Shown piece by piece: positions 1 to 64,000 of a DNA stretch of 64,000 nt. The stretch lies in NCBI GenBank assembly GCA_014359475.1, contig JACIZI010000021.1, positions 1-64,000 of the forward strand, in the 5' to 3' direction. Both the position numbers and the translations under genes were made by a program. The first letter of the stretch is position 1, and every line of letters starts with the position of its first letter. Under the pieces are notes generated by a model. That model saw nothing but the letters and a program-made list of their open reading frames with translations. It did no database searches and was not told the origin of the DNA. The DNA is from Marinobacter sp. (GTDB lineage Bacteria; Pseudomonadota; Gammaproteobacteria; Pseudomonadales; Oleiphilaceae).

Positions 1-44
1 TTCTTGGCAGCAAACTCTGCCTGGGCGAAACTCGTTTGCTTCAT
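1..44 (-). mobile_element. IS5-family transposase, N-terminal fragment cut by window edge
   Basis: Read on the minus strand from the ATG at 44, the codons give MKQTSFAQAEFAAK and then leave the window. This matches the usual beginning of IS5-family DDE transposases. An in-frame ATG at 80 overlaps the stop codon of the neighbouring deacetylase gene as ATGA, so the element abuts, and may cut into, the end of the exopolysaccharide operon. No terminal inverted repeat can be assigned because only one edge is visible. The family call rests on about 14 residues. Confidence 0.55.
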
Positions 45-76
45 GACAGTCTCTGGCCATTCTTGCGGAGGGACTT

Positions 77-1159
77 TCATTTTACTAAACCGACACCGTG
101 AGGGGAATAAATCAGTGTTTCCCTAAAGCGCGTTTTCACATGCTCCACCCAGGAACAATACTGAAAAAAATCCCTTGCGTAGGCCGGAAATGTAAATCGA
201 GGTAGTACAAATCTTAAACTGTTTACCGCTGCAGGGGTCACATAGCCCGGCACCGCACTTACGGCCGCTTTGAAGCCAGAATCAGCGACCAGTTCCATTT
301 CCCGTTCAGAAAAATCCTCCTCTCGCCCCACCGGATAACAAAATACATCACTGGGGTTGTTCAGTTCCTGACACACCTTCTCCCGCGACAAAACGATCTC
401 CTCCCTCGCTTCTTCTGCACCAAGCTGAGAGAGAATATGATGCGTAAGGCCATGGGCACCAAATCTCACCCCCTTCCCTTCAAGCTCCCTTGCCCTTTCC
501 CAGCCCAGTGCCAGGTATGGAGACGGCGGGGCAGCGGGCAGTTCGACCCCGAGTTTGTCTGCCAGGTTGCTCAGGAATGCGCGGGATTCCGCTTTGTGTC
601 GTGCCGAACTGGATTTCATCAGTTCGCGGATCTCGTGGCCGGCGCGTTGCTTGTTGGCTGAGGTGTTCAGGGAAAGATCCCGCGTGCCGCTCCGGGTATC
701 CAGAACCAGAGATTCTTTATTGGATTGTTCCAGCAGGTAGGATACCTGTGCATCCCAGGGCCAGTTTTTTCCATCCATGAAGTCCGTGATCAGGAAGCAG
801 GTAAACGGGCACTGGTGGGCAGAGAACACCTCGTGGGCTGTTTCTACCTGGTGCAGGAACCCGTCATCCAGGGTAAAGGAGACCACCTTGTGCCGGTTGA
901 CTGAGGATTGACTGAACCGGTCGAGTGCCTCATCCAGATCCACGAAGGCGTAGCCCTGTTTTTTCAGCCGGGCCAGGCAATCACTGACCATCTGTGGGTC
1001 GTGGCCGGGCCTGCCATTTCCGGGGTTCCGGAACTGGTGCAACATGAAAACCGGCAACAGAGGCGGAAGAAACGGACGGACCATGGCTTCTACCAGACGG
1101 CTGGTAATGATCCTCACCATCAGGTCCTTGGTTGCCAGTGTACCGGAGCGACGACTCAT
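77..1159 (-). CDS. Polysaccharide deacetylase (NodB-domain) protein
   Basis: This 360-aa protein has a NodB-type carbohydrate esterase 4 fold. The metal-binding aspartates sit in the segment SFTLDDGF (about residue 95), the His motif is AHGLTHH (about 238), and a late barrel strand carries CYPVGREEDF. The family removes N- or O-acetyl groups from polysaccharides; here the substrate is probably the exopolysaccharide made by this operon. The N-terminal 30-40 residues are hydrophobic, which suggests membrane association. The ATG at 1159 overlaps the glycosyltransferase stop by 4 bp, so the genes are translationally coupled. It is the last gene before the putative IS5 element, so its C-terminus (ending GLVK) may have been altered by the insertion. 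Confidence 0.85.
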   Translation of the reverse strand: MSRRSGTLATKDLMVRIITSRLVEAMVRPFLPPLLPVFMLHQFRNPGNGRPGHDPQMVSDCLARLKKQGYAFVDLDEALDRFSQSSVNRHKVVSFTLDDGFLHQVETAHEVFSAHQCPFTCFLITDFMDGKNWPWDAQVSYLLEQSNKESLVLDTRSGTRDLSLNTSANKQRAGHEIRELMKSSSARHKAESRAFLSNLADKLGVELPAAPPSPYLALGWERARELEGKGVRFGAHGLTHHILSQLGAEEAREEIVLSREKVCQELNNPSDVFCYPVGREEDFSEREMELVADSGFKAAVSAVPGYVTPAAVNSLRFVLPRFTFPAYARDFFQYCSWVEHVKTRFRETLIYSPHGVGLVK

Positions 1160-2268
1160 ACAAACTCCTGGTAAAGCGATTGATAGCCGTGAAGCATGGC
1201 CTTCACGGAAAAGGTGTTCCCGGCTTTGTTTCTTGCTTTGGTGGTCATATCCGTTGGAAGTTCTCCCTGCATCACACGGAGCACGGCATCACGGATTGCC
1301 CCGCTATCGGCGGTGGGGATCAGGAGGCCGGTTTCCTCATGGTCCAGGATTTCTTCCGGGCCACCACTTCGGGTGGCGATGACAGGCACGCCGGCCATCA
1401 TGGCTTCCACCGTGGATATGGAGAATCCTTCGGATGTGGAGGGCAGCAAAAATGCGTCCGCCTGGCACAGAATGTCCTGCACGTCGCTGCGAAAGCCCAG
1501 GAAATGAATGTTTGATTCCATTCCCGTCTCTTTTACCCTGGCCTCCAGCCCGGCAAACAGGTCCTTGCGCTGATGGCCGACCACGATGAAGTGAACCTTC
1601 GGATTACGGGTGACCACACCCGGAACGGCATCGACAAGGTATGGGTATCCTTTCGCGGGGCGGATGTTGCCAATGGAGATCACCAGTCTGGCATCGGCTG
1701 GCAAGCCCAGTTCGGTTTTCAGGGCAGCGCTTTTTTGAGGGCGGAATTTGTCGGGGTCGACGCCGTTGTAGATCAGTCTCAGCTTTTTAGTCGCCAGCGG
1801 GCTGCGGGAGCCCAGCTCTTCCTGCAACCGGCGGGAAACACACACAATTGCTTTTGCCCCCATGTTGATCAGTCGGAACTTGGTGGCCAGGAAGCGCTCG
1901 TTGGAGGCAACGTCCACACCGCCGTGGAAGGTGGCAATCATGGGCACACGGCAAACAAAGGCTGCCAGGGCGCCGTATACGTTCGACCCGAGCAGATGCG
2001 CGTGCACCAGTGAGATGCGTTGTCTGCGAATCAGGCCCACGAGGGTGGCAATATAGCCGATGTTGAAGCTTCCCTTGGAATCAATCATCAAGGGCTCGAT
2101 GCCGATGGCTCTTACCGTATCCGCGACCCAGCCTTCACCCCGCAACACGACGGTATGCCGGTAACGGTCTGAATCCAGACTCCGTAACAGCGTGGTGAAT
2201 ACCGTCTCTGCCCCGCCTGGTCCGGTGGTGTCGATCAGGTGGAGTATGTGGATGGGTGCAGCTGGCAT
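1156..2268 (-). CDS. Glycosyltransferase family 4 protein
   Basis: This is a GT-B fold, retaining glycosyltransferase of about 370 aa. The N-terminal nucleotide-free domain starts IHILHLIDTTGPGGAE, a typical GT4 opening with the glycine loop. The C-terminal GT1/GT4 domain has the E-x7-E motif region (STSEGFSISTVEAMMAGVPV) and the RSGGPEEI loop that binds the donor sugar nucleotide. It probably adds one sugar to the lipid-linked repeat unit in the cytoplasm. I chose the ATG at 2268 because AAGGTG lies 9 nt upstream; the in-frame GTG at 2280 has its Shine-Dalgarno sequence too close. It overlaps the downstream deacetylase by 4 bp and follows the GNAT-like gene by about 20 bp. Confidence 0.9.
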   Translation of the reverse strand: MPAAPIHILHLIDTTGPGGAETVFTTLLRSLDSDRYRHTVVLRGEGWVADTVRAIGIEPLMIDSKGSFNIGYIATLVGLIRRQRISLVHAHLLGSNVYGALAAFVCRVPMIATFHGGVDVASNERFLATKFRLINMGAKAIVCVSRRLQEELGSRSPLATKKLRLIYNGVDPDKFRPQKSAALKTELGLPADARLVISIGNIRPAKGYPYLVDAVPGVVTRNPKVHFIVVGHQRKDLFAGLEARVKETGMESNIHFLGFRSDVQDILCQADAFLLPSTSEGFSISTVEAMMAGVPVIATRSGGPEEILDHEETGLLIPTADSGAIRDAVLRVMQGELPTDMTTKARNKAGNTFSVKAMLHGYQSLYQEFV

Positions 2269-2288
2269 GGGGTGAGTCACCTTCCCTG

Positions 2289-3263
2289 TTAGCCTTTGAA
2301 GCGGTAGATCAGCCGGAACAACCCGCTGCGCACGATCATGACCGTCGCCATTGGCTCTGTATCGGTGGCTATCCGGGCCTTGTAGTTTTCGTTTTTGCCG
2401 GTACCTGCAAGCATATCGAATACAGCTATGTTGTTGTCGTCAAAACACTGTTCGATGACATAACCGAAGTGCAGTGTTCCCGGTGCCAGTTTTTTGTGGA
2501 CGTTATCCTCGAAGCCACCCTGAATATTGTAAACGCGCCCCTGATACTCGACGTTATACAGAACAGAGATCAGCCGGCCATCCACCCTGAGCTCTGAAAG
2601 ACGTGCCTGGCCACCTTCGGCGGGCAGACGCTCAAGGAATTTGCGCTGGAACAGCATGCCTTTCTCCCCCCCGAAGCAGGGGGCGTCCCACCGCTGTTGA
2701 TGGAACTGGTCGAGACTGCGAAAGAAGTTGTCATGCGCTTCGGAAGGCACATCGCGCACGGTTACTTCCCCCAGCGATTTCAATACCTTGCGCCGGTTGT
2801 ACAGCCTCAGGCGGGTATTGCTGCCCAGAGAGTTCAGGTATTCCTGGAACGACCCTGTGGTGCTGACGCTGTACGCCGTGTCTTCTTCCAGCTCGCGCCA
2901 TAACCAGCGTTTGTCCCGGCATAGCTTCTGCAACAGCTGGTACTCCGTGCTGTTGACACGCAAATCGCTGAGTACGGTTTCGGTCCACTTCCGGGAGGAC
3001 AGCAGCGCCAGAAGGCGGTCATAGGCATCGGGGCCCGGGGTATCGCCGAGCAGGGTGTTGTATTCGGTTCTGGGCGTGGCAATGCAGCGATGGCTGGTGC
3101 CTGTGCATTCCAGTGCATGAATCGGGAACCCTTTGAAGCGGTAATGGGCAAGGTACATTCCGTTGGCCCCGGCGGCACCCTCAGTGACGGGTTCAAATCC
3201 TGGTGTATCGCCCCAGGTTTCCCACCAGCTTTTTTGCCAGGCATCGGTCTGGAATACACTCAT
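2289..3263 (-). CDS. FemAB/GNAT-like acyltransferase in exopolysaccharide operon
   Basis: This is a protein of about 324 aa of the Acetyltransf_6 (FemAB-related double GNAT) type. Its central part (NTRLRLYNRRKVLKSLG, then a segment with ISVLYNVEYQGRVYNIQGG and DMLAGTGKNENYK) matches the pattern of polysaccharide-associated GNAT acyltransferases. Its role is likely acylation or aminoacylation of a sugar residue; the exact donor is unknown. A longer reading frame exists to 3326, but the ATG at 3263 gives the standard ATGA overlap with the upstream FemAB gene and starts MSVFQTDAW, as expected for this family. It works beside a second FemAB paralogue, as is common in XrtA clusters. Confidence 0.8.
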   Translation of the reverse strand: MSVFQTDAWQKSWWETWGDTPGFEPVTEGAAGANGMYLAHYRFKGFPIHALECTGTSHRCIATPRTEYNTLLGDTPGPDAYDRLLALLSSRKWTETVLSDLRVNSTEYQLLQKLCRDKRWLWRELEEDTAYSVSTTGSFQEYLNSLGSNTRLRLYNRRKVLKSLGEVTVRDVPSEAHDNFFRSLDQFHQQRWDAPCFGGEKGMLFQRKFLERLPAEGGQARLSELRVDGRLISVLYNVEYQGRVYNIQGGFEDNVHKKLAPGTLHFGYVIEQCFDDNNIAVFDMLAGTGKNENYKARIATDTEPMATVMIVRSGLFRLIYRFKG

Positions 3264-4579
3264 GGCAGGTTCCTCACGATCATCGGCCCCATGATGCGGG
3301 TAACCCACACCGGCAACCGCTTCCATACCGCAATCAGTACCCGAAACTTCGGATTGTCCGGGTTCAGCCCCGGCAACTCACCTCCTTCGGGCAGGCAGTA
3401 ATGCCAGTGCAAGGGCACCATAAAGGCGCCCCACTGTTGCTTGAACCGTGCGGTACCCGCATCCCGGCTGCAGCGTCCGAAGTCGAACAGTTCGAAGCCC
3501 TGCGCTACGGCCAGTTGCAGCACTTTCCAGTACATGGCCATGTTGATACCGCTGTGGTTATGTTCCCGCAGGGTGGATGCCCAGGGGATTTCCATGCGGT
3601 TGCCGAAGCCGGTCAGGAAGGCGCAGCCGGCGGGTTTTCCCTGCATGCGGGCGACCACGAGGGTGGCGCGATTACCCAGTGTTTTGAGCAGGCCGGCGAA
3701 GAAGCCCTTGCCGTAAACCGGCGTGCCGAGATCCCGCATGTTTCTGGCGAAAACCTTGTAGAAATCATCCAGCAATTCAATGCCGCCCACGTCAATGCCG
3801 GAGATTTCCCGCTCTCCTCGGCGCACCTGGGCACGGACTTTGGGCTGGAAGCTGCTCCACAGGTCGGCGGCATCCTGCGGAAGTGGCAGCCACCAGGTGA
3901 CTTTGTCGGTGCGTTTGGGCAGCTGGCTGAACGCATCCCGGATATGCCGAAGTTCCACATGTGCCGCGCCGCGCGCCGCGCGCCACTGCCCGGCCCTTGC
4001 CATTAACGCCTCTGCAACCATGCGGTTGTCCGCCAGTATTCCGCCATAGTTGAAATACGGGACGGAAACCATGAAATTGCCGAATAGCCGGCTTTTTTGC
4101 TGTACCACTGGCAAGACACCCATTACCTGCCCATCCGTTCCACGGGCAACCAGGTATTGGTGGTCGTGCCGGCAGGTGTCGGTGATGAATTCCGGTATTT
4201 CCGGCGTGTGCCACAGCGAGACGGCCGGGTGCTGCCGGAGGTATTCCTGCACGGCTTCCCGGGCTGCCGGATTATCCGACAGCAGGGCAATTTCGAACGG
4301 GCTTTCCGGCTGGTTCAGAACGGCCTGCGGAATGACCGGTTCGGACGGTTGCCAGGCCTGTGCGGGTTTGGCCGCTTCATTGAGCTGTTTTTTCAGGGAC
4401 TTCTGGAGGTTTTTAAGCTCCGCGGAGATACCCTGGAGTTCGGCAATCAGCGGATCGCAGTCGTCACCGCTCTTGCGGGCCTCGCCAATCTGACGGCTTA
4501 AGCGGCCTTTGGAAGCCTTGAGGGCCTCAATACGATTGCGGAGCGCCGTCTGAGCCGGCGTTGCTTCCTGCATATCCAT
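3260..4579 (-). CDS. FemAB family XrtA/PEP-CTERM system-associated protein
   Basis: About 440 aa. Residues 10-65 form a charged, heptad-like coiled coil (ALKASKGRLSRQIGEA onward). The tandem GNAT folds typical of FemAB peptidyltransferases follow, with VPYFNYGGILAD, ELRHIRDAF and the C-terminal FDFGRCSRDAGTARFKQQWG, a hallmark of the XrtA-linked subfamily. The family is found next to exosortase EPS loci; the substrate is not known. The frame opens with a GTG at 4588 directly after the stop of the deacetylase; I prefer the ATG at 4579 because GAGTGAAAG precedes it. Its end overlaps the next gene by 4 bp. Confidence 0.88.
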   Translation of the reverse strand: MDMQEATPAQTALRNRIEALKASKGRLSRQIGEARKSGDDCDPLIAELQGISAELKNLQKSLKKQLNEAAKPAQAWQPSEPVIPQAVLNQPESPFEIALLSDNPAAREAVQEYLRQHPAVSLWHTPEIPEFITDTCRHDHQYLVARGTDGQVMGVLPVVQQKSRLFGNFMVSVPYFNYGGILADNRMVAEALMARAGQWRAARGAAHVELRHIRDAFSQLPKRTDKVTWWLPLPQDAADLWSSFQPKVRAQVRRGEREISGIDVGGIELLDDFYKVFARNMRDLGTPVYGKGFFAGLLKTLGNRATLVVARMQGKPAGCAFLTGFGNRMEIPWASTLREHNHSGINMAMYWKVLQLAVAQGFELFDFGRCSRDAGTARFKQQWGAFMVPLHWHYCLPEGGELPGLNPDNPKFRVLIAVWKRLPVWVTRIMGPMIVRNLP

Positions 4580-4588
4580 GGCTTTCAC

Positions 4589-5449
4589 TCAGACTGCGAC
4601 CGCTGCGGAGGGGACATTCACCTCCGAAAGCACATCGGACACGGTACCGAAACGGAAATCATCCGTCAGCTTGTTCAGCCGCTTCATGCACTTGTCCAGG
4701 TTGTTGTAGTGCCGGAAACGCGAGAAGGCACTGACTTTGAGCCGCGGCTGGCCCGGGTCGATTTCCCAGGGGTGGAGGTAGAAGATAAACGGCTGCCCTG
4801 CCCGGTTGATTTTACCCAGGCCCCAGCGACTCAGCCAGTAGGGATAGAGGCGGAAGTAACCACCGCCGGCAATGGGCAGACGATAGCGGCCGATCGGGCA
4901 GGTAGAGAGCGGGAATTCCAGCAGGGTGGCGCCGTTGGGTGTCTGTAACCGGTAGGGCTCATGGGGCGTGCCGGGCATGCCATAACGGTCGTGGTGCACC
5001 GGGAAGATGGAGGAATCCCACTCAAAGCCTTCTTCACACAGAATATCCAGCGCCCAGCGGGATTGCGCGGTGATGGAGTAGCTGGCAGCCCGATAGCCCG
5101 TAATCGGCGCGCCGGTAATCTCTTCCAGGATGGCTTTGGATTTGCGGGTTTCCTCACGGAAGACGTCCGGAGTCTGGTTGTAGACCAACTGGTGGCTGTA
5201 GCCATGGCTGGCCACTTCATGTCCGGCCTTCTGAATCCGGCGTACCAGTTCCGGCGACCGTTCGGCCACCCAGCCGAGCGTAAAGAAGGTGGCACGGAGA
5301 TCTTTTTCTGCCAGCAGTTGCAGCAGCCGGTCGGTATTTTTCTCCACCCGGTATTCCATGGACGACCAGTCCTTGCGGTCCACGGCTTCTGCGAGCGCCG
5401 CTACCTGGAAATAATCTTCGACATCGATGGTCAGGGCGTTTCTGATCAC
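4589..5449 (-). CDS. XrtA system polysaccharide deacetylase (DUF3473 type)
   Basis: This 286-aa carbohydrate esterase 4 protein belongs to the exosortase-associated subfamily. It opens with the metal-site motif LTIDVEDYFQ, has the HxxxH pair in ASHGYSHQ (about residue 80) and the arginine motif GYRAASYSIT, and ends with the DUF3473-type extension (FIFYLHPWEIDPGQPR). It probably deacetylates the polymer or its lipid-linked precursor. The start is a GTG at 5449 with only a weak ribosome site. The stop codon is immediately followed by the next gene, in keeping with one long mRNA. Confidence 0.93.
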   Translation of the reverse strand: MIRNALTIDVEDYFQVAALAEAVDRKDWSSMEYRVEKNTDRLLQLLAEKDLRATFFTLGWVAERSPELVRRIQKAGHEVASHGYSHQLVYNQTPDVFREETRKSKAILEEITGAPITGYRAASYSITAQSRWALDILCEEGFEWDSSIFPVHHDRYGMPGTPHEPYRLQTPNGATLLEFPLSTCPIGRYRLPIAGGGYFRLYPYWLSRWGLGKINRAGQPFIFYLHPWEIDPGQPRLKVSAFSRFRHYNNLDKCMKRLNKLTDDFRFGTVSDVLSEVNVPSAAVAV

Positions 5450-5512
5450 GTCCGTGTTACTCCGGCGTTCAGGGTGATGGTTTTGCTGTTCTGTGCGTAG
5501 CGGTCAGTCTAC

Positions 5513-6802
5513 CTAAAGGAATCTGTAGCTGAGTGCGACCTGTACCCAGTTTTCGTTATATTCCACGCTCGGCAGGTCACTCTTCCGCATGGAGTGGCCC
5601 AGTGAACCGGAGCAATCAAGGTCTTCTGTTAACCGGTACGATAAGCCGACACTGGCTTCTATCAGCTGGTCATCCTGCGCGTTGTCCTCATAACGAAGAT
5701 ACTCGTAGCTGCCGTTGGCGGTAAAGCTCAGATGGGGGCGGAGCGGGCGACTGGCGCTGAAGCGCATCCCCAGTGAATTTTCCTCCTGATCTCCTGCCTG
5801 GTAATCCTGCCGGTTGGCAAAGCCCTGCAGGTCCAGCCGGCTGCCGTCGCTGAAGCGTTTGTTCAGTCCCAGTTCAATGGCGGTGACTTCAACGCCAAAC
5901 TGTTCGGTGGCATCAAATTCCACATCGCCGAATTCCAGCGTGAAATCCGAGGCCTGGTCGGTCAATTGCCGTGAGGCCGAGAGGTAGGCCGACGCGGTGG
6001 GGTTGATTTCCCGGGTGAAGGTCAGGCTGCCGATCAGGCCGTCACTGGTGAACTCGGTGGCGCCCAGCTGGCTTTCCTGTCGGGAATAACCGAGGCTGGC
6101 ATTGAGAGACGAGGCAGACCAGATCTTGTTGAGATTGAGATTGACTGAGCGGGTGTCGTTTTCCGCGCCGTTATCCAGTTCCTGTTGGTTGCCGGAGGCA
6201 GAAACCCCGCCGGAGAGTGTCGCATCGAACCGGTGGTTCCAGCCCAGAGACCCGATGTAACGATTGCTGTCCCGCAATTCCCGGTCCTGGTACTCGGTGT
6301 TCTCGAAACTCGCTGAAGCCTGCAGCTGGTCCACATCACTGAGGGGTACTGTCAGTACCGGTCCGGTACGAAAGATGTTTTTGCGGCTGCGGTTTTCCGG
6401 TGTGTCATTCTGCCGGGAGCTGCGCAGTACCTGACTGAGGTTGTTGTTCAGGGTCCAGTCCAGCCCTCGCCGGAGCTGGCAGCGGCCGGAAAAGCCCGAC
6501 GTGGCGTTGGTTTCCGGGTCGTAATAATCATTCAGCCAGTATTGGTAACTGAGCGACGCGTCCAGGTCGGATTCGCACTGCCCCGGATCGCTTGCATGGG
6601 CCAGGTTCAGCCGGGCGACGGTCTCCGTGTCCGACTCCTCATTATTATCCTGCTTGCCCACGTTGTCCGAGTGTTGTCCGGATAAGGAGCCGGTGACCGT
6701 TACAGGCGCGGAGAGCGCTGGGGCCGATGTGGCTGCCAGCAGTATGAATGACAGGACATACGGCCGCGGGTGTATCATCCGTGACACCACCGGTTTAACC
6801 AT
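5513..6802 (-). CDS. PEP-CTERM/XrtA system-associated outer-membrane beta-barrel (TIGR03016-like)
   Basis: 429 aa. A signal peptide (residues about 9-32, ending APALSA) is followed by repeated amphipathic strands with alternating aromatic and polar residues (for example ASLSYQYWLNDYYDP and LSFTANGSYEYLRYED) and a C-terminal strand WVQVALSYRFL that ends in Leu after an aromatic residue, as outer-membrane barrels do. The family is encoded in nearly all XrtA EPS clusters; its exact role, presumably in polymer passage or surface anchoring, is not settled. The ATG at 6802 overlaps the ATPase gene by 8 bp and has GGAG at a suitable distance; an inner ATG at 6778 would give a cleaner signal peptide. 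Confidence 0.85.
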   Translation of the reverse strand: MVKPVVSRMIHPRPYVLSFILLAATSAPALSAPVTVTGSLSGQHSDNVGKQDNNEESDTETVARLNLAHASDPGQCESDLDASLSYQYWLNDYYDPETNATSGFSGRCQLRRGLDWTLNNNLSQVLRSSRQNDTPENRSRKNIFRTGPVLTVPLSDVDQLQASASFENTEYQDRELRDSNRYIGSLGWNHRFDATLSGGVSASGNQQELDNGAENDTRSVNLNLNKIWSASSLNASLGYSRQESQLGATEFTSDGLIGSLTFTREINPTASAYLSASRQLTDQASDFTLEFGDVEFDATEQFGVEVTAIELGLNKRFSDGSRLDLQGFANRQDYQAGDQEENSLGMRFSASRPLRPHLSFTANGSYEYLRYEDNAQDDQLIEASVGLSYRLTEDLDCSGSLGHSMRKSDLPSVEYNENWVQVALSYRFL

Positions 6803-7676
6803 TCAGCACTGCTCCCACGTATTTTTCCTGGTTCAGGGACTGGGCCGCGTTCTCGATGGCACCCACGGTCAGCTTGCCATGAGGCACCACCAGCAGTGCA
6901 TAGTCACACAGCTCTGTGAGAATACGGGCATCCGGAGATACGGACACCGGGGCGGTATCCAGGATAACAAAGCGGTCCGGGTAGCGCTTTCTGACGGCTT
7001 GCAGGAATTGCCGCATCCGAAAAGCCGTAAAAAATTCGGCGGGCGTTTCCCGGCGGTTGCCGGCCGGGATCAGTCGCAATCTGGGGATCCCGGTGGGGTA
7101 CAGAATCCGCCCGATTTCACAATCCGGGTCATCCAGAAAGTCGGTCAGTCCGGCGTCCGGTACGATGTCCAGGTTGGCATGAAGGGTTGGCTCCCTGAGA
7201 TTGCAGTCAATGACCACAGCGGTCTTGGCCTGGTCAAATGCGAACGCTGCCGCCAGGTTGAGTGCCATGAAGGATGAGCCCGCTCCCTCACAGGCCCCCG
7301 TCACGACTATGGTGAAATTATTGCCGCCGGATTTTTCCAGTAACTTGGTCCGCAGGTTCCGGAAGTGATTCACCAGTTTCCGGTTGGGGGATTCCGGATA
7401 GATGATGCGGCGCTCGTCCATGTCATCCGCGGTCAGCCGGCGGGGCTCCTGCATGCGGGTGATCTGCTTGCTGATGACGTACTTGTCGACCGCCCCACCC
7501 CCCAGCTCCAGGGAGCTGGGCACCAGCATGCGGGAGTCATCCCAGTCATCCATCCAGTCGGTACGCTCCCCGGCGGGTTCGACCAGCGAAGGTTTCACCT
7601 CCTTCCGCTGTGCTTTTCGTTCGTCAGTCTTCGGCTGTTCTGGCTGTTCGGCCTTACTTCGCTCAGTCTCGTTCAT
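6795..7676 (-). CDS. BY-kinase-like (CpsD/CapB, XrtA-associated) ATPase lacking P-loop lysine
   Basis: 293 aa with an acidic/basic N-terminal region of about 100 residues and a MinD/CpsD-type ATPase domain. In XrtA loci the homologue is a tyrosine autokinase that partners the chain-length protein to control polymer length. Here the Walker A loop (residues 127-135) reads GACEGAGSS, so the catalytic Lys is Ser134. Walker A' is VVIDCNLREP and Walker B is FVILDTAP. The usual Tyr-rich C-terminal tail is absent (the protein ends KYVGAVLNG). I read the codons directly and see no frameshift. It is probably a nucleotide-binding or pseudo-kinase partner, not an active autokinase. It shares one base with the chain-length gene stop (TGATG). 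Confidence 0.85.
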   Translation of the reverse strand: MNETERSKAEQPEQPKTDERKAQRKEVKPSLVEPAGERTDWMDDWDDSRMLVPSSLELGGGAVDKYVISKQITRMQEPRRLTADDMDERRIIYPESPNRKLVNHFRNLRTKLLEKSGGNNFTIVVTGACEGAGSSFMALNLAAAFAFDQAKTAVVIDCNLREPTLHANLDIVPDAGLTDFLDDPDCEIGRILYPTGIPRLRLIPAGNRRETPAEFFTAFRMRQFLQAVRKRYPDRFVILDTAPVSVSPDARILTELCDYALLVVPHGKLTVGAIENAAQSLNQEKYVGAVLNG

Positions 7677-9196
7677 CAGATAACTCCAAGATATCTGGCC
7701 ACGGCAGCGCCTATATACGCAGCGGAGGCAAGGAAAGCGAGTACCAGCAATGTATTGGTCACCCGGCGATCACGGCGTTTTTCAAAGGGCGTGCGCACCA
7801 CCGGGATCTGTTCCAGCACCAGCATGTCCAGTTCTTCTTCGATTTGCTCGCGGCAGCGTACCCGGGGGTCGAGCTGCGCCCAGCCGATCGCCGCGCCGAA
7901 GGGCGCCGCAATACCCAGGAACAGACCCGCCAGTGCGAACATTTCAAACTTGGGCCCGGTGGGCTGCCGCGGGTACTGAGCGGCCTCGTTGATCTGGTAG
8001 TTCAGGCCCTGACCCTCGATGTCCAGGTGCATGGAGACCCGGGCTTTTTCGCGGCGTTTCAGCAAGTCGTTGTAAATTTCCTTGTTTACGGACATGTCGC
8101 GGGTCAGGTCGGCATACTCGGCCTTGTTGGCCTGAATACGCTCCATGCGCTTCTCCTGTTCCGCCATGAGCCGGTTCAGTGACTTGATGCGGGTCTCAAC
8201 TGTCTGGATATCGGTCCGGGTCTTCACCAGCTGGGAGCGAGTGTCCTGATAGACCGGGTTGGAGATGGTCTCACCGGAGGATCTGGACGCTGTTTCGCCG
8301 CCGCCCTGCGCCTGGTCCCGCTGCTTGCGCAGCTCCGCCAGTTGTTCTTTGAGGATGACGATGTCGGGATAGGTGTCGTGGTACTGTAACCGCAGGGAGT
8401 CCAGCCGCTCCTCGAGTGCCAGAATGCGTTGCTGGTAGGCATCCTCCCCCTTGCCCTGCAGGGTCGGGCTGATGTTCGACATCTGGTTCTCCAGCGACTG
8501 CTCGCGGGATTCCAGTTCCTCGAGCTCCAGCTCCGCCAGCTCCAGCTCACTTCTCAGGCGGGCCATGCGGGAATTGGCTTCTTCCTCGGTGCCGTCCACA
8601 TTCTGGGACAGGAAGCGCTGCAAGCGAGCTTCCACTGCGGCTATCTGGGTTTCATAACTTTTGACCTGTTTATCGATAAAATCATAGGCCGAGCTGCTCT
8701 CCGCCCGTCGACGCTTGTTATTTTCTTCGATGAAGGCCTGGCCCAGGCGCTGTGCAACCTTGAAGGCCGTAAGCGGGGACTGTGAGGAAAAGCCAATGCT
8801 GAAGAAGTTATCCCGCCGGGGCCGGACGCTCATGTTACCCCGGAGCATGGCAATGCGCCCTTCCAGGGCAGCTTCAGACAGATTGTCGGCGTTCGGGCCG
8901 AACACTCCGGTGTCTTTGGCAACCCCCGCCAGGACACGCCGGGTGCCCAGCAACTCGGCCGCCGCCGATGCACGGTCGCTGATTTTGGTGGCGACGGCGC
9001 TGCCTTCCATCAACGGACGGATGATATTGCTGTCGTCTACAAAGATGACCACTTGGGAATAGTATTTGTAGGGCCACAGGAACCCGGCAGCGAGCACCAC
9101 GGAACTCACAACGAGAAACAACAGGAAGGCGAGCCCCTTTCTGGAACGCACTTCCCTGATGGATTCTGTCGGCAGCTGACTCAGCGGTAACGCCAT
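7676..9196 (-). CDS. XrtA system polysaccharide chain-length determinant (Wzz/GumC-like)
   Basis: 506 aa inner-membrane co-polymerase. A transmembrane segment near residues 22-42 (GLAFLLFLVVSSVVLAAGFL) precedes a Wzz domain. A long periplasmic coiled coil runs from about residues 150 to 385 (rich in E/L/R heptads), and a second membrane segment sits near the C-terminus (TNTLLVLAFLASAAYIGAAV). A Pro/Gly-rich stretch (QYPRQPTGPKFEMFALAG) precedes the last helix region, as in PCP2 proteins. It sets polymer length and normally works with the downstream kinase-like protein. The ATG at 9196 has AGGGAAG upstream. Confidence 0.93.
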   Translation of the reverse strand: MALPLSQLPTESIREVRSRKGLAFLLFLVVSSVVLAAGFLWPYKYYSQVVIFVDDSNIIRPLMEGSAVATKISDRASAAAELLGTRRVLAGVAKDTGVFGPNADNLSEAALEGRIAMLRGNMSVRPRRDNFFSIGFSSQSPLTAFKVAQRLGQAFIEENNKRRRAESSSAYDFIDKQVKSYETQIAAVEARLQRFLSQNVDGTEEEANSRMARLRSELELAELELEELESREQSLENQMSNISPTLQGKGEDAYQQRILALEERLDSLRLQYHDTYPDIVILKEQLAELRKQRDQAQGGGETASRSSGETISNPVYQDTRSQLVKTRTDIQTVETRIKSLNRLMAEQEKRMERIQANKAEYADLTRDMSVNKEIYNDLLKRREKARVSMHLDIEGQGLNYQINEAAQYPRQPTGPKFEMFALAGLFLGIAAPFGAAIGWAQLDPRVRCREQIEEELDMLVLEQIPVVRTPFEKRRDRRVTNTLLVLAFLASAAYIGAAVARYLGVI

Positions 9197-9245
9197 TGGT
9201 TCTTCCCTATCGTTGCAACTGTTCCGGAACGTGTGTCAGCAGGCT

Positions 9246-9890
9246 TCAGAAACTTCGTTCCGGTATGGTCAGGATGTCTCCGGGGCGCAATTCGTAGTTG
9301 GTGCTGATATCACCACGCTCCAGAATATCATCCAGCCTGACCGGTATGGCCACCACCTCACCTTTAAGGGGGCGGTACAGCATCGCCTTGTTTCCCGAGG
9401 CAAACGGGCTGAGCCCGCCGGCGCCGAGCACCATGTCCAGGACCGTCATGCCATCCCGGTGCGGGGTCGACGTAGGCTGCCCGACCGCACCGGTGACTCT
9501 GACACGATCCGTAAATTCATGACTGCCCATGGAGGTGACAACAATACTCACCTGGGGTTCCCGGATGTAGGATTGCAGCTCCCTCTCGATATCCTTTGCC
9601 AGCACTTGCGGTGCCTTGCCACTGGCCTGCACATCACCAATCAGAGGCACCGAAATCTTGCCGTCGGGCCGCACCGGCACCGTCACGCTCAGGTCATTGT
9701 TACGCCACACCGACACCCGCACCACATCGGTTGCCCCGATAATGTACTCCTTTGCGGTTTCTGTCTGAGAGGTTTCCAGGGCTTGGCGGATTTTCTCCGG
9801 GGATGACGGCGACTGTGAGGCACAGCCAGCCATCAACACTGTAATCAGAAGGGCAATAAAGCCTTTGGCAGGCAAATACTTCCGTGACAT
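9246..9890 (-). CDS. XrtA system exopolysaccharide export lipoprotein (Wza-like)
   Basis: 214 aa. A lipoprotein signal peptide ends at the lipobox LMAGC (Cys near residue 23). A poly_export domain (YIIGATDVVRVSVWRNNDLS, then VPVRPDGKISVPLIGDV) and one SLBB-type domain (VRVTGAVGQP, then LDMVLGAGGLSPFAS) follow. The family forms the outer-membrane export channel for capsule and exopolysaccharide. It is shorter than Wza, as is normal for the XrtA subgroup. The ATG at 9890 has AGGAA 7 nt upstream, and the gene lies 13 bp after the phosphoglycosyl transferase. Confidence 0.94.
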   Translation of the reverse strand: MSRKYLPAKGFIALLITVLMAGCASQSPSSPEKIRQALETSQTETAKEYIIGATDVVRVSVWRNNDLSVTVPVRPDGKISVPLIGDVQASGKAPQVLAKDIERELQSYIREPQVSIVVTSMGSHEFTDRVRVTGAVGQPTSTPHRDGMTVLDMVLGAGGLSPFASGNKAMLYRPLKGEVVAIPVRLDDILERGDISTNYELRPGDILTIPERSF

Positions 9891-9903
9891 GTTGATTCCT
9901 CGT

Positions 9904-11316
9904 TTACTGAGAGCCTTTCTTGAACAATACCACTTCTACGGTCTGGATTATAACCAGCAGATCCAGCAGCAGGCTCTGGTTCTTGATGTAGTAAAGGTCG
10001 TAGCGGAGCTTTTCCCGCGTGTCTTCCTCGCTCTCGGCGTAGGCGAAGCACAGCTGCGCCCAGCCGGTCAGGCCCGGTTTTACCCGGTGGCGTTCACTGT
10101 AGAACGGGATTTTCTCGGACAACTGCTCGACAAACACCGGTCGCTCGGGTCTTGGGCCCACAAACGCCATGGTGCCGTTCAGTACGTTAAAAATCTGTGG
10201 CAGTTCGTCAATCCGCACCTTGCGGATAACGGCTCCGACTTTGGTGACCCGCGCATCGTTCTTGCTGGCCCACTGGGCGCCGTTTTTTTCCGCATCGGTA
10301 ATCATGGAGCGGAACTTGTGAACCCGGAACAGCTTGTTGTTCAGCCCAACCCGCTCCTGGCTGTAGATCACCGGCGCTTTCCAGCCGTCCTCCAGCTTGA
10401 TGGCGATGGCGGTCAGGAGCATGAACGGCAGGCTGACCAGCAGCAGTACAGACGCGGCAAAGATATCCAGGGAGCGCTTGCCGACGCCGTACACGGAGGA
10501 CACGGTGAAGCCGTCGGAAAACACCAGCCAGCCACGGGTAATCATTTCCAGGGCCACCTTGCGGGATTCCCGCTCATAGAAGCTGGCGCCATCAATGATG
10601 CCGATGCCTTCCATTTTGCACTCCAGCAGGTCGTCCATGGGCAGGCCTTTGCGGCGGTCGTCGACCGCTATCACGATTTCCCGTACCGGATGACGCAGTA
10701 TGTAGTCACGCATGGTGCCGGTGAGTTTGATCAGGTGTTTGTCGTCCAGTTCAATGGGCTCATCGGGAATCGGCACAAAACCTTTCAGCACGAACCCCTT
10801 GCGGTTAAAGGGGCTTTCCAGGTCTTCCAGCAACTGCCGCGCCCGGCGGCCGGCGCCCAGCACCAATACGCGACGTTTGAAGGTATCCTTGCCGACCATG
10901 GCGAAGAACAGCATGCGGGCGATGCCCAGCAGGAAAAACCCGAACACCGCCGAGGAGCTGAGCACGTTGAATGTGCCCAGGTACCAGAACCAGTCACTGT
11001 TGAGGAAATAGGCAAATCCACACAGGGGAATGGCGATAATCAGGCCCATGATGGTACGGAGCATCATACCCGACATGCCCTCCTCCAGCCGGGACTGGTG
11101 CACACCCAGCGCTACCATGATCAGTAGGTTGATCAGGGCGTAGGCAACCACCGAGGGCAGCACGTAAGCCAGATTGGCAAGAAAGAACTGCAAGTCTCCG
11201 AAAAACCTGAAAAATACGGAGAGCCCCAGCGCAAAGCCCAGAACGACAAAGTCGATCAGGCCAAGGATGACGAACGGAAGATGGATATAGTGTCGGAACA
11301 ATCTGACGTGGGCCAC
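9904..11316 (-). CDS. TIGR03013-type PEP-CTERM/XrtA sugar phosphotransferase (polyprenyl glycosylphosphotransferase)
   Basis: 470 aa. Four to five N-terminal membrane segments and a CoA-binding-like domain (RRVLVLGAGRRARQLLEDL) lead to the C-terminal bacterial sugar-transferase domain. Its markers are KRSLDIFAASVLLLV, the YSQERVGLNNKLFRVHKFRS motif, the DELPQIFNVLNG motif and VGPRPERPVFV...KPGLTGWAQ. It starts the repeat unit by moving a sugar-1-phosphate to undecaprenyl phosphate at the inner membrane. The start is a GTG at 11316 with AAGGAG 7 nt upstream. It is the first gene of the operon and follows a 200-bp regulatory gap. Confidence 0.94.
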   Translation of the reverse strand: MAHVRLFRHYIHLPFVILGLIDFVVLGFALGLSVFFRFFGDLQFFLANLAYVLPSVVAYALINLLIMVALGVHQSRLEEGMSGMMLRTIMGLIIAIPLCGFAYFLNSDWFWYLGTFNVLSSSAVFGFFLLGIARMLFFAMVGKDTFKRRVLVLGAGRRARQLLEDLESPFNRKGFVLKGFVPIPDEPIELDDKHLIKLTGTMRDYILRHPVREIVIAVDDRRKGLPMDDLLECKMEGIGIIDGASFYERESRKVALEMITRGWLVFSDGFTVSSVYGVGKRSLDIFAASVLLLVSLPFMLLTAIAIKLEDGWKAPVIYSQERVGLNNKLFRVHKFRSMITDAEKNGAQWASKNDARVTKVGAVIRKVRIDELPQIFNVLNGTMAFVGPRPERPVFVEQLSEKIPFYSERHRVKPGLTGWAQLCFAYAESEEDTREKLRYDLYYIKNQSLLLDLLVIIQTVEVVLFKKGSQ

Positions 11317-11397
11317 GTCGACTCCTTGTGATGTTCACACCGCACGCTGAGGCAAGCGTCCTTTGCTACTTTGTGTAACAATGCGTTGCAGGATTCT

Positions 11398-11465
11398 ACT
11401 TCAATTCCCCGAAACTTCAATGTGAACCCTTGCGCCGTGCACTTCAATTTTACAAACATTTTATA
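11398..11465 (-). promoter_or_regulatory. Probable promoter/operator region of the exopolysaccharide operon
   Basis: The 203-bp gap between prpD and the first EPS gene contains, on the minus strand, three copies of ATTGAAGT (11448-11441, 11421-11414, 11405-11398) and a TATAAA box at 11465-11460 upstream of them. The repeated octamer suggests binding of a regulator. I found no GG-N10-GC sigma-54 pattern here. The transcription start is not known. Confidence 0.4.
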
Positions 11466-11519
11466 GTTTACCGTTTGCCGGGGTGATCAGGGGCTCATTA
11501 ACTGTCGTCATAGGCGACA

Positions 11520-13004
11520 TTACAGCATGAACTGCCCCACAAATTCATGCACCGGCATGGTTTCCAGCTGCCCCAGGTTCTCGCAACTGGCCATGATCGC
11601 CTCGCACCGGCGTGGCGCAAAGCGGGTTTGCAGGGCGTTGCGGAACTTCTCCACCAGCAGCGGCATGCCTTCCTCCCTTCTGCGCCGGTGGCCAATGGGG
11701 TATTCCACCGCCACCTTTTCCGTTCTGCTGCCATCGGTGAAGAATACCTGCACGGCGTTGGCGATGGAGCGCTTGTCCGGCTCCAGGTATTCCCGGGTGT
11801 AGCGTTCGTCTTCGACGACGTGCATTTTTTCCCGCAGCCGGTCTATTTCCGGATGGTCACGATGGAAGCTGTCTTCGTAATGTTCGGCGGTGAGGTTGCC
11901 GAAGATCAGCGGTACGGCGGTCATGTACTGCAGGCAGTGGTCCCGGTCCGCAGGGTTGGCCAGCTCGCCCTGCTTGGAGATGATGCGGATGGCGGATTCG
12001 TGGGTGGTGAGTTCTATGCGATCGATTTCGTCCAGCCGGTCCTTTACTTCCGGGTGAAGTGTTACGGCCGCTTCTGCCGCGGTCTGGGCGTGAAATTCCG
12101 CCGGGAAGGAGATCTTGAACAGGATGTTTTCCATCACGTAGGCGCCGAAGGGCTGTGGCAGGGAGAACCGGCGCTTTTCCTCGGGTTTCAGCGCCTGGTC
12201 CCGGTTGGTTTTGCTGAACAGCACATCGTAGAAGCCCCACTGGGGCGCAGTCAGCACCCCGGGAATGCCCATTTCGCCCCGCATGGCGATATCCGCCAGC
12301 CGCACACCCCGGGAGGCGGCATCGCCGGCGGCCCAGGATTTGCGGGAGCCGGCATTGGGGGCATGGCGATAGGTGCGCAGGGACTGGCCATCCACCCAGG
12401 CATGGGACAGCGCGGAGAGCATCTGCGCCCGGTCAGCGCCCATCAGTTTGGCGCTGACGGCGGTGGAGGCGACTTTCACCAGCACCACATGGTCCAGCCC
12501 CACCCGGTTGAAGGAGTTCTCGAGCGCCAGGACGCCCTGGATTTCGTGGGCCATGACCATGGCTTCGAGCACGGCCTTCATGGCCAGCGGTGCCTGGCCA
12601 TTGGCAACCCGCTTCTGGGACAGGTGGTCGGCCACGGCGAGTATGGCCCCCAGGTTATCCGATGGATGGCCCCACTCCGCCGCCAGCCAGGTGTCGTTGT
12701 AATCCAGCCAACGGACGATGCAACCGATATCCCAGGCGGCCTTGACCGGGTCCATACGATACGGTGTACCGGGCACCCGCGCTCCGTTGGGCACCACGGT
12801 GCCCTCCACTATCGGCCCCAGATGTTTGGTGCATTCCGGAAAACGCAGGGCCAGCAGGCCGCAACCGATGGTATCCATCAGGCAATAGCGGGCGGTTTCC
12901 CAGGCCTCGTCGCTTTCGATGCGGTAGTTGAGAACATAGTCCGCAATTTGCTGCAGGACCTGGTCATAGTCGGGGCGTTGGTTCTGGTCGGCATTGGCGG
13001 TCAT
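11520..13004 (-). CDS. prpD: 2-methylcitrate dehydratase PrpD
   Basis: 494 aa MmgE/PrpD family protein, full length. It dehydrates 2-methylcitrate in the methylcitrate cycle of propionate use. Family markers include [19 protein letters not shown] near the start, the [20 protein letters not shown] segment (about 140) and [15 protein letters not shown]. In operons that also encode AcnD and PrpF, PrpD is often redundant or acts on a different stereoisomer. It lies at the distal end of the prp operon and is separated from prpF by the oppositely oriented vapBC genes, so it either has its own promoter in the 13005-13150 gap or relies on read-through. Confidence 0.96.
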
Positions 13005-13101
13005 GGTGCTCCCCTTGTTGATGGCAAATGCGTATTGCTGTCAGCTTAGCGTATATGGCCCAAAGAAAGGGGCTTATCAGTGCAAATTTTCAGCAGCAAA
13101 A

Positions 13102-13120
13102 GTATATACTGTATATATAC
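13102..13120. promoter_or_regulatory. AT-rich palindrome, probable vapBC operator/-10 region
   Basis: The sequence GTATATA at 13102-13108 is mirrored by TATATAC at 13114-13120 with a 5-bp spacer. It lies about 30 bp upstream of vapB and contains -10-like hexamers. VapB-VapC complexes usually repress their own promoter by binding such a palindrome. The function here is inferred from position and symmetry. Confidence 0.6.
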
Positions 13121-13150
13121 CTGAAGACGTTACGCTGGAGATTGGTTTCT

Positions 13151-13381
13151 ATGGCGACCACAAAGATTTTCAAGTCCGGAAATTCCTGGGCGGTCCGCAT
13201 TCCTTCTGAGATGGCCTATGACCGCACTGACGTAGAACTGACCGTGGAGCGTGTAGGTGACGAAATTCGTATTCGCCCTGTTCGCCGCTTGACCGGACTG
13301 GGGGACAAATTCCATGGGTTTTCAGATGATTTCATGGAGGACCGGTGTGATGAGGAAGATCAGGAGCGTGAAGGGCTGTGA
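13151..13381 (+). CDS. vapB: VapB-family antitoxin
   Basis: 76 aa with an AbrB/SpoVT-type swapped-hairpin DNA-binding N-terminus (TTKIFKSGNSWAVRIPSEM). The C-terminal tail is acidic and probably disordered (FMEDRCDEEDQEREGL); such tails wrap the toxin. The ATG at 13151 has GGAG about 10 nt upstream; a longer in-frame start at 13028 would run through the operator and is unlikely. It overlaps vapC by 4 bp (GTGA), the standard toxin-antitoxin coupling. The pair sits against the direction of the prp operon that surrounds it. Confidence 0.9.
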   Translation: MATTKIFKSGNSWAVRIPSEMAYDRTDVELTVERVGDEIRIRPVRRLTGLGDKFHGFSDDFMEDRCDEEDQEREGL

Positions 13382-13782
13382 AGTATCTGCTGGACACAAA
13401 TATCTGCATTTATCTGATGAAGAACGAAGTTCCGGCTGCAAAAAAACGGTTTGAGCAGTGTTTCTATGGTGATGTGGCGATATCCGCCATTACCCTCGCG
13501 GAATTGATGTATGGCATAGAGTCCCGGCCGGAAAGCAGGGAGCAGAATGAAAAGGCCCTGGAACGACTGCTCACGGACCTGGTGGTTGCTCCCTTTGACT
13601 CTGATGCAGCCGCTGCCTACGGTCGGCTGAGGGCCGGGATACCCCGTGACCAGCGTCGTAAAGATGCACTGGATAAGCTGACCGCCAGCCACGCAGTTGC
13701 CCTGGACACAGTACTGGTAACAAACAACGAGAGTGACTTTAACCGTTACCCTGGCGTTACCATCGAGAACTGGACGTTATAG
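13378..13782 (+). CDS. vapC: VapC-family PIN-domain ribonuclease toxin
   Basis: 134 aa, typical VapC length. The acidic PIN-site residues are visible: Asp6 in YLLDTN, Glu42 in LAELMYG and Asp99 in ALDKLTASHA, with the LVTNNESDF motif (113-121) for the fourth position. VapC toxins cut tRNA or rRNA and are held inactive by VapB. The start is a GTG overlapping the vapB stop. The gene ends 16 bp before the convergent prpF stop, so the toxin-antitoxin transcript may run into prpF antisense. Confidence 0.92.
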   Translation: MKYLLDTNICIYLMKNEVPAAKKRFEQCFYGDVAISAITLAELMYGIESRPESREQNEKALERLLTDLVVAPFDSDAAAAYGRLRAGIPRDQRRKDALDKLTASHAVALDTVLVTNNESDFNRYPGVTIENWTL

Positions 13783-13798
13783 CGCAGCGACAGGGCGC

Positions 13799-14977
13799 TC
13801 AGAACGAATCCCCGGGCACCCTTACCCAGCCTTCCATCAATACCCGCGCACTGCGGCTCATGATGGCTTTGGTGGCTGTCCACTGGCCGTTTACTTCTTT
13901 GGCTTCTGCGCCCACCTGCAAGGTGCCGGAGGGATGGCCGAAGGTGACGGAGGTGCGGTCGCCACCGCCGGCAGCTTCGTTCACCAGGGTTCCGGGGATG
14001 GCGGCGGCTGTGGCAATGGCAACGGCGGCCGTACCCATCATGGCGTGGTGCAGCTTGCCCATGGACAGGGCGCGGACGAGCACATCGACATCCTTTACGC
14101 CAATGGATTTGCCGCTTGAAGAGAGGTATTCCTGCGGCTTTGCCACGAAGGCCACTTTGGGCGTGTGCTGCCGGGCAGAAGCTTCCTCCACGTGACGGAT
14201 CAGGCCCATTTTCACCGCGCCGTGGGCACGGATGGTTTCAAAACGTACCAGGGCTTCCGGATCGCTGTTGATGTCATCCTGCAACTCGGTGCCTTTGTAG
14301 CCGATATCTTCGGCGTTGATGAAGATGGTCGGGATGCCGGCGTTGATCATGGTTGCTTGCAGTGTTCCGATGCCGGGCACTTCCAGCTCGTCCACCAGGT
14401 TGCCGGTGGGGAACATGGCCCCTTCACCGTCGGCCGGGTCCATGAATTCCACCTGCACTTCCGCCGCCGGGAAGGTCACACCATCCAGCTCGAAATCGCC
14501 GGTTTCCTGCACTTCACCGTTGGTGATGGGCACTTTGGCGACGATGGTCTTTTTGATGTTGGCCTGCCAGATGCGCACGGTGCAGGTGCCATTTTCCGGA
14601 ATCCGGTCTTTGGCAACGAATCCGCCGTTAATGGCGAAGGCACCGACCGCTGCGGTGAGGTTGCCGCAGTTGCCGCTCCAGTCGACAAAAGGCTTGTCAA
14701 TGCCCACCTGCCCGAACAGGTAGTCCACGTCATGGTCCGGCTGGGTGGGTTCCGCCAGGATCACCGTCTTGCTGGTACTGGAGCTGGCGCCGCCCATACC
14801 GTCGATCTGTTTCTGGTAGGGATCCGGGCTGCCGATAACGCGCATCAGCAGCTTGTTTCGTGCCTCACCCGGCTTCTGTGCCGCTTCCGGGAGATCCTGA
14901 AGGCGAAAGAACACGCCTTTGCTGGTGCCACCGCGCATGTAGGTGGCGGGGATTTTTATCTGGGGGGTGTTGCTCAC
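13799..14977 (-). CDS. prpF: 2-methylaconitate isomerase PrpF
   Basis: 392 aa, diaminopimelate-epimerase-like double fold. The N-terminal signature PATYMRGGTSKGVFF and the second-half motif DWSGNCGNL (Cys about residue 107) are typical of PrpF. It isomerises the 2-methylaconitate made by AcnD so that it can be hydrated to 2-methylisocitrate; AcnD strains need it. The ATG at 14977 lies about 67 bp after the acnD stop, and a tandem GC-rich repeat fills that gap. Downstream it faces vapC. Confidence 0.96.
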   Translation of the reverse strand: MSNTPQIKIPATYMRGGTSKGVFFRLQDLPEAAQKPGEARNKLLMRVIGSPDPYQKQIDGMGGASSSTSKTVILAEPTQPDHDVDYLFGQVGIDKPFVDWSGNCGNLTAAVGAFAINGGFVAKDRIPENGTCTVRIWQANIKKTIVAKVPITNGEVQETGDFELDGVTFPAAEVQVEFMDPADGEGAMFPTGNLVDELEVPGIGTLQATMINAGIPTIFINAEDIGYKGTELQDDINSDPEALVRFETIRAHGAVKMGLIRHVEEASARQHTPKVAFVAKPQEYLSSSGKSIGVKDVDVLVRALSMGKLHHAMMGTAAVAIATAAAIPGTLVNEAAGGGDRTSVTFGHPSGTLQVGAEAKEVNGQWTATKAIMSRSARVLMEGWVRVPGDSF

Positions 14978-15008
14978 TGGGTGTTGGCCTCTTTAAAGAT
15001 TTGTTTTG

Positions 15009-15046
15009 CCGCGGCTAATCATTCTTTCCGCGGCTGATCATTCCTT
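15009..15046. repeat. Tandem 19-bp repeat between acnD and prpF
   Basis: Two head-to-tail units, CCGCGGCTAATCATTCTTT (15009-15027) and CCGCGGCTGATCATTCCTT (15028-15046), differ at two positions. The second unit runs into the acnD stop codon. Related copies occur in the acnD-prpC gap, and a single TTTTTGCCGCGG core lies at about 19860 between prpB and gntR. Confidence 0.75.
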
Positions 15047-17642
15047 ACGCCGCGCTGGTGGATTCCAGGAAGTCCTGGGCGAAGCGTTGCAGTACGCCGC
15101 CGGCTTTGTAGATGTCCACTTCCTCGGCGGTGTCCAGGCGGCAGGTGACGGGTACTCGTTCGGTGCTGCCGTTCTTGCGGTGGATGACCAGCGTGAGTTC
15201 CGCACGGGGTGCCGGGGTGCCTTCCACGTCGTAGGTTTCGGTGCCGTCGAGGGCCAGGGTTTTGCGGGTGGTGCCTTCCTCGAACTGCAGGGGCATGACC
15301 CCCATGCCGATCAGGTTGGTACGGTGAATCCGCTCGAAACCTTCGGCGACGATGGCTTCCACACCCGCCAGTGCCACGCCCTTGGCGGCCCAGTCACGGG
15401 AGGAGCCCTGGCCGTAGTCGGCGCCGGCGATAATGATCAGCGGCTGCTTGCGCTCCATGTAGGTTTCAATCGCTTCCCACATGCGGGTGACCTTGCCTTC
15501 CGGCTCGATGCGGGCCAGGGAGCCCTGCTTCACGTTGCCGTTCTCGTCCGTCACCATTTCATTGAACAGTTTCGGGTTGGCAAAGGTGGCACGCTGGGCG
15601 GTCAGGTGGTCGCCCCGGTGGGTGGCGTAGGAGTTGAAGTCCTCCTCCGGCAGGCCCATCTTGTGCAGGTATTCGCCCGCCGCGCTGTCCATCAGGATGG
15701 CGTTGGACGGTGACAGGTGGTCGGTGGTGATGTTGTCCGGCAGCACGGCCAGCGGGCGCATGCCTTTGAGGGCCTTCTCACCCACCATGCCCCCTTCCCA
15801 GTAAGGCGGGCGACGGATATAGGTGCTCTGGGGCCGCCACTGGTACAACGGGTCACTCTTGGCCTGCGATTTTTTGGTGACGTCGAACATCGGGATGTAG
15901 GTTTCCCGGAACTGCTCGGGCTTCACCGCGGATTTCACGATGGCATCGATTTCTTCATCGCCCGGCCAGATGTCCTTCAGGGTAACCGGATTGCCTTCTG
16001 CATCGTAGCCCAGGGCATCCTTTTCGATGTCGAACCGGATGGTGCCGGCGATGGCGTAGGCGACCACCAGCGGCGGCGAGGCCAGGAAGGCCTGCTTGGC
16101 GTAGGGGTGGATACGGCCATCAAAGTTGCGGTTGCCGGACAGCACTGCGGTGGAGTACAGGTCCCGCTCGACGATTTCCTGCTGGATTTTCGGGTCCAGA
16201 GCACCGCTCATGCCGTTACAGGTGGTGCAGGCAAAGGCCACGACACCAAAGCCGAGGTTTTCCAGCTCCGACAGCAGGTTGGCTTCTTCCAGGTACATTT
16301 TGACGGTCTTGGAACCCGGTGCCAGGGAGGACTTCACCCAGGGCTTGCGGGTCAGGCCCAGCTTGTTGGCGTTGCGGGCGATCAGACCGGCGGCCACCAT
16401 GTTGCGGGGGTTGGAAGTGTTGGTACAGCTGGTGATGGCGGCGATGATCACGGCACCGTCCGGCATCTTGCCTTCTTCCTGTTCCCAGGCGCCGGCGATA
16501 CCACGCTCGGTCAGCTCGGACGTCGGCAGGTGCGCATGCGGATTGGACGGGCCCGCCAGGGTACGCGCCACGGAAGACAGATCAAACTTCAGGACGCGCT
16601 CATACTCGGCATCTTTCAGGCTGTCTGCCCACAGGCCGGTGTGTTTGGCGTACTTTTCCACCAGGTCCACCTGCTCGTCTTCACGGCCGGTCAGTTTCAG
16701 GTAGTCGATGGTCTGGCCGTCGATGTAGAACATGGCGGCGGTGGCACCGTATTCCGGGGTCATGTTGGAGATGGTGGCGCGGTCGCCCACGGTGAGGCTG
16801 TCGGCGCCTTCGCCGTAGAATTCCAGGTAGGCGCCCACGACGCGCTCTTTACGCAGGAATTCGGTCAGCGCCAGTACCATGTCGGTGCTGGTAATGCCCG
16901 GGCGCAGTTTGCCGGTGAGCTCAACACCCACGATATCCGGCAGGCGCATCATGGAGGCACGGCCGAGCATTACGCTCTCCGCTTCCAGACCACCCACACC
17001 GACGGAAATAACACCCAGGGCATCCACCATCGGGGTGTGGCTGTCGGTGCCCACGCAGGTATCCGGGAAGGCAACACCATCACGGGCCTGCACCACCGGA
17101 GACATCTTTTCCAGGTTGATCTGGTGCATGATGCCATTGCCCGGCGGGATCACGTCCACGTTCTCGAAGGCGGTCTTGGTCCAGTTGATGAAGTGGAAGC
17201 GGTCGTCGTTGCGGCGATCTTCAATGGCGCGGTTCTTCTCGAAGGCCTCGGGGTCAGACCCCGGTGCTTCCACGGCCAGGGAGTGATCCACGATCAGCTG
17301 TGTCGGCACCACCGGGTTGACCTTGGCCGGGTCGCCGCCCTTCTCTGCAATGGCATCCCGCAGACCGGCCAGATCCACCAACGCGGTCTGGCCAAGGATG
17401 TCGTGGCAGACCACCCGTGCCGGGTACCAGGGAAAGTCCAGATCCCGCTTGCGCTCAATCAGCTGCTTGAGGGAGTCGGTCAGCATTGCCGGGTCACAGC
17501 GGCGCACCAGCTGTTCAGCCAGGATGCGGGAGGTGTACGGGAGCTTGTCATAAGCGCCGGGCCGGATGTCGTCTACAGCCTGGCGGGTGTCAAAGTAATC
17601 CAGGTCGGTGCCTGGGAGGGCTTTGCGGTAGTCGGTGTTCAT
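15045..17642 (-). CDS. acnD: Fe/S-dependent 2-methylisocitrate dehydratase AcnD
   Basis: About 865 aa, aconitase superfamily. It dehydrates 2-methylcitrate to 2-methylaconitate in partnership with PrpF. The iron-sulfur cysteines lie in ITSCTNTSNP and FACTTCNGMSG, and the swivel-domain motif GADYGQGSSRDWAAKG is present. The annotated start is the ATG at 17642 (MNTDYRKALPG, the usual AcnD opening); the frame stays open to a GTG at 17675 inside a repeat element, which I reject. The gene sits between prpC and prpF, with repeat-rich gaps on both sides. Confidence 0.96.
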   Translation of the reverse strand: MNTDYRKALPGTDLDYFDTRQAVDDIRPGAYDKLPYTSRILAEQLVRRCDPAMLTDSLKQLIERKRDLDFPWYPARVVCHDILGQTALVDLAGLRDAIAEKGGDPAKVNPVVPTQLIVDHSLAVEAPGSDPEAFEKNRAIEDRRNDDRFHFINWTKTAFENVDVIPPGNGIMHQINLEKMSPVVQARDGVAFPDTCVGTDSHTPMVDALGVISVGVGGLEAESVMLGRASMMRLPDIVGVELTGKLRPGITSTDMVLALTEFLRKERVVGAYLEFYGEGADSLTVGDRATISNMTPEYGATAAMFYIDGQTIDYLKLTGREDEQVDLVEKYAKHTGLWADSLKDAEYERVLKFDLSSVARTLAGPSNPHAHLPTSELTERGIAGAWEQEEGKMPDGAVIIAAITSCTNTSNPRNMVAAGLIARNANKLGLTRKPWVKSSLAPGSKTVKMYLEEANLLSELENLGFGVVAFACTTCNGMSGALDPKIQQEIVERDLYSTAVLSGNRNFDGRIHPYAKQAFLASPPLVVAYAIAGTIRFDIEKDALGYDAEGNPVTLKDIWPGDEEIDAIVKSAVKPEQFRETYIPMFDVTKKSQAKSDPLYQWRPQSTYIRRPPYWEGGMVGEKALKGMRPLAVLPDNITTDHLSPSNAILMDSAAGEYLHKMGLPEEDFNSYATHRGDHLTAQRATFANPKLFNEMVTDENGNVKQGSLARIEPEGKVTRMWEAIETYMERKQPLIIIAGADYGQGSSRDWAAKGVALAGVEAIVAEGFERIHRTNLIGMGVMPLQFEEGTTRKTLALDGTETYDVEGTPAPRAELTLVIHRKNGSTERVPVTCRLDTAEEVDIYKAGGVLQRFAQDFLESTSAA

Positions 17643-17662
17643 ATTGGGCTCTCTGGGAAAAC

Positions 17663-17772
17663 TATTTTTTGCCACGGAATCTGCGGAAAGACGCGGAAGA
17701 AAAGATAGAGAGTTAGCCGAGGAACCCGCGGCGAATCATTCCTTCCGCAGTTTCCGCGGCGGATCAATCGTT
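17663..17772. repeat. Inverted CCRCGGAA repeat cluster between prpC and acnD
   Basis: The gap begins TTTTTTGCCACGGAATCTGC and goes on through a purine-rich run of CGGAA units. It then has CCGCGGCGAATCATTCCTT (17726-17744) and CCGCGGCGGATCAATCGTT (17754-17772), both related to the 15009-15046 tandem units. The first half (CTGCGGAA near 17680) is complementary to TTCCGCAG at 17743-17750, so the transcript can fold into a long hairpin between two operon genes. It resembles the dispersed CCACGGAA repeat at 24.8 kb. Confidence 0.65.
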
Positions 17773-18901
17773 AAGGACGTTCGTCAATGGGCACCCATTT
17801 GGCATCGGCCGGGCCGGTGTAGTCGGCGCTGGGGCGGATGATGCGGTTGTTGGCGCGCTGTTCCTTGACGTGGGCGGTCCAGCCGCTGACACGGGACATC
17901 ACGAAGATGGGGGTGAACAGCTCGGTGGGGATGCCCATGAAGTGGTAGGCGCTGGCGTGGAAGAAGTCCGCGTTGCAGAACAGCTTCTTCTCGCGCCACA
18001 TGACTTCCTCGCAGCGCTCCGATACCGGGTACAGGACGGTGTCCCCTGTTTCCTCGGCCAGTTTCTTTGACCATTGCTTGATAATGGCATTGCGGGGATC
18101 GGATTCCTTGTAGATGGCGTGTCCGAAGCCCATGATTTTTTCTTTGCGCTCCAGCATGCCCAGCAGGCCTTTTTCGGCTTCGTCCGGGGTTTTGAACTTC
18201 TGGATCAGCGCCATGGCGGCTTCGTTGGCGCCGCCGTGCAGCGGGCCGCGCAGGGAGCCGATGGCACCGGTCACGCAGCTGTGGATGTCGGACAGGGTGG
18301 AGGCGCACACCCGGGCGGTGAAGGTGGAGGCGTTGAACTCGTGCTCCGCGTAGAGAATCAGGGAGACGTTCATCACCCGCTCGTGCAGTTCGCTGGGCTT
18401 TTTGCCGTGCAGCAGCTCCAGGAAGTGACCGCCGATGGAATCCACGTCGCTGTCGGTTTCAATGCGCACCCCTTCGTGGACGAAGCGGTACCAGTAGGTG
18501 ATGATGGACGGGAATACCGCCAGCATGCGGTCGATCTTGTCGTCCTGCTCGCTGAAGTCCTGTTCGGTTTCCAGGTTACCCAGCATGGAGCAGCCGGTGC
18601 GCATCACGTCCATGGGGTGTGCGTCTTTGGGAATCTGTTCGAGCACGGTTTTCAGGGCGGCGGGCAGACCACGCAGGCCCTGCAGCTTTTTCGTGTAGGC
18701 ATCCAGCTCCTGGCGATTGGGCAGCTTTCCGCGCAGCAGCAGATAGGCAATTTCCTCGAACTGGGCGTGCTCTGCCAGGTCCGCAATGTCATAGCCACGG
18801 TAGGTCAGACCCGCACCGGATTTGCCGACGGTGCACAGGGCGGTTTCACCGGCTACCTGGCCGCGCAGGCCGGCTCCGGATAGTTTCTTTGCTTCTGCCA
18901 T
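17771..18901 (-). CDS. prpC: 2-methylcitrate synthase PrpC
   Basis: 376 aa, citrate synthase fold. It condenses propionyl-CoA with oxaloacetate. The catalytic His/Asp region is seen as LHGGANEAAM (about 225) and IMGFGHAIYKESDPRN (about 260), and the early motif GLTYRGYDIADLAEHA is typical of the short 2-methylcitrate/citrate synthases. The length fits PrpC and not hexameric GltA. It lies 36 bp after prpB; its stop codon lies inside a repeat unit. Confidence 0.95.
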   Translation of the reverse strand: MAEAKKLSGAGLRGQVAGETALCTVGKSGAGLTYRGYDIADLAEHAQFEEIAYLLLRGKLPNRQELDAYTKKLQGLRGLPAALKTVLEQIPKDAHPMDVMRTGCSMLGNLETEQDFSEQDDKIDRMLAVFPSIITYWYRFVHEGVRIETDSDVDSIGGHFLELLHGKKPSELHERVMNVSLILYAEHEFNASTFTARVCASTLSDIHSCVTGAIGSLRGPLHGGANEAAMALIQKFKTPDEAEKGLLGMLERKEKIMGFGHAIYKESDPRNAIIKQWSKKLAEETGDTVLYPVSERCEEVMWREKKLFCNADFFHASAYHFMGIPTELFTPIFVMSRVSGWTAHVKEQRANNRIIRPSADYTGPADAKWVPIDERP

Positions 18902-18937
18902 ATCTGTCTCTCCTGATTCGCTGTTTTGTCTGTCTGT

Positions 18938-19825
18938 TCAGTTTTTCTTCTGGGCGAAGAGCTGGTCCAGTTTTTGTTCGAAATCGTGGTAGTTGAGGAA
19001 GTCGTAGAGTTCCGCGCGGGTCTGCATCCTATCTACCACGTCTTTCTGGTCGCCTTTTTCCAGGATGTTCTGGTACACCATCAGGGCGGCCTTGTTCATG
19101 GCGCGGAAGGCGCTCAGGGGATACAGGACCATACCAGCACCGGCTTCTGCAAGCTCGGACTTATTATACAACGGTGTGGCACCGAATTCGGTGATGTTGG
19201 CCAGGATGGGCACGTCCAGGGCCTCCGCGAAGGCCTTGTAATCGGTCAGCTCGTGCACTGCTTCGGCGAAGATGCCGTCGGCACCGGCTTCGACACAGGC
19301 CTTGGCACGTTCAATAGCCGCTTCCAGGCCTTCTTTCTGGAAGGCATCGGTGCGGGCCATGATGAAGAAGTCGTCGTCCTGACGGGCATCGGCGGCGGCC
19401 TTGATGCGGTCGACCATCTCGTCCTGGGACACGATTTCCTTGTTGGGGCGGTGACCACAGCGCTTCTGCGCGACCTGGTCCTCGATATGCACGGCCGCAG
19501 CACCGGCGCGTTCCATTTCCCGAATGGTGCGGGCGATGTTGAAAGCGCCACCCCAACCGGTGTCGATGTCCACCAGCAGCGGCAGGTCGGTGGCCGCGGT
19601 GATCCGGCGTACATCCTCCACTACGTCGTTCATGGTGGTTATGCCCAGATCCGGCAGGCCATAGGAGGCGTTGGCAACCCCGCCGCCGGACAGATAGATA
19701 GCCTGGTGGCCGACTTTCTCGGCCATCATGGCGGAGTAGGCGTTAATGGTACCGACAATCTGCAGCGGCTGGTTGTCTTTCAGGGCCTGGCGGAAACGTG
19801 CGCCTGGGGATACTTTCTTGCTCAT
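18938..19825 (-). CDS. prpB: 2-methylisocitrate lyase PrpB
   Basis: 295 aa, isocitrate lyase/PEP mutase superfamily. It splits 2-methylisocitrate into pyruvate and succinate. The active-site loop is present as QKRCGH (about residues 122-127), the metal-binding region as [11 protein letters not shown], and the N-terminal strand as [18 protein letters not shown]. It is the first enzyme gene after the regulator, about 60 bp downstream of gntR. That gap contains the TTTTTGCCGCGG core repeat near 19860. Confidence 0.96.
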
Positions 19826-19887
19826 GGGGTTTTCTCCTTGTTAAAGCGTTAAAGACTTATTTTTGCCGCGGCAAACTTTTTCACCAC

Positions 19888-20586
19888 TCAAATGGCCAGC
19901 AGGCCGTTGCGGATTTTCTGTTCTATGTTTTGTCTGGCCGCGTTGATGTGTCGTTTCATCAGGAATTCCGCCAGTTCGCTGTCCCGCTGGGCGATGGCTT
20001 CTACAATGCGGCGGTGTTCGTCCAAGGCCTTGTGGGGCCGGCCGGCGGAGGTGCTCAGGCGATAGCGGTACATGCGGACCATGTAGTAAAGGTCACCGAG
20101 CAGCATTTGGGCAAGTTTGGCGTTGCGGCTGCCGGTAGCAATTCTGTGGTGGAAATCGTAATCCCCTTCGGCCTGGTAATAGGCCTGGCCCCTGGCCTGC
20201 TCGATCATCTTCTCGTGGCTGTCGAGGGTGGTCTGCAGTTCGGCGATTTCCTCGTCGGTCATCCGTTCGGCAGCCTGGCGCGCCGCGAGCCCTTCCATTA
20301 CCTCGCGAATCCGGTACAGCTCGAGCAATTCCGCGGCACTGACGGAAACCACTTTCACACCCGCATGGGGCCGGCGTACCAGAAGGCCACGGGATTCCAG
20401 GCGGCCAAGAGCTTCGCGCAATGGCCCACGGGTCAGGTTAAAGCGGGAGCAGAGCTCAACTTCACCGATCTTCTCGCCGGGGGCCAGCTCGCCCGTTACG
20501 ATGGCCGTCTGTAAACAATCAAACGCTTCGTCGGCCCGGGTCTGGGTCTGGGGTTGGGTCCAGGGTTGGATAGGAGCTTCAGCCAT
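19888..20586 (-). CDS. GntR/FCD-family regulator of the methylcitrate operon
   Basis: 232 aa. An N-terminal winged helix (FDCLQTAIVTGELAPGEKI, then NLTRGPLREALGRLESRGLL) is followed by an all-helical FCD ligand domain. Its metal-site histidines are in DYDFHHRIA, LDEHRRIVEAI and MKRHINAA. Such regulators sit at the head of AcnD/PrpF-type prp operons and probably respond to a methylcitrate-cycle metabolite. Three TTGTTAACAA-like sites lie directly upstream, one of them 4 bp from the start codon, so autorepression of gntR and the whole operon is likely. Confidence 0.9.
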   Translation of the reverse strand: MAEAPIQPWTQPQTQTRADEAFDCLQTAIVTGELAPGEKIGEVELCSRFNLTRGPLREALGRLESRGLLVRRPHAGVKVVSVSAAELLELYRIREVMEGLAARQAAERMTDEEIAELQTTLDSHEKMIEQARGQAYYQAEGDYDFHHRIATGSRNAKLAQMLLGDLYYMVRMYRYRLSTSAGRPHKALDEHRRIVEAIAQRDSELAEFLMKRHINAARQNIEQKIRNGLLAI

Positions 20587-20589
20587 GCC

Positions 20590-20683
20590 TTGTTAACAAT
20601 ATTTGCGGGAATTAGCGCGAATCTACGCCCGGAGGCGCTTATTGTCAACAATGAGCCCCCGGAACCCTGTGGATTGTTAACAT
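20590..20683. promoter_or_regulatory. Three TTGTTAACAA-type GntR operators
   Basis: Near-identical palindromes occur at 20590-20599 (TTGTTAACAA), 20642-20651 (TTGTCAACAA) and 20674-20683 (TTGTTAACAT). They fill the 114-bp gap upstream of gntR. The pattern fits the TNGTNNNACNA operator of FadR-subfamily GntR regulators. A 14-bp perfect palindrome (CCCTGAGCTCAGGG, 20686-20699) lies next to the opgD stop. The regulator-operator match is inferred. Confidence 0.7.
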
Positions 20684-20700
20684 ATCCCTGAGCTCAGGGG

Positions 20701-22287
20701 CTAATACAGCTTGCGGTCTTCCGGGGCAGGCGGAAGATACTGGTAGAGCCAGGTTTCGGTGACAGGCTCGCCGTTCAGGCTCAGATACAGCCGCAGCTCG
20801 ATGGGCTCCCCGGATTCATCCGGCACCAGATCAAACATGGCGCGGTAACCGTCGATGGCCGACAAGGGCCTCGCCGAGGTAATTTCCACCCTGCCCCGGC
20901 TGACCGAGATTTCCGGGACGATATCGGCGTCCTCCGCCAGCATCCGCAGCGGGCCACCGGCAAAATCGATCGCAAATCGCCAGGAGAAGTACTTTCGTTC
21001 CTGCCCGACCACGCCACCGAGGCCGGTGCGGGTTGCCACTGCCGAAGCGAGCTCATAGGGCCGGACCGGCGCCCGCTCTCCCCAGTGCAGACGGTAGGAA
21101 AAGAGGTATTCCTGTCCTGCCTCCAAGGGCTGTTGCGGGTGCCAGAAGGCCACGATGTTATCAAAGGTTTCATCGACGGTCGGGATCTCGACCAGATCGA
21201 TGCTGCCCTTGCCCCAGCTTCCCCGGGGCTCAACCCAGACACCGGGCCTGCGATCGTAAAATACCCCATCGTCCTGGTAGTGATCGAAGTTCCGGTCGCG
21301 CTGGAGCAGGCCGAAGCCCTTGGGGTCCTGGTCGGTGAAACTGCTGAAACCAAGCCGCCGGGGATTTCTCAGCGGGCGCCACAGCCATTCTCCGGTGCCG
21401 GTCAGCATGGCCAGACCATCGGAATCGTGAATTTCCGGACGCCAGTCGTAGTCCATCCGCTGACTGTTCTCGCCGACCTGGTACATGCTGGTGAGCGGTG
21501 CTATGCCTGCACGGCTCATCTGTTTGCGCGGGTACAAGGCAACATCCACATCCATGACCAGGTTACGCCCGGGGTCAATGGTGAATGCGTAAGCGCCGGT
21601 GGTGCCTGGCGAATCCAGCAATGCCCACACCCTCAGCACCCGCTGGCCTGCGGTCGGCCGCTCCAGCCAGAACGCCGTGAACCTCGGGAATTCCTCTTCT
21701 TTACCGGTCCCTGTGTCGATGGCCAGCCCCCTGGCCGACATGCCGTATTGCATTTCCGCACCTACCGCCCGGAAATAGCTCGCGCCAAGGAAGGAGGCAA
21801 AATCCAGCTGGAAGTTGGTATGGTAGTGAATCCGGAAGCCGGCGAATCCCAGGTCCTCGGGGAGATCTCCGAGGGGCTGTTCGCCCTCATAGTCAAAGTA
21901 ATCCCGGTGGTAGGCCAGCTCGGTCGCTTTGCCTTCCCGTACTTCATGGATCCTGACCGGCGTCAGGAAAAACAGGCCCAGGTGGAATAACTGAACCTGG
22001 AATGCCGAATCCGTGTCATTCCACAACGCATGATCTTCCCGGAACCGGATCGCCTGGTAATCATCCCAGGATATGTTTTTCAGAACCCCGGGGATCTCCC
22101 CTTCGTGATCCCGGTAGGGTTGACTGGCCAAAGCCCGGGCATGCCCTTTGAGCCAGGCATAACTGAAGGACTTTGCGCCGGCCTCGCCACCCGCACCGGC
22201 CCCATCGGGCGCCGCTGACACCAGAGGCGCGAGTCCGTAGCTTCCGGCAGTTGCCAGTATCGCCTTGAGCAAGGTTCTTCTGTCCAC
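20701..22287 (-). CDS. opgD: Glucan biosynthesis protein D (OpgD/MdoD), Tat-exported
   Basis: About 528 aa, MdoG/MdoD fold. The start is a GTG at 22287 with GGGGGAGA at a good distance, giving a Tat signal (VDRRTLLKAILATAG, then a hydrophobic run to LVSAAP). The longer frame to 22491 reads through low-complexity sequence and overlaps opgH, so I reject it. Twin-arginine export is typical of OpgD, while its paralogue OpgG uses Sec. Domain markers include SWDDYQAIRFREDHALW, ASYFRAVGAEMQYGMSARGLA and HDSDGLAMLTGTGEWLWRP. It shapes or branches periplasmic beta-glucans. Confidence 0.92.
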   Translation of the reverse strand: MDRRTLLKAILATAGSYGLAPLVSAAPDGAGAGGEAGAKSFSYAWLKGHARALASQPYRDHEGEIPGVLKNISWDDYQAIRFREDHALWNDTDSAFQVQLFHLGLFFLTPVRIHEVREGKATELAYHRDYFDYEGEQPLGDLPEDLGFAGFRIHYHTNFQLDFASFLGASYFRAVGAEMQYGMSARGLAIDTGTGKEEEFPRFTAFWLERPTAGQRVLRVWALLDSPGTTGAYAFTIDPGRNLVMDVDVALYPRKQMSRAGIAPLTSMYQVGENSQRMDYDWRPEIHDSDGLAMLTGTGEWLWRPLRNPRRLGFSSFTDQDPKGFGLLQRDRNFDHYQDDGVFYDRRPGVWVEPRGSWGKGSIDLVEIPTVDETFDNIVAFWHPQQPLEAGQEYLFSYRLHWGERAPVRPYELASAVATRTGLGGVVGQERKYFSWRFAIDFAGGPLRMLAEDADIVPEISVSRGRVEITSARPLSAIDGYRAMFDLVPDESGEPIELRLYLSLNGEPVTETWLYQYLPPAPEDRKLY

Positions 22288-22328
22288 AACATTCTCCCCC
22301 CTACCATTCAAGAATTTTCCGCCGGAGC

Positions 22329-24419
22329 TCAGGAATCGTTGCCCCGGACCAGTCGCTGAATGCATCTTCCCCAATAGCCTGACGGCGGAGCGCACCAGGC
22401 CTGGCGATGTAACTCGGCGAGCGAGTCCCGGTCTTGCAGGACCTGGCTGAGCTCTGTCGCTGAGAGCGCCTCCGGGCCTTTCTGAAGGCACCGGGATACC
22501 GCGGATTCGAGATGTTTCGCACGCACGCCCTTGCGGTGATCCCGGGCCAGGAACCGGTAAATGCGGTTGAGTTTCGGGCTCAGAACGGCAGCCTCCACCG
22601 GGCTGAGCACGCCGTCATCAGACCGGATCGCCTGGCGGTTCGCCAGGGCATGCTGCAGCACCGGTGGTGGTTCTATCTCCTCCGGTATCAGCAACAGCTG
22701 CCTGTGTTCAAGGGCCTTGCCCAGGCGCTTGCGACTCAGCAGGACGGAGCTGGGGGCTGCCAGTACCAGCGGGATCGCCACAGGCAGGGACCAGAGAAAA
22801 AACAGGGTATCCAGATACCAGGCGAATCCGGACCAGGCAGCACCAATGATCATCAGGGGCGACTGCACCATAAAAGCCCGGGACCAGCCGGTTTCCTCGG
22901 TTCGATTCTGCCCTGCCCAGGTCAGCTTGAGATTCAGCAGCGCGGCAAGCACTGATTTGCTGTGGGCCATCATGCGAATCGGAGCCAGCAGGACGGATAA
23001 TACAATTTCGATGAATATGCTGACCGTCATGGCCAGGCTACCGCCATACTGCCGCGCCAGGCCGTGCAGCCAGGCGTCGGCAAGTGCCAGGAATTTGGGC
23101 ACAAACAACAGGGCCATCGTGCTCAGGGCCAGCCCCAGTGCCCAGTCCGGGTGCCACTCCGGCCAGAGGGGGAAAAGCCCGGCATGCCCCTCCGGAAAAT
23201 AGTTGATCGGTGCCAGGGTCATCCGGGCCGCTTCTATGGTGGTCAGTATCAGAAACCCCAGCCACAGGGGCGAGGAAAGATAGGCCATGACTCCGTTCAG
23301 CATCGCCATGCGATGGGCCAGCCGGAGCCGGCGCTGGAACAGCATGATCCAGAGGTGCTGCAGATTACCCTTGGACCAGCGATGGTCCCGGGCCAGTTCG
23401 TCCGCCAGGGTGGGTGGCGATTCTTCATAACTTTGGGTGAGTTCCGGTTCGAGCCAGACCTCATAGCCGGCCCGCCCCATATAGGCTGCCTCTACAAAAT
23501 CATGGCTCATGATCGGCCCGCCAAAGAGCCCCCTGCCCGGCAGTTTCCGGAGGCCGCAATGGCGCATGAACGGCTCGGTGCGGATGATGGCGTTGTGCCC
23601 CCAGAAGGCGGCATCCCCCATCTGGATGGCGGCCAGACCAGTGGCAAATAACCGGGAATACATGCGGTTGGCGAATTGCTGGACCCGGGCAAACGGCGAA
23701 CAGCCGTTGATGATGGAGGGGGCCGTCTGAAGAATTCCGATGCGGGGCTCACGCTGCATCAGACGGACCATCTTTGTGATGGTGCCGGCTCCCAGCAGAC
23801 TGTCCGCGTCAAGCACGACCATGTAGCGATAACGGCGCCCCCAGCGACGCAGAAAGTCTGCCACGTTGCCACTTTTGTAGTTCAGGTTTACCCGGCGGCG
23901 GCGATAGAACAAGCGCCCGCCCGCCCCCAGTTCCTCGCACAGGCGGTGCCAGGCCGCCTGCTCTGCCAGCCAGACATCCGGATCACGGCTATCGGACAGG
24001 ATGTAGAACTCGAAGTGCTCGATGTTCCCGCTTTGCTCCAGGTCCTGGTAGATGGCTTTCAGGCCGCTGAGCGTCCAGTCAACCGGCTCGTGGTAGACGG
24101 GCATGACAATGGCGGTTTTGGTCAGGGGTGTCTGGCCCAACTCGCTATCGGTGTATCTGCGGGCGAGGCTGTGCCGGTCGCCACCGGACAGGCGCAGCAC
24201 AAATCCGGCCATTGCTGTCCAGAACCCAACCGCGATCCAGGCGTACAGCACGCAAAACAACACCAGCAATCCGAGTTCGATTCCGGTACCGCCGTGGTAT
24301 GGCAGCACCGCAAGAAAAAACCAGGCGGCGACCGCCGTTTGCCCGAGAACCAGCAGGGCCAGAAAGATGCGACGAATCGTTGCGGTGGTTTTCCAGCGGG
24401 ACGGGCCTGGCTCAGTCAT
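22329..24419 (-). CDS. opgH: Glucans biosynthesis glucosyltransferase H (OpgH/MdoH)
   Basis: About 696 aa inner-membrane GT2 processive glucosyltransferase. Two N-terminal membrane segments precede the GT-A domain with MPVYHEPVDWTLSGL, VVLDADSLLGAGT and the terminal RDHRWSKGNLQHLW (the Q/RxxRW motif); five or so membrane helices follow. It polymerises UDP-glucose into the periplasmic glucan backbone. Enterobacterial OpgH is near 850 aa; this protein lacks most of the cytoplasmic N-terminal extension, which in E. coli contributes to cell-size control through FtsZ. The ATG at 24419 overlaps the small upstream gene by 8 bp. The frame extends upstream to 24524 but without support. Confidence 0.93.
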   Translation of the reverse strand: MTEPGPSRWKTTATIRRIFLALLVLGQTAVAAWFFLAVLPYHGGTGIELGLLVLFCVLYAWIAVGFWTAMAGFVLRLSGGDRHSLARRYTDSELGQTPLTKTAIVMPVYHEPVDWTLSGLKAIYQDLEQSGNIEHFEFYILSDSRDPDVWLAEQAAWHRLCEELGAGGRLFYRRRRVNLNYKSGNVADFLRRWGRRYRYMVVLDADSLLGAGTITKMVRLMQREPRIGILQTAPSIINGCSPFARVQQFANRMYSRLFATGLAAIQMGDAAFWGHNAIIRTEPFMRHCGLRKLPGRGLFGGPIMSHDFVEAAYMGRAGYEVWLEPELTQSYEESPPTLADELARDHRWSKGNLQHLWIMLFQRRLRLAHRMAMLNGVMAYLSSPLWLGFLILTTIEAARMTLAPINYFPEGHAGLFPLWPEWHPDWALGLALSTMALLFVPKFLALADAWLHGLARQYGGSLAMTVSIFIEIVLSVLLAPIRMMAHSKSVLAALLNLKLTWAGQNRTEETGWSRAFMVQSPLMIIGAAWSGFAWYLDTLFFLWSLPVAIPLVLAAPSSVLLSRKRLGKALEHRQLLLIPEEIEPPPVLQHALANRQAIRSDDGVLSPVEAAVLSPKLNRIYRFLARDHRKGVRAKHLESAVSRCLQKGPEALSATELSQVLQDRDSLAELHRQAWCAPPSGYWGRCIQRLVRGNDS

Positions 24420-24669
24420 TGTGATGATACCCGATGCTGCCCCGGAGCAAAGGCGGTTGCTGCTCCGGGATAAGCACTTCAGGCAGGTCGAAATAATCGG
24501 GCACAAGTTCCACTGCCCGGGCATAGACCTGCGCCTCCGTTCCGGCCTCCAGTGCAGCTTCCGTCAGGTGCAGGGCCTGGCGGCAATGAGCCGTGGTCAG
24601 TGGAATGCCGCAATCGTCGATATAGAATAAAACCCTCCCCAGTACCTGCCAGCATACCGCTGTCTGCAT
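24412..24669 (-). CDS. Small protein of unknown function coupled to opgH
   Basis: 85 aa, not recognised. The ATG at 24669 has a clear ribosome site (GGGGGA, 7 nt upstream), and the stop overlaps opgH by 8 bp, which argues for a real, translationally coupled gene. It contains a mid-protein helical part (AALEAGTEAQVYARAVELV), a short hydrophobic N-terminus and no signal peptide. A role in OpgH synthesis or regulation is possible because OpgH here lacks its long N-terminal domain; that is only inference from position. Confidence 0.6.
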   Translation of the reverse strand: MQTAVCWQVLGRVLFYIDDCGIPLTTAHCRQALHLTEAALEAGTEAQVYARAVELVPDYFDLPEVLIPEQQPPLLRGSIGYHHND

Positions 24670-24780
24670 GGATCTTTCCCCCGTTTGATACCGTTCACAC
24701 GGGTGGGTTGCAGGTCACCGGAAACCACCCCCACCCGGATCTTTCAGTCTTTTCCTTTTTTCCTTTGTCCTTATTTACCC

Positions 24781-24877
24781 TTGCCCTTTATACCTTTATC
24801 TTTCTCCGTGTACTTCTATCCTTCTCCGTGTACTTCTATCCTTTTTATCCTTTTCCGTGTACTTCCGTGGCAAAACA
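24781..24877. repeat. CCACGGAA-type purine-rich intergenic repeat
   Basis: On the plus strand, two near-identical 20-bp units with the core CTCCGTGTACTTCTATC lie at 24801-24820 and 24821-24840. A degenerate third unit ends TTCCGTGGCAAAA at 24877. The minus strand reads TTTTGCCACGGAAGTACACG and continues purine-rich. It is the same family as the element upstream of acnD (17663 onward). It fills the gap between opgG and the small opgH-coupled gene, and no coding function is apparent. Confidence 0.7.
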
Positions 24878-24882
24878 GTCTT

Positions 24883-26424
24883 TCAGCGTTGGTTCGCACG
24901 CAAACCCGTTCCGGGAGGAAGTGAATAGGTCCAGGTTTCCGTCAGCACCTTGCCCTTGAGTTCGAGATAGGCCCGCAACTCCATGGTGGCCTGGGGGGCC
25001 GGGCGCGCCAGCATGGACAGCCGCCAGTGCCCGCTCTCGGGAACATATTCCACAAAATGCTCCAGTACCTCGACAGACTCCCCGCCGGAGACCTTGCTGA
25101 CGACGGCCGCATCCGCCGGGAGTTCGCCCAGTTCACCACCGGCAAAATCCACAATGATCCGGTAGCCTCCCTCTGTCTCGCCGCCACCGATGCGATCGCC
25201 GTCACCGATAAAGGTATTGGCCGCCTGGCCTCCGGGATGCCCGGCAACAGAGGGTCCCCCGAAGGACAGACTGTACTCCAGCCGGTACTGCTTGCCTGCT
25301 TGGATCGCCTGATCCGGTTTCCAGAAAGCCACTATGTTGTCGTTGGTTTCCGCATCGGTGGGAATCTCCACCAGCACAACCTTGCCTGGCCCCCAGTCTC
25401 CTTTCGCTTTTACCCAGGCACTGGGACGCTGCTGGTAACCGGCCTCGGAATCCTGGAACTGGTGGAAGGCCGTGTCGCGCTGGATCAACCCGAATCCGGA
25501 AACCTGTGGGACATGGTGATAACTTAGCTTCAGGTTTGTCGGGTTGATCAGTGGCCGCCAGAGCCATTCACCGGTTTTCCCGTCGTGTATCAGCAACCCG
25601 TCGGAGTCATGTACCTGGGGCCGCCATTCGCCGACCGGTCTGACGCTGTTCTCTCCGTAATAGAACATGGAGGTCAGCGGCGCCAGGCCAAGTTGCTCGA
25701 TATCGTTACGAAAGAACAGTTCCGCGGTTACGTCAATGCGCGTGGTATCCCCCGGAAAAACATCGAACCGGTAGGCACCGGTGATGCTGGGACCGTTCAG
25801 CAGTCCGTAGAGGCGCATGTGGTCACTGTTTGCGGCGGGGCGTTCCAGCCAGAATTCGACAAATCCGGGGAATTCCTCCCCGGAAGACAGCCCGGTATCA
25901 ACAGCGATGCCCCTCGCGGACAGGCCAAAACGCTGATCCCTCGCGACCCCCCGAAAGTAGCTGGCACCGCCAAACACCAGAAACTGGTTGCGAATACCCG
26001 GCCCTTCGAGCGGATAGGTGAGTTTGAAGCCTGCATACCCGAGATCGGCGGGAATTCGCTTGGCCAGCGCCTGATCCGGGTAATTGAAAACCGACTTGTC
26101 GAAGGTGATGGGGTGGCTGCCCTGGAGGTCTACCTGATTAAGTGCCACCGGGTAGGTGTAATACTGGCCCGCCGGCATCATCATGATCTGAAAGCGGGAT
26201 TTGCCCTGTTGCCAGAGGCTCTCTTCGGGGCGAAAGCGGATCTTTTGGTAGTCTTCATAAGGAAGGTTTTTCAGAAAGGCCGGGATCGCAGGCGGAGCCT
26301 GGTATTGGGACTCGGCCAGCGTGCGGGCCTTTTTGACCACATCACCGAACCCGAATGCATGGACCGGACCGGCAAGCAGGCAAAGCAGTAGCAGTGGCGC
26401 AAATCGCGTCTTCCCTGAAGGCAT
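24883..26424 (-). CDS. opgG: Glucan biosynthesis protein G (OpgG/MdoG)
   Basis: About 513 aa periplasmic protein. The ATG at 26424 gives a clean Sec signal peptide (PSGKTRFAPLLLLCLLAG, cleaved after VHA); an ATG at 26460 is an alternative. The mature protein starts FGFGDVVKKARTLAESQY, as in OpgG, and then has LPYEDYQKIRFRPEESLW, ASYFRGVARDQRFGLSARG and HDSDGLLIHDGKTGEWLWRP. It is needed with OpgH for periplasmic glucan synthesis under low osmolarity. The locus order on the minus strand is opgG, small gene, opgH, opgD. Confidence 0.94.
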   Translation of the reverse strand: MPSGKTRFAPLLLLCLLAGPVHAFGFGDVVKKARTLAESQYQAPPAIPAFLKNLPYEDYQKIRFRPEESLWQQGKSRFQIMMMPAGQYYTYPVALNQVDLQGSHPITFDKSVFNYPDQALAKRIPADLGYAGFKLTYPLEGPGIRNQFLVFGGASYFRGVARDQRFGLSARGIAVDTGLSSGEEFPGFVEFWLERPAANSDHMRLYGLLNGPSITGAYRFDVFPGDTTRIDVTAELFFRNDIEQLGLAPLTSMFYYGENSVRPVGEWRPQVHDSDGLLIHDGKTGEWLWRPLINPTNLKLSYHHVPQVSGFGLIQRDTAFHQFQDSEAGYQQRPSAWVKAKGDWGPGKVVLVEIPTDAETNDNIVAFWKPDQAIQAGKQYRLEYSLSFGGPSVAGHPGGQAANTFIGDGDRIGGGETEGGYRIIVDFAGGELGELPADAAVVSKVSGGESVEVLEHFVEYVPESGHWRLSMLARPAPQATMELRAYLELKGKVLTETWTYSLPPGTGLRANQR

Positions 26425-26521
26425 GGTGCAAAACCCCGAAAGTGTCGTTTCGATGGTCATGAATGTACCACCATTCCCCTGAGCCACCGCAAGTGACAAC
26501 TCCGTAAGGCGGCTGGCGGCG

Positions 26522-27700
26522 TCAGATATCCATGCTCAGGGAGAATCGCAGGTCCGGCCGGTCGGGCACTTCGATGGCCGCGCTTGAGGATTCCAGCATG
26601 CGGCCCACGCTGATGTCTGCCACAAAGCTGCGGCCCGTGACATGCACGGATACCTGACCCGCACTGGTCAATCCGTACAGGTCGGATTGTACCTCGGAAT
26701 AAGGCGCCCAGCTCCGGATCACGGACAGGCGAAGACTGGACAGCACATCCCGGGTGAAGGGCACCGGATACGCGGGGCTGCGGGTGTCCAGGCGCAGCCA
26801 TCCACCTTCAATCACCGACATTGACTGGCCGTTGAAGCCGCTCATCAGGGAAGGGCCGGCTATCTGCAGTCGCTCGGAACCCGGCAGGCTTTCGGAACCA
26901 TACTGATAGCGACCATCCAGCCCCCACTGCCATGCCAGCAACTCCCGGCTCAGGGACGCGGATACCGAGACTTTATGAAACTGGTCCTCCTCCGACGTAG
27001 TGCAGCCCGAAGGGCACTCGGTTTCCTGGTACTCATAACCGCCCATTGCCACCACTTTGCTGCGGGCCTGAAATCCCTGGAACAGGTCGAAATGCCGGCC
27101 CCCTTCCAGCCCGAACGTTGACAGCCGGTAGGCGCTGTCAGATACCCACTGCCCCCGCTCTTCACGGCGGTTATCGCGACTGAGGTGGCTGAACACGCTG
27201 TCAATATTCACGTCGTACAATGAAGCCACCGGACGGTAACCGGATATGCCTATGGTGGTGGCCTCGCCGGAGGCCAGAAACCGCTGCTGATCACTCTGTG
27301 CCGCATGGCTGTATTCGGTATTCTCCATGCGGACACGGATACGGCTGCGGCCTGCGGGAAAGCTGTAGCGGAACGCCAGCGAACTCTGCTCGCTGGCTTC
27401 TTTGCGAGTGGTTCGGTCAGTAAAGTTCAGCCCCGCATCATGCCCGGACCAGAGCAGGCCCTCCAGAGACAACCCGAGGTGTCCGTCCATTTCCTCGTTA
27501 TCCATTCGGGTCTTGCCGGAAAACTTCAGCCTGGACCGCAGCCAGTGCTCACGCTTCTGCTGTAAATAGCTCTCCCCGAGCAGTTGTTTGTCCGCGTACG
27601 GGAACCACTGCTCGTCAGGCTCGGATTCAGCAGGCGCTGCAAAGACTGTGCTGGCGATGCACCCAAGTAGTGCAACCAGGCGAAAAGTACTCAGAATCAA
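26522..27700 (-). CDS. Probable outer-membrane beta-barrel protein of unknown function
   Basis: About 392 aa. No ATG is available near the start of the frame. A TTG at 27700 with AGGAAGA 8 nt upstream gives a good signal peptide (ILSTFRLVALLGCIASTVFA), so I chose it over the TTG at 27763. The mature part is rich in alternating polar/aromatic strands (for example LGLSLEGLLWSGHDAGLNF, SSLAFRYSFPAGRSRIRVR) and has one close Cys pair (ECPSGC). The last 100 residues (VTGRSFVADISVGRML) faintly resemble the C-terminus of TpsB/ShlB transporters, but no POTRA domain is visible. It lies about 100 bp after opgG in the same direction. Confidence 0.6.
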   Translation of the reverse strand: MILSTFRLVALLGCIASTVFAAPAESEPDEQWFPYADKQLLGESYLQQKREHWLRSRLKFSGKTRMDNEEMDGHLGLSLEGLLWSGHDAGLNFTDRTTRKEASEQSSLAFRYSFPAGRSRIRVRMENTEYSHAAQSDQQRFLASGEATTIGISGYRPVASLYDVNIDSVFSHLSRDNRREERGQWVSDSAYRLSTFGLEGGRHFDLFQGFQARSKVVAMGGYEYQETECPSGCTTSEEDQFHKVSVSASLSRELLAWQWGLDGRYQYGSESLPGSERLQIAGPSLMSGFNGQSMSVIEGGWLRLDTRSPAYPVPFTRDVLSSLRLSVIRSWAPYSEVQSDLYGLTSAGQVSVHVTGRSFVADISVGRMLESSSAAIEVPDRPDLRFSLSMDI

Positions 27701-28088
27701 GATCCGTCTTCCTATCACCGGTCTGGCAGGTAAAATAATGTCAAAATTGTAACCTTCCGCCAATCTACGGCATCAAACGCAGTGTTTCCAGTAGCAGTAG
27801 CGAAAATTTACAATGTTAATGTTCCTTAAAACAGCAGGTTACAGCACTAACCGGAGTTTTTTTCTATACCTTTCAAGCACTCCCACAAAAATCGGACCGG
27901 GAAGAAAAATGCCAGGATCAACATTTACGAACACAAACCTCCATTTAGTGAAACAACTTGGGTACACTTGGCACGTTTTGTGAGTCAGTACTTTGTGAGT
28001 CAGTACACAGTACAGTCAAGGCCTGACACTTTCAGGGCCCCGCTGTAGTGCCAAATGCAGCAAACGAAACGAAAAAAGGACGCACATC
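27701..28088. other. 388-bp divergent intergenic region upstream of galU
   Basis: No gene is visible. The region is AT-rich compared with its neighbours and separates the beta-barrel gene (minus) from galU (plus), so it should hold both promoters. TTGACA occurs on the minus strand around 27737. The only clear structure is a 15-bp perfect tandem duplication at 27977-28006. Confidence 0.6.
27977..28006. repeat. Perfect 15-bp tandem duplication upstream of galU
   Basis: TTTGTGAGTCAGTAC occurs twice in a row (27977-27991 and 27992-28006), followed by a partial echo (ACAGTACAGTC). It lies about 80 bp before the galU start, where a regulator could bind a direct repeat, or it may be a recent slippage event. 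Confidence 0.8.
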
Positions 28089-28925
28089 ATGATCAGGAAA
28101 TGCCTCTTCCCGGTGGCCGGTTATGGCACCCGCTTTCTCCCTGCTACCAAAGCGATGCCCAAGGAAATCCTGCCTATTGTCAACAAGCCGCTGGTTCAGT
28201 ACGGCGTAGAAGAAGCTGCCGAGGCGGGTATCCACGAGTTCGGTTTTGTGACCGGGCGGGGCAAGCGCGCCATTGAAGATCATTTCGACATCAGCTACGA
28301 GCTGGAGCACCAGATTGCCGGCTCCGGCAAGGAGGATCTGCTGACCTCCATTCGCGATCTGATTGATCACAACAGCTTCGCATTTACCCGTCAAAATGAA
28401 ATGAAGGGCCTGGGCCATGCCATTCTTACCGGCCGCAACCTGATCGGCGACAATGCCTTTGCGGTGATTCTGGCGGACGATTTCTGCGTTGCCGGCGAGA
28501 ATCAGGACGGGGTTCTGACCCAGATGGTGAAGCTGTATAACCAGTTCCGCTGTTCCATCGTGGCCATTGAGGAAGTACCGGAAGACGAAACCCACAAGTA
28601 CGGGGTGATTGCCGGCGAGCCGATGAAAGACGGCCTTTACCGTATCACCGATATGGTGGAGAAGCCGGCCCCGGAAGATGCGCCCACTAACCTGGCGATT
28701 ATCGGGCGCTATATTCTGACGCCGGATATTTTCGACATTATCGAGCGGACCGAGCCAGGCAAGAATGGTGAGGTGCAGATTACCGATGCGTTGCTGGAGC
28801 AGGCGAAGAACGGCTGCGTACTGGCTTACCAGTTCAAGGGCCAGCGGTTCGACTGCGGCAGCATTGACGGCTTTGTGGACGCCACCAATTATGTGTATGA
28901 GAACATCTACAAGAAAGGCAAGTGA
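28089..28925 (+). CDS. galU: UTP--glucose-1-phosphate uridylyltransferase GalU
   Basis: 278 aa nucleotidyltransferase that makes UDP-glucose. The signature FPVAGYGTRFLPATKAMPKE (residues about 7-26) is complete, with VEEAAEAGIHEF, VILADDFC (metal-binding Asp pair) and VEKPAPEDAPTNLAI following. UDP-glucose feeds OpgH, encoded a few kilobases away, and probably the exopolysaccharide pathway. The ATG at 28089 has AAAGGA upstream. The RibD-like gene follows after 24 bp in the same direction. Confidence 0.97.
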   Translation: MIRKCLFPVAGYGTRFLPATKAMPKEILPIVNKPLVQYGVEEAAEAGIHEFGFVTGRGKRAIEDHFDISYELEHQIAGSGKEDLLTSIRDLIDHNSFAFTRQNEMKGLGHAILTGRNLIGDNAFAVILADDFCVAGENQDGVLTQMVKLYNQFRCSIVAIEEVPEDETHKYGVIAGEPMKDGLYRITDMVEKPAPEDAPTNLAIIGRYILTPDIFDIIERTEPGKNGEVQITDALLEQAKNGCVLAYQFKGQRFDCGSIDGFVDATNYVYENIYKKGK

Positions 28926-28949
28926 GTATCGGGCAGGGCTCAGCGGCCC

Positions 28950-29852
28950 ATGAGCCGCAACACTGACACCATGCCAGGGACACCGCTGGATGCAGACACT
29001 GCCTGGGAGCTCATTCTTGACGCAAGCGGGCAACCAAAAGCAACGGTCAGCTTGCCCGCAAGCAATCTGCCCGCCCTGTGGGCCGGCGCAGATGGCACGC
29101 TCCGGTATCCTTCGCTGGTAAGCGATGTGGCCCGTCAGCTGTTTGATACGTTCCTGCCCCTGCTGGGCAAGGTTCCGGCCGGGCGCAGCTATGTGGTCGC
29201 GCAGATGGGACAGAGTCTGGACGGGCGCATCGCTACGGTGACCGGGGCCTCCCGCTTTATCAATGGTGATGATGGCCTGACCCACCTGCACCGCCTGAGA
29301 GCAGTGTGTGATGCGGTGATTGTGGGGGCCGGCACTGCCGCCTGTGACAACCCGCGACTCACGGTACGACATACCAGCGGCGTAAACCCCGTTCGGGTGG
29401 TCATCGACCGTCATCGCCGCGTGCCGGCACACCATCACCTGTTTACCGACCACGAAGCTCCCACCCTGCACCTGACCGAAGGGCACTACACCGGAGCCGA
29501 CAAGCACCCGTTCCGAGACCACTATACAGAGGTACCCTGCCTGGGGACTGACGAAGCCCCGGCTGAGCCGGATCAGGTTCTGTCGGTATTGCGGGACTTC
29601 GGTTTGCGGCGGGTATTTGTGGAGGGCGGCGGCCAGACGGTGTCCCGCTTTCTGAAGGCCGGCTTGCTGGACCGGCTGCATGTCATTGTGGCACCGATGA
29701 TTATCGGCAGTGGCCGGCCCGCCTTCGAGTTGCCGGAAATTGATGCGCTGGATGATGCCCTGCGCCCGGATGCCCGTTTTGTCAGCCTCGGGTCCGATAT
29801 GTTGTTTGACCTGGCGTTCCCCCCTGCGCCTGCGGTGCGCTCCGCCCGCTGA
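28950..29852 (+). CDS. RibD C-terminal-type (dihydrofolate-reductase-fold) reductase
   Basis: 300 aa. Residues about 75-290 form the RibD_C/DHFR-like domain: VVAQMGQSLDGRIAT, GASRFINGDDGLTHLHRLRA, AVIVGAGTAACDNPRLTVR and VFVEGGGQTVSRFLKAGLLDRLHV. The deaminase half of RibD is missing; an unrelated N-terminal segment of about 70 residues takes its place. The family reduces pyrimidine or pterin-like aminosugar intermediates with NADPH. Its neighbours (PTPS-like, glycosyltransferase-methyltransferase) point to a specialised pathway and not to riboflavin synthesis. Its 3' end overlaps the convergent membrane-protein gene by 71 bp. Confidence 0.85.
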   Translation: MSRNTDTMPGTPLDADTAWELILDASGQPKATVSLPASNLPALWAGADGTLRYPSLVSDVARQLFDTFLPLLGKVPAGRSYVVAQMGQSLDGRIATVTGASRFINGDDGLTHLHRLRAVCDAVIVGAGTAACDNPRLTVRHTSGVNPVRVVIDRHRRVPAHHHLFTDHEAPTLHLTEGHYTGADKHPFRDHYTEVPCLGTDEAPAEPDQVLSVLRDFGLRRVFVEGGGQTVSRFLKAGLLDRLHVIVAPMIIGSGRPAFELPEIDALDDALRPDARFVSLGSDMLFDLAFPPAPAVRSAR

Positions 29853-30738
29853 ACAGCAGCAAGCCGCCGGGGAGGCTCCATAAAAGGTTAACCACACCGT
29901 AGGCCAGACTCAGTGCCACACCCTGCTCTGCCGGCAGTCCCGCGACCGGCCAGAGCACCGCTGCCGCACTTTCCCGCACACCCCATCCTGCCACGGTCAC
30001 GGGTACTACCATGCTCAGCAGCAAAATCGTACCTAAAGCCAGCAACAGTCCGACGGAACCTGTGCCCGCCCAGTTGCCCTGTCCGGCAGCCAGAATCAGC
30101 AACACGCCAAGATAGCCGGCAAGGACCAGTGCGGAACCGGTCAACTGCACGGGCAACTGCGGCCAGCCGAGCAAGGCCCGGCGCAGATCTTTTCGCAGCA
30201 AGTCCAGGTAGTGGCGTACCCGGTTCCTGAACAGCCCGAAAACGACCAGTACCAGCATCCCCACGGCAAGCAGCCAGGCAATGTACCCGCTGCCGTTCAC
30301 CCGCAGCGCCTGAGGCAGGTAGAGAGCCCCACTGATTATGGCGGCGAGGCCAAGCAGCAACTGGCCGGACAACCGTTCGATCATCACCGAATGCAGCGCG
30401 GCCAGCTTTTCGCCGCTGCGCAGCCCTTGCCGCCAGGCCCGGTTGAAGTCCCCGGCCACGCCGCCGGGCAGAACCTGGTTCAGAAAGGTCGCCAGATAGT
30501 ATTCGCGGAACGCCAGGCCCGGCGGAACAGTCACTCCCAGGGCGCCCGAAGTATAGCGCCAGCGCCAGGCAGACAGGGTTACCTGCAGCAGAACGAGCAC
30601 ACCGATGGGCAGCAGGAGCCATAGCGACAAGGCCGACAGGGTAGCGCTGACAGCTCCGGTATCCAGTTGCCAGAACAGTATTGCCAGCACCGCCACCGTG
30701 AGCGCCCAGCGTGCAATCAGCCGCCGGCGGTTAGCCAA
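29782..30738 (-). CDS. Lysylphosphatidylglycerol synthase TM-region (UPF0104)-like membrane protein
   Basis: About 318 aa with roughly eight membrane segments. It has the UPF0104/LPG_synthase_TM pattern: LNQVLPGGVAGDFNRAWR, a conserved MIERLSGQLLL segment and PVTVAGWGVRESAAA late in the protein. The soluble aminoacyl-transferase domain of MprF is absent, so this is a flippase-like module often found beside glycosyltransferases. The start is taken as the TTG at 30738 (GGAG 7 nt upstream), which overlaps the stop of the upstream gene. The 3' end overlaps ribD-like coding sequence on the other strand. Confidence 0.82.
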   Translation of the reverse strand: MANRRRLIARWALTVAVLAILFWQLDTGAVSATLSALSLWLLLPIGVLVLLQVTLSAWRWRYTSGALGVTVPPGLAFREYYLATFLNQVLPGGVAGDFNRAWRQGLRSGEKLAALHSVMIERLSGQLLLGLAAIISGALYLPQALRVNGSGYIAWLLAVGMLVLVVFGLFRNRVRHYLDLLRKDLRRALLGWPQLPVQLTGSALVLAGYLGVLLILAAGQGNWAGTGSVGLLLALGTILLLSMVVPVTVAGWGVRESAAAVLWPVAGLPAEQGVALSLAYGVVNLLWSLPGGLLLFSGRSAPQAQGGTPGQTTYRTRG

Positions 30739-32659
30739 TCCGGGACTCCGGCAGGGCCAGCAGATCGGTATGGCCAACCCGGATCTTCAGCACTCCCGCC
30801 TCTGCCTGGCCGCAGCGGGCCTGATACCACTGTGCAATCGCCGGCTGCTTTTCCGGTTGTTGTTCGCTGGCTGCGGTTTTCCACCCCTCCAGCAGCGCCA
30901 GCTGAAGTGGCGTATTTTCACCGGTCAGTACCCAGTCAGCCGGTTCCGTATGCAACTGATACCCCCGCTTGCGCAGTTCACTGGCCAGTGTTTCCGGTGC
31001 ATCGTGTCCCATGGCGACTCCCATGCCCTTGTCGCGGCGCTGGTGGTCAAGAATGGCACTGCGGACCATCTCATCGGCCTCGGCAGGAGGATCCAGGGAT
31101 ATGGCCCCATTCACGCTCAGCGTAATGAGTACCGCTGCCTGCAGCCGGGCACTGCGGCTGGCCAGAGCCCTTAACCAGTCCCCGGACACCAGGTCGGCCA
31201 GGGCCGCTGCAGTCACCAGATCTGTGCCTTCGGGGATAGCGGAAGACAGTCTCTCGGGCATCAGCTTCTCAACATGAAGCTCCGCGGCAACACCCAGTGC
31301 ACCGGCCCGTTGTCCGGCCTGCTTCAACAGGGACGGGTCCTGGTCTGCCAGCAACCACTTCTGGGGAACCGAGAGGCGGCTGACCAGATATTCCACGTTT
31401 GAACCGGTGCCAGAGCCGAGATCGGCAATGCGGATCGCGCGGCCGCGTTCGCCTGCTTCCCGGTGGAGGTAGCGGAACTGAAGCCATTTATCCAGTGCAC
31501 GGGTGAGCCTGAGACTGCGGGCCTTGTGGTCTTCCGGCTCCCGCAGGGTCAGCCAGTCGGCAGCAAAATGACTGCGCCCTTTTCCGCTCGCTGTATTATC
31601 CAGCAGCCTGGCCAGTGCCTGTGCAGCATCCTGCCAGCTTCGCAGAGTGTTTGCCGTTTGCCGAGCCTGCCCGGCGGCCTGTCCCATTGCCCGGGGATTA
31701 CCCAGCCACTCAGCCAGCCTGCCTTGCAGTTGTGCTGTGTTACCGGCCGGGTACTGGCGGATCCCGGGCCGCTTTCCGGTCCTGGCGAGCGCCCCGCCAT
31801 CGGAACAGATCACCGGCAGGCCGTTGGCAAACGCCTCATCGACCACCATGCCATAGCCCTCGTAGCGGGAGGGCAGTACAAACAGGTGGGCTTCACTATA
31901 TAGCCTGGCCAGTTGTTCTCCGGTGACCTCGCCAGCCAGTGTCACCCGGTTCTCCAGCGCCAGGTCGTGTATCACCTGCCGCACGCGGGCCCCGTACTCC
32001 GGATCCCGGTCAGCAGATCCGGCCAGGGTCAGGTGCCAGGGCCACTCCGCCAACCCGGCAAGCGCTTCCAGCAGGTCCACTTGCGCCTTCCGGGGAGACA
32101 GGTGCGCAACGCACAGGACATGAAACGGCCCGGCGCCCGAATATTCTTTTTTCACAAACGCTGCGGATGCATCCACACCGGGCTCAATCACGGAGATGCA
32201 GGATTCCGGCACGGAAAAATCCCTCAGCCGATTTGCCGTATAAGGACTCGTTGTGATCACCGACGCAACCTGGGCCAGTGCCTGTCTCTCGAGCCTGAAC
32301 AGGTTCTTTCGCCGTTCAGCAGGCAGCCCGGTTTCATCCGCCAGGGGATGATGCACCAGCGCAATCAGCTGTAGCCGTTCCCGGTGAGCTGCCAGCACCT
32401 CCGGCATGGCTCCCATGGCGAGGCCGTCCAATACCACGGGGGCTCCGTCAGGCAGATTCGCGAGTGCCTGGTTCATGGACTGGCGGGCTTTTTCGTCAGG
32501 CAGGGGAAATTGTCCATCCAGGCCTATGCGGTGCACCTGACGGCCGCTGTCCGCCAGCGTTTCCGCCAGTCGTTTCACATACCGGTAGCCGCCGGTGGCC
32601 TGCTCAGGATCTCCGGGAACGATGAAATAACACGCCCGGCCAGCTTCACAGCTTGCCAT
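30731..32659 (-). CDS. Fused GT4 glycosyltransferase - SAM-dependent methyltransferase
   Basis: About 642 aa in two parts. Residues 1 to about 365 form a GT4-like glycosyltransferase (IVPGDPEQATGGYRYVKRLAE; VLCVAHLSPRKAQVDLLEAL; PSRYEGYGMVVDEAFANGLPVI). Residues from about 385 form a class I methyltransferase with motif I as IADLGSGTGSNVEYL and motif II-like LLADQDPSLL. The fusion implies that one product is both glycosylated and methylated. The ATG at 32659 overlaps the PTPS-like gene by 14 bp, and its stop overlaps the membrane-protein start, so the four genes 34061 to 29782 form one operon. Confidence 0.85.
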   Translation of the reverse strand: MASCEAGRACYFIVPGDPEQATGGYRYVKRLAETLADSGRQVHRIGLDGQFPLPDEKARQSMNQALANLPDGAPVVLDGLAMGAMPEVLAAHRERLQLIALVHHPLADETGLPAERRKNLFRLERQALAQVASVITTSPYTANRLRDFSVPESCISVIEPGVDASAAFVKKEYSGAGPFHVLCVAHLSPRKAQVDLLEALAGLAEWPWHLTLAGSADRDPEYGARVRQVIHDLALENRVTLAGEVTGEQLARLYSEAHLFVLPSRYEGYGMVVDEAFANGLPVICSDGGALARTGKRPGIRQYPAGNTAQLQGRLAEWLGNPRAMGQAAGQARQTANTLRSWQDAAQALARLLDNTASGKGRSHFAADWLTLREPEDHKARSLRLTRALDKWLQFRYLHREAGERGRAIRIADLGSGTGSNVEYLVSRLSVPQKWLLADQDPSLLKQAGQRAGALGVAAELHVEKLMPERLSSAIPEGTDLVTAAALADLVSGDWLRALASRSARLQAAVLITLSVNGAISLDPPAEADEMVRSAILDHQRRDKGMGVAMGHDAPETLASELRKRGYQLHTEPADWVLTGENTPLQLALLEGWKTAASEQQPEKQPAIAQWYQARCGQAEAGVLKIRVGHTDLLALPESRIG

Positions 32660-33044
32660 GGTAGCTGGCCCAGGCAATGTGGGATTCGCTCAGGGTTACG
32701 CTGAGCCCGTGGAGCCCCTTCGCGGAGTCTCCGAGCCGTCCTTCCCGGATGGCACTTGCCATGCGGTCAAACACGGCTCTGGCCATGAACTCTGTGGTGG
32801 TATTGCGCCCTTTGAACTCCGGCAGCTCATCCAGATTCTGCATATTAAAGGCACCAAGCACTTCGGACAGCACCTCCGAGGCCAGACCTATATCCACTAC
32901 CAGGTCATTCGCATCCAGTTCCGCACGTTCAAAACTCACGTCCACGACGTAGGTGGCCCCGTGCAGTTTGCGGGCGGGGCCGAAGATCTCACCAGCAAAG
33001 CTGTGGGCGATCATCATGTGGTCACGTACGGTCAGGCTGTACAT
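32646..33044 (-). CDS. 6-pyruvoyltetrahydropterin synthase/QueD-fold protein with altered active site
   Basis: 132 aa, T-fold (PTPS/QueD) length and pattern: IAHSFAGEIFGPARKLHGATYVV at 12-34, NLDELPEF and NTTTEFMARAVFDRM mid-protein, and SESHIAWASYHG near the end. QueD/PTPS enzymes have a zinc site of three His and a catalytic Cys in CxxxHGH. Here His14 and His28 remain, but the third ligand is Ala30 and the catalytic Cys position is Ala24. The Glu of the ETxxxxAxY motif survives. It therefore probably performs different chemistry or only binds a pterin. The ATG at 33044 is well placed after the MDR gene. Confidence 0.83.
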   Translation of the reverse strand: MYSLTVRDHMMIAHSFAGEIFGPARKLHGATYVVDVSFERAELDANDLVVDIGLASEVLSEVLGAFNMQNLDELPEFKGRNTTTEFMARAVFDRMASAIREGRLGDSAKGLHGLSVTLSESHIAWASYHGKL

Positions 33045-33068
33045 GGTAAAAGGTCTCCTTGTCGGTAA

Positions 33069-34061
33069 TCAGTATCGGATACAGTGGCAAAGGGAATCCC
33101 GCTGCCCTGTGGCCAGTTCAAACAGGGTGCGGGGTAAATCCTCAAAGGCAGATTCGGCGTTGACCAGCACGTCCAACTCCGGTGCCTGCAACAGTGACAG
33201 GGCCAGTGCCATCCGGTCCCGGTAACCGTGACGAGGCTGCTGCTGCGGGTTGATCTGGCCGACCTGGCTGCTGCGGATGGTAAGGCGACGGGAATGAAAT
33301 GCTTCGCCGAGCGCCACCGGAGCCTTGCCGGTACCATACCAGCTCATCTCAATCACCCGCCCTTCCATGCCCAGCATTGAAAGCGCCGTGTTGAGGCCTT
33401 CGGCTTTACCACTGGCATGAATCACGATGTCGTGGTCATCCCGGGATTCGTCCGTGGTGAAAGCGAGGCCCAGCGCCTCTGCCGGCTGCCGTCGTGCCTC
33501 GTTGATATCAATCGCGATAACACGCGCACCGGGGATGCGACTGGCCAGCCAGGCAACCAGCAGACCTACGACCCCGCAGCCAATCACGGCAATACGATCT
33601 CCTACCCTGGGGGCTGCATCCCATAGCCCGTTCACAGCGGTTTCCATATTCGCTGCCAGGATGGCCCGGCGCGGGGGCATCCCTTCCGGTAACGGATGCA
33701 CGGCCCCCACAGGCACCCGGTATTCCTGCTGGTGAGGGTACAGGCAGAACACCGGTTTGCGCCGGAGGTGGTCCGGCCCGTCCACGACCTCGGCCACGTT
33801 GGCGTAACCGTATTTGACCGGCCACGGAAAATCCCCCTGCTGGAAAGGGGCCCGCATGGCCTGATACTGGGAGCGCGGTACATTGCCACGGAACACCAGG
33901 GTCTCTGTACCACGGCTGATGCCACTGCAGAGGCTGCGCAATCGCACGGGCGGCCCGGGATTGGTGCCGGCACCGGCCAGGGATCCGTCCACATCGGTCG
34001 GGCGTAATTCTCCACTGAGCGGGCCGGTTGTCCAGAACGCCTGTGTGGTATTCGCTGTCAT
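33069..34061 (-). CDS. MDR-superfamily (alcohol dehydrogenase-like) oxidoreductase, probably zinc-free
   Basis: About 330 aa medium-chain dehydrogenase/reductase. The Rossmann motif is VIGCGVVGLLVAW and the N-terminal segment is SLCSGISRGTE. The usual zinc-ligand His of the GHE motif is replaced (PVKYGYANVAEVV), and no structural-zinc cysteine cluster is seen. This is like the BchC-type MDR subfamily. The ATG at 34061 has a perfect AGGAGG ribosome site; the longer frame to 34163 would overlap the divergent promoter and is rejected. It is the first gene of the four-gene minus-strand operon. Confidence 0.85.
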   Translation of the reverse strand: MTANTTQAFWTTGPLSGELRPTDVDGSLAGAGTNPGPPVRLRSLCSGISRGTETLVFRGNVPRSQYQAMRAPFQQGDFPWPVKYGYANVAEVVDGPDHLRRKPVFCLYPHQQEYRVPVGAVHPLPEGMPPRRAILAANMETAVNGLWDAAPRVGDRIAVIGCGVVGLLVAWLASRIPGARVIAIDINEARRQPAEALGLAFTTDESRDDHDIVIHASGKAEGLNTALSMLGMEGRVIEMSWYGTGKAPVALGEAFHSRRLTIRSSQVGQINPQQQPRHGYRDRMALALSLLQAPELDVLVNAESAFEDLPRTLFELATGQRDSLCHCIRY

Positions 34062-34123
34062 TGTGCCTCCTTGCCCGGGGAATGATAGTGTGGTTACTGA
34101 AGCATATACGCCGGGAACACCCA

Positions 34124-34849
34124 ATGCATTCGCCTGTGTCCACATTTGCAGTGCTGCAGTCACCCTTGCGGGAGCTGGTGGTGGCGGGTATTGCCATTGC
34201 CCTGCTGGCAGCCGGGTCGGGTAGTCTATTGGATCTTTCGCACAAGTTTTACTCTCTGACAGGGGTCATCGCTTTAATATCCGGTGGTCTGATCTGGCGT
34301 TCGGCCCCGACAGGCCGGGACTTTGGAGCTGCAAACCGGGTAACACTGGGACGCGGGGTGCTGGTCATCTGGCTTGTATGCCTGGCACCCTGGGCTCCGG
34401 TGCTTGGTAACTGGCTGTGGCCCTGGGCCCTGCTCTGCCTTCTGGCCCTGTTGCTGGATGGTGTGGACGGTTGGGTTGCAAGGGCTACGGGTACTCGGAC
34501 GGCCTTTGGTGCACGTTTTGATATGGAGCTGGATGCCCTGTTTATTCTGGGCCTGTGCGTGGCCGTTCTTGCCCTGGACAAAGCAGGTGCCTGGGTTCTG
34601 GCAGTCGGGCTGATGCGTTATCTGTTTGTTGCTGCCGGCTGGCTCTGGCGGTGGATGGACAAGCCTCTGCCGGAGAGTTTCCGGCGCAAAACCGTTTGTG
34701 TGTGGCAACTGGTCACGCTGATGGTTGCCATTCTGCCGATAACACCCGCGCTGTTTGCGAACATTACGCTGGCTACCGCCCTGGCGTTACTGAGCTATTC
34801 TTTCATCACAGATCTTCTGTACCTGTATCAGACAAGGAGGGCACCATGA
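34124..34849 (+). CDS. CDP-alcohol phosphatidyltransferase family protein
   Basis: About 241 aa integral membrane enzyme with the complete CDP-alcohol motif D-x2-D-G-x2-A-R-x8-G-x3-D-x3-D (DGVDGWVAR, then GARFDMELD), preceded by ANRVTLGRG. The family joins a CDP-activated lipid to an alcohol acceptor, or similar; the acceptor here is unknown. The ATG at 34124 is preceded by GGGA; an in-frame upstream start at 34028 lies inside the divergent gene. It is divergent from the MDR gene across 62 bp and translationally coupled to the YceI gene (ATGA). Confidence 0.88.
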   Translation: MHSPVSTFAVLQSPLRELVVAGIAIALLAAGSGSLLDLSHKFYSLTGVIALISGGLIWRSAPTGRDFGAANRVTLGRGVLVIWLVCLAPWAPVLGNWLWPWALLCLLALLLDGVDGWVARATGTRTAFGARFDMELDALFILGLCVAVLALDKAGAWVLAVGLMRYLFVAAGWLWRWMDKPLPESFRRKTVCVWQLVTLMVAILPITPALFANITLATALALLSYSFITDLLYLYQTRRAP

Positions 34850-35457
34850 ATACCTTCATGCACCGAATAAGTGGAGTGGTCATTTTGCTGTTGGCCGGCT
34901 TCGCCGCGCCGGCTTCTGCCGAACCGGCCACCTACACCATTGATGACGAACACTTTTCCATGCACTTTGAGGTAATGCACATCGGCTATGCGCCGGTGAT
35001 GGGCATGTTCCGGAAAGTGCAGGGTCAGTTCGAGTATGACGAGGAAACCCGGACCCTGAACTCCGGCTCGCTGGTGTTCCGCAGCAAAAGCGTATTTACC
35101 AATCACGAAAAGCGGGACGACCACCTGCGGGGCAAGGATTTTCTCAACAGCGGCAAGTTCCGGGATATCACCTTCACCATTACCGGCTTTGAAGCCACCG
35201 GGGAGAACACGGGCGTGGTGACCGGCGACCTTACCCTGCTGGGGAAAACACAGCCGGTTGACGTGAATGTGACCCTCAATAAAGCTGCTGAGTATCCTAT
35301 TGGCCATGAGGAATACACTATGGGTTTTACGGCAGAGACCACAATAAAGCGCAGCGACTGGGGCATGAACTATGGTCTGGAGGAATCTCTGGTGGGGGAC
35401 AAGGTAAAACTGCGCTTCGGTTTTGAGGCGATCCGCGAATCCCGGGGCTGGTTTTAA
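34846..35457 (+). CDS. YceI-family periplasmic lipid-binding protein
   Basis: 203 aa. The signal peptide ends at PASAEP (about residue 26). The YceI lipocalin-like barrel starts with ATYTIDDEHFSMHFEVMHIGY and includes SKSVFTNHEKRDDHLRGKDFLN and GDLTLLGKTQPVDVNVTL. YceI proteins bind isoprenoid or other lipid chains in the periplasm. The ATG at 34846 has AAGGAGG upstream and overlaps the phosphatidyltransferase stop. The pairing suggests it handles a lipid product of the cluster, though YceI genes also occur alone. Confidence 0.92.
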   Translation: MNTFMHRISGVVILLLAGFAAPASAEPATYTIDDEHFSMHFEVMHIGYAPVMGMFRKVQGQFEYDEETRTLNSGSLVFRSKSVFTNHEKRDDHLRGKDFLNSGKFRDITFTITGFEATGENTGVVTGDLTLLGKTQPVDVNVTLNKAAEYPIGHEEYTMGFTAETTIKRSDWGMNYGLEESLVGDKVKLRFGFEAIRESRGWF

Positions 35458-35519
35458 GCGGCCCCTGATTAAATAACGGTTTTCGAGACTGTCTTTTATA
35501 GACTGCAAAATATAGAGTA

Positions 35520-35551
35520 GACCGCTTTGTCGTTGCAGGGCGGTCTTTTTT
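35520..35551 (+). terminator. Rho-independent terminator after yceI, abutting next start codon
   Basis: A GACCGC/GCGGTC stem (35520-35525 and 35540-35545) is followed by six T residues (35546-35551). The eamA ATG follows at once at 35552. The only Shine-Dalgarno-like sequence for eamA, AGGG at 35537-35540, lies at the 3' stem, so the hairpin could also affect translation of eamA. Confidence 0.75.
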
Positions 35552-36514
35552 ATGTCGGATTCCAGAAAGTCAGACCTGTTGCTGGTGATCACTACCCTGC
35601 TGGCAGCGATCAGCTGGATGTTCTCCAAGGAAGCCGTGCTGCTGATGCCGCCACTGATGTTTATGGCGGGTCGCTTCCTGATTGCCGGCCTCGTTCTGGC
35701 GTTGTTTGCCCACCGTTCACTTCGGGCCCTGGATGCCGGTCAGGTTCGTCGGGGCCTGGGCGTGGGGGTGGTTTTCGGCGTCGCCATGAGCTGCTGGATC
35801 ATGGGTCTGTTCCATGGTGAGAGCATGGGCGAAGGTGCGTTTCTGACCAGCCTCGGCGTGGTGATTGTGCCGGTCATTGCCCGGGTCGTCTTCCGGGAGG
35901 CCCAGCCCCTGAGTACCTGGCTGGCGATTCCCATTGCGGTGGCGGGCCTTGCCCTGCTCTCACTGCAGCACGGCTTCAACCCCAAGCCGGGGCAGATGTT
36001 TTTCGTGGTCGCTGCCTGTATTTTCGCGCTCTATTTCACTCTGAACACCCGTGCCGCCAACCAGCGCACCGTGGTCAATCGCCGGGGTGAAACCATTGAA
36101 AAGAAGAAGGTACCCGCCCTGCCCCTGACGGCGCTGGCACTGGTCACCGTTGGTTTTGTCACGCTGACTGAATCCGCGATTCTGGAAGACTGGCGGCCAG
36201 TGCTGGCTGACCCGCCCCCGATGCTCTTCGTCTGGGTGCTGGCCAGCGCCGTGATAGGTACCGCCGGCCGCTTCCTGGTACAGACCTATGCACAGAGCCT
36301 GTCCGTGCACAGCCACGGCGTGGTGATTCTGGTACTGGAACCGGTCTGGGTGGCACTGTTTGCCGCCGGCTGGTTCGGGGAGAGCATGTCTGCCATGCAG
36401 GTTGCCGGCTGCGGACTGATCTTTACCGCCCTGATCGTCAACCGCTGGAACGCCCTCAGCAAGGCGCTGAAGGATGCCCTGCGCAAACGTAAAAGTTCCC
36501 CGCAAAACAGTTGA
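35552..36514 (+). CDS. EamA/DMT-superfamily transporter
   Basis: 320 aa with about ten membrane helices in two EamA repeats (LLLVITTLLAAISWMFSKEA; ASAVIGTAGRFLVQTYAQSL, then HGVVILVLEPVWVALFAAGWFGE). A charged cytoplasmic loop (NRRGETIEKKKVP) separates the halves. The family exports metabolites or amino acids; the substrate cannot be told. The start codon lies directly after a terminator T-run, so expression from its own promoter inside 35458-35520 is likely. The last codons contain the -35 box of the tRNA promoter. Confidence 0.88.
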   Translation: MSDSRKSDLLLVITTLLAAISWMFSKEAVLLMPPLMFMAGRFLIAGLVLALFAHRSLRALDAGQVRRGLGVGVVFGVAMSCWIMGLFHGESMGEGAFLTSLGVVIVPVIARVVFREAQPLSTWLAIPIAVAGLALLSLQHGFNPKPGQMFFVVAACIFALYFTLNTRAANQRTVVNRRGETIEKKKVPALPLTALALVTVGFVTLTESAILEDWRPVLADPPPMLFVWVLASAVIGTAGRFLVQTYAQSLSVHSHGVVILVLEPVWVALFAAGWFGESMSAMQVAGCGLIFTALIVNRWNALSKALKDALRKRKSSPQNS

Positions 36515-36539
36515 CCCCACCGGGCAAAATCCGTATATT
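36511..36539 (+). promoter_or_regulatory. Sigma-70 promoter for tRNA-Val
   Basis: TTGACC at 36511-36516 and TATATT at 36534-36539 are spaced by 17 bp, and the tRNA begins about 20 bp downstream. The -35 box overlaps the eamA stop codon. Confidence 0.75.
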
Positions 36540-36559
36540 TCCACCCCGTCGCGAGACGT

Positions 36560-36636
<77 letters not shown>

Positions 36637-36835
36637 CTTTTCAATGCCTTACGTGGCATCTGCAACAGCTTTCCCGGTATTTTCTCAGTAAAATCTTTCA
36701 TACAGGTTGCAGGCCGCTCACCCTGACTCAACGTAATGAGGCAGATCGGGTTCTGGAGCTTGCCCGGCAGCACTTTCCGATACAGAAACCCGGACGCAGG
36801 CACTCCGCGAAGGCAAATAACCGGGTCCACTTGTA

Positions 36836-37786
36836 TCAGAGCTGCGTTACCCTGACCTCCCCGCGCAGCCGGGCAACTGTTGCCCGCTCGAATAATTCGG
36901 TTCCGGGCTGCATCACCGTCGCTGCGCTGCAGGCAATACCCTCCCGCAAGGCATCCTCTGCCGATGCGCCCTGAGCCAGCAAGCCTGTCATTCCAGCCAC
37001 CATGGAGTCACCGGCCCCGACCGTGGAAGTCACAGGGACCGACGGTGCCTCGCCTCGCAGGACAAGGGATTCTGTCACCAGCAATGCCCCTTCGGCACCC
37101 ATGGAGACACAGACCCATGTCACGCCCCGCTCCTGCAGCTGGCGGGCCTGGCGAACGATGGCCCGCTCATCTGTCAGAGACTGCCCGACGAGTGTTTCCA
37201 GTTCATAACGGTTAGGCTTGATCAGAAAAGGCCGGGCATCAATCGCGTTCCGGAGCAGATCATTGTGGGAGTCGACGATCGCCCGCCCGCCAGCCTCCCT
37301 CACCCGTCGCACCGCTTCAGCGTAAAGATCCCTCGGCAGGCTCTGCTGTAACGAGCCGGTGATCACGGCAAGCCCTTCTCCGCAATGGGTGACGAACCTG
37401 TCCAGCAAATGCTGCCATGCATCCGTTGAGACCGTGGGTCCGAGCCCACTCACCTCAAACTGCGCGCCGGTGATGCTCTCTATGATGGTGCCATTGATCC
37501 GGGTTTCTCCTTCCACCTCCAGATAGCTCACCTGATCCAGTTGCGCGTCAAGCTGATGGCGCAGGAAGCGTCCGATTTCACCGGCAACCACGCAGAAGGT
37601 GCAGGCCTGCACCCCGAGCCGCTTGAGCCCGCGACCCACATTGATGCCGTTACCGCCGGGATCGTAGCGGGAATTCAGAGCATGGACTTTCTGGTCCGCG
37701 ATCAGGCGCGGGATTTCATAGGTTATGTCCACTGCGGGATTGAGGCTCAGAACCCCTACAGGCAATCTGGCGGATGCGTCGGGCAT
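36836..37786 (-). CDS. 1-phosphofructokinase-family (PfkB) hexose kinase
   Basis: 316 aa ribokinase fold. The N-terminal LSLNPAVDITYEI and GGNGINVGRGLKRLG segments bind substrate. The C-terminal TSTVGAGDSMVAGM holds the catalytic Asp and anion hole. The LSLNPAxD opening matches the tagatose-6-phosphate/fructose-1-phosphate kinase group; the precise substrate cannot be fixed. It ends an operon with ppsA (7-bp gap), so a role in central sugar phosphate metabolism next to gluconeogenesis is likely; a minor 6-phosphofructokinase (PfkB) is the alternative. Confidence 0.88.
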   Translation of the reverse strand: MPDASARLPVGVLSLNPAVDITYEIPRLIADQKVHALNSRYDPGGNGINVGRGLKRLGVQACTFCVVAGEIGRFLRHQLDAQLDQVSYLEVEGETRINGTIIESITGAQFEVSGLGPTVSTDAWQHLLDRFVTHCGEGLAVITGSLQQSLPRDLYAEAVRRVREAGGRAIVDSHNDLLRNAIDARPFLIKPNRYELETLVGQSLTDERAIVRQARQLQERGVTWVCVSMGAEGALLVTESLVLRGEAPSVPVTSTVGAGDSMVAGMTGLLAQGASAEDALREGIACSAATVMQPGTELFERATVARLRGEVRVTQL

Positions 37787-37793
37787 CGATACC

Positions 37794-40193
37794 TTACTCC
37801 CCGGAGGCGTTCAGGCGCGCTTCCACGTCCAGCACATGGCGCGTGGTATTGAGTATGGCATCGGGGTTGAGGCTCATGGAGTTGATACCGAGTTCCACCA
37901 GGTATTCGGCCATTTCCGGGTAATCGGACGGCGCCTGACCACAGAGACCCGAGTGAATGCCGTTGCGGCGACAGCCCTCCACCGCCAGCCGGATCATTTC
38001 CTTGACACCGTCGTCGCGCTCGTCATAGTCAAAGGCCACGATGTCGCTGTCCCGGTCCACACCGAGGGTAAGCTGGGTGAGGTCATTGGAGCCGATGGAA
38101 AAACCGTCAAAACGCCTGGCAAACTGGTCGATGAGGATCACGTTATTGGGTATCTCGCACATGGCATAGATCTGCAGGCCATTCTCCCCGCGCCTGAGTC
38201 CGAATTCCGCCATTTTTGCAAGCACTCTGTCTGCCTCTGCCACGCGACGCACGAAAGGCAGCATGAGAATGACATTGGTCAGTCCCATCTCCTCGCGCAC
38301 CCGTTTCATGGCGCGGCACTCCAGCCGGAAACCTTCTTCATAGGCCGGGTGCGCATAACGTGACGCGCCCCGGAAGCCGATCATCGGGTTGGCTTCTTGC
38401 GGCTCAAATGCTGCTCCGCCCAACAGGCTCGCATATTCGTTGGATTTGAAGTCAGACAGCCGCACCACCACGGGCCTGGGCCAGAACGCTGCGGCAATGG
38501 TACCAATTCCCTCTGCCAGCCGCTGCACAAAGAAGGTTTCGCCATCCGGGGCGCCCAGGGTGAGCTGTTGAATGGTTTCCCTGGTTCTGGCATCGGTAAC
38601 CTTGTCAGGGTGCAACAGGGCCATCGGATGGACCTTGATGTATTCGTTGATGATGAATTCCATGCGCGCCAGTCCAACCCCGTCGCTGGGCAGGAAAGAT
38701 GTTTTGAAGGCGAGTTCGGGGTTGCCGAGGTTGATCATGATCTCTGTCTTCGGGCGCGGGATATCGCCAATTTCGGTGTGCTCCCGGTGGAACGGCACCT
38801 GCCCCCGGTAGATATGGCCGTTATCGCCTTCCGCGCAGGAGACGGTGACGGTCTCGCCATCAGGGATGGCGGTGGTCGCGTTGCCCGTACCTACCACGGC
38901 AGGGATTCCCAGTTCCCGGGCGATAATCGCGGCATGGCAGGTACGTCCGCCACGGTTGGTGATGATCGCTGCGGCGGTTTTCATCACCGGTTCCCAGTCC
39001 GGGGTGGTGTTATCGGCGACCAGTACTTCGCCGGGGATAAAGTCGCCCAGGTGAGCGGCGGAGGTGATGACCCGGGTGCGCCCCGAGGCAATCCGTTCGC
39101 CCACGGCATGGCCGGTGACGATGATTTCGCCCGTCCCGTCGAGGAAATCGGTTTCCAGCAGGTTTACCTTGCGCTGGGACGTGACGGTTTCGGGGCGTGC
39201 CTGCACGATATACAACCTGCCATCAAGACCGTCCTTCGCCCATTCGATATCCATGGGCCGCTTATAATGCTGCTCGATACTGAGGGCATAATCCGTCAGG
39301 GTCATAACGTCCGCATCATCCAGACAGTAGCGCTCGCGCTCGGCTTTCGGAGTGGGGATGTTGCGCGTGGTGTGGCGGGTCTCGCCTTCCAGGTAGACCA
39401 TTTTCAGCGCTTTTTCGCCAAGACGGCGACGCAGCACGGTGCGGTGACCTTTCCGGAAGGTCGGTTTGTGGACATAGAATTCATCGGGCTCCACGGCGCC
39501 CTGGACAATGTTCTCCCCCAGGCCGTAGGCCGCTGTGATGAACACCACGTCCCGGAAGCCGGATTCGGTATCCAGCGTAAACATGACACCGGCGGATGAC
39601 AGGTCCGACCGGACCATCTTCATGACACCGATGGACAATGACACCTTGAAATGGTCAAAGCCCTGATCCAGCCGGTAATGGATGGCCCGATCGGTAAACA
39701 GGCTGGCAAAGTCCCGACGGCAGGCATCGAGCAGGCTTTCTTCACCCTTTATGTTGAGGTAGGTGTCCTGCTGGCCGGCAAAACTGGCCGTGGGCAGGTC
39801 TTCCGCGGTGGCGGAACTGCGCACGGCGAGGCTCAGATCCTCCCCGTACTGTTCCTGCAGGATCCGGTAGGCGGCCAGAATCTCGTCAGCAAAATCCTGC
39901 GGCAACCCGGCACCGTAGACGATCTCCCGTGCCTGCTTGCCTCTTTTGGCAAGGTCGCCCATGTTGGTGGGGTCAAGATCATCCAGCGCCTCATGCAGCT
40001 TCTCCCAGGCACCGGCTTCATCCAGCATGTATCGATAGGCTTCGGCGGTGGTCGCAAACCCGTTTGGCACCGTGACGCCCTGGTCTGACAGTGTGCGGTA
40101 CATTTCTCCAAGTGATGCGTTTTTACCGCCGACGATCGGCACATCGTCGTTATCGAGTTCGTTGAAAAACCGGATGTATTTGAAACTGTCCAT
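37794..40193 (-). CDS. ppsA: Phosphoenolpyruvate synthase PpsA
   Basis: 799 aa, full length. It converts pyruvate and ATP to PEP, AMP and phosphate. The N-terminal ATP-grasp-like domain (VGGKNASLGEMYRTL; LAVRSSATAEDLPTASFAGQQ) is followed by the phosphohistidine domain with active His in GGRTCHAAIIARELG (about residue 421) and the PEP/pyruvate barrel ending SMSLNPDAI. It directs pyruvate, for instance from PrpB, to gluconeogenesis. The ATG at 40193 has a purine-rich leader. It is followed by the PfkB kinase gene. No ppsR-like regulator gene is present in the adjacent gap. Confidence 0.97.
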   Translation of the reverse strand: MDSFKYIRFFNELDNDDVPIVGGKNASLGEMYRTLSDQGVTVPNGFATTAEAYRYMLDEAGAWEKLHEALDDLDPTNMGDLAKRGKQAREIVYGAGLPQDFADEILAAYRILQEQYGEDLSLAVRSSATAEDLPTASFAGQQDTYLNIKGEESLLDACRRDFASLFTDRAIHYRLDQGFDHFKVSLSIGVMKMVRSDLSSAGVMFTLDTESGFRDVVFITAAYGLGENIVQGAVEPDEFYVHKPTFRKGHRTVLRRRLGEKALKMVYLEGETRHTTRNIPTPKAERERYCLDDADVMTLTDYALSIEQHYKRPMDIEWAKDGLDGRLYIVQARPETVTSQRKVNLLETDFLDGTGEIIVTGHAVGERIASGRTRVITSAAHLGDFIPGEVLVADNTTPDWEPVMKTAAAIITNRGGRTCHAAIIARELGIPAVVGTGNATTAIPDGETVTVSCAEGDNGHIYRGQVPFHREHTEIGDIPRPKTEIMINLGNPELAFKTSFLPSDGVGLARMEFIINEYIKVHPMALLHPDKVTDARTRETIQQLTLGAPDGETFFVQRLAEGIGTIAAAFWPRPVVVRLSDFKSNEYASLLGGAAFEPQEANPMIGFRGASRYAHPAYEEGFRLECRAMKRVREEMGLTNVILMLPFVRRVAEADRVLAKMAEFGLRRGENGLQIYAMCEIPNNVILIDQFARRFDGFSIGSNDLTQLTLGVDRDSDIVAFDYDERDDGVKEMIRLAVEGCRRNGIHSGLCGQAPSDYPEMAEYLVELGINSMSLNPDAILNTTRHVLDVEARLNASGE

Positions 40194-40592
40194 ATTTGAA
40201 CCTCCAGATATGCGCGGGCCTGCGCTGGCTGACCGTTACCTCCGGGAAAAAGCAATTCACAAGGCCATGTGATCATCCCCCGATCACTATAGCCGGCTAA
40301 ACAGCCTTAACCCAAGGCGGCGCATACAGGTTCATGAAAATACCCGACTGCCTGCAGTGGTTGCTGCGCTGGCCCTGGGTGGGGTTGTTTCAGGCCTGAC
40401 CGGCTACCGGGCATATTCTGCACTGACGGATGTGGTCGCCTTGGTGGGCTTCCGGGCGGTGATCTTCGGCTTGTTCCGGTGCCAGAGCCGTCCGCGCTAC
40501 CGCTTGAGAGATCCGTGCCAAGGGTCATCATTCCGGACCACGCCGCTGACAAAATCAGCGGGCCCTGCGATAGCAGGGCCGGTGCAGTGTAA
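40194..40592. other. 399-bp gap without a convincing gene
   Basis: Open frames here (for example plus 40357-40629) lack ribosome sites and overlap hairpins or the FNT gene end, and no family is recognisable. Two hairpins lie at the right end, next to the FNT gene. The left part must hold the ppsA promoter; I cannot place its boxes with confidence. Confidence 0.5.
40544..40580 (-). terminator. Double hairpin after the FNT gene
   Basis: GGCCCTGC (40561-40568) and GCAGGGCC (40573-40580) form a perfect 8-bp stem. It is followed on the minus strand by a second stem, CGCTGA/TCAGCG (40544-40549 and 40555-40560), with a T-rich loop. There is no long T-tract, so termination may be partial or Rho-assisted. 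Confidence 0.55.
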
Positions 40593-41405
40593 TCAGATGA
40601 AGTTTTTCTGCGGCTGGGTACGTACGTGAGTGGTATAGAGCACCAACCCGACCAGGCTCAGGCCGCCCACCAGATTGCCCAGAACGGTGGGAATTTCGTT
40701 CCACACGACGTATTGATAGAGGGTAAAATCCGCGCCCATCATCAGGCCAATCGGGAACAGAAACATATTGACTACTGAGTGCTCAAAGCCGAGGTAGAAG
40801 AACACGATGATTGGCATCCACATGGCCATGATCTTGCCAGAGACAGTGGTCGAGATGCTGGCCCCCACAACCCCCATGGACACCATCCAGTTGCAGAACA
40901 TGCCGCGCAGGAACAGAACGATCCAGCCAGCAGCGCCCGCTTCCTGATAGCCAACGGTGCGGCTTTCACCAATGGCCATGATCTTCTGACCTACTTCGTT
41001 GATGGCCTCGGAGCCGCCCATACTGAAGTTCATGTAACCGAAGACGGCGATGAAGAGTGCGCCCGCGAGATTACCCAGGCCGACCAGGCCCCAGTTTTTC
41101 AGCATCCGCGGGACGGTCACGCCCGGTCTTTTGTCCAGCAGTGCCAGCGGCACCAGAGTGAAGACGCCGGTGAGCAGGTCGTATCCCATGAGGTAGAGCA
41201 TGCAGAATCCGACCGGGAACAGCAGTGCGCCGAGCAGGAAGGAGCCAGTCTGTACCGCGATGGTGACGGCGAAGATAACCGCCAGTGCCAGGGTGGCACC
41301 GGCCATGAATGCCCGCAGCAGGGTATCCCGGGTGCCCATGTGGATTTTTGCTTCCCCGGCATCGACGAGCTTGGTGACAAATTCTTTGGGTGCAAGATAG
41401 GACAT
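40593..41405 (-). CDS. Formate/nitrite transporter (FNT) family channel
   Basis: About 270 aa with six membrane segments. FNT markers are MGTRDTLLRAFMAGATLAL, the LFPVGFCMLYLMGYDLLTG motif, NWGLVGLGNLAG and FCNWMVSMGV. FNT proteins pass small anions such as formate, nitrite or hydrosulfide. Because it follows cynS by 77 bp in the same direction, nitrite, cyanate or bicarbonate are plausible cargoes; none is proven. The ATG at 41405 has AAGGA upstream; the longer frame to 41450 is rejected. Confidence 0.9.
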   Translation of the reverse strand: MSYLAPKEFVTKLVDAGEAKIHMGTRDTLLRAFMAGATLALAVIFAVTIAVQTGSFLLGALLFPVGFCMLYLMGYDLLTGVFTLVPLALLDKRPGVTVPRMLKNWGLVGLGNLAGALFIAVFGYMNFSMGGSEAINEVGQKIMAIGESRTVGYQEAGAAGWIVLFLRGMFCNWMVSMGVVGASISTTVSGKIMAMWMPIIVFFYLGFEHSVVNMFLFPIGLMMGADFTLYQYVVWNEIPTVLGNLVGGLSLVGLVLYTTHVRTQPQKNFI

Positions 41406-41481
41406 AGTAGTTTCCTTCAATTCGGTTCGGAAAAGGTCGGGGTCGTACACTGCCGGGAGCGACCGGAGTGCCCTGCCCGGC

Positions 41482-41925
41482 TTACCAGCGTTTGTAGGGC
41501 AGGAATTTACCGTCCAGCGTGATCACCACGCGGTCACCCTTGGGGTCTTCCACGCGGTCGACGAACATCCTGTAGTCGATGGCGCTCATGATGCCGTCAC
41601 CGAACTTCTCGTGGACAATATCCTTCACGCTCTGCCCGTAGATCATGGTGGCTTCGTAGAGACGGTAGATGAGGGGGTCGGTGGGTACGGAGGCGCCCCA
41701 CGCTTTATGCGGGCAGGTCTGCAGCGCCCGGGCAACGTCCTCCCCCAGATCAAGTATGCGGCACAGACTTTCGGCCTGTTCCGCCAGCATGGTGTTCATG
41801 GCGTAGCTGCAGGACGCTGTCCAGACCGGTGACATGCCGATTTCGCTCGCCAGTTGCTCCCAGGTATAGCCCTTGTCGTTTTTGGCGGTCAGGATGGCGG
41901 CGGTCATGGTTTCGTGATTCATCAT
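41482..41925 (-). CDS. cynS: Cyanate hydratase (cyanase) CynS
   Basis: 147 aa, the family's normal size. It has an N-terminal helix-turn-helix-like part (GYTWEQLASEIGMSPVW) and the C-terminal cyanase domain with catalytic Arg, Glu and Ser: PLIYRLYEATMIYGQSV and FGDGIMSAIDYRMFVDRVEDP. It decomposes cyanate with bicarbonate to ammonia and carbon dioxide as a decamer. The ATG at 41925 has AGGAG 8 nt upstream. No cynT carbonic anhydrase or cynABD transporter is next to it; instead an FNT channel follows. A sigma-54 promoter lies about 110 bp upstream. Confidence 0.96.
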   Translation of the reverse strand: MMNHETMTAAILTAKNDKGYTWEQLASEIGMSPVWTASCSYAMNTMLAEQAESLCRILDLGEDVARALQTCPHKAWGASVPTDPLIYRLYEATMIYGQSVKDIVHEKFGDGIMSAIDYRMFVDRVEDPKGDRVVITLDGKFLPYKRW

Positions 41926-42033
41926 GGCTTTTCTCCTCGTTCAATGATGTGCAAGGCCGGATCAGGCGCTTTGCAATGGGGCAGTCCCTCAGGGGCCAGC
42001 CTGACCCGCCGTTATGGCATTCAGGAGGGCTGT

Positions 42034-42049
42034 TGCAGATAGTGTGCCA
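42034..42049 (-). promoter_or_regulatory. Sigma-54 (-24/-12) promoter for cynS-FNT
   Basis: On the minus strand the sequence reads TGGCACACTATCTGCA, with GG and GC spaced by 10 bp as required by RpoN. It points toward cynS, with a leader of about 100 nt. Confidence 0.65.
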
Positions 42050-42114
42050 TTTGCCGTAATCCATTATTGTTCCTCATATTCAATTACTTACCCGATCCAT
42101 CATGTGCGCGCCTG

Positions 42115-42132
42115 GTAACGATAGTTCGTTAC
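42115..42132. promoter_or_regulatory. Palindromic activator site shared by two sigma-54 promoters
   Basis: GTAACGA (42115-42121) and TCGTTAC (42126-42132) form a perfect 7-bp inverted repeat with a 4-bp spacer. A half-site TCGTAAC follows near 42143. It lies between two divergent sigma-54 promoters, where an enhancer-binding protein such as the adjacent PAS regulator would bind. Confidence 0.6.
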
Positions 42133-42173
42133 TCCCGACATCTCGTAACTCCCAATGACGAAATATCGTGTGC

Positions 42174-42189
42174 TGGCACGGTGCTTGCT
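42174..42189 (+). promoter_or_regulatory. Sigma-54 promoter for the PAS activator gene
   Basis: TGGCACG-GTGC-TTGCT matches the RpoN consensus TGGCACG-N4-TTGCW exactly. It points to the regulator gene that starts at 42247. Confidence 0.8.
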
Positions 42190-42246
42190 GCTTGGCAATG
42201 ATGTTTGTGAAAAGTAAAACACCATGGGTTGAATGAGGACGCATCC

Positions 42247-44163
42247 GTGACTGCCATTGGCTTTCCCCGAACCGGCCCTGACTGGATCGAAACCCTGCCC
42301 GACCCTGCGCTGATTGCGGACCCGAACAACGATCGGGTTGAGCAGGCCAACAAGCGGCTGCTGCAATTGCTGGGCAGCTCCGCAGATGCGGTGGCGGAAC
42401 AGCGCGTCACTCGTCTGTTCCGGGGCCAGGTTCCGCAGTTGGTGGCCATCACCGACGAAGCACTGGTCCGGGGGGAGGCCTGGAGCCGGGATCTGAAGCT
42501 GGTGGCGGACGATGACCGGGTGATTCATGTGGAGTTGTCGTTATCGCGCTTCTACAGGGGCGAGGAGCCGCGCGTTTTAATTCTGCTGCGCGACCTGACA
42601 AAGCTGCGCGAGCTTCGTGAACGCCACGAAATCAACACCTACCATCGCGACGGGCTGTTGCACTGGAAGCGCATAGAAACCCTGTTCCGGGAGATCGAGC
42701 GGGAAAACCACCTCATTCTGGAGGCCGTGGGCGAAGGCATCTATGGTGTGGACGCCGAAGGTCGCGCCACCTTCATCAACTCCGCGGCGGAGCGCATGCT
42801 GGGCTGGAGCCGGGATGACCTGTTGGGACGTGCCATGCACAGCGTGATCCACCACACCCATTGCAACGGGCGCCCCCACCAGCGGGAAAGCTGCCCTATC
42901 TACCGGGCATTCCGGGACGGCGCTGTACACCGGGTCAACGACGACTATTTCTGGTGCCGTGACGGCACGGGGTTTCCCGTGGAATACACCAGCACGCCAA
43001 TTCTCGATAATGGCCAGCTGGTGGGTGCGGTGGTGGTGTTCCGGGATATCTCGGAGCGCCGTCGCACCGAGGACAGTCTCAAGCAGGCCCTGGAAGAAGT
43101 CGAAACGCTCAGGCAGCGGCTGGAAATGGAAAACGCCTACCTGCAGGAAGAGATCCGCGCCGGGCACAACGCTCATGAAATTGTAGGCTGCAGCGCTGCG
43201 GTGGCCGCCATGATCGAACGTATCGAACTGGTGGCTCCCACGGATGCCAACGTGTTGGTCACCGGCGAATCCGGCACCGGCAAGGAACTGGTGGCCCGGG
43301 CCATCCACAACGCCAGCGACCGCTCGGAACGCCCGATGATCCGGGTGAACTGCGCCGCCATTCCGGCGGATTTGTTCGAGAGTGAATTCTTCGGCCACGT
43401 CAAAGGTGCCTTCACCGGGGCGGTGAGTGACCGGGTGGGACGCTTCGAACTGGCCGACGGCGGTACTCTGTTCCTGGACGAGGTGGGAGAGATTCCCCTG
43501 TCGCTGCAGAGCAAGCTGCTCCGGGTGCTGCAGGAGCAGACTTTCGAGCGCCTGGGCGAAACCCGCACACGCCATGTGGACGTGCGTGTCATCGCCGCCA
43601 CTAACCGCGACCTGCGTAAGGAGATCAGCGCCGGGCGGTTCCGGGAGGATCTGTACTTCCGGCTCAATGTGTTTCCCATCGAGTCCGCCCCGCTGCGCGA
43701 ACGGCCCGAAGACATTCCGCCACTGGCCCAGCTGTTCCTTCGCACCGCCTGTCGCAAGTTTCATCGCGAGCCCCTGGAGCTGAGCTGCGCCAATGTCGCA
43801 GCCCTCAAACGCTACAGCTGGCCCGGCAATGTGCGGGAACTGGAGAACGTGATCGAGCGCCAGGTGATTGTCACCCGGGGGCGCAAACTGCACTTCGATT
43901 TGCCCGAGGACAACACCGCCAGCGCGCCGGTTTTAGACCAGACTGAGATAATGCCCCGGTCCGCCAGCCGGCCAATGACCGAGGATGAGCGCCAGGCCCG
44001 CGAGCGTGCCAATATGATCAATGCACTCTCAAACACCGGCGGCAAAATCTCCGGCCCCGGCGGCGCGGCAGAGTTGCTGCGCCTGAAGCCCACTACCCTT
44101 GCCTCGCGACTGAAACGGTATGGTATTGAGGCCAGCCGGTACCGGGCTGAGTCATGCAGCTGA
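42247..44163 (+). CDS. PAS-domain sigma-54-dependent transcriptional activator
   Basis: About 638 aa. Two PAS domains come first: residues about 12-115, and about 155-270 with HHTHCNGRPHQRESCPIYRAF. A short coiled coil and the AAA+ domain follow, with Walker A GESGTGKE, the sigma-54-contacting GAFTGA loop and Walker B LFLDEVGE. The end is a Fis-type helix-turn-helix (GGAAELLRLKPTTLASRLKRYG). It is likely to sense a small molecule or redox state and activate cynS-FNT and itself through the promoters in the divergent gap. I chose the GTG at 42247 (GAGGA 8 nt upstream) over a TTG at 42229. Part of this gene is duplicated at 49567-49961. Confidence 0.92.
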   Translation: MTAIGFPRTGPDWIETLPDPALIADPNNDRVEQANKRLLQLLGSSADAVAEQRVTRLFRGQVPQLVAITDEALVRGEAWSRDLKLVADDDRVIHVELSLSRFYRGEEPRVLILLRDLTKLRELRERHEINTYHRDGLLHWKRIETLFREIERENHLILEAVGEGIYGVDAEGRATFINSAAERMLGWSRDDLLGRAMHSVIHHTHCNGRPHQRESCPIYRAFRDGAVHRVNDDYFWCRDGTGFPVEYTSTPILDNGQLVGAVVVFRDISERRRTEDSLKQALEEVETLRQRLEMENAYLQEEIRAGHNAHEIVGCSAAVAAMIERIELVAPTDANVLVTGESGTGKELVARAIHNASDRSERPMIRVNCAAIPADLFESEFFGHVKGAFTGAVSDRVGRFELADGGTLFLDEVGEIPLSLQSKLLRVLQEQTFERLGETRTRHVDVRVIAATNRDLRKEISAGRFREDLYFRLNVFPIESAPLRERPEDIPPLAQLFLRTACRKFHREPLELSCANVAALKRYSWPGNVRELENVIERQVIVTRGRKLHFDLPEDNTASAPVLDQTEIMPRSASRPMTEDERQARERANMINALSNTGGKISGPGGAAELLRLKPTTLASRLKRYGIEASRYRAESCS

Positions 44164-44198
44164 GGCGCATATCCAAGATCAGGCACACATACTCCTTC

Positions 44199-44726
44199 TC
44201 AGGGCGATTCCTGGCTCAGGGTCAGAACGCCGGACTTTTGGGAGAAGTCCAGCTGTCCAAGCACGCTCATTCCCAGCAACACCATGTCGGGGTCCATGGT
44301 GGGGTTAATGGTGCCGCGTACATTCCGAAACGTGATATCGCCCAGACGAAGCTCGTCAATGGTAGTACTCCACACATCCACTGTGCCCGCTGCCGTGACT
44401 GCACGGCCAGGCCGCCCCCGGCTTAGGCCGGCTTTTCGGGCAATGGACTCTGAAACTGACACGGTTGTGGCACCGGTATCCAGAATGAAGGTAACCTCCT
44501 GGTTGTTGATGGTACCGTTTGCCAGATAATGACCCTGGCGGTTGGCCTTCAGCTCAATCTCAGTCGCACCGCCGCGTGTGTGGCTGACCAGTTGCTGGTT
44601 GGGGTTGGTTTTGATGGAGTCCCAGCCACCGAAGAACACTGTCACAGCACCGAGAAACACAACCCAAAAGACAGCGAAGTACAGGATGTATCGGATTTCG
44701 GGTTTGATGATGCCAGGTTTGCTCAT
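44199..44726 (-). CDS. Membrane-anchored retropepsin-like aspartic protease (TIGR02281 type)
   Basis: 175 aa. One N-terminal membrane helix (ILYFAVFWVVFLGAVTVFFGG) is followed by a clan AA aspartic protease domain. The active-site motif is FILDTGATTVSV (about residue 83), the flap-side hydrophobic segment is VLLGMSVLGQLDF, and LTLSQ is near the end. Such proteins act as homodimers in the periplasm; their targets are unknown. The gene is convergent with the sigma-54 activator, 35 bp apart. Confidence 0.88.
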   Translation of the reverse strand: MSKPGIIKPEIRYILYFAVFWVVFLGAVTVFFGGWDSIKTNPNQQLVSHTRGGATEIELKANRQGHYLANGTINNQEVTFILDTGATTVSVSESIARKAGLSRGRPGRAVTAAGTVDVWSTTIDELRLGDITFRNVRGTINPTMDPDMVLLGMSVLGQLDFSQKSGVLTLSQESP

Positions 44727-45014
44727 CCGGTTCCTTGTTGTGGGTGCTCGGTGGCTTGTTTCAATTCTAACGCATCCTGGGTTTCAGAACAGGGAGCCTC
44801 AGGTTTCACCCCCCCCCTGCCCCTATAACCCGTTCAGAATTTTAAGGTAAGAGCAGCAGCAAAATTTAACCGTCGGGATATCTTACAGCCTGAGTCGCCG
44901 TGTATTTAGCCTCCAAAACTAAGTCCTTTGTTTTTATTAAGTTTCTCTTGATCGGTGTATATATTGCGTGGTTTTCCGACAACTTTCTGTCCAATCAGCA
45001 TGTAAGGGACTCAC

Positions 45015-47321
45015 GTGCGATCAAACTCCGCTCTCCAGCCAATTCCTCTACCACTACTTTCCAGGGTTGTATCACTTTTCATTATTTTTTTACTCAGCGC
45101 GTGCGGCGGCGGTGGATCCGGGGGTGACCCGGATAGTGTCGACGGTTCTGGGGGAGGGAATGATGGAGGCGGTGGGCAATCTGGCAATAATCAGGTGCCG
45201 GTTGCGGTTACAGGCTTTAGTCTGACAACGTCATCCAATAACCATACCGTTACGTTCGATGGATCTAACTCTTACGATAGTGATGGCAGCATTAGCAGCT
45301 ATTTATGGCAACAAGTCTCTGGCCCCGATGTGGCGATCATCAATAGCACATTCGATGTGGCATCCTTCGAATACCCATTGGTGGATGCTTCCACCACTTT
45401 TGAGTTTTCGCTCACGGTTACAGATGACGATGGGCTTGAGGACCGTGAAACGTTCACCCTATCGCTTGAGCCACTATTGGATGGGTCCACCAATCTGGTC
45501 GGTCCGGTGTCTATTGGGTATGTCGAGACTCCGGATTACGCAGAAAATGTGTTAGTGAAAGGCGACTATGCCTATGTGGCTGACACGGAGAGCGGTGTGC
45601 AGATCATCGACATCAGCCACCCGCGTTCACCCCAAGTTGTTGCGTTTTTTGATACGGCCTACCCTGCCTTGGATGTTGCCGTGTCTGACGATGGTAAGAC
45701 CCTGTTTATTGTCGATGAACGCAACCTGTACTCCATAGACATTACTACGCCTGCAACGCCCCAGGTTATTCAATCGGTAGATGATGATCGCTTTGGTGGC
45801 AAAACTATTTATCTGGAAGGAAGTCGATTATATATATCCCGCTATGATGGGTTGTCCATTATTGATGTGACCGACCCTTCAGCAATGATATTAATAGGCA
45901 ATAATGAGTTATACGAAATTGCAAATGCAAACGACATTCACGTTGTGGGTGGTATTGTTTATTTGGTAAATGACGGACTGAAAATACTGGATGCGAGAAA
46001 CCCATCCAATATCACGCTTCTGGGCAGCATGGATACAGAGGCAAACGGTCTGTCTTTGGTAGCCGATATAGCTTTTATTGCCGCAGGTGAAGATGGTGTA
46101 CGGGCCATCAATGTGGCAGATCCCGCGTCACTCATCGAAGTTAATACCTTCGGACCTGATCACCACCTGGTTGCACAAAGAGAAGCAGATTCTATCTTCG
46201 TGCACGATAATATCGCGTATGTTGGCGCAAAAGGTACTGTGCAGGTGTGGGATGTACAGGATCTGGCCAACCCGGAATTCCTGGGGCAAACCATAAGCCG
46301 CACTCGTACTGATAGCCTGGTGGTGCAGGATAAGCTGGCTTATGTGGTGGGTTATAGTGGTTTAGAGGTGATTGACATCCATGATCCCATATCGCTAATC
46401 AGCCAGGATAATTTCATACGCGAGGTTGATTCTATCTCTGAAGAAGCCATCGCTGATGATGCAATTATTTTGACGGTCAATGGCGGGTTTGATGTCTTTG
46501 CCAGGGAAGACACCAAGCATAAGGCATTCCCCGGATGGACCATCGGTACTGTGGCTGACAAGCGTATATACGGCATCAGTGGGGAAAGTGCAGTGGGTTC
46601 AGCACAGCTCACCATTCTCGACGCATCTGATCCCAACAACCTGAATGAGTTAAGTACAACGGCACTGCCGGCAACGGGTGCCTTTGCTAACAATCAGTTC
46701 TTTAATTTTGCGGCAGTCGACAACGATCAGCTTTTAGCCTCTTACACTAATGGACATGCACACCTTGTTGATATCTCCAATACTTCCAATCCAATCGCTG
46801 AACATATCAACCTGGCACAATATGGATATCCCGGCATCGTCGGTTTTAGGGGCGACATTATATATGCCGTTGCGTCTGATGACTCTTTAGCTGTGGTGGA
46901 TATTGCAGATCGCAACAATGTGACTGAATTAAGCCGAACAACGATTAATGAAGAATTCTATATGTCTCCCCTCTTTACAATTGTTGATGGCGATATACTT
47001 TATGTAACCACCACCTTTGCCTTCCATGTCTACGACATGCAGACACCGACTAATCCTGTTTGGCTCAATACCATTCCGCTGGATCGCACTAATCGAATGG
47101 TGAAACAAGGCGATTTGATCTTTATTGCCCTGGGGCAGTCCGGCTCTGGCAGTGCCGTTGTGATTGATGTGGCGATTCCGGCATCGCCCGCAGTTACGTA
47201 TCTGGAGACGGGAACCAAGACGGTGCAGTCTGTCTTCATCAATCAGGACACGGTTATTTTTCAAGGCTATGATGCCGCCGCGACCCGAGTTTATGATTTT
47301 ACGCCCTATATCATTGAATGA
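45015..47321 (+). CDS. LVIVD-repeat beta-propeller lipoprotein with PKD-like domain
   Basis: 768 aa. A lipoprotein signal ends in the lipobox LLSAC (Cys about residue 30). A Gly/Ser/Asp linker follows, then a PKD-like domain (VTFDGSNSYDSDGSISSYLW; FSLTVTDDDG) to about 155. After that come ten or so LVIVD-type repeats of about 42 residues (GVQIIDISHPRSPQVV; GLSIIDVTDPSAMILIG; GLEVIDIHDPISLIS) that should fold as propellers on the cell surface. The start is a GTG with AAGGGA upstream. The gene is clearly AT-richer than its neighbours, which suggests horizontal origin. Ligand and role are unknown. Confidence 0.88.
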   Translation: MRSNSALQPIPLPLLSRVVSLFIIFLLSACGGGGSGGDPDSVDGSGGGNDGGGGQSGNNQVPVAVTGFSLTTSSNNHTVTFDGSNSYDSDGSISSYLWQQVSGPDVAIINSTFDVASFEYPLVDASTTFEFSLTVTDDDGLEDRETFTLSLEPLLDGSTNLVGPVSIGYVETPDYAENVLVKGDYAYVADTESGVQIIDISHPRSPQVVAFFDTAYPALDVAVSDDGKTLFIVDERNLYSIDITTPATPQVIQSVDDDRFGGKTIYLEGSRLYISRYDGLSIIDVTDPSAMILIGNNELYEIANANDIHVVGGIVYLVNDGLKILDARNPSNITLLGSMDTEANGLSLVADIAFIAAGEDGVRAINVADPASLIEVNTFGPDHHLVAQREADSIFVHDNIAYVGAKGTVQVWDVQDLANPEFLGQTISRTRTDSLVVQDKLAYVVGYSGLEVIDIHDPISLISQDNFIREVDSISEEAIADDAIILTVNGGFDVFAREDTKHKAFPGWTIGTVADKRIYGISGESAVGSAQLTILDASDPNNLNELSTTALPATGAFANNQFFNFAAVDNDQLLASYTNGHAHLVDISNTSNPIAEHINLAQYGYPGIVGFRGDIIYAVASDDSLAVVDIADRNNVTELSRTTINEEFYMSPLFTIVDGDILYVTTTFAFHVYDMQTPTNPVWLNTIPLDRTNRMVKQGDLIFIALGQSGSGSAVVIDVAIPASPAVTYLETGTKTVQSVFINQDTVIFQGYDAAATRVYDFTPYIIE

Positions 47322-47392
47322 TTGAGTACGGAAATTTTTAGTCGTTAATTATCCATTGATTCATGGATAGTTTACCGAAAGGAGTTGATCGC

Positions 47393-48889
47393 ATGAAAAG
47401 GACTTCACATAAAGCGACCTCTTTTTTGAGCCTGTGCCTTGTTGTTCTTCTGTTTCAAGGCTGCAGTTGGACATCTCGTTATGACGAGTTGGTGCAAACC
47501 GGAACCGCTCACTATGAAGCCGGCCGATACGAGGAATCGTACAAACAGTTCCTGGAAGCCGGTAGCCATGACCATGCGGAAGCACTCCACTACCTGGGTC
47601 GCCACCATGATTTCGGACAGGGCGTTAGCCAGGACTTTTCTTTAGCGGCGGACTATTACCGGCGAGCACATCAGTTGGGCTTTGCCAGGTCGACCAATAA
47701 CCTGGGCTTGCTTTACCTAGAAGGCCGAGGGGTGCCAAAAGACCCTGAAAAAGCCATCACGTTATTCGCGGAGGCAGCCGACAAAGACGTTCCCCAGGCC
47801 TCTTATAATCTCGGGACTATCTATGAAAACCGGAAAAATCACGAGATCGCCCGCGGTCATTTCAGGAAAGCCGCTTTGGAAGGCCATACAGCCGCACAGG
47901 TAACGATCGGCAAGTACCTGATCAGTGGCACCGGCGGGCCACAAGATTTTCAGGAGGGTCGTCGGTTTACCAGGATGGCTGCTGAAGAAGGTGAGGTTAT
48001 CGCCCAGTACAACATGGGGCTGATTCACGCTAACGGATGGGGTGTCGATAAAAGCAGTCAGGCAGCCTTCGAATGGCATTCGAAAGCCGCAGCCCAGGGC
48101 CACGTGGATGCCCAATACACCGTGGCAAACCATTACTACCACGGGGACGGAACCAGGAAAGACTTCCAGAAAGCGGCTCAATGGTACCAGCGGGCTGCAG
48201 CAAAGGGGCACAAGGTTGCCAAGCACAATATGGGCATCCTGTACCGCAATGGCCAGGGCGTGGCCCAACACCCGCGCCTCGCCTTCCGCTGGTTCAGGCA
48301 AGCGGCTGAAGACGAGTACGGGCCGGCCCAGTATATGGTCGGTGTATCGTATTTGCGGGGGGCCGGGGTGGTCAGGGATCTAAAGCGGGCTCAAAGGTGG
48401 TGTCAGAGGGCCGAGGGGAATGGAGTCCGGGAGGCGGCCCAGTGTATCTCGGATGCCCGAAACGAGCTGGCCCGGCTGGCACGACCCCGCCCCAACCGTG
48501 AGGGGCGGCAACCTGATAAGCAGAGTGATCTGGCGGATTGGTTGACCGCTGCTGCGGCCGTTATTGGTGGCATCGCGTTGATGGATGCACTCACCGATGA
48601 CGCTCCTTCAACGGTTCCTTCCGGATCATGCGCAGACAAGGCACGGCAGCGGATCGGCGCTTGTGAGATCGAAACGGACTACAGCACCTGCACCGCTTCT
48701 GGCTGCGACAACAAGATAACCTGCTATGACAGCCAGGACGGCGGCGACGGCGATCAATGTGTCGGTTTCTGGGAGCGCCTGGCAACCTACTCCGGAGGCG
48801 GCGAAACAGGTACGGTTTATTGCGATACCGATAACCCGGATAACTACGACGAGGATATTGATAACCTGATCGCAGAGATGTGCAGGTAA
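47393..48889 (+). CDS. Sel1-repeat (TPR-like) lipoprotein with Cys-rich C-terminus
   Basis: About 498 aa. The signal peptide ends in a lipobox-like LLFQGC. Residues about 50-350 hold eight or nine Sel1 repeats of 36 residues (ALHYLGRHHDFGQGVSQDFS; AQYTVANHYYHGDGTRKDF; AKHNMGILYRNGQGVAQHP). A hydrophobic stretch (WLTAAAAVIGGIALMDALT) precedes a C-terminal domain with eight cysteines, likely disulfide-bonded. Sel1 proteins scaffold protein-protein contacts. The ATG at 47393 has AGGAG 9 nt upstream. It lies about 70 bp after the LVIVD gene, possibly co-transcribed. Confidence 0.87.
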   Translation: MKRTSHKATSFLSLCLVVLLFQGCSWTSRYDELVQTGTAHYEAGRYEESYKQFLEAGSHDHAEALHYLGRHHDFGQGVSQDFSLAADYYRRAHQLGFARSTNNLGLLYLEGRGVPKDPEKAITLFAEAADKDVPQASYNLGTIYENRKNHEIARGHFRKAALEGHTAAQVTIGKYLISGTGGPQDFQEGRRFTRMAAEEGEVIAQYNMGLIHANGWGVDKSSQAAFEWHSKAAAQGHVDAQYTVANHYYHGDGTRKDFQKAAQWYQRAAAKGHKVAKHNMGILYRNGQGVAQHPRLAFRWFRQAAEDEYGPAQYMVGVSYLRGAGVVRDLKRAQRWCQRAEGNGVREAAQCISDARNELARLARPRPNREGRQPDKQSDLADWLTAAAAVIGGIALMDALTDDAPSTVPSGSCADKARQRIGACEIETDYSTCTASGCDNKITCYDSQDGGDGDQCVGFWERLATYSGGGETGTVYCDTDNPDNYDEDIDNLIAEMCR

Positions 48890-48936
48890 TTCAAAGGCGA
48901 GAGTCTGGATTGAAGAGCGATCAGCTCAACAGTATC

Positions 48937-49050
48937 TCACTCGCGGCTATCCGAGGATTTCAGGAATGGCAATTGTGCCTGGGTGATTCGGCCCAGTAAC
49001 GCCGGGGCCAGACGTTTCCCCAGATACATGCCCCAGGCTTCGGGAGGGAC
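48937..49050 (-). pseudogene. C-terminal remnant of an unidentified gene (possibly SDR oxidoreductase)
   Basis: On the minus strand one frame reads VPPEAWGMYLGKRLAPALLG and continues RITQAQLPFLKSSDSRE to a TGA at 48939-48937. No start or upstream part is found, and the frame is lost upstream. The amphipathic basic tail resembles the C-terminus of short-chain dehydrogenases/reductases, but this is only an impression. It supports decay of an older gene in this accessory stretch. Confidence 0.3.
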
Positions 49051-49091
49051 CGGCCATGGAGCTCACAGTGTCAGCTGGTATCTAGGGCCTA

Positions 49092-49319
49092 TCAGAGCTG
49101 CGACTTGATATAGATTCTCCAGGAGACAGAATCCGCTCCTCGCCCCCCCATCGACACAGTGACGGGACCACGAACGCCCTTTTCGGAAAGAACGATCGTC
49201 AAGGTTGAGAGCGGGTTCGGTGCCGGTTCCGGGGAGTTTTCAGAAGAGCGGTCGAAACAGCCTGCCAACAGGAGCGTTGTCGTGGCAAAGAAAGCAGCAA
49301 CTCGGGAGGTTCGGTCCAT
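49092..49319 (-). CDS. Small putative lipoprotein
   Basis: 75 aa. The ATG at 49319 has GAAGG 5 nt upstream and gives the signal DRTSRVAAFFATTTLLLAGC with a good lipobox (LLAGC, Cys about 21). A Pro/Ser-rich linker and a short C-terminal part (LTIVLSEKGVRGPVTVSM) follow. No family is recognised. It is near a gene remnant and the duplicated regulator fragment, so it may be truncated. Confidence 0.5.
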   Translation of the reverse strand: MDRTSRVAAFFATTTLLLAGCFDRSSENSPEPAPNPLSTLTIVLSEKGVRGPVTVSMGGRGADSVSWRIYIKSQL

Positions 49320-49503
49320 CAAACCTTCTCTTATATCAACTAATCGGGCTGAAATACATGAAACACAACTTGTACCATGTCAGGTAGAGACCAATACCGA
49401 CTAGCGACCGGCATCGCTTACGAGAGTTGCACGGGTGGGGAAAACACAGAAACTGGCCTCTGCGGGCCGTTTCTATGCAGTTCTCTGGTTCACTACGCGC
49501 TCC

Positions 49504-49539
49504 CCCGCCAGCCTGGCGGACAAACGCTAAGCTGGCGGG
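49504..49539. repeat. Inverted repeat CCCGCCAGC/GCTGGCGGG
   Basis: A perfect 9-bp inverted repeat (49504-49512 and 49531-49539) has an 18-nt loop that contains a second CTGGCGG able to pair with the left arm. It is about 30 bp before the duplicated regulator fragment and does not follow a plus-strand gene, so it is not an obvious terminator. It could be a small mobile-element end or a REP-like sequence. Confidence 0.5.
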
Positions 49540-49566
49540 AAACACTCAACAGTAATATCAGGCAAG

Positions 49567-49961
49567 AACTCCGCAGCGGAGCGCATGCTGGGCTGGAGCC
49601 GGGATGACCTGCTGGGGCGTGCCATGCACAGCGTGATCCACCATACCCATTGCGACGGGCGCCCCCACCAGCGGGAAAGCTGCCCCATCTACCGGGCATT
49701 CCGGGACGGCGCTGTACACCGGGTCAACGACGACTATTTCTGGTGCCGCGACGGCACGGGGTTTCCCGTGGAATACACCAGCACGCCAATTCTCGATAAT
49801 GGCCAGTTGGTGGGTGCGGTGGTGGTGTTCCGGGATATCTCGGAGCGCCGTCGCACCGAGGACAGTCTCAAGCAGGCCCTGGACGAGGTGGGAGAGATTC
49901 CCCCACCGCTGCAGAGCAAGCTGCTCCGGGTGCTGCAGGAGCAGACTTTCGAGCGCCTAGG
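49567..49961 (+). pseudogene. Internally deleted duplicate of the PAS/sigma-54 activator gene
   Basis: This segment matches 42774-43100 and then 43475-43558 of the activator almost base for base. The joint lies in CTGGA, present in both parents (CCCTGGAAGAAG and CCTGGACGAGG), so a stretch of about 385 bp carrying the end of the linker, Walker A and the GAFTGA loop was lost through a short homology. The remaining frame (ORF 49585-50016) keeps half a PAS domain, then GEIPPPLQSKLLRVLQEQTF, then unrelated sequence. It cannot be a working activator. It is in the same orientation as the intact gene 6.8 kb upstream. Confidence 0.9.
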
Positions 49962-50086
49962 TGCCTGTCGGGCTTTACCCTTGAAAGCACTCGCTTTGTC
50001 CCCAACTATAGGTTAGTGCGATGCTCCCGCGCGGACGTCCGGCATATACTCACCTTTTCGCGCAACCACATCAGGGAAAGTACTCT

Positions 50087-50704
50087 ATGGGAACCCTCCA
50101 CAAACCGTTTCAACCACGGACTTTCTGGCAGTTAACGTCGCTGATGGCGCTGGTGTTGATGCTCAGCGGCTGCGGCATCAACAACATCCCCACGTACGAC
50201 GAGCAGGTCACCGCGGCCTGGTCCCAGGTGGAGAACCAGTACCAGCGCCGCGCCGATCTGATTCCCAACCTGGTGGAAACGGTCAAGGGTTTTGCGGCCC
50301 AGGAACAGGAAACCCTGACCGCCGTGATGGAGGCCCGGTCCAGGGCCACCTCGATTCAGGTGGACGAGAGCATTCTCAACAATCCGGAAAAGCTGCAGCA
50401 GTTCCAGCAGGCCCAGGGGGAACTGAGCAGTGCTCTGAGCCGACTCATGGCGGTGTCCGAGCGCTATCCGGACCTGAAGTCGAACCAGAATTTTCTGGCT
50501 CTGCAATCCCAGCTGGAAGGCACGGAGAACCGTATCGCGGTCGCTCGCCGCGATTTCATTCAGGCGGTGCAGCGCTACAATACCGAGCTGCGCACCTTCC
50601 CGGGGAAAATCTGGCACAGCCTTCTGTATAGCGATCTGGAGCCGCGCGCCAACTTCGAGGCCACTGCGGAAAATGCCCAGGACGCACCTGCGGTGTCATT
50701 CTGA
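50087..50704 (+). CDS. lemA: LemA family lipoprotein
   Basis: 205 aa. A signal with the lipobox LMLSGC (Cys about residue 29) precedes a LemA four-helix domain: YDEQVTAAWSQVENQYQRRADLIPNLVETVKGFA, SRATSIQVDES, LSRLMAVSERYPDLKSNQNF and IAVARRDFIQAVQRYNTELR. LemA proteins are membrane-anchored; their role is unclear, often paired with TPM proteins. The ATG at 50087 has AGGGA upstream. Its stop overlaps the next start (TGATG). Confidence 0.95.
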   Translation: MGTLHKPFQPRTFWQLTSLMALVLMLSGCGINNIPTYDEQVTAAWSQVENQYQRRADLIPNLVETVKGFAAQEQETLTAVMEARSRATSIQVDESILNNPEKLQQFQQAQGELSSALSRLMAVSERYPDLKSNQNFLALQSQLEGTENRIAVARRDFIQAVQRYNTELRTFPGKIWHSLLYSDLEPRANFEATAENAQDAPAVSF

Positions 50705-51462
50705 TGGCTGCCCTTCCCCGCAAAAGTCTGTTGCTGACATGTCTGCTGTTGCTCCCGGTCGCTGGCTGGGCGCAGTCAACGCCGGAATTTCCGGAGCTGA
50801 CCGGCCGGGTGGTTGACCAGGCGGATATGCTCTCCCCCAAGGTGGAAGAACGCCTCAGCGAGATGCTTCAGGCCCATGAGCAGGCCAGTACCGAACAGGT
50901 TGTGGTGGTCACACTGCCGGACCTGCAGGGTTACCCCATTGAGGATTTCGGCTATCAGTTAGGGCGCCACTGGGGGATCGGTCAGAAGGGCGAGGACAAC
51001 GGTGCCCTGCTGATCGTGGCAAAGCAGGAACAGAAGGTCCGCATTGAAGTAGGCTACGGTCTTGAGGGCCGGCTTACGGACGCCGATGCCTCTGTCATCA
51101 TTAATCGCGTTATTACCCCGGCCTTTCGTCAGGGGGATTTTCAGGTCGGCATCGTTAACGGTGCCGCCGCCATGATCCAGGTGCTGGGTGGCGAGCCGCT
51201 GGCGGTCGCTCGGGGTCAGTCACCCCGCGCGGTCCGGGAAAAGCCCGATCCCGCTCTGGTGGGGCTTTTCTTTATTATCATGATGGCGGTGGTGTTCTTT
51301 ATCGGCAGTCGTGGTGGCCGTGGGGGTCGCGGTGGCGCAGCCCTGCTCGGTGCCGCGCTGCTGGGCGGTGCCATGAGAGGCCGGGGCGGCGGCTTTGGCG
51401 GTGGTGGCTTTGGTGGCGGAGGTGGTGGCTTTGGCGGCGGAGGTGCCTCCGGTGGCTGGTAA
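50704..51462 (+). CDS. TPM-domain (YgcG-like) membrane protein
   Basis: 252 aa. A Sec signal ends GWAQS (about residue 24). The TPM domain (residues about 28-165; TGRVVDQADMLSPKVEERL, GQKGEDNGALLIVAKQEQKVRIEVGYGLEG) is followed by one membrane helix (LVGLFFIIMMAVVFFIGS) and a Gly-rich tail (GGGFGGGGFGGGG, ending SGGW). TPM proteins are proposed phosphatases or chaperone-like partners of LemA. It is translationally coupled to lemA. Confidence 0.93.
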   Translation: MAALPRKSLLLTCLLLLPVAGWAQSTPEFPELTGRVVDQADMLSPKVEERLSEMLQAHEQASTEQVVVVTLPDLQGYPIEDFGYQLGRHWGIGQKGEDNGALLIVAKQEQKVRIEVGYGLEGRLTDADASVIINRVITPAFRQGDFQVGIVNGAAAMIQVLGGEPLAVARGQSPRAVREKPDPALVGLFFIIMMAVVFFIGSRGGRGGRGGAALLGAALLGGAMRGRGGGFGGGGFGGGGGGFGGGGASGGW

Positions 51463-51522
51463 CTTCCCGGGGCGATCCGTGCGCACCCCATCCTCTCACC
51501 TGACAACGAGAACGACACCATC

Positions 51523-52140
51523 ATGACTTTACTCAGTAAAAGCGATCAGGAAGCGGTTGCCGCCGCCATCAATGAGGTGGAGCGGGAAACCGATGCCGAA
51601 CTGGTCACCGTGCTGACGGCCCAGTCGGACAACTACAGCTACATCCCTCTGCTCTGGGCCGGTATTCTCGCGCTGCTGATGCCAGGCATGGTCAATTACT
51701 TCGGCAGCTGGTTCAGCGCCGACCTGCTGTTGCTGGTACAGTGGGGTACGTTTATCCTGCTCAGCCTGCTGTTCCGGCTGCCCGGTATCCATACGCGGCT
51801 GATTCCCCGCCAGGTGCGTCACTGGCGCGCCTCCAACCTGGCGCGGCGTCAGTTCCTCGAGCAGCAACTGCACCACACCGAAGGTGGCACGGGCATGCTG
51901 ATTTTTGTCTCGGAGGCGGAACGCTATGTGGAAATCCTGGTGGATCAGGGCATAGCCGATGTTCTGGACAACAAGGTGTGGGAAAACATCGTGGCGGCGT
52001 TCACCGCGCAAGTGCGCCAGGGCCAGACCCGACAGGGATTTTTGGACTGCATCGCGGCCTGTGGCAAGCTCCTGAAAGAGCAGGTTCCGGCCACCCACGA
52101 GCGCAACGAACTGCCCAACCATCTGGTGATCCTTTCATAA
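51523..52140 (+). CDS. TPM-domain membrane protein, second copy
   Basis: 205 aa. The TPM domain is interrupted by two membrane helices (YIPLLWAGILALLMPGM; LLLLVQWGTFILLSLLF). The second half has the conserved GGTGMLIFVSEAERYVEILVD and a C-terminal helix. It is the second TPM protein typical of lemA-TPM-TPM loci. The gap of 60 bp to the Gly-rich protein gene has no terminator, so the three genes form one operon. Confidence 0.9.
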   Translation: MTLLSKSDQEAVAAAINEVERETDAELVTVLTAQSDNYSYIPLLWAGILALLMPGMVNYFGSWFSADLLLLVQWGTFILLSLLFRLPGIHTRLIPRQVRHWRASNLARRQFLEQQLHHTEGGTGMLIFVSEAERYVEILVDQGIADVLDNKVWENIVAAFTAQVRQGQTRQGFLDCIAACGKLLKEQVPATHERNELPNHLVILS

Positions 52141-52183
52141 CAGTCGCCCACAAACCGTAGACACGTTCTATAGTCAGATGAGT

Positions 52184-52204
52184 CCCTGGCCCAACCGGCC
52201 AGGG
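52184..52204. terminator. GC-rich hairpin between TPM and pqi genes
   Basis: CCCTGGCC (52184-52191) and GGCCAGGG (52197-52204) make a perfect 8-bp stem with a 5-nt loop. There is no T-run, so it may act as a weak or Rho-assisted terminator or as an mRNA stabiliser between the lemA and pqi operons. Confidence 0.45.
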
Positions 52205-52235
52205 TCTGAACGAATCCCCGAAGGGATATGCGTGC

Positions 52236-52835
52236 ATGAGCGAATCCTCTCGACTCATTATCTGTGAATACTGCGATTCGGTGTATGAGCGCCAGCAACT
52301 TGGCACTCACCAGCGGGCTCACTGCCGTCGCTGCGGGGCCCTGCTGGATCGCCGCCCCTGGCTTACGGTTGATCAGTCACTGGCGCTCAGTGCCACAGCG
52401 GGTCTGTTGCTGGCATTCGTCTGTTTTTATCCCGTCCTTTATATCTACGTCCGCGACCAGAGTGGTTCCGCCACTTTGCTTGACGCGGTTCTGGCTTTGT
52501 TTAACGGTCCCGTCAGTGTGATGGGAATGACAATGGCCTGCGCGGTGATTCTGGTGCCGGCCACTCAAATCGGTCTGCTGGTGTGGCTCCTTGCTTTTGC
52601 CCGGAACCAGCGTCACGCCCCCGGTTTCCGGCCCTGCATGAGGCTGCTGGAAGTGCTCAGGCCCTGGAGCATGCTGGAGGTGTTCCTGCTCGGCGCGCTG
52701 GTAGCGGTGGTGAAGCTCACCGGGCGCATCGATACGGCGCCGGCGGCCGGCCTGTTCGCGCTGGCGACACTCAGCTTTCTGATGGTGGGTGTGGCGGGGC
52801 GGGATGTCCGCATGCTCTGGGATCAGTTGTCATGA
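52236..52835 (+). CDS. pqiA: PqiA N-terminal-half-like membrane protein
   Basis: 199 aa. A zinc-ribbon (CEYCDSVYERQQLGTHQRAHCRRCGALL) precedes four membrane helices of one PqiA domain (SLALSATAGLLLAFVCFYPV; WSMLEVFLLGALVAVVKL). In E. coli PqiA is one 417-aa protein with two such domains; here they are encoded separately, overlapping by 4 bp. PqiA is the inner-membrane partner of the PqiB channel in lipid transport between membranes. The ATG at 52236 starts MSESSRLI. Confidence 0.92.
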   Translation: MSESSRLIICEYCDSVYERQQLGTHQRAHCRRCGALLDRRPWLTVDQSLALSATAGLLLAFVCFYPVLYIYVRDQSGSATLLDAVLALFNGPVSVMGMTMACAVILVPATQIGLLVWLLAFARNQRHAPGFRPCMRLLEVLRPWSMLEVFLLGALVAVVKLTGRIDTAPAAGLFALATLSFLMVGVAGRDVRMLWDQLS

Positions 52836-53449
52836 TGCCGCCGTTCGCCGACCAGCTCAATCTGCGGCTCTGCCATCGCTGCAAGTATGCCTCGCCCATG
52901 GCGGAGGACCCCCGCCACTGTACCCGCTGTCAGGCCCGGCTGCACTACCGCAAGCCGGATGCCATCGCCCGAACCGCGGCGCTCACGCTGGCGGCCCTGG
53001 TTTTCTACATTCCGGCCAACCTGCTGCCCATCATACACACCCGTACCCTGCACCATGATTCCACAACCACCATACTGGGCAGCGTGATGGAACTCTGGCA
53101 GGCCGGGGCCTGGGATATTGCACTGGTCCTGTTCACTGCCAGCGTGGGCGTTCCGGTTACCAAGTTCCTGGCGTTGGGTTATCTTCTGGTGAGTGTACAG
53201 CGGCGCAGCGACCGGTCCCGCAAGGAACGCACCCGGCTTTACCGGCTTCTTGAACTGATCGGATACTGGTCCATGCTGGATGTCTTTGTGGCCGGTCTGC
53301 TCACTGCCCTGGTACAGTTCGGACCATTAGGCGGCATAGAGCCCAGGGCCGGTATTCTTTACTTTGGTCTGGTGGTGGTACTGACCATGATGGCCACACT
53401 GAGTTTTGACCCCCGATTGATCTGGGATACAGGAAGAAGCAATGAGTGA
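52832..53449 (+). CDS. pqiA: PqiA C-terminal-half-like membrane protein
   Basis: 205 aa. It is the second PqiA domain, again with a Cys-rich ribbon (CHRCKYASPMAEDPRHCTRCQARL) and four membrane helices (ALTLAALVFYIPANLLPI; AWDIALVLFTASVGVPVTKFL; GYWSMLDVFVAGLLTALVQFG). The real start is the ATG at 52832, in ATGA overlap with the first half; a longer open frame from 52583 is an overlap artefact. Both ribbons keep four cysteines, so both may bind metal. The end overlaps pqiB by 8 bp. Confidence 0.92.
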   Translation: MMPPFADQLNLRLCHRCKYASPMAEDPRHCTRCQARLHYRKPDAIARTAALTLAALVFYIPANLLPIIHTRTLHHDSTTTILGSVMELWQAGAWDIALVLFTASVGVPVTKFLALGYLLVSVQRRSDRSRKERTRLYRLLELIGYWSMLDVFVAGLLTALVQFGPLGGIEPRAGILYFGLVVVLTMMATLSFDPRLIWDTGRSNE

Positions 53450-55115
53450 CGAGCAGGCAAACACACCGGCCCGACCGGACATCCAGCAGCGACGATGGCA
53501 CGTTTCGCTGGTATGGGTGGTGCCGCTGGTAGCTGCTCTGATCGGGCTGTCCATGCTGATTCGTGAATGGCAGCAGACCGGTCCCACAATCGAGATTCTC
53601 TTTGAGTCCGGCGAGGGGCTCTCGGCGGGCAAAACCCCGGTCCAGTACCGGGATGTCACTATCGGCAGACTGACGGATGTGGCGCTGAGCAAGGATCATT
53701 CCGGCGTGGTTGCCACCGTTCAGCTCGGGAAGGACGGCGAGGCCTTCTTGCGGGAAGACAGCCGCTTCTGGGTTGTCCGTTTGCGGGTCGGGGCATCGGG
53801 GGTTTCCGGGATTGAAACCTTGCTCTCCGGTGGCTACATCGCAGCGGACCCCGGGACATCCTCCGCCACCAAAAAGCGTTTTGAGGGTCTTGAGTCGCCA
53901 CCCCAGATCATCCACGACCCGGCGGGTAGCCGGTTCCTGATTCAGGCTGAAAGCCTTGGCGCCCTGAACGTGGGCTCGCCAATCTATTATCGCAAGGTGC
54001 CCGTCGGCCAGGTGGTTGCCTACGACCTGGCGGATTCCGGTGAGTACGTCAACATCGAGGTATTTGTCTCGGCTCCCCATGACCGGCTGGTCACCAGCAA
54101 CACGAGATTCTGGAACGCCAGTGGCATCGAGCTTGATCTGGGCGCCGGCGGTGTCAACGTCGACATGCAGTCTCTGGTCGCACTGATAAGGGGAGGCCTG
54201 GCGTTTGGCAATCCGTCCGGTGAGCCACCGGAGCAGGCCGCCACCAATGCGAACACCCGTTTTCAGCTGTTCACTGGCAGGGAGCAGGCTCTTGCTCCGA
54301 AAAAAGGGCCTTCACGCAAGATCCAGATGCGCTTCACTCAATCATTGCGCGGCCTTGAGCCTGGCACCGAGGTTGTCTTCATGGGCAAGAAAATCGGCCA
54401 GGTAAGCAGGATCACGCTGGATTACGACCCCGAAGACCAGACCTTCCCGGTCATCGTCGATGCCAACATCTATCCCCGCCTGATGGGTAATGTTTACCAC
54501 CAGCTAGTACAGTCCCCTGAAGGGAAAAAGAACGAGCTTGCGGCCCGGGAGCTGTTTTCAGACCTGGTAACCCAGGGCCTGCGCGCGGAAGCTCGCACCA
54601 GCAACCTTCTGACCGGGAGGCTGTATATTGCGCTGGAGGTCTTTGCGGATGCCGAACCGACCGCCACCGGTGACAGCGACCGGGAGATTGTGATTCCCAC
54701 CCGGCCCAGCGGGCTCGACCGGGCTCAGTCCCAGCTCATTAATCTGGTCGATCGCCTCAACAAGGTGCCGTTTGAAAGCATCACTGCCAATCTTGACAGC
54801 GGTCTGGGGGAGCTGAAACAGACGCTGAGTCAGATAAACCGCGACCTGTTGCCCGCCACGGTCACGACACTTGATGGCATCAACCAGGTAACCGCCCGAC
54901 TGGAGAGGACGATTGCGTCGGCTTCCCGCGCACTCGGTTCGGCGGCTGAAGCCCTGGGTGAAGATTCGCCTGAGCGGCAACGACTGGAAAGCGCCCTGAA
55001 TGAAGTCGAGCAGATGTCGCGGTCTGTCCGGCAGCTTTCGGATTACCTGCGTCAGCACCCGGAAGCCCTGATTCGGGGCCGGAACCAACAGGACAGGAGG
55101 GATCTCAGACCATGA
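53442..55115 (+). CDS. pqiB: PqiB-like MCE/MlaD protein
   Basis: 557 aa. One N-terminal membrane helix (WVVPLVAALIGLSMLIREW) anchors it. Three MCE (MlaD) domains follow at about 40-130, 155-260 and 285-395 (GLSAGKTPVQYRDVTIGRLTDV; LNVGSPIYYRKVPVGQVVAY; GLEPGTEVVFMGKKIGQVSR). The C-terminal region from about 430 is a long coiled coil. PqiB forms a needle of stacked MCE rings for lipid movement across the periplasm. The chain is similar in size to E. coli PqiB (546 aa). Confidence 0.95.
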   Translation: MSDEQANTPARPDIQQRRWHVSLVWVVPLVAALIGLSMLIREWQQTGPTIEILFESGEGLSAGKTPVQYRDVTIGRLTDVALSKDHSGVVATVQLGKDGEAFLREDSRFWVVRLRVGASGVSGIETLLSGGYIAADPGTSSATKKRFEGLESPPQIIHDPAGSRFLIQAESLGALNVGSPIYYRKVPVGQVVAYDLADSGEYVNIEVFVSAPHDRLVTSNTRFWNASGIELDLGAGGVNVDMQSLVALIRGGLAFGNPSGEPPEQAATNANTRFQLFTGREQALAPKKGPSRKIQMRFTQSLRGLEPGTEVVFMGKKIGQVSRITLDYDPEDQTFPVIVDANIYPRLMGNVYHQLVQSPEGKKNELAARELFSDLVTQGLRAEARTSNLLTGRLYIALEVFADAEPTATGDSDREIVIPTRPSGLDRAQSQLINLVDRLNKVPFESITANLDSGLGELKQTLSQINRDLLPATVTTLDGINQVTARLERTIASASRALGSAAEALGEDSPERQRLESALNEVEQMSRSVRQLSDYLRQHPEALIRGRNQQDRRDLRP

Positions 55116-55723
55116 AACCGGGGAACCGCAGCCTCAGACAGTTCCTTGCCACTATGCTGGCGTTGGCAGGCGCGCTGATGCTCACCGCCTGCGCCAGCCC
55201 GCAGGTTCGTTTCCATACCCTGATGCCCGCGCCCGGCCCGTCGCAAGGGATAAGCGCGGACGCCCACATCAGTGTAGACCGCGTGACCGTGCCGGCCCAG
55301 GTGAATCGCAGTGAGCTGGTGGTGCGGAAAAACGCCAGCGAACTGATGGTGCTCGCCTCTGACTGGTGGAGTGCCGGCCTGCCTGAAGAACTCCGCAGTT
55401 CCCTGGTGGCCGGCTTTGGCCCGGGCGGAGCAGATACACCCCGCGTGGGTCTGCGGCTGCAGGTAACACGGTTCGATTTTGTGCCTGGTGAAGAGGCATG
55501 GCTGGAGGCCCGGTATCGGGTGGCGGCCCTTGAGGAGGACAACAAACTCAGGCTTTCCTGCAGTGTCCGTTTGCGAACCGCTGTTGCGGAAGACGCAGGC
55601 GATCAGCTGGAGGCACTGGTGCTCGCCCAGCAGGAGAACCTCCGTCGGCTGATCCGGCACATAACGAAAGCGGCCAACGGCCTGACAACGGAGCAGGAAT
55701 GTCCTTTAATTACCGAAGCCTGA
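55112..55723 (+). CDS. pqiC: PqiC-like ABC-transport auxiliary lipoprotein
   Basis: 203 aa. A signal with the lipobox LMLTAC (Cys about 27) is followed by a PqiC/ABC_trans_aux domain (VRFHTLMPAPGPSQ; ISVDRVTVPAQVNRSELVVRKNASEL; GLRLQVTRFDFVPGEEAWLEARY). It is anchored in the outer membrane and contacts the PqiB needle. It overlaps pqiB by 4 bp. The last gene of this cluster, the 663-aa unknown, begins 30 bp further on. Confidence 0.92.
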   Translation: MKPGNRSLRQFLATMLALAGALMLTACASPQVRFHTLMPAPGPSQGISADAHISVDRVTVPAQVNRSELVVRKNASELMVLASDWWSAGLPEELRSSLVAGFGPGGADTPRVGLRLQVTRFDFVPGEEAWLEARYRVAALEEDNKLRLSCSVRLRTAVAEDAGDQLEALVLAQQENLRRLIRHITKAANGLTTEQECPLITEA

Positions 55724-55753
55724 TTACCGGGGCAGGCGTGTGGCTATGGAGTA

Positions 55754-57745
55754 ATGATGGGGCATCAAAACACAAATCCTGAACTGGAACCGGCATTGCA
55801 GGAGTTTGACGCGGTGTTGGCCGACTTTGCCCGCGCCCGGCGTACCGATCCGAAGGCCTCAAGCCTTGGGCTACTGGAACGTGCCCGGGTGGTAATGACA
55901 CTGCCCGGTGGTTTTGACGCCCTGTACCGGCGGGTGCACTCGCTGGAGTCCGCCGGTGTCTTCGGCACCAGCGACTGGGCGCAGCCGGCCATTCTGCAAC
56001 CGGCTCTGGCCAGGCATTCCCTGCGAAAGGCCGGGGCCGTAACCACCGTTGTCGAGGCCATCAGCGAGCTGAGAATGCTCGCTGTCACCCGGGGAGACTA
56101 CTTCCATCCCGGCATTTCCGCCGAACAGGCGCGCCATTTCCTGACCCAGGTTATGGCATTGAATCTCGACCTGCTGTCCGGCCAACTTACCGAAGCGGAC
56201 CGCGAGCGACCGAAGCAGCTGGGGTTTATCGTCCAGGAACTGTACCGCTACCTGATTTTCCACCTGGGCTACGAGAGCCTGCTGGACAGCCTGGTGGCGG
56301 AAGTCTGGCGGTTACTGGACCAGGGACCGGTACAGGTAGACAGCATCTGCGAGATGATCGGCCAGATCGCCGACTGTCTCTACGACCCCGGGATCAGGAC
56401 CACCGGGACCGCCGACGCCAGCCGTCTGGTCGACGCCCTGTTCGCGCCCACGCCGGGCAGCGGCGAAGACCCGGGCCTGGAGATTTACGAGCAGCGGCTG
56501 GAGGAAATGGACGACGTCACTCTGTCGTCCGAAGCCACCTGCTTTGCCCACAGCATGCACGACACCGGTCTGGCCTCCCCTTACCACGCCGTGATGCTGA
56601 GGTTCCTGAGGCGCTCGCATCAGGACGACCTGATACCCATTACGCTGGGGCTGACCATGACCGGCATGGACGACTTCTACTGCTATACCGAACTGGTCCT
56701 CGCCCTGATCGACGAAGCCATATACCCGGAGACCTGCCAGGCGGTTTATGGCCTTACCATGATGCTGGAGCGAGGGTCGCTGTTTACACCTTCTGTAGCC
56801 CAGGCCCTGTGGCGGCAAATCAAACTGCCTCTCTCTGCAGAGACCTCCAACGCACTTCAGGAGGCATTTGGTGACGCACAGCCTCCGCGGGTTTTCCTGC
56901 TCGCTGGTGTTATTAACCTGCTGGGGCAGCCATTGGGTGTGGGCCAGGGCAACAACCCCACCTGCCAGTCTGCCATCGGTCTGTCGATGTGGGCATCCAA
57001 CGAGGCCGACTACCTGCTCCAGGTCCTTGCCTGGGCGGCCAGGGACAATGAGGTGCTGAGCCGGTTCGAAGGCCAGGAGGTTTCCTCCAGGGATCTGGAG
57101 CCCGGGCTGATCAAGGGAACACCGGTGGATGTGGATCCGGTGTCGCTGATCGTTATCCCCCACCTGGATCGCATCTACGGCGAAATGTGGCGCCGGTGCG
57201 AAGATCGTGACGAGGATGCCCACCGCTGGATCAACCCGGAGTTCTATGGCTGGTGGGTCAGCCACGGGTTCCGTGTGGTGGCCGATGTCCACAGTGGCGA
57301 GGTGCGCGACTACGACGGATTTATCCGGCACTTCTACGCCAGTTACCACCCTTTCTACAATGGCAACATGCCGTTAATCCACGCCCAGCCGGCGGGCATT
57401 GCGGTTACCGACAGCGCTGCCCGCTTCGTGGGCCGCCATGCCATCACCATCCTGCGGGTGGGGCTCAGTCCCCGCAACGAGATGCGGGTGTATTTCTTCA
57501 ACCCCAACAATGACAGTGGCCAGGACTGGGGCCAGGGAATCACCTGCTCCACCCGGGGGCACGGGGAGTTTCGCGGCGAAGCCTCCCTGCCTATCGCCGA
57601 ATTTGCTTCCCGTCTGTACGTCTTCCACTACGACAAGCTGGAACTGGGTGATCTTTCGGCCGTCCCGGATAAGGAGGTTACCCGCATCATGGAGCTTGGC
57701 CATACCAGCTGGGCGGCATCGGATGAAGCCTCATCGAGCCATTGA
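55754..57745 (+). CDS. Large protein of unknown function with papain-like Cys/His/Asn pattern
   Basis: 663 aa, no family recognised; no signal peptide or membrane helix. Residues 1-390 look all-helical with many short Leu/Ala-rich helices. In the C-terminal third, Cys404 (GNNPTCQSAIGLSMW), His562 (FVGRHAITILRVG) and Asn583 (VYFFNPNND) have the order and local context of a papain/C39-like or transglutaminase-like thiol active site, and the segment after Asn583 has the NPxND form seen in such folds. This assignment is inference. GGAG lies upstream of two adjacent ATGs (55754 and 55757). It is 30 bp after pqiC, so it could be in the same transcript. Confidence 0.75.
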   Translation: MMGHQNTNPELEPALQEFDAVLADFARARRTDPKASSLGLLERARVVMTLPGGFDALYRRVHSLESAGVFGTSDWAQPAILQPALARHSLRKAGAVTTVVEAISELRMLAVTRGDYFHPGISAEQARHFLTQVMALNLDLLSGQLTEADRERPKQLGFIVQELYRYLIFHLGYESLLDSLVAEVWRLLDQGPVQVDSICEMIGQIADCLYDPGIRTTGTADASRLVDALFAPTPGSGEDPGLEIYEQRLEEMDDVTLSSEATCFAHSMHDTGLASPYHAVMLRFLRRSHQDDLIPITLGLTMTGMDDFYCYTELVLALIDEAIYPETCQAVYGLTMMLERGSLFTPSVAQALWRQIKLPLSAETSNALQEAFGDAQPPRVFLLAGVINLLGQPLGVGQGNNPTCQSAIGLSMWASNEADYLLQVLAWAARDNEVLSRFEGQEVSSRDLEPGLIKGTPVDVDPVSLIVIPHLDRIYGEMWRRCEDRDEDAHRWINPEFYGWWVSHGFRVVADVHSGEVRDYDGFIRHFYASYHPFYNGNMPLIHAQPAGIAVTDSAARFVGRHAITILRVGLSPRNEMRVYFFNPNNDSGQDWGQGITCSTRGHGEFRGEASLPIAEFASRLYVFHYDKLELGDLSAVPDKEVTRIMELGHTSWAASDEASSSH

Positions 57746-57788
57746 GCCCTGCCGCCCAAACAGGGTTGCCAGAAGAAGATCGGCACGG

Positions 57789-57959
57789 TCAGTCTTTGCC
57801 ATCCTTCTTGTCCTGATCTTCCATTTCTTGCTTACGCTTGCGCACCCGTTCCAGCTTTTCCCTTGACATGGGAATCCGCCCTGCGTCGCGCAGAAACAGC
57901 AGGCTGCCGACGATCAGCGCCATGGAAAGCACCAGGAACAACCAACCGATCATTGGCAT
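57789..57959 (-). CDS. DUF2897-family small membrane protein
   Basis: 56 aa. The ATG at 57959 with GGGAGA 8 nt upstream gives MPMIGWLFLVLSMALIVGSL, one membrane helix, then LFLRDAGRIPMSREKLERVR and a charged tail ending KKDGKD. This size and layout (helix, then basic linker, then coiled-coil-like tail) match the DUF2897 family of gammaproteobacteria, of unknown function. The stop is at 57789. It is convergent with the 663-aa unknown. Confidence 0.82.
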   Translation of the reverse strand: MPMIGWLFLVLSMALIVGSLLFLRDAGRIPMSREKLERVRKRKQEMEDQDKKDGKD

Positions 57960-58036
57960 TATGTCGTCTCCCGACCCGTTACTCCGGAGAATATACGGTT
58001 AAAGATAGCAGTCTTCAGAGGTTGGCAGGAAGTGCT

Positions 58037-58135
58037 ATGACCTTTTCCCGCATCTGTGAGCAGGCCGTTATCCAGAAAGGCGGAGACATTGCAATGCGCG
58101 CTCTGCTGCCCCGGGTCGCGTACAAACGTGATTAA
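58037..58135 (+). pseudogene. N-terminal remnant resembling DNA-3-methyladenine glycosylase I
   Basis: A 32-aa frame with AGGAAG 6 nt upstream begins FSRICEQAVIQKGGDIAMRA after the Met, then LLPRVAYKRD and stop. The pattern of an aromatic residue followed by a helix and RKGGxxAL(E)xLLP is that of the first 30 residues of 3-methyladenine DNA glycosylase-like proteins. The rest of such a gene (about 180 residues) is missing and no other part is seen nearby. It may be a truncated pseudogene or a small peptide gene. Confidence 0.4.
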
Positions 58136-58209
58136 AGGCTATTGGAAGCCGGCGGCAATCCATTAGACTGAACAAACAGCATTGGCTTATGACACTCGGA
58201 GGATTCGCC

Positions 58210-59115
58210 ATGGCTCATCCTGCATACGTTGCTATAGACGGCGGTGGCAGTCACTGCCTCGCCCGCATCTATGATAATCAGGGACAGCTGTTGTCGGAAG
58301 GCAACGGCGGCCCTGCCTCTCTGCGTTTTGGTGTCGACAGGATCTGGGAAAGTATTGAGGTTGCCACCGCAGAAGCGGCCGATGCCATCGGGCTCGAGCG
58401 GTCCGGGTGGACCGGCCTGGAGGCAGCTCTGGGGCTGGCCGGACTGGTTGGCGCGGAAGACGGGGAACTGGTGGCAAGCCACCCCCACCCTTTCGGCAGA
58501 CTGGCAGTTGCCACGGATGCTCATACGGCAGCCCTCGGCGCCTTTATGGGTGAGGAAGGCGCGGTGCTGATTCTGGGTACCGGCTCCTGTGGCATGGCAT
58601 TTACGCCGGGCGAAGGCTTCCATAGCGTGGGAGGCTGGGGCTTTCCTGCCTCGGATGCCGGCAGCGGTGCCCGGTTGGGGCTGTCCGCCCTTCGGGAGAG
58701 CCTGCTGGTACATGAGAGACTGGAACCGGCGTCCCGGCTGGCGGATGAAATCATGGCCTATTTCGATGGCCAGCCCGGGAACCTCATGAAATGGCAGTAC
58801 ACAGCAGAGCCAAGAGATTACGCAGCTTTTGCGCCGCTGGTATTCCGCCACTCGGACGAAGGCGACCACCTGGCCACCCGGCTTGTCAACGAATTACTGG
58901 ATGGGGCAGAGATGCTCGCCCGGGGCCTGCTGGCGAAGGGGGTGGACCGCATCGCCATGGGGGGCAGCATCGGGCACCGGATTGAGCCCTTCATGAAGCA
59001 GCGGCTGGGGAACCGGCTCAAGGATGCTGCCGGGGACGCCCTGGACGGTGCCCTGTTGATGGCCCGCGAGCCGGAACGGTTTGCGCCCTGGCCCACAGAC
59101 GACCCCGCGGATTAA
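58210..59115 (+). CDS. BadF/BadG/BcrA-type sugar kinase (N-acetylglucosamine kinase-like)
   Basis: About 301 aa, actin-like ATPase fold. The phosphate-1 motif AIDGGGSHCLARIYD (residues about 7-21), the GPASLRFG loop and the phosphate-2 region ILGTGSCGMAF with GGWGFPASDAGSGARLG are present; DGALLMA lies near the end. The family phosphorylates N-acetylhexosamines; the exact substrate cannot be fixed. The ATG at 58210 has a strong GGAGGA 6 nt upstream. It ends in a 4-bp convergent overlap with the metal-dependent hydrolase gene. Confidence 0.88.
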   Translation: MAHPAYVAIDGGGSHCLARIYDNQGQLLSEGNGGPASLRFGVDRIWESIEVATAEAADAIGLERSGWTGLEAALGLAGLVGAEDGELVASHPHPFGRLAVATDAHTAALGAFMGEEGAVLILGTGSCGMAFTPGEGFHSVGGWGFPASDAGSGARLGLSALRESLLVHERLEPASRLADEIMAYFDGQPGNLMKWQYTAEPRDYAAFAPLVFRHSDEGDHLATRLVNELLDGAEMLARGLLAKGVDRIAMGGSIGHRIEPFMKQRLGNRLKDAAGDALDGALLMAREPERFAPWPTDDPAD

Positions 59116-59987
59116 CCTTTACTGGCGGGCATCACCTTGCCCAGCCATTTCTTCTTGGCCTTTTCCACCTGGTGTCGGGCATCATGATTCCAGGGGTGGA
59201 AGTTCGGGCTGTAGTATTTGAAGTAGGACGGCAGCAGGCGCCGGAAAACGCCGGGCTTACCCCACATATAATTGAGCGCGCCGGCCCAGGACTTCAGGTT
59301 GGTCAGTTGCCCGTCCTCTTTCATCAATTGCACAAGTTGCAGGCTACTGAACAGCGGAAACATCACACTGACGAACATCATTTCCGTAACCCGGGCAAAT
59401 TCACTGCCCCCTACCGCCTTGTAGACATCGAACGCCACCGCCTTGTGCTCTGACTCTTCTATGGCGTGCCAGGCCCAGACCGGGGCCATGCGTGGGTCCA
59501 TCTCGTCCAGCGCGTCATACTTCAGCAGGAACTCCTCTGCCATCAGCGCGGTGAAGTGTTCCACCGCGACGGTATGGGCCAACTGACGCTCCGGCGAGAG
59601 ATTTTTGCGCATCCAGTCCATCAATGTCTGAACCTGTCGCTCCAGACGATCCAGCCCGATGCCCCGCTCCTGCAGAAAGCCATTCAGCATCTTGTGCTCT
59701 TTGGAGTGGTGCGCTTCCTGGCCGATGAAACCACGAATGGCCTTTTTCAGCTCCGGATCGGTAATCTGATCCTGATAGTGGCGCACGGAATCAATAAAGA
59801 ATTTTTCCCCGGGCGGAAAACTGGAAGATAAGGCTGCCAGCAGCAGGGTTTTGACCGGGTCGTTGTCCCACCAGTATTTGGGAATATCACCCTCGAAGTG
59901 GAAATACGGCTCCCGGACTTCCGGAATCATCCCCGGCGGGGTAGCCGTTCTGCTCTTGTTGCTGTCGATTTTTGCTGCGACGGTCAT
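59112..59987 (-). CDS. Metal-dependent hydrolase (PF10118 type)
   Basis: 291 aa helical protein of the predicted metal-dependent hydrolase family. It keeps the acidic/His-rich ligand set over its helices: FIGQEAHHSKEHKMLNGFL (about 90), VAVEHFTALMAEEFL (about 140) and WAWHAIEESEHKAVAFDVY (about 170). The four-helix, diiron-like layout is clear, but no reaction is proven. It is divergent from an AraC regulator (114-bp gap), a common arrangement that suggests control by it. Confidence 0.88.
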   Translation of the reverse strand: MTVAAKIDSNKSRTATPPGMIPEVREPYFHFEGDIPKYWWDNDPVKTLLLAALSSSFPPGEKFFIDSVRHYQDQITDPELKKAIRGFIGQEAHHSKEHKMLNGFLQERGIGLDRLERQVQTLMDWMRKNLSPERQLAHTVAVEHFTALMAEEFLLKYDALDEMDPRMAPVWAWHAIEESEHKAVAFDVYKAVGGSEFARVTEMMFVSVMFPLFSSLQLVQLMKEDGQLTNLKSWAGALNYMWGKPGVFRRLLPSYFKYYSPNFHPWNHDARHQVEKAKKKWLGKVMPASKG

Positions 59988-60101
59988 ATTCAGTTACCTC
60001 GGTGCTTCTTGTTTTAGGGCATGGGTACCAGCATATTGGCATTAAGGGGTCTTCCGTGAGATGCTCTGCGGACAAACACCTTGTCATTGGTGGCCAGACA
60101 A

Positions 60102-61157
60102 ATGGAAACCGAGCCTACAGACTTCTTCGACAACCTGCCCGAATGGGCGCTGCAGGCGAACCAGTCGGTCACTTACCCGCGTACTTTTCTGGAAACAGCC
60201 GTAAGCCACGGGGCATCACGAGATGTCGCCCTGTTGCAGGCGGGACTACCTCTGGATGCACTGGATACCCCGGCCAACCGGATCTCTTTCGTGCAGCTGC
60301 TCCGGTTGCTGGAAGCTCTGCAATTGCAGGTGCCCGAGCACCCCATCGGGTTTGAAAGTGGCCTTCAGCAGCCACTGACGGCCCACGGCAGCCTGGGCTA
60401 TGCACTGCTGTGCGCTGGCAGCCCCAGAGAGGCCATCCGCATCCTGGAGCGCTTCTGGCACCTGCGAAGCCGCGCTGTTGCATTGATGATCCACTGGTCA
60501 GGGGACTATATTTTTTTTGAGATATGCCCACACATGCCACTGCCGGAAAGCCTTCAGGAGGCCCTTTTCAGCGCCATACTCGCCAGCGTCTGCCAGGGGG
60601 TGGCGTTTATGACACCGTCCCTGCCCCGGGACCCGGAAATCTGGCTGCAGGGTCCGGAGCCGCCGGGCTTCGAGGCCGTTGCCAGCCGTCTGCCCAAGGT
60701 TCGTTTCCGGATGCCCAGCGCGGGCTTTGTGCTTTATGGTGATCAGGACTGGCTGGACATGCCACTGCCCACCGCCAACCCGGAAGCCCTGGCCCAGGCT
60801 ATCGAACAGTGCGAGCGGGAAAGCACGCTGCAGGAACCGATGGACAATATTGTGCTGCAGGTGCGCACCGCCCTGAAGCCGGGCCGCGACGGCTATCCTG
60901 ACCCGGAAGAGCTGGCCGGGCAACTGCACCTGACCCCCCGGACATTCCGGCGGCGGCTGCGTGAACAGGGGCAGAGCTATCGCCAGTTGCTGGAGGAGGC
61001 CCGCCGCCGCGACAGTTGCGATATGCTGGATCATACCGATATCAGTGTGCATCGGATCGGTGAGCTGCTGGGCTATACCGAACCGGCCAACTTCACCCGC
61101 GCCTTCCGCAGCTGGACCGGCATGACCCCCAGCCAGTGGCGTTTTCGCAACCGCTGA
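60102..61157 (+). CDS. AraC-family transcriptional regulator
   Basis: About 351 aa. The N-terminal half has the Arabinose_bd-like domain of the OruR/ArgR subgroup (DVALLQAGLPLDALDTPANRI; HGSLGYALLCAGSPREAIRIL). The C-terminal AraC domain has two helix-turn-helix motifs (EELAGQLHLTPRTFRRRL; HRIGELLGYTEPANFTRAFRSWTGMTPSQWR). The ATG at 60102 starts METEPTDFF. It is divergent from the metal-dependent hydrolase gene; these two probably form a regulatory pair. Confidence 0.93.
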   Translation: METEPTDFFDNLPEWALQANQSVTYPRTFLETAVSHGASRDVALLQAGLPLDALDTPANRISFVQLLRLLEALQLQVPEHPIGFESGLQQPLTAHGSLGYALLCAGSPREAIRILERFWHLRSRAVALMIHWSGDYIFFEICPHMPLPESLQEALFSAILASVCQGVAFMTPSLPRDPEIWLQGPEPPGFEAVASRLPKVRFRMPSAGFVLYGDQDWLDMPLPTANPEALAQAIEQCERESTLQEPMDNIVLQVRTALKPGRDGYPDPEELAGQLHLTPRTFRRRLREQGQSYRQLLEEARRRDSCDMLDHTDISVHRIGELLGYTEPANFTRAFRSWTGMTPSQWRFRNR

Positions 61158-61277
61158 TCCCTGGTGCCCCGTCCGGTTAATTCGCTGATCTGCTGTGAAT
61201 TAACCTGGCGGTTGCACTGCATCCGGAAGCATGTTGAGATCAAACAATCTGGAACAGGCACAATGAGGAGATGGGCT

Positions 61278-62294
61278 ATGTCACTTCAGGAAGAACTGGT
61301 TAATACCATCAACGATCTTGTTCAGCCCGGCAAGGGTCTGCTCGCCGCCGATGAGAGCCACCCGACCATTGCCAAGCGTTTCAGGGCGGTGGGCGTGGAA
61401 TCCAGTGCAGAGAAGCGCCGGGAATACCGCAGCATCATTCTTTCCACACCGGGACTGGGTGATTACATCAGCGGTGTCATCCTGTTTGAGGAAACCCTGG
61501 GCCAGACATCGCTGGATGACACGCCCATTCCCGAATTGCTTGAGTCCGCCGGTATGGTGCCGGGCATCAAGGTCGACAAGGGCAAAGGGCCGCTGGCCAA
61601 CGCACCGGGTGACGAAATCACCTGGGGTCTGGATGGCCTGGAGGACCGGCTCGCCACGTATAAAGAGCAGGGTGCCCGGTTCGCCAAATGGCGCGATGTC
61701 TTCCATATTTCTCCCGTACTGCCGTCCCGGCAGGCGGTGGTTTCCAACGCCGAGGTGCTGGCCCGCTATGCCGCCATCTGCCAGAACCAGGGTGTTGTGC
61801 CCATTGTGGAGCCGGAGGTGCTGATTGATGGTGACCACACCGTGGAGCGTTGCGCCGAAGTGGCCGAAGACGTTCTGAGGGAAGTATTCACGGCGCTTTA
61901 CCGGCACAAGGTGGATCTTCGGTACATGGTACTCAAACCCAGCATGGTGACCCCGGGCAAGGAGTCACCCAAAGCCACACCGGAAGAAGTGGCCCAGTGG
62001 ACCCTGGATATTTTCCGCCGGGGGGTGCCCTCCTCGGTGCCTGGCATCGTTTTCCTGTCCGGTGGCCAGACTCCCGAAGAAGCCACGGATAATCTCAATG
62101 CCATCAACAGCATGGGTGCCCAGCCCTGGGAGCTGAGTTTCTCCTACGGTCGCGCCTTGCAGGAGCCCGCCCAGAAAGCCTGGGCCGGTCATGTTGAGAA
62201 TAGCGAGGCTGCCCAGGCGGCACTCCTGAAGCGCGCCCGGCTCAACAGCCTGGCCCGTTCAGGGGAATACTCCCCGTCCATGGAAAACGAATAA
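61278..62294 (+). CDS. Class I fructose-bisphosphate aldolase
   Basis: About 338 aa, eukaryote-like class I aldolase. It keeps the active-site stretches GLLAADESHPTIAKRF (about 20-35), EPEVLIDGDH (catalytic Glu region), the Schiff-base Lys in YMVLKPSMVTPGK (about 220) and FLSGGQTPEEATDNLNAIN. It splits or condenses fructose 1,6-bisphosphate in glycolysis/gluconeogenesis. The ATG at 61278 has AGGAG upstream; a nearby ATG at 61263 would add five residues. No metal site (class II) is needed. Confidence 0.95.
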   Translation: MSLQEELVNTINDLVQPGKGLLAADESHPTIAKRFRAVGVESSAEKRREYRSIILSTPGLGDYISGVILFEETLGQTSLDDTPIPELLESAGMVPGIKVDKGKGPLANAPGDEITWGLDGLEDRLATYKEQGARFAKWRDVFHISPVLPSRQAVVSNAEVLARYAAICQNQGVVPIVEPEVLIDGDHTVERCAEVAEDVLREVFTALYRHKVDLRYMVLKPSMVTPGKESPKATPEEVAQWTLDIFRRGVPSSVPGIVFLSGGQTPEEATDNLNAINSMGAQPWELSFSYGRALQEPAQKAWAGHVENSEAAQAALLKRARLNSLARSGEYSPSMENE

Positions 62295-62305
62295 CCCGGG
62301 CAGAA

Positions 62306-63280
62306 TCAGGCTGCGTCGCTGCGCTGTGTCATCGGTACAGGTTGATCCAGGCAGGCCAGCATTGGTGCGACTTCGCGGATTTTCCGGGCCGATGGCCAGA
62401 GTGCTTCGGCCTCCGGAAAGCCCTGGCGCAGGTAGTTGAGCCACTGTTTGATGCGGCCGGTCACGAAGCGGTCTTCCAGCCGGGTCTGTAGCGCTGCTGC
62501 GTACTCCCGCACCAGCCCGACCGCTTCCGGCCAGCTCATAGGATCCAGGGTTTCATTGCGTTGTGACGCCTTGATTCTGGCGGCCAGGTCCGGCCGGGCG
62601 ATCAGGCCCCGGCCAATCATCACATCTTCACAACCGGACACTTTCCGGCACCGCCAGTAATCGCCCACGGTCCAGATCTCGCCGTTGGCGATCACTTGGC
62701 TTTTTACCGCTTCGCGCACTTTGGCGATTTCCTCCCAGTAAGCGGGCGGTTTGTAGCCATCCACTTTGCTGCGGGCGTGAATCACGATCTCCGAAGCACC
62801 GGCCGCTTCCAGAGCCTGGCCACAGGCCACCCCCATGGAGCGGTCGTCATAGCCCAGGCGCATCTTGGCGGTTACCGGAATATGCGCTGGCACGGCTTTG
62901 CGCACCGCAGCGGTGATTGTATGCATCAGCTCCGGCTCTCGCATCAGCACGCAACCGCCCTTGTGCTTGTTGACGGTTTTCGCCGGGCAGCCAAAGTTGA
63001 TGTCCACCTGCCCTGCACCCAGCTCCACAGCTTTGTCACCATGGCGGCCCATCATTTCCGGATTGGAGCCCAGCAGTTGAACCGCCACCGGCGTACCCAC
63101 TTCGGTGAGCGCCCGGTTGTGCAGTTCCGGAGCGTATTTGTAAAAAATGCGGGGTGGCAGCATGCCGTGGGTCACGCGGATGAATTCGGTCACGCACCGG
63201 TCAATACCCCCGACTTTGGTCAGGGTCTCGCGGATGGGTGCATCGACCAGCCCTTCCATCGGGGCAAGGATGATTCGCAT
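62306..63280 (-). CDS. dusC: tRNA-dihydrouridine(16) synthase DusC
   Basis: About 324 aa flavin enzyme. The opening MRIILAPMEGLVDAPIRETL, the catalytic Cys in INFGCPAKTVNKHKGG (about 98), AKMRLGYDD and VMIGRGLIARPDLA are all present; the DusC subgroup is indicated by the VDAPIRETLTKVGGID opening. It reduces U16 in the D-loop of tRNAs. The ATG at 63280 has GGAG 6 nt upstream; the longer frame to 63388 is rejected. It is convergent with the aldolase gene (11-bp gap). Confidence 0.94.
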   Translation of the reverse strand: MRIILAPMEGLVDAPIRETLTKVGGIDRCVTEFIRVTHGMLPPRIFYKYAPELHNRALTEVGTPVAVQLLGSNPEMMGRHGDKAVELGAGQVDINFGCPAKTVNKHKGGCVLMREPELMHTITAAVRKAVPAHIPVTAKMRLGYDDRSMGVACGQALEAAGASEIVIHARSKVDGYKPPAYWEEIAKVREAVKSQVIANGEIWTVGDYWRCRKVSGCEDVMIGRGLIARPDLAARIKASQRNETLDPMSWPEAVGLVREYAAALQTRLEDRFVTGRIKQWLNYLRQGFPEAEALWPSARKIREVAPMLACLDQPVPMTQRSDAA

Positions 63281-63371
63281 GAAGGCTCCGGAAGCTGAGA
63301 GAAGTGAATCAGAATACAGCTGATCAAAAATCAGGCGAAGCGGATTGTAAGGAATTCGGGGAGAAATAGGT

Positions 63372-63402
63372 AGCCGGGCATCCCGCAACAGGATGCCCGG
63401 CT
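63372..63402 (-). terminator. Strong hairpin after katG
   Basis: AGCCGGGCATCC (63372-63383) and GGATGCCCGGCT (63391-63402) form a perfect 12-bp stem with a 7-nt loop, 14 bp after the katG stop on the minus strand. Only a weak T-stretch follows (CCTATTTCTCC). Confidence 0.7.
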
Positions 63403-63415
63403 CCTTACGGCAGGG

Positions 63416-64000
<585 letters not shown>

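Follow-up and report, generated by a model that had tools for sequence, protein, structure and literature searches.

Gene content of the locus

The window, a 64,000-nucleotide stretch of a Marinobacter sp. contig, carries a compact set of seven genes whose order, open reading frames and strands agree with the original prediction. Two further genes nearby are optional neighbours of the same set in other genomes. The features are:

22329..24524, minus strand: OpgH-like glucan synthase, optional recurrent neighbour (profile matches)
24883..26499, minus strand: OpgG-like (MdoG) protein, optional recurrent neighbour (PF04349, 590 bits)
28950..29852, plus strand: RibD_C reductase-like paralogue, 300 aa with an N-terminal extension of ~80 aa (PF01872, 140.9 bits)
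29782..30777, minus strand: flippase-like membrane protein of the LPG_synthase_TM / UPF0104 type (PF03706, 113 bits)
30731..32677, minus strand: GT4 glycosyltransferase-SAM methyltransferase fusion, 648-aa ORF (PF00534/PF13692, ~80 bits)
32646..33044, minus strand: PTPS-like T-fold protein of the SCO6650 family (PF01242, 83 bits)
33069..34061, minus strand: MDR (medium-chain) dehydrogenase, weakly BchC-like (ADH_zinc_N PF00107, 36 bits)
~34124..34849, plus strand: CDP-alcohol phosphatidyltransferase (CDP-OH_P_transf PF01066, 58.5 bits)
34846..35457, plus strand: YceI-like protein, predicted periplasmic lipid binder (PF04264, 141.8 bits)

Because adjacent genes are close or overlapping, the sequence suggests that the four minus-strand genes (34061 to 29782) form an operon. 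Pfam finds no deaminase domain in the RibD_C paralogue. The methyltransferase half of the GT4 fusion falls under the Methyltransf_25 cut-off (23.7 bits, cut-off 27) and scores 301 bits against a profile made from the methyltransferases of other loci. The MDR dehydrogenase reaches 47.6 bits with TIGR01202, far under its cut-off of 291, and its solved-structure relatives are all distant. In the CDP-alcohol phosphatidyltransferase the D..DG..AR........G...D...D motif is intact and the fold matches the family. A tRNA-His called by ARAGORN sits inside the YceI gene and was taken as false.

Conservation of the unit across phyla

We fetched 138 loci with a PTPS-like gene, including the best 80 of at least 586; the counts also contain loci truncated at the end of a contig and one PTPS-like gene (L198) that stands alone. 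In this set an MDR dehydrogenase gene lies ≤2 kb from the PTPS-like gene on the same strand in 136 loci, and we observed GT4 in 135, the methyltransferase in 129, the CDP-alcohol transferase in 108, RibD_C in 93, the flippase in 89, GTP cyclohydrolase II (GCHII) in 77, creatininase in 66, YceI in 38, OpgH in 35, OpgG in 27 and a sulfatase-like membrane protein in 24. An FkbM methyltransferase is another recurrent partner in other loci. Dedicated GCHII and creatininase genes, members of the unit in other genomes, are absent from the unit of the window. Carriers include Proteobacteria, Actinobacteria, Acidobacteria and Gemmatimonadota and, distantly, one Haloarcula plasmid; the same gene set occurs in several arrangements across phyla, and GT4 and methyltransferase are one fused gene in several lineages and two genes in others. 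Many ORF families near the loci resemble antisense artefacts and were set aside by eye.

Two samples stood outside profile building. The first comprises every positive from other classes of the window's phylum in a 398-genome sample of that phylum (15 loci): MDR is present in 15, the glycosyltransferase in 14, the methyltransferase in 13 and RibD_C in 12, and the CDP-alcohol transferase and flippase are missing in 14. The second, 20 of the 62 positives in one actinobacterial order, chosen mainly for long contigs, has MDR, glycosyltransferase, methyltransferase, CDP-alcohol transferase and flippase in 20/20 each, GCHII in 17 and creatininase in 16. RibD_C lies beside none of these 20 loci, and it is present in the units of Microbacterium and Catellatospora, both actinobacterial. 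A search around these 20 loci for additional recurrent genes gave just one ORF family, probably antisense. Given the absence of RibD_C from the second sample and of the CDP-alcohol transferase and flippase from 14 of the 15 loci of the first, neither reduction nor lipid linkage would be universal.

Of 150 genomes sampled from the actinobacterial order, 62 have the PTPS-like gene, as do 27 of the 398 sampled from the window's phylum; it is also on 21 plasmid records, where seven of eight neighbourhoods examined contain the unit and one does not. Pairwise-distance correlations among nine gene families range from 0.67 to 0.91. Two local neighbours were dropped as members: GalU (28089) recurs in just 11 and EamA (35552) in just 10 of 103 loci, mostly in Marinobacter (the 103 comprise the best 80 of at least 586 and 23 further loci, which may overlap with the 80).

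Each family is common by itself, the flanking GalU and EamA genes are of local occurrence, and in two close relatives without the PTPS-like gene GalU also adjoins an OPG block; the neighbourhood could on these grounds be a fortuitous set of unrelated housekeeping genes. We consider this negligible, because the set recurs in 138 loci and none of nine core genes occurs in the 19.5-kb GalU region of either unit-free relative. Further arguments against chance are its several gene orders, its occurrence in several phyla and on a plasmid of an archaeon, the apparent fusions and the correlation of pairwise distances. The original prediction had looked to five or more genes being conserved together for support; such conservation extends far outside Marinobacter in the 138 fetched loci, and its claim of a non-housekeeping gene unit holds. 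It had overlooked GCHII, creatininase, the FkbM methyltransferase, the sulfatase-like protein, OpgG/OpgH and the solved SCO6650 structure.

A PTPS-like protein without the catalytic triad

PTPS and QueD use a catalytic Cys, Asp and His, and their HGH motif binds zinc. The window protein shares with them (COG0720) the T-fold and PF01242, matched above cut-off, but lacks the catalytic residues and one zinc His. In alignment to C. elegans PTPS the triad positions are A24, N67 and M68, and the third zinc His is A30, giving HGA instead of HGH; Ala occupies this position in 95% of the PTPS-like proteins at 103 loci (including the best 80 of at least 586). T84, E85 and E120, which we take to be pterin-binding positions, are kept. 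The protein scores 39.1 bits with the NCBIfam QueD equivalog, under the cut-off of 89.25, and it contains none of the three PTPS/QueD signature motifs given in the accessible part of PMC5041015. It matches SCO6650 (PDB 3d7j) in sequence and fold. An H-x-H metal motif is retained in a distantly related PTPS group that shares this gene context.

GTP cyclohydrolase II and creatininase in units of other genomes

Among 79 loci with full flanks, GCHII and creatininase are both present in 40, both absent from 29, and single in 10. We parsed 76 of the 77 cluster GCHIIs at the switch column (E. coli Tyr105) and found a residue other than Tyr in 23, all from other genomes; most proteobacterial cluster cyclohydrolases keep the Tyr. 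Creatininase accompanies 22 of these 23 and 37 of 39 with switch Tyr and an Ala/Ser loop. It accompanies none of the 14 Tyr enzymes whose loop residue is Arg (5), Asp (6), Asn (2) or His (1). The Ala/Ser class was set post hoc, and the switch and loop classes track large clades. Nine of the 14 creatininase-free Tyr enzymes also depart from the usual loop Arg. GCHII of the SCO6655 type produces a formyl intermediate.

A creatininase-annotated enzyme, BrbF, deformylates the 5-formylamino intermediate in riboflavin synthesis of Sinorhizobium, according to the accessible part of PMC9478397. The one unit creatininase scored, from S. fungicidicus, falls under the cut-offs of both ArfB in NCBIfam (37 bits, cut-off 180) and MftE (141 bits, cut-off 172). 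The presence of GCHII and creatininase in units of other genomes strengthens the pterin or pyrimidine origin claimed earlier.

Enzymes of the GCHII, creatininase and RibD_C types occur in riboflavin synthesis, BrbF being a creatininase-annotated formamidase of that pathway (PMC9478397, accessible part), and the unit might provide an alternative or auxiliary riboflavin supply like the BrbF route. We regard this as very improbable, because RibD, RibBA and RibH lie together on another contig of the Marinobacter genome and two relatives without the unit still have RibD, RibH and two cyclohydrolases. The RibD_C paralogue is not the sole reductase copy in its genome, and the extra copy is present in 4/4 carriers versus 0/2 non-carriers tested. 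In tblastn searches the genome's own RibH and the DHBP-synthase half of its RibBA match in 0/138 loci, and the glycosyltransferase, methyltransferase and MDR dehydrogenase have no known place in riboflavin synthesis. The earlier view that a riboflavin housekeeping role is unlikely is borne out by these gene locations.

Evidence for and against a lipid-linked product

The CDP-alcohol transferase, flippase and YceI speak for the membrane-linked, glycosylated and methylated product proposed originally. Three apparent fusions, each known from a single metagenome-assembled contig, join creatininase to RibD_C (L095), the CDP-alcohol transferase to YceI (L054) and the CDP-alcohol transferase to the sulfatase-like protein (L097); the latter two also favour membrane linkage. 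Against it stand the proteobacterial loci in which both the CDP-alcohol transferase and the flippase are missing; the product is perhaps membrane-linked. Nothing we saw points to the aminosugar-derived product that had also been proposed. The OPG block adjoins GalU in the two relatives without the unit too, so the OPG link is weak as an argument in Marinobacter.

The product could instead be soluble and secreted, a pyrimidine or pterin glycoside serving as signal, cofactor or antibiotic, with CDP-alcohol transferase, flippase and YceI as accessories and no lipid link. The 14 of 15 loci lacking transferase and flippase, which keep the MDR, the PTPS-like gene and mostly the glycosyltransferase, methyltransferase and RibD_C, are consistent with this, as are the plasmid-borne copies. 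However, both genes are present throughout the actinobacterial-order sample and in 70/80 (transferase) and 58/80 (flippase) of the scanned loci, the best 80 of at least 586, and the transferase is apparently fused to YceI and to the sulfatase-like protein. We judge a soluble product rather unlikely, at perhaps one chance in a few.

Proposed pathway

What the loci show directly is which genes they contain, how far these are conserved and inherited together, the fold and the lost residues; the individual reactions, the sequence in which they run, the mobility of the unit and its product are inferences. The unit probably encodes a dedicated, probably horizontally mobile pathway for a GTP-derived pyrimidine or pterin that is glycosylated, methylated and perhaps lipid-linked (probability about 0.6). 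GCHII would open GTP; many cluster cyclohydrolases may stop at the 5-formylamino-pyrimidine nucleotide, which a creatininase-family enzyme would then deformylate. Marinobacter has no dedicated GCHII or creatininase, and there the housekeeping cyclohydrolase would directly give 2,5-diamino-6-ribosylamino-pyrimidinone phosphate. Reduction of the ribosyl to a ribityl chain would fall to the RibD_C paralogue; most actinobacterial units seen lack RibD_C and would have to omit the step or borrow it. The PTPS-like T-fold protein is predicted to bind the pyrimidine or a derived pterin, in a reaction different from that of PTPS/QueD. The MDR dehydrogenase might oxidise a side-chain hydroxyl, GT4 would add a sugar and the methyltransferase a methyl group. 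Coupling to a phosphatidyl or similar lipid could be the task of the CDP-alcohol transferase, and outward movement that of the flippase; in the periplasm the compound could be handled by YceI, sulfatase-like and OPG proteins.

More speculatively, and with low confidence, the product may represent a new class of envelope lipid shared by Gram-negatives, Gram-positives and some archaea: a phosphatidyl-linked, glycosylated and methylated GTP-derived aminopyrimidine or pterin, flipped outward and carried by YceI, with the sulfatase-like protein as a transferase decorating periplasmic glucans or another surface polymer.

Comparison with known systems

Our search, which covered open-access literature and few subscription papers, found no description of the unit or its spread. 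OpgB/LtaS-type enzymes transfer phospholipid headgroups to periplasmic polymers. A sulfatase-like protein that recurs in 24/138 loci, together with OpgG/OpgH next to a CDP-alcohol transferase, resembles such systems, but Pfam Sulfatase is above cut-off in 1/4 of the sulfatase-like proteins scanned and the one tried has no solved-structure match. With the archaeal and BrbF riboflavin openings the unit would share the first three predicted reactions (GTP to formyl intermediate, formamidase, reductase), but it differs in its later genes, in the ArfB score of the one creatininase scored (37 bits, cut-off 180) and in that the riboflavin genes lie elsewhere.

Known GTP pathways opened by a cyclohydrolase are few (riboflavin, folate and other pterins, deazapurines), and the unit, if our reading is true, would be a further one. 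Huimycin-type pyrrolopyrimidine clusters rely on GTP cyclohydrolase I together with deazapurine enzymes, neither of which we noticed, in a comparison made without profiles, among the recurrent neighbours of the unit. A PTPS/QueD-type enzyme and a glycosyltransferase are mentioned for these clusters in the accessible part of PMC7439116. A further close system is SCO6650 (PDB 3d7j) and SCO6655 of Streptomyces coelicolor, from which the window differs in having no dedicated GCHII in its unit. The pathway, if true, would explain the existence of SCO6650 and of the unusual cyclohydrolase SCO6655, would correct the '6-carboxytetrahydropterin synthase' labels of the SCO6650-type family, many of them on plasmid records, and would offer a ready gene list for tracking down the compound.

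Gene arrangement in the window

The original prediction described seven genes as one cluster, and we located all seven on the strands claimed.

34061-33069, minus strand, medium-chain dehydrogenase (MDR; start codon chosen by us)
33044-32646, minus strand, PTPS-like protein
32677-30731, minus strand, fused GT4-methyltransferase
30777-29782, minus strand, flippase-like protein
from about 34124, plus strand, CDP-alcohol phosphatidyltransferase (CDP-OH), divergent from the minus-strand run (start codon chosen by us)
downstream with CDP-OH, plus strand, same divergent direction, YceI
from 28950, plus strand, RibD_C reductase-like protein, converging on the minus-strand run

Neighbors within the minus-strand run overlap or are separated by short gaps. 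ARAGORN also calls a tRNA-His at 34953-35050, within the YceI gene, which is probably a false positive. Elsewhere in the window, 1156-11316 on the minus strand holds XrtA/PEP-CTERM-type exopolysaccharide genes, with FemAB-like, chain-length determinant and EpsB-type transferase matches above the NCBIfam cut-offs and a tyrosine kinase and a glycosyltransferase under them; the MamQ-like (50021-50704) and PqiB-like (53442-55115) matches are likewise under the cut-offs.

Conservation of the unit

Scanning the PTPS-like alignment against genome contigs yielded at least 586 relatives, of which the best 80 were used. Together with 23 further loci, 15 phylum-sample loci (every positive from other classes) and 20 of the 62 positives from an actinobacterial order, these gave 138 loci that were searched with family profiles; the first 103 loci supplied the profiles, which leaves the last 35 as the only independent ones. 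MDR was found in 136/138 loci, always on the same strand and <2 kb from the PTPS-like gene, GT4 in 135 and the methyltransferase in 129. MDR, PTPS-like, GT4 and methyltransferase are the nearly invariant core, and the set recurs as a conserved unit. More variable members are CDP-OH (108), RibD_C (93), flippase (89), GTP cyclohydrolase II (77), creatininase (66), YceI and FkbM methyltransferase (38 each), OpgG (27) and sulfatase-like proteins (24). By profile search, RibD_C occurs in none of the 20 sampled actinobacterial-order units, and CDP-OH and flippase are both missing from 14 of the 15 sampled units of the phylum's other classes. In two close relatives lacking the PTPS-like gene, the GalU regions contain no core gene; one of the two regions has GalU and EamA ~1.5 kb from each other.

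Distribution and descent

The window PTPS-like protein was matched in 23/194 genomes of its order (6 of the 23 at just 28-33% identity), 17/369 of its class, 27/398 in the phylum sample and 62/150 of the order of Actinomadura litoris. The gene is also present on 21 plasmid records. Seven of eight inspected plasmid neighborhoods carry the unit (Streptomyces, Peteryoungia, Microbacterium, Haloarcula, Methylosinus, Thiodictyon and Palleronia); the eighth, from Streptomyces anthocyanicus (L198, 10001-10426), has a same-family PTPS-like gene with no other unit genes nearby. The Haloarcula PTPS-like protein is just 32% identical, and its unit (L201) contains both a Gfo/Idh/MocA-aldo/keto reductase fusion and a protein with weak sulfatase similarity (3919-5889 and 5979-6848). 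Seven unit genes, of low identity, are retained in three ~1 Mb genomes (loci L182-L184), suggesting a product of value to small genomes as well. For nine families, the correlations between pairwise distances range from 0.67 to 0.91, which, as far as sequence distances go, shows co-inheritance of these families and fits vertical or horizontal descent alike.

Relation to riboflavin synthesis

A housekeeping role had been considered unlikely, and three observations bear this out. RibD_C is present in two copies in the window's own genome and in three other carriers, and in a single copy in each of the two relatives that lack the unit; RibD, RibBA and RibH are grouped on a different contig of the own genome; and RibH and the DHBP-synthase half of RibBA, used as queries, had no match in the 138 loci. 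The sole other PTPS-family match in the own genome (contig C2, locus L002, 1429-2280) is a 283-aa ORF, possibly a long QueD-type protein.

Membrane-associated genes and fusions

The CDP-OH motif is intact in the window protein, and its model is nearest to phosphatidylglycerol-phosphate and phosphatidylinositol-phosphate synthases. At three loci a single open frame spans two families: creatininase with RibD_C, CDP-OH with YceI, and CDP-OH with a sulfatase-like protein. The CDP-OH-YceI frame may be two genes, since it retains a signal-like segment and what could be a start site within it. The GT-methyltransferase fusion occurs in the window and several other lineages. OpgH was found in 35/138 loci, in several arrangements, versus <1 expected by a rough estimate (single-copy gene, ~20 kb of 4 Mb), and in 0/20 sampled actinobacterial loci by profile search; the OpgG/OpgH block is also present without the unit in the window's family.

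Proposed origin of the product from GTP

Outside Marinobacter, the unit often includes a dedicated GTP cyclohydrolase II together with a creatininase-family protein, a proposed formamidase. Creatininase is absent from all 17 examined genomes of the window's family, 16 of which, including both relatives without the unit, have exactly two cyclohydrolase matches. Among the 76 of 77 cluster cyclohydrolases that could be parsed (one could not), which are not phylogenetically independent cases, creatininase accompanies 22/23 with a non-Tyr residue at the E. coli Tyr105 column, a column picked in advance. It also accompanies 37/39 that keep Tyr with A or S preceding QEGR and 0/14 that keep Tyr with R (5), D (6), N (2) or H (1) there, a loop class set after seeing the data and an empirical rule, because D, N and H likewise differ from the usual Arg. 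At three loci (L100, L199 and L204) the cluster cyclohydrolase has an N-terminal part of ~155-185 aa with no Pfam match.

From the gene families, we infer that the product is a GTP-derived, glycosylated and methylated compound; its linkage to a lipid is less certain than its origin from GTP. Among known enzymes, one from Sinorhizobium, initially annotated as a creatininase, is described as removing the formyl group from the intermediate formed when GTP is opened (PMC9478397).
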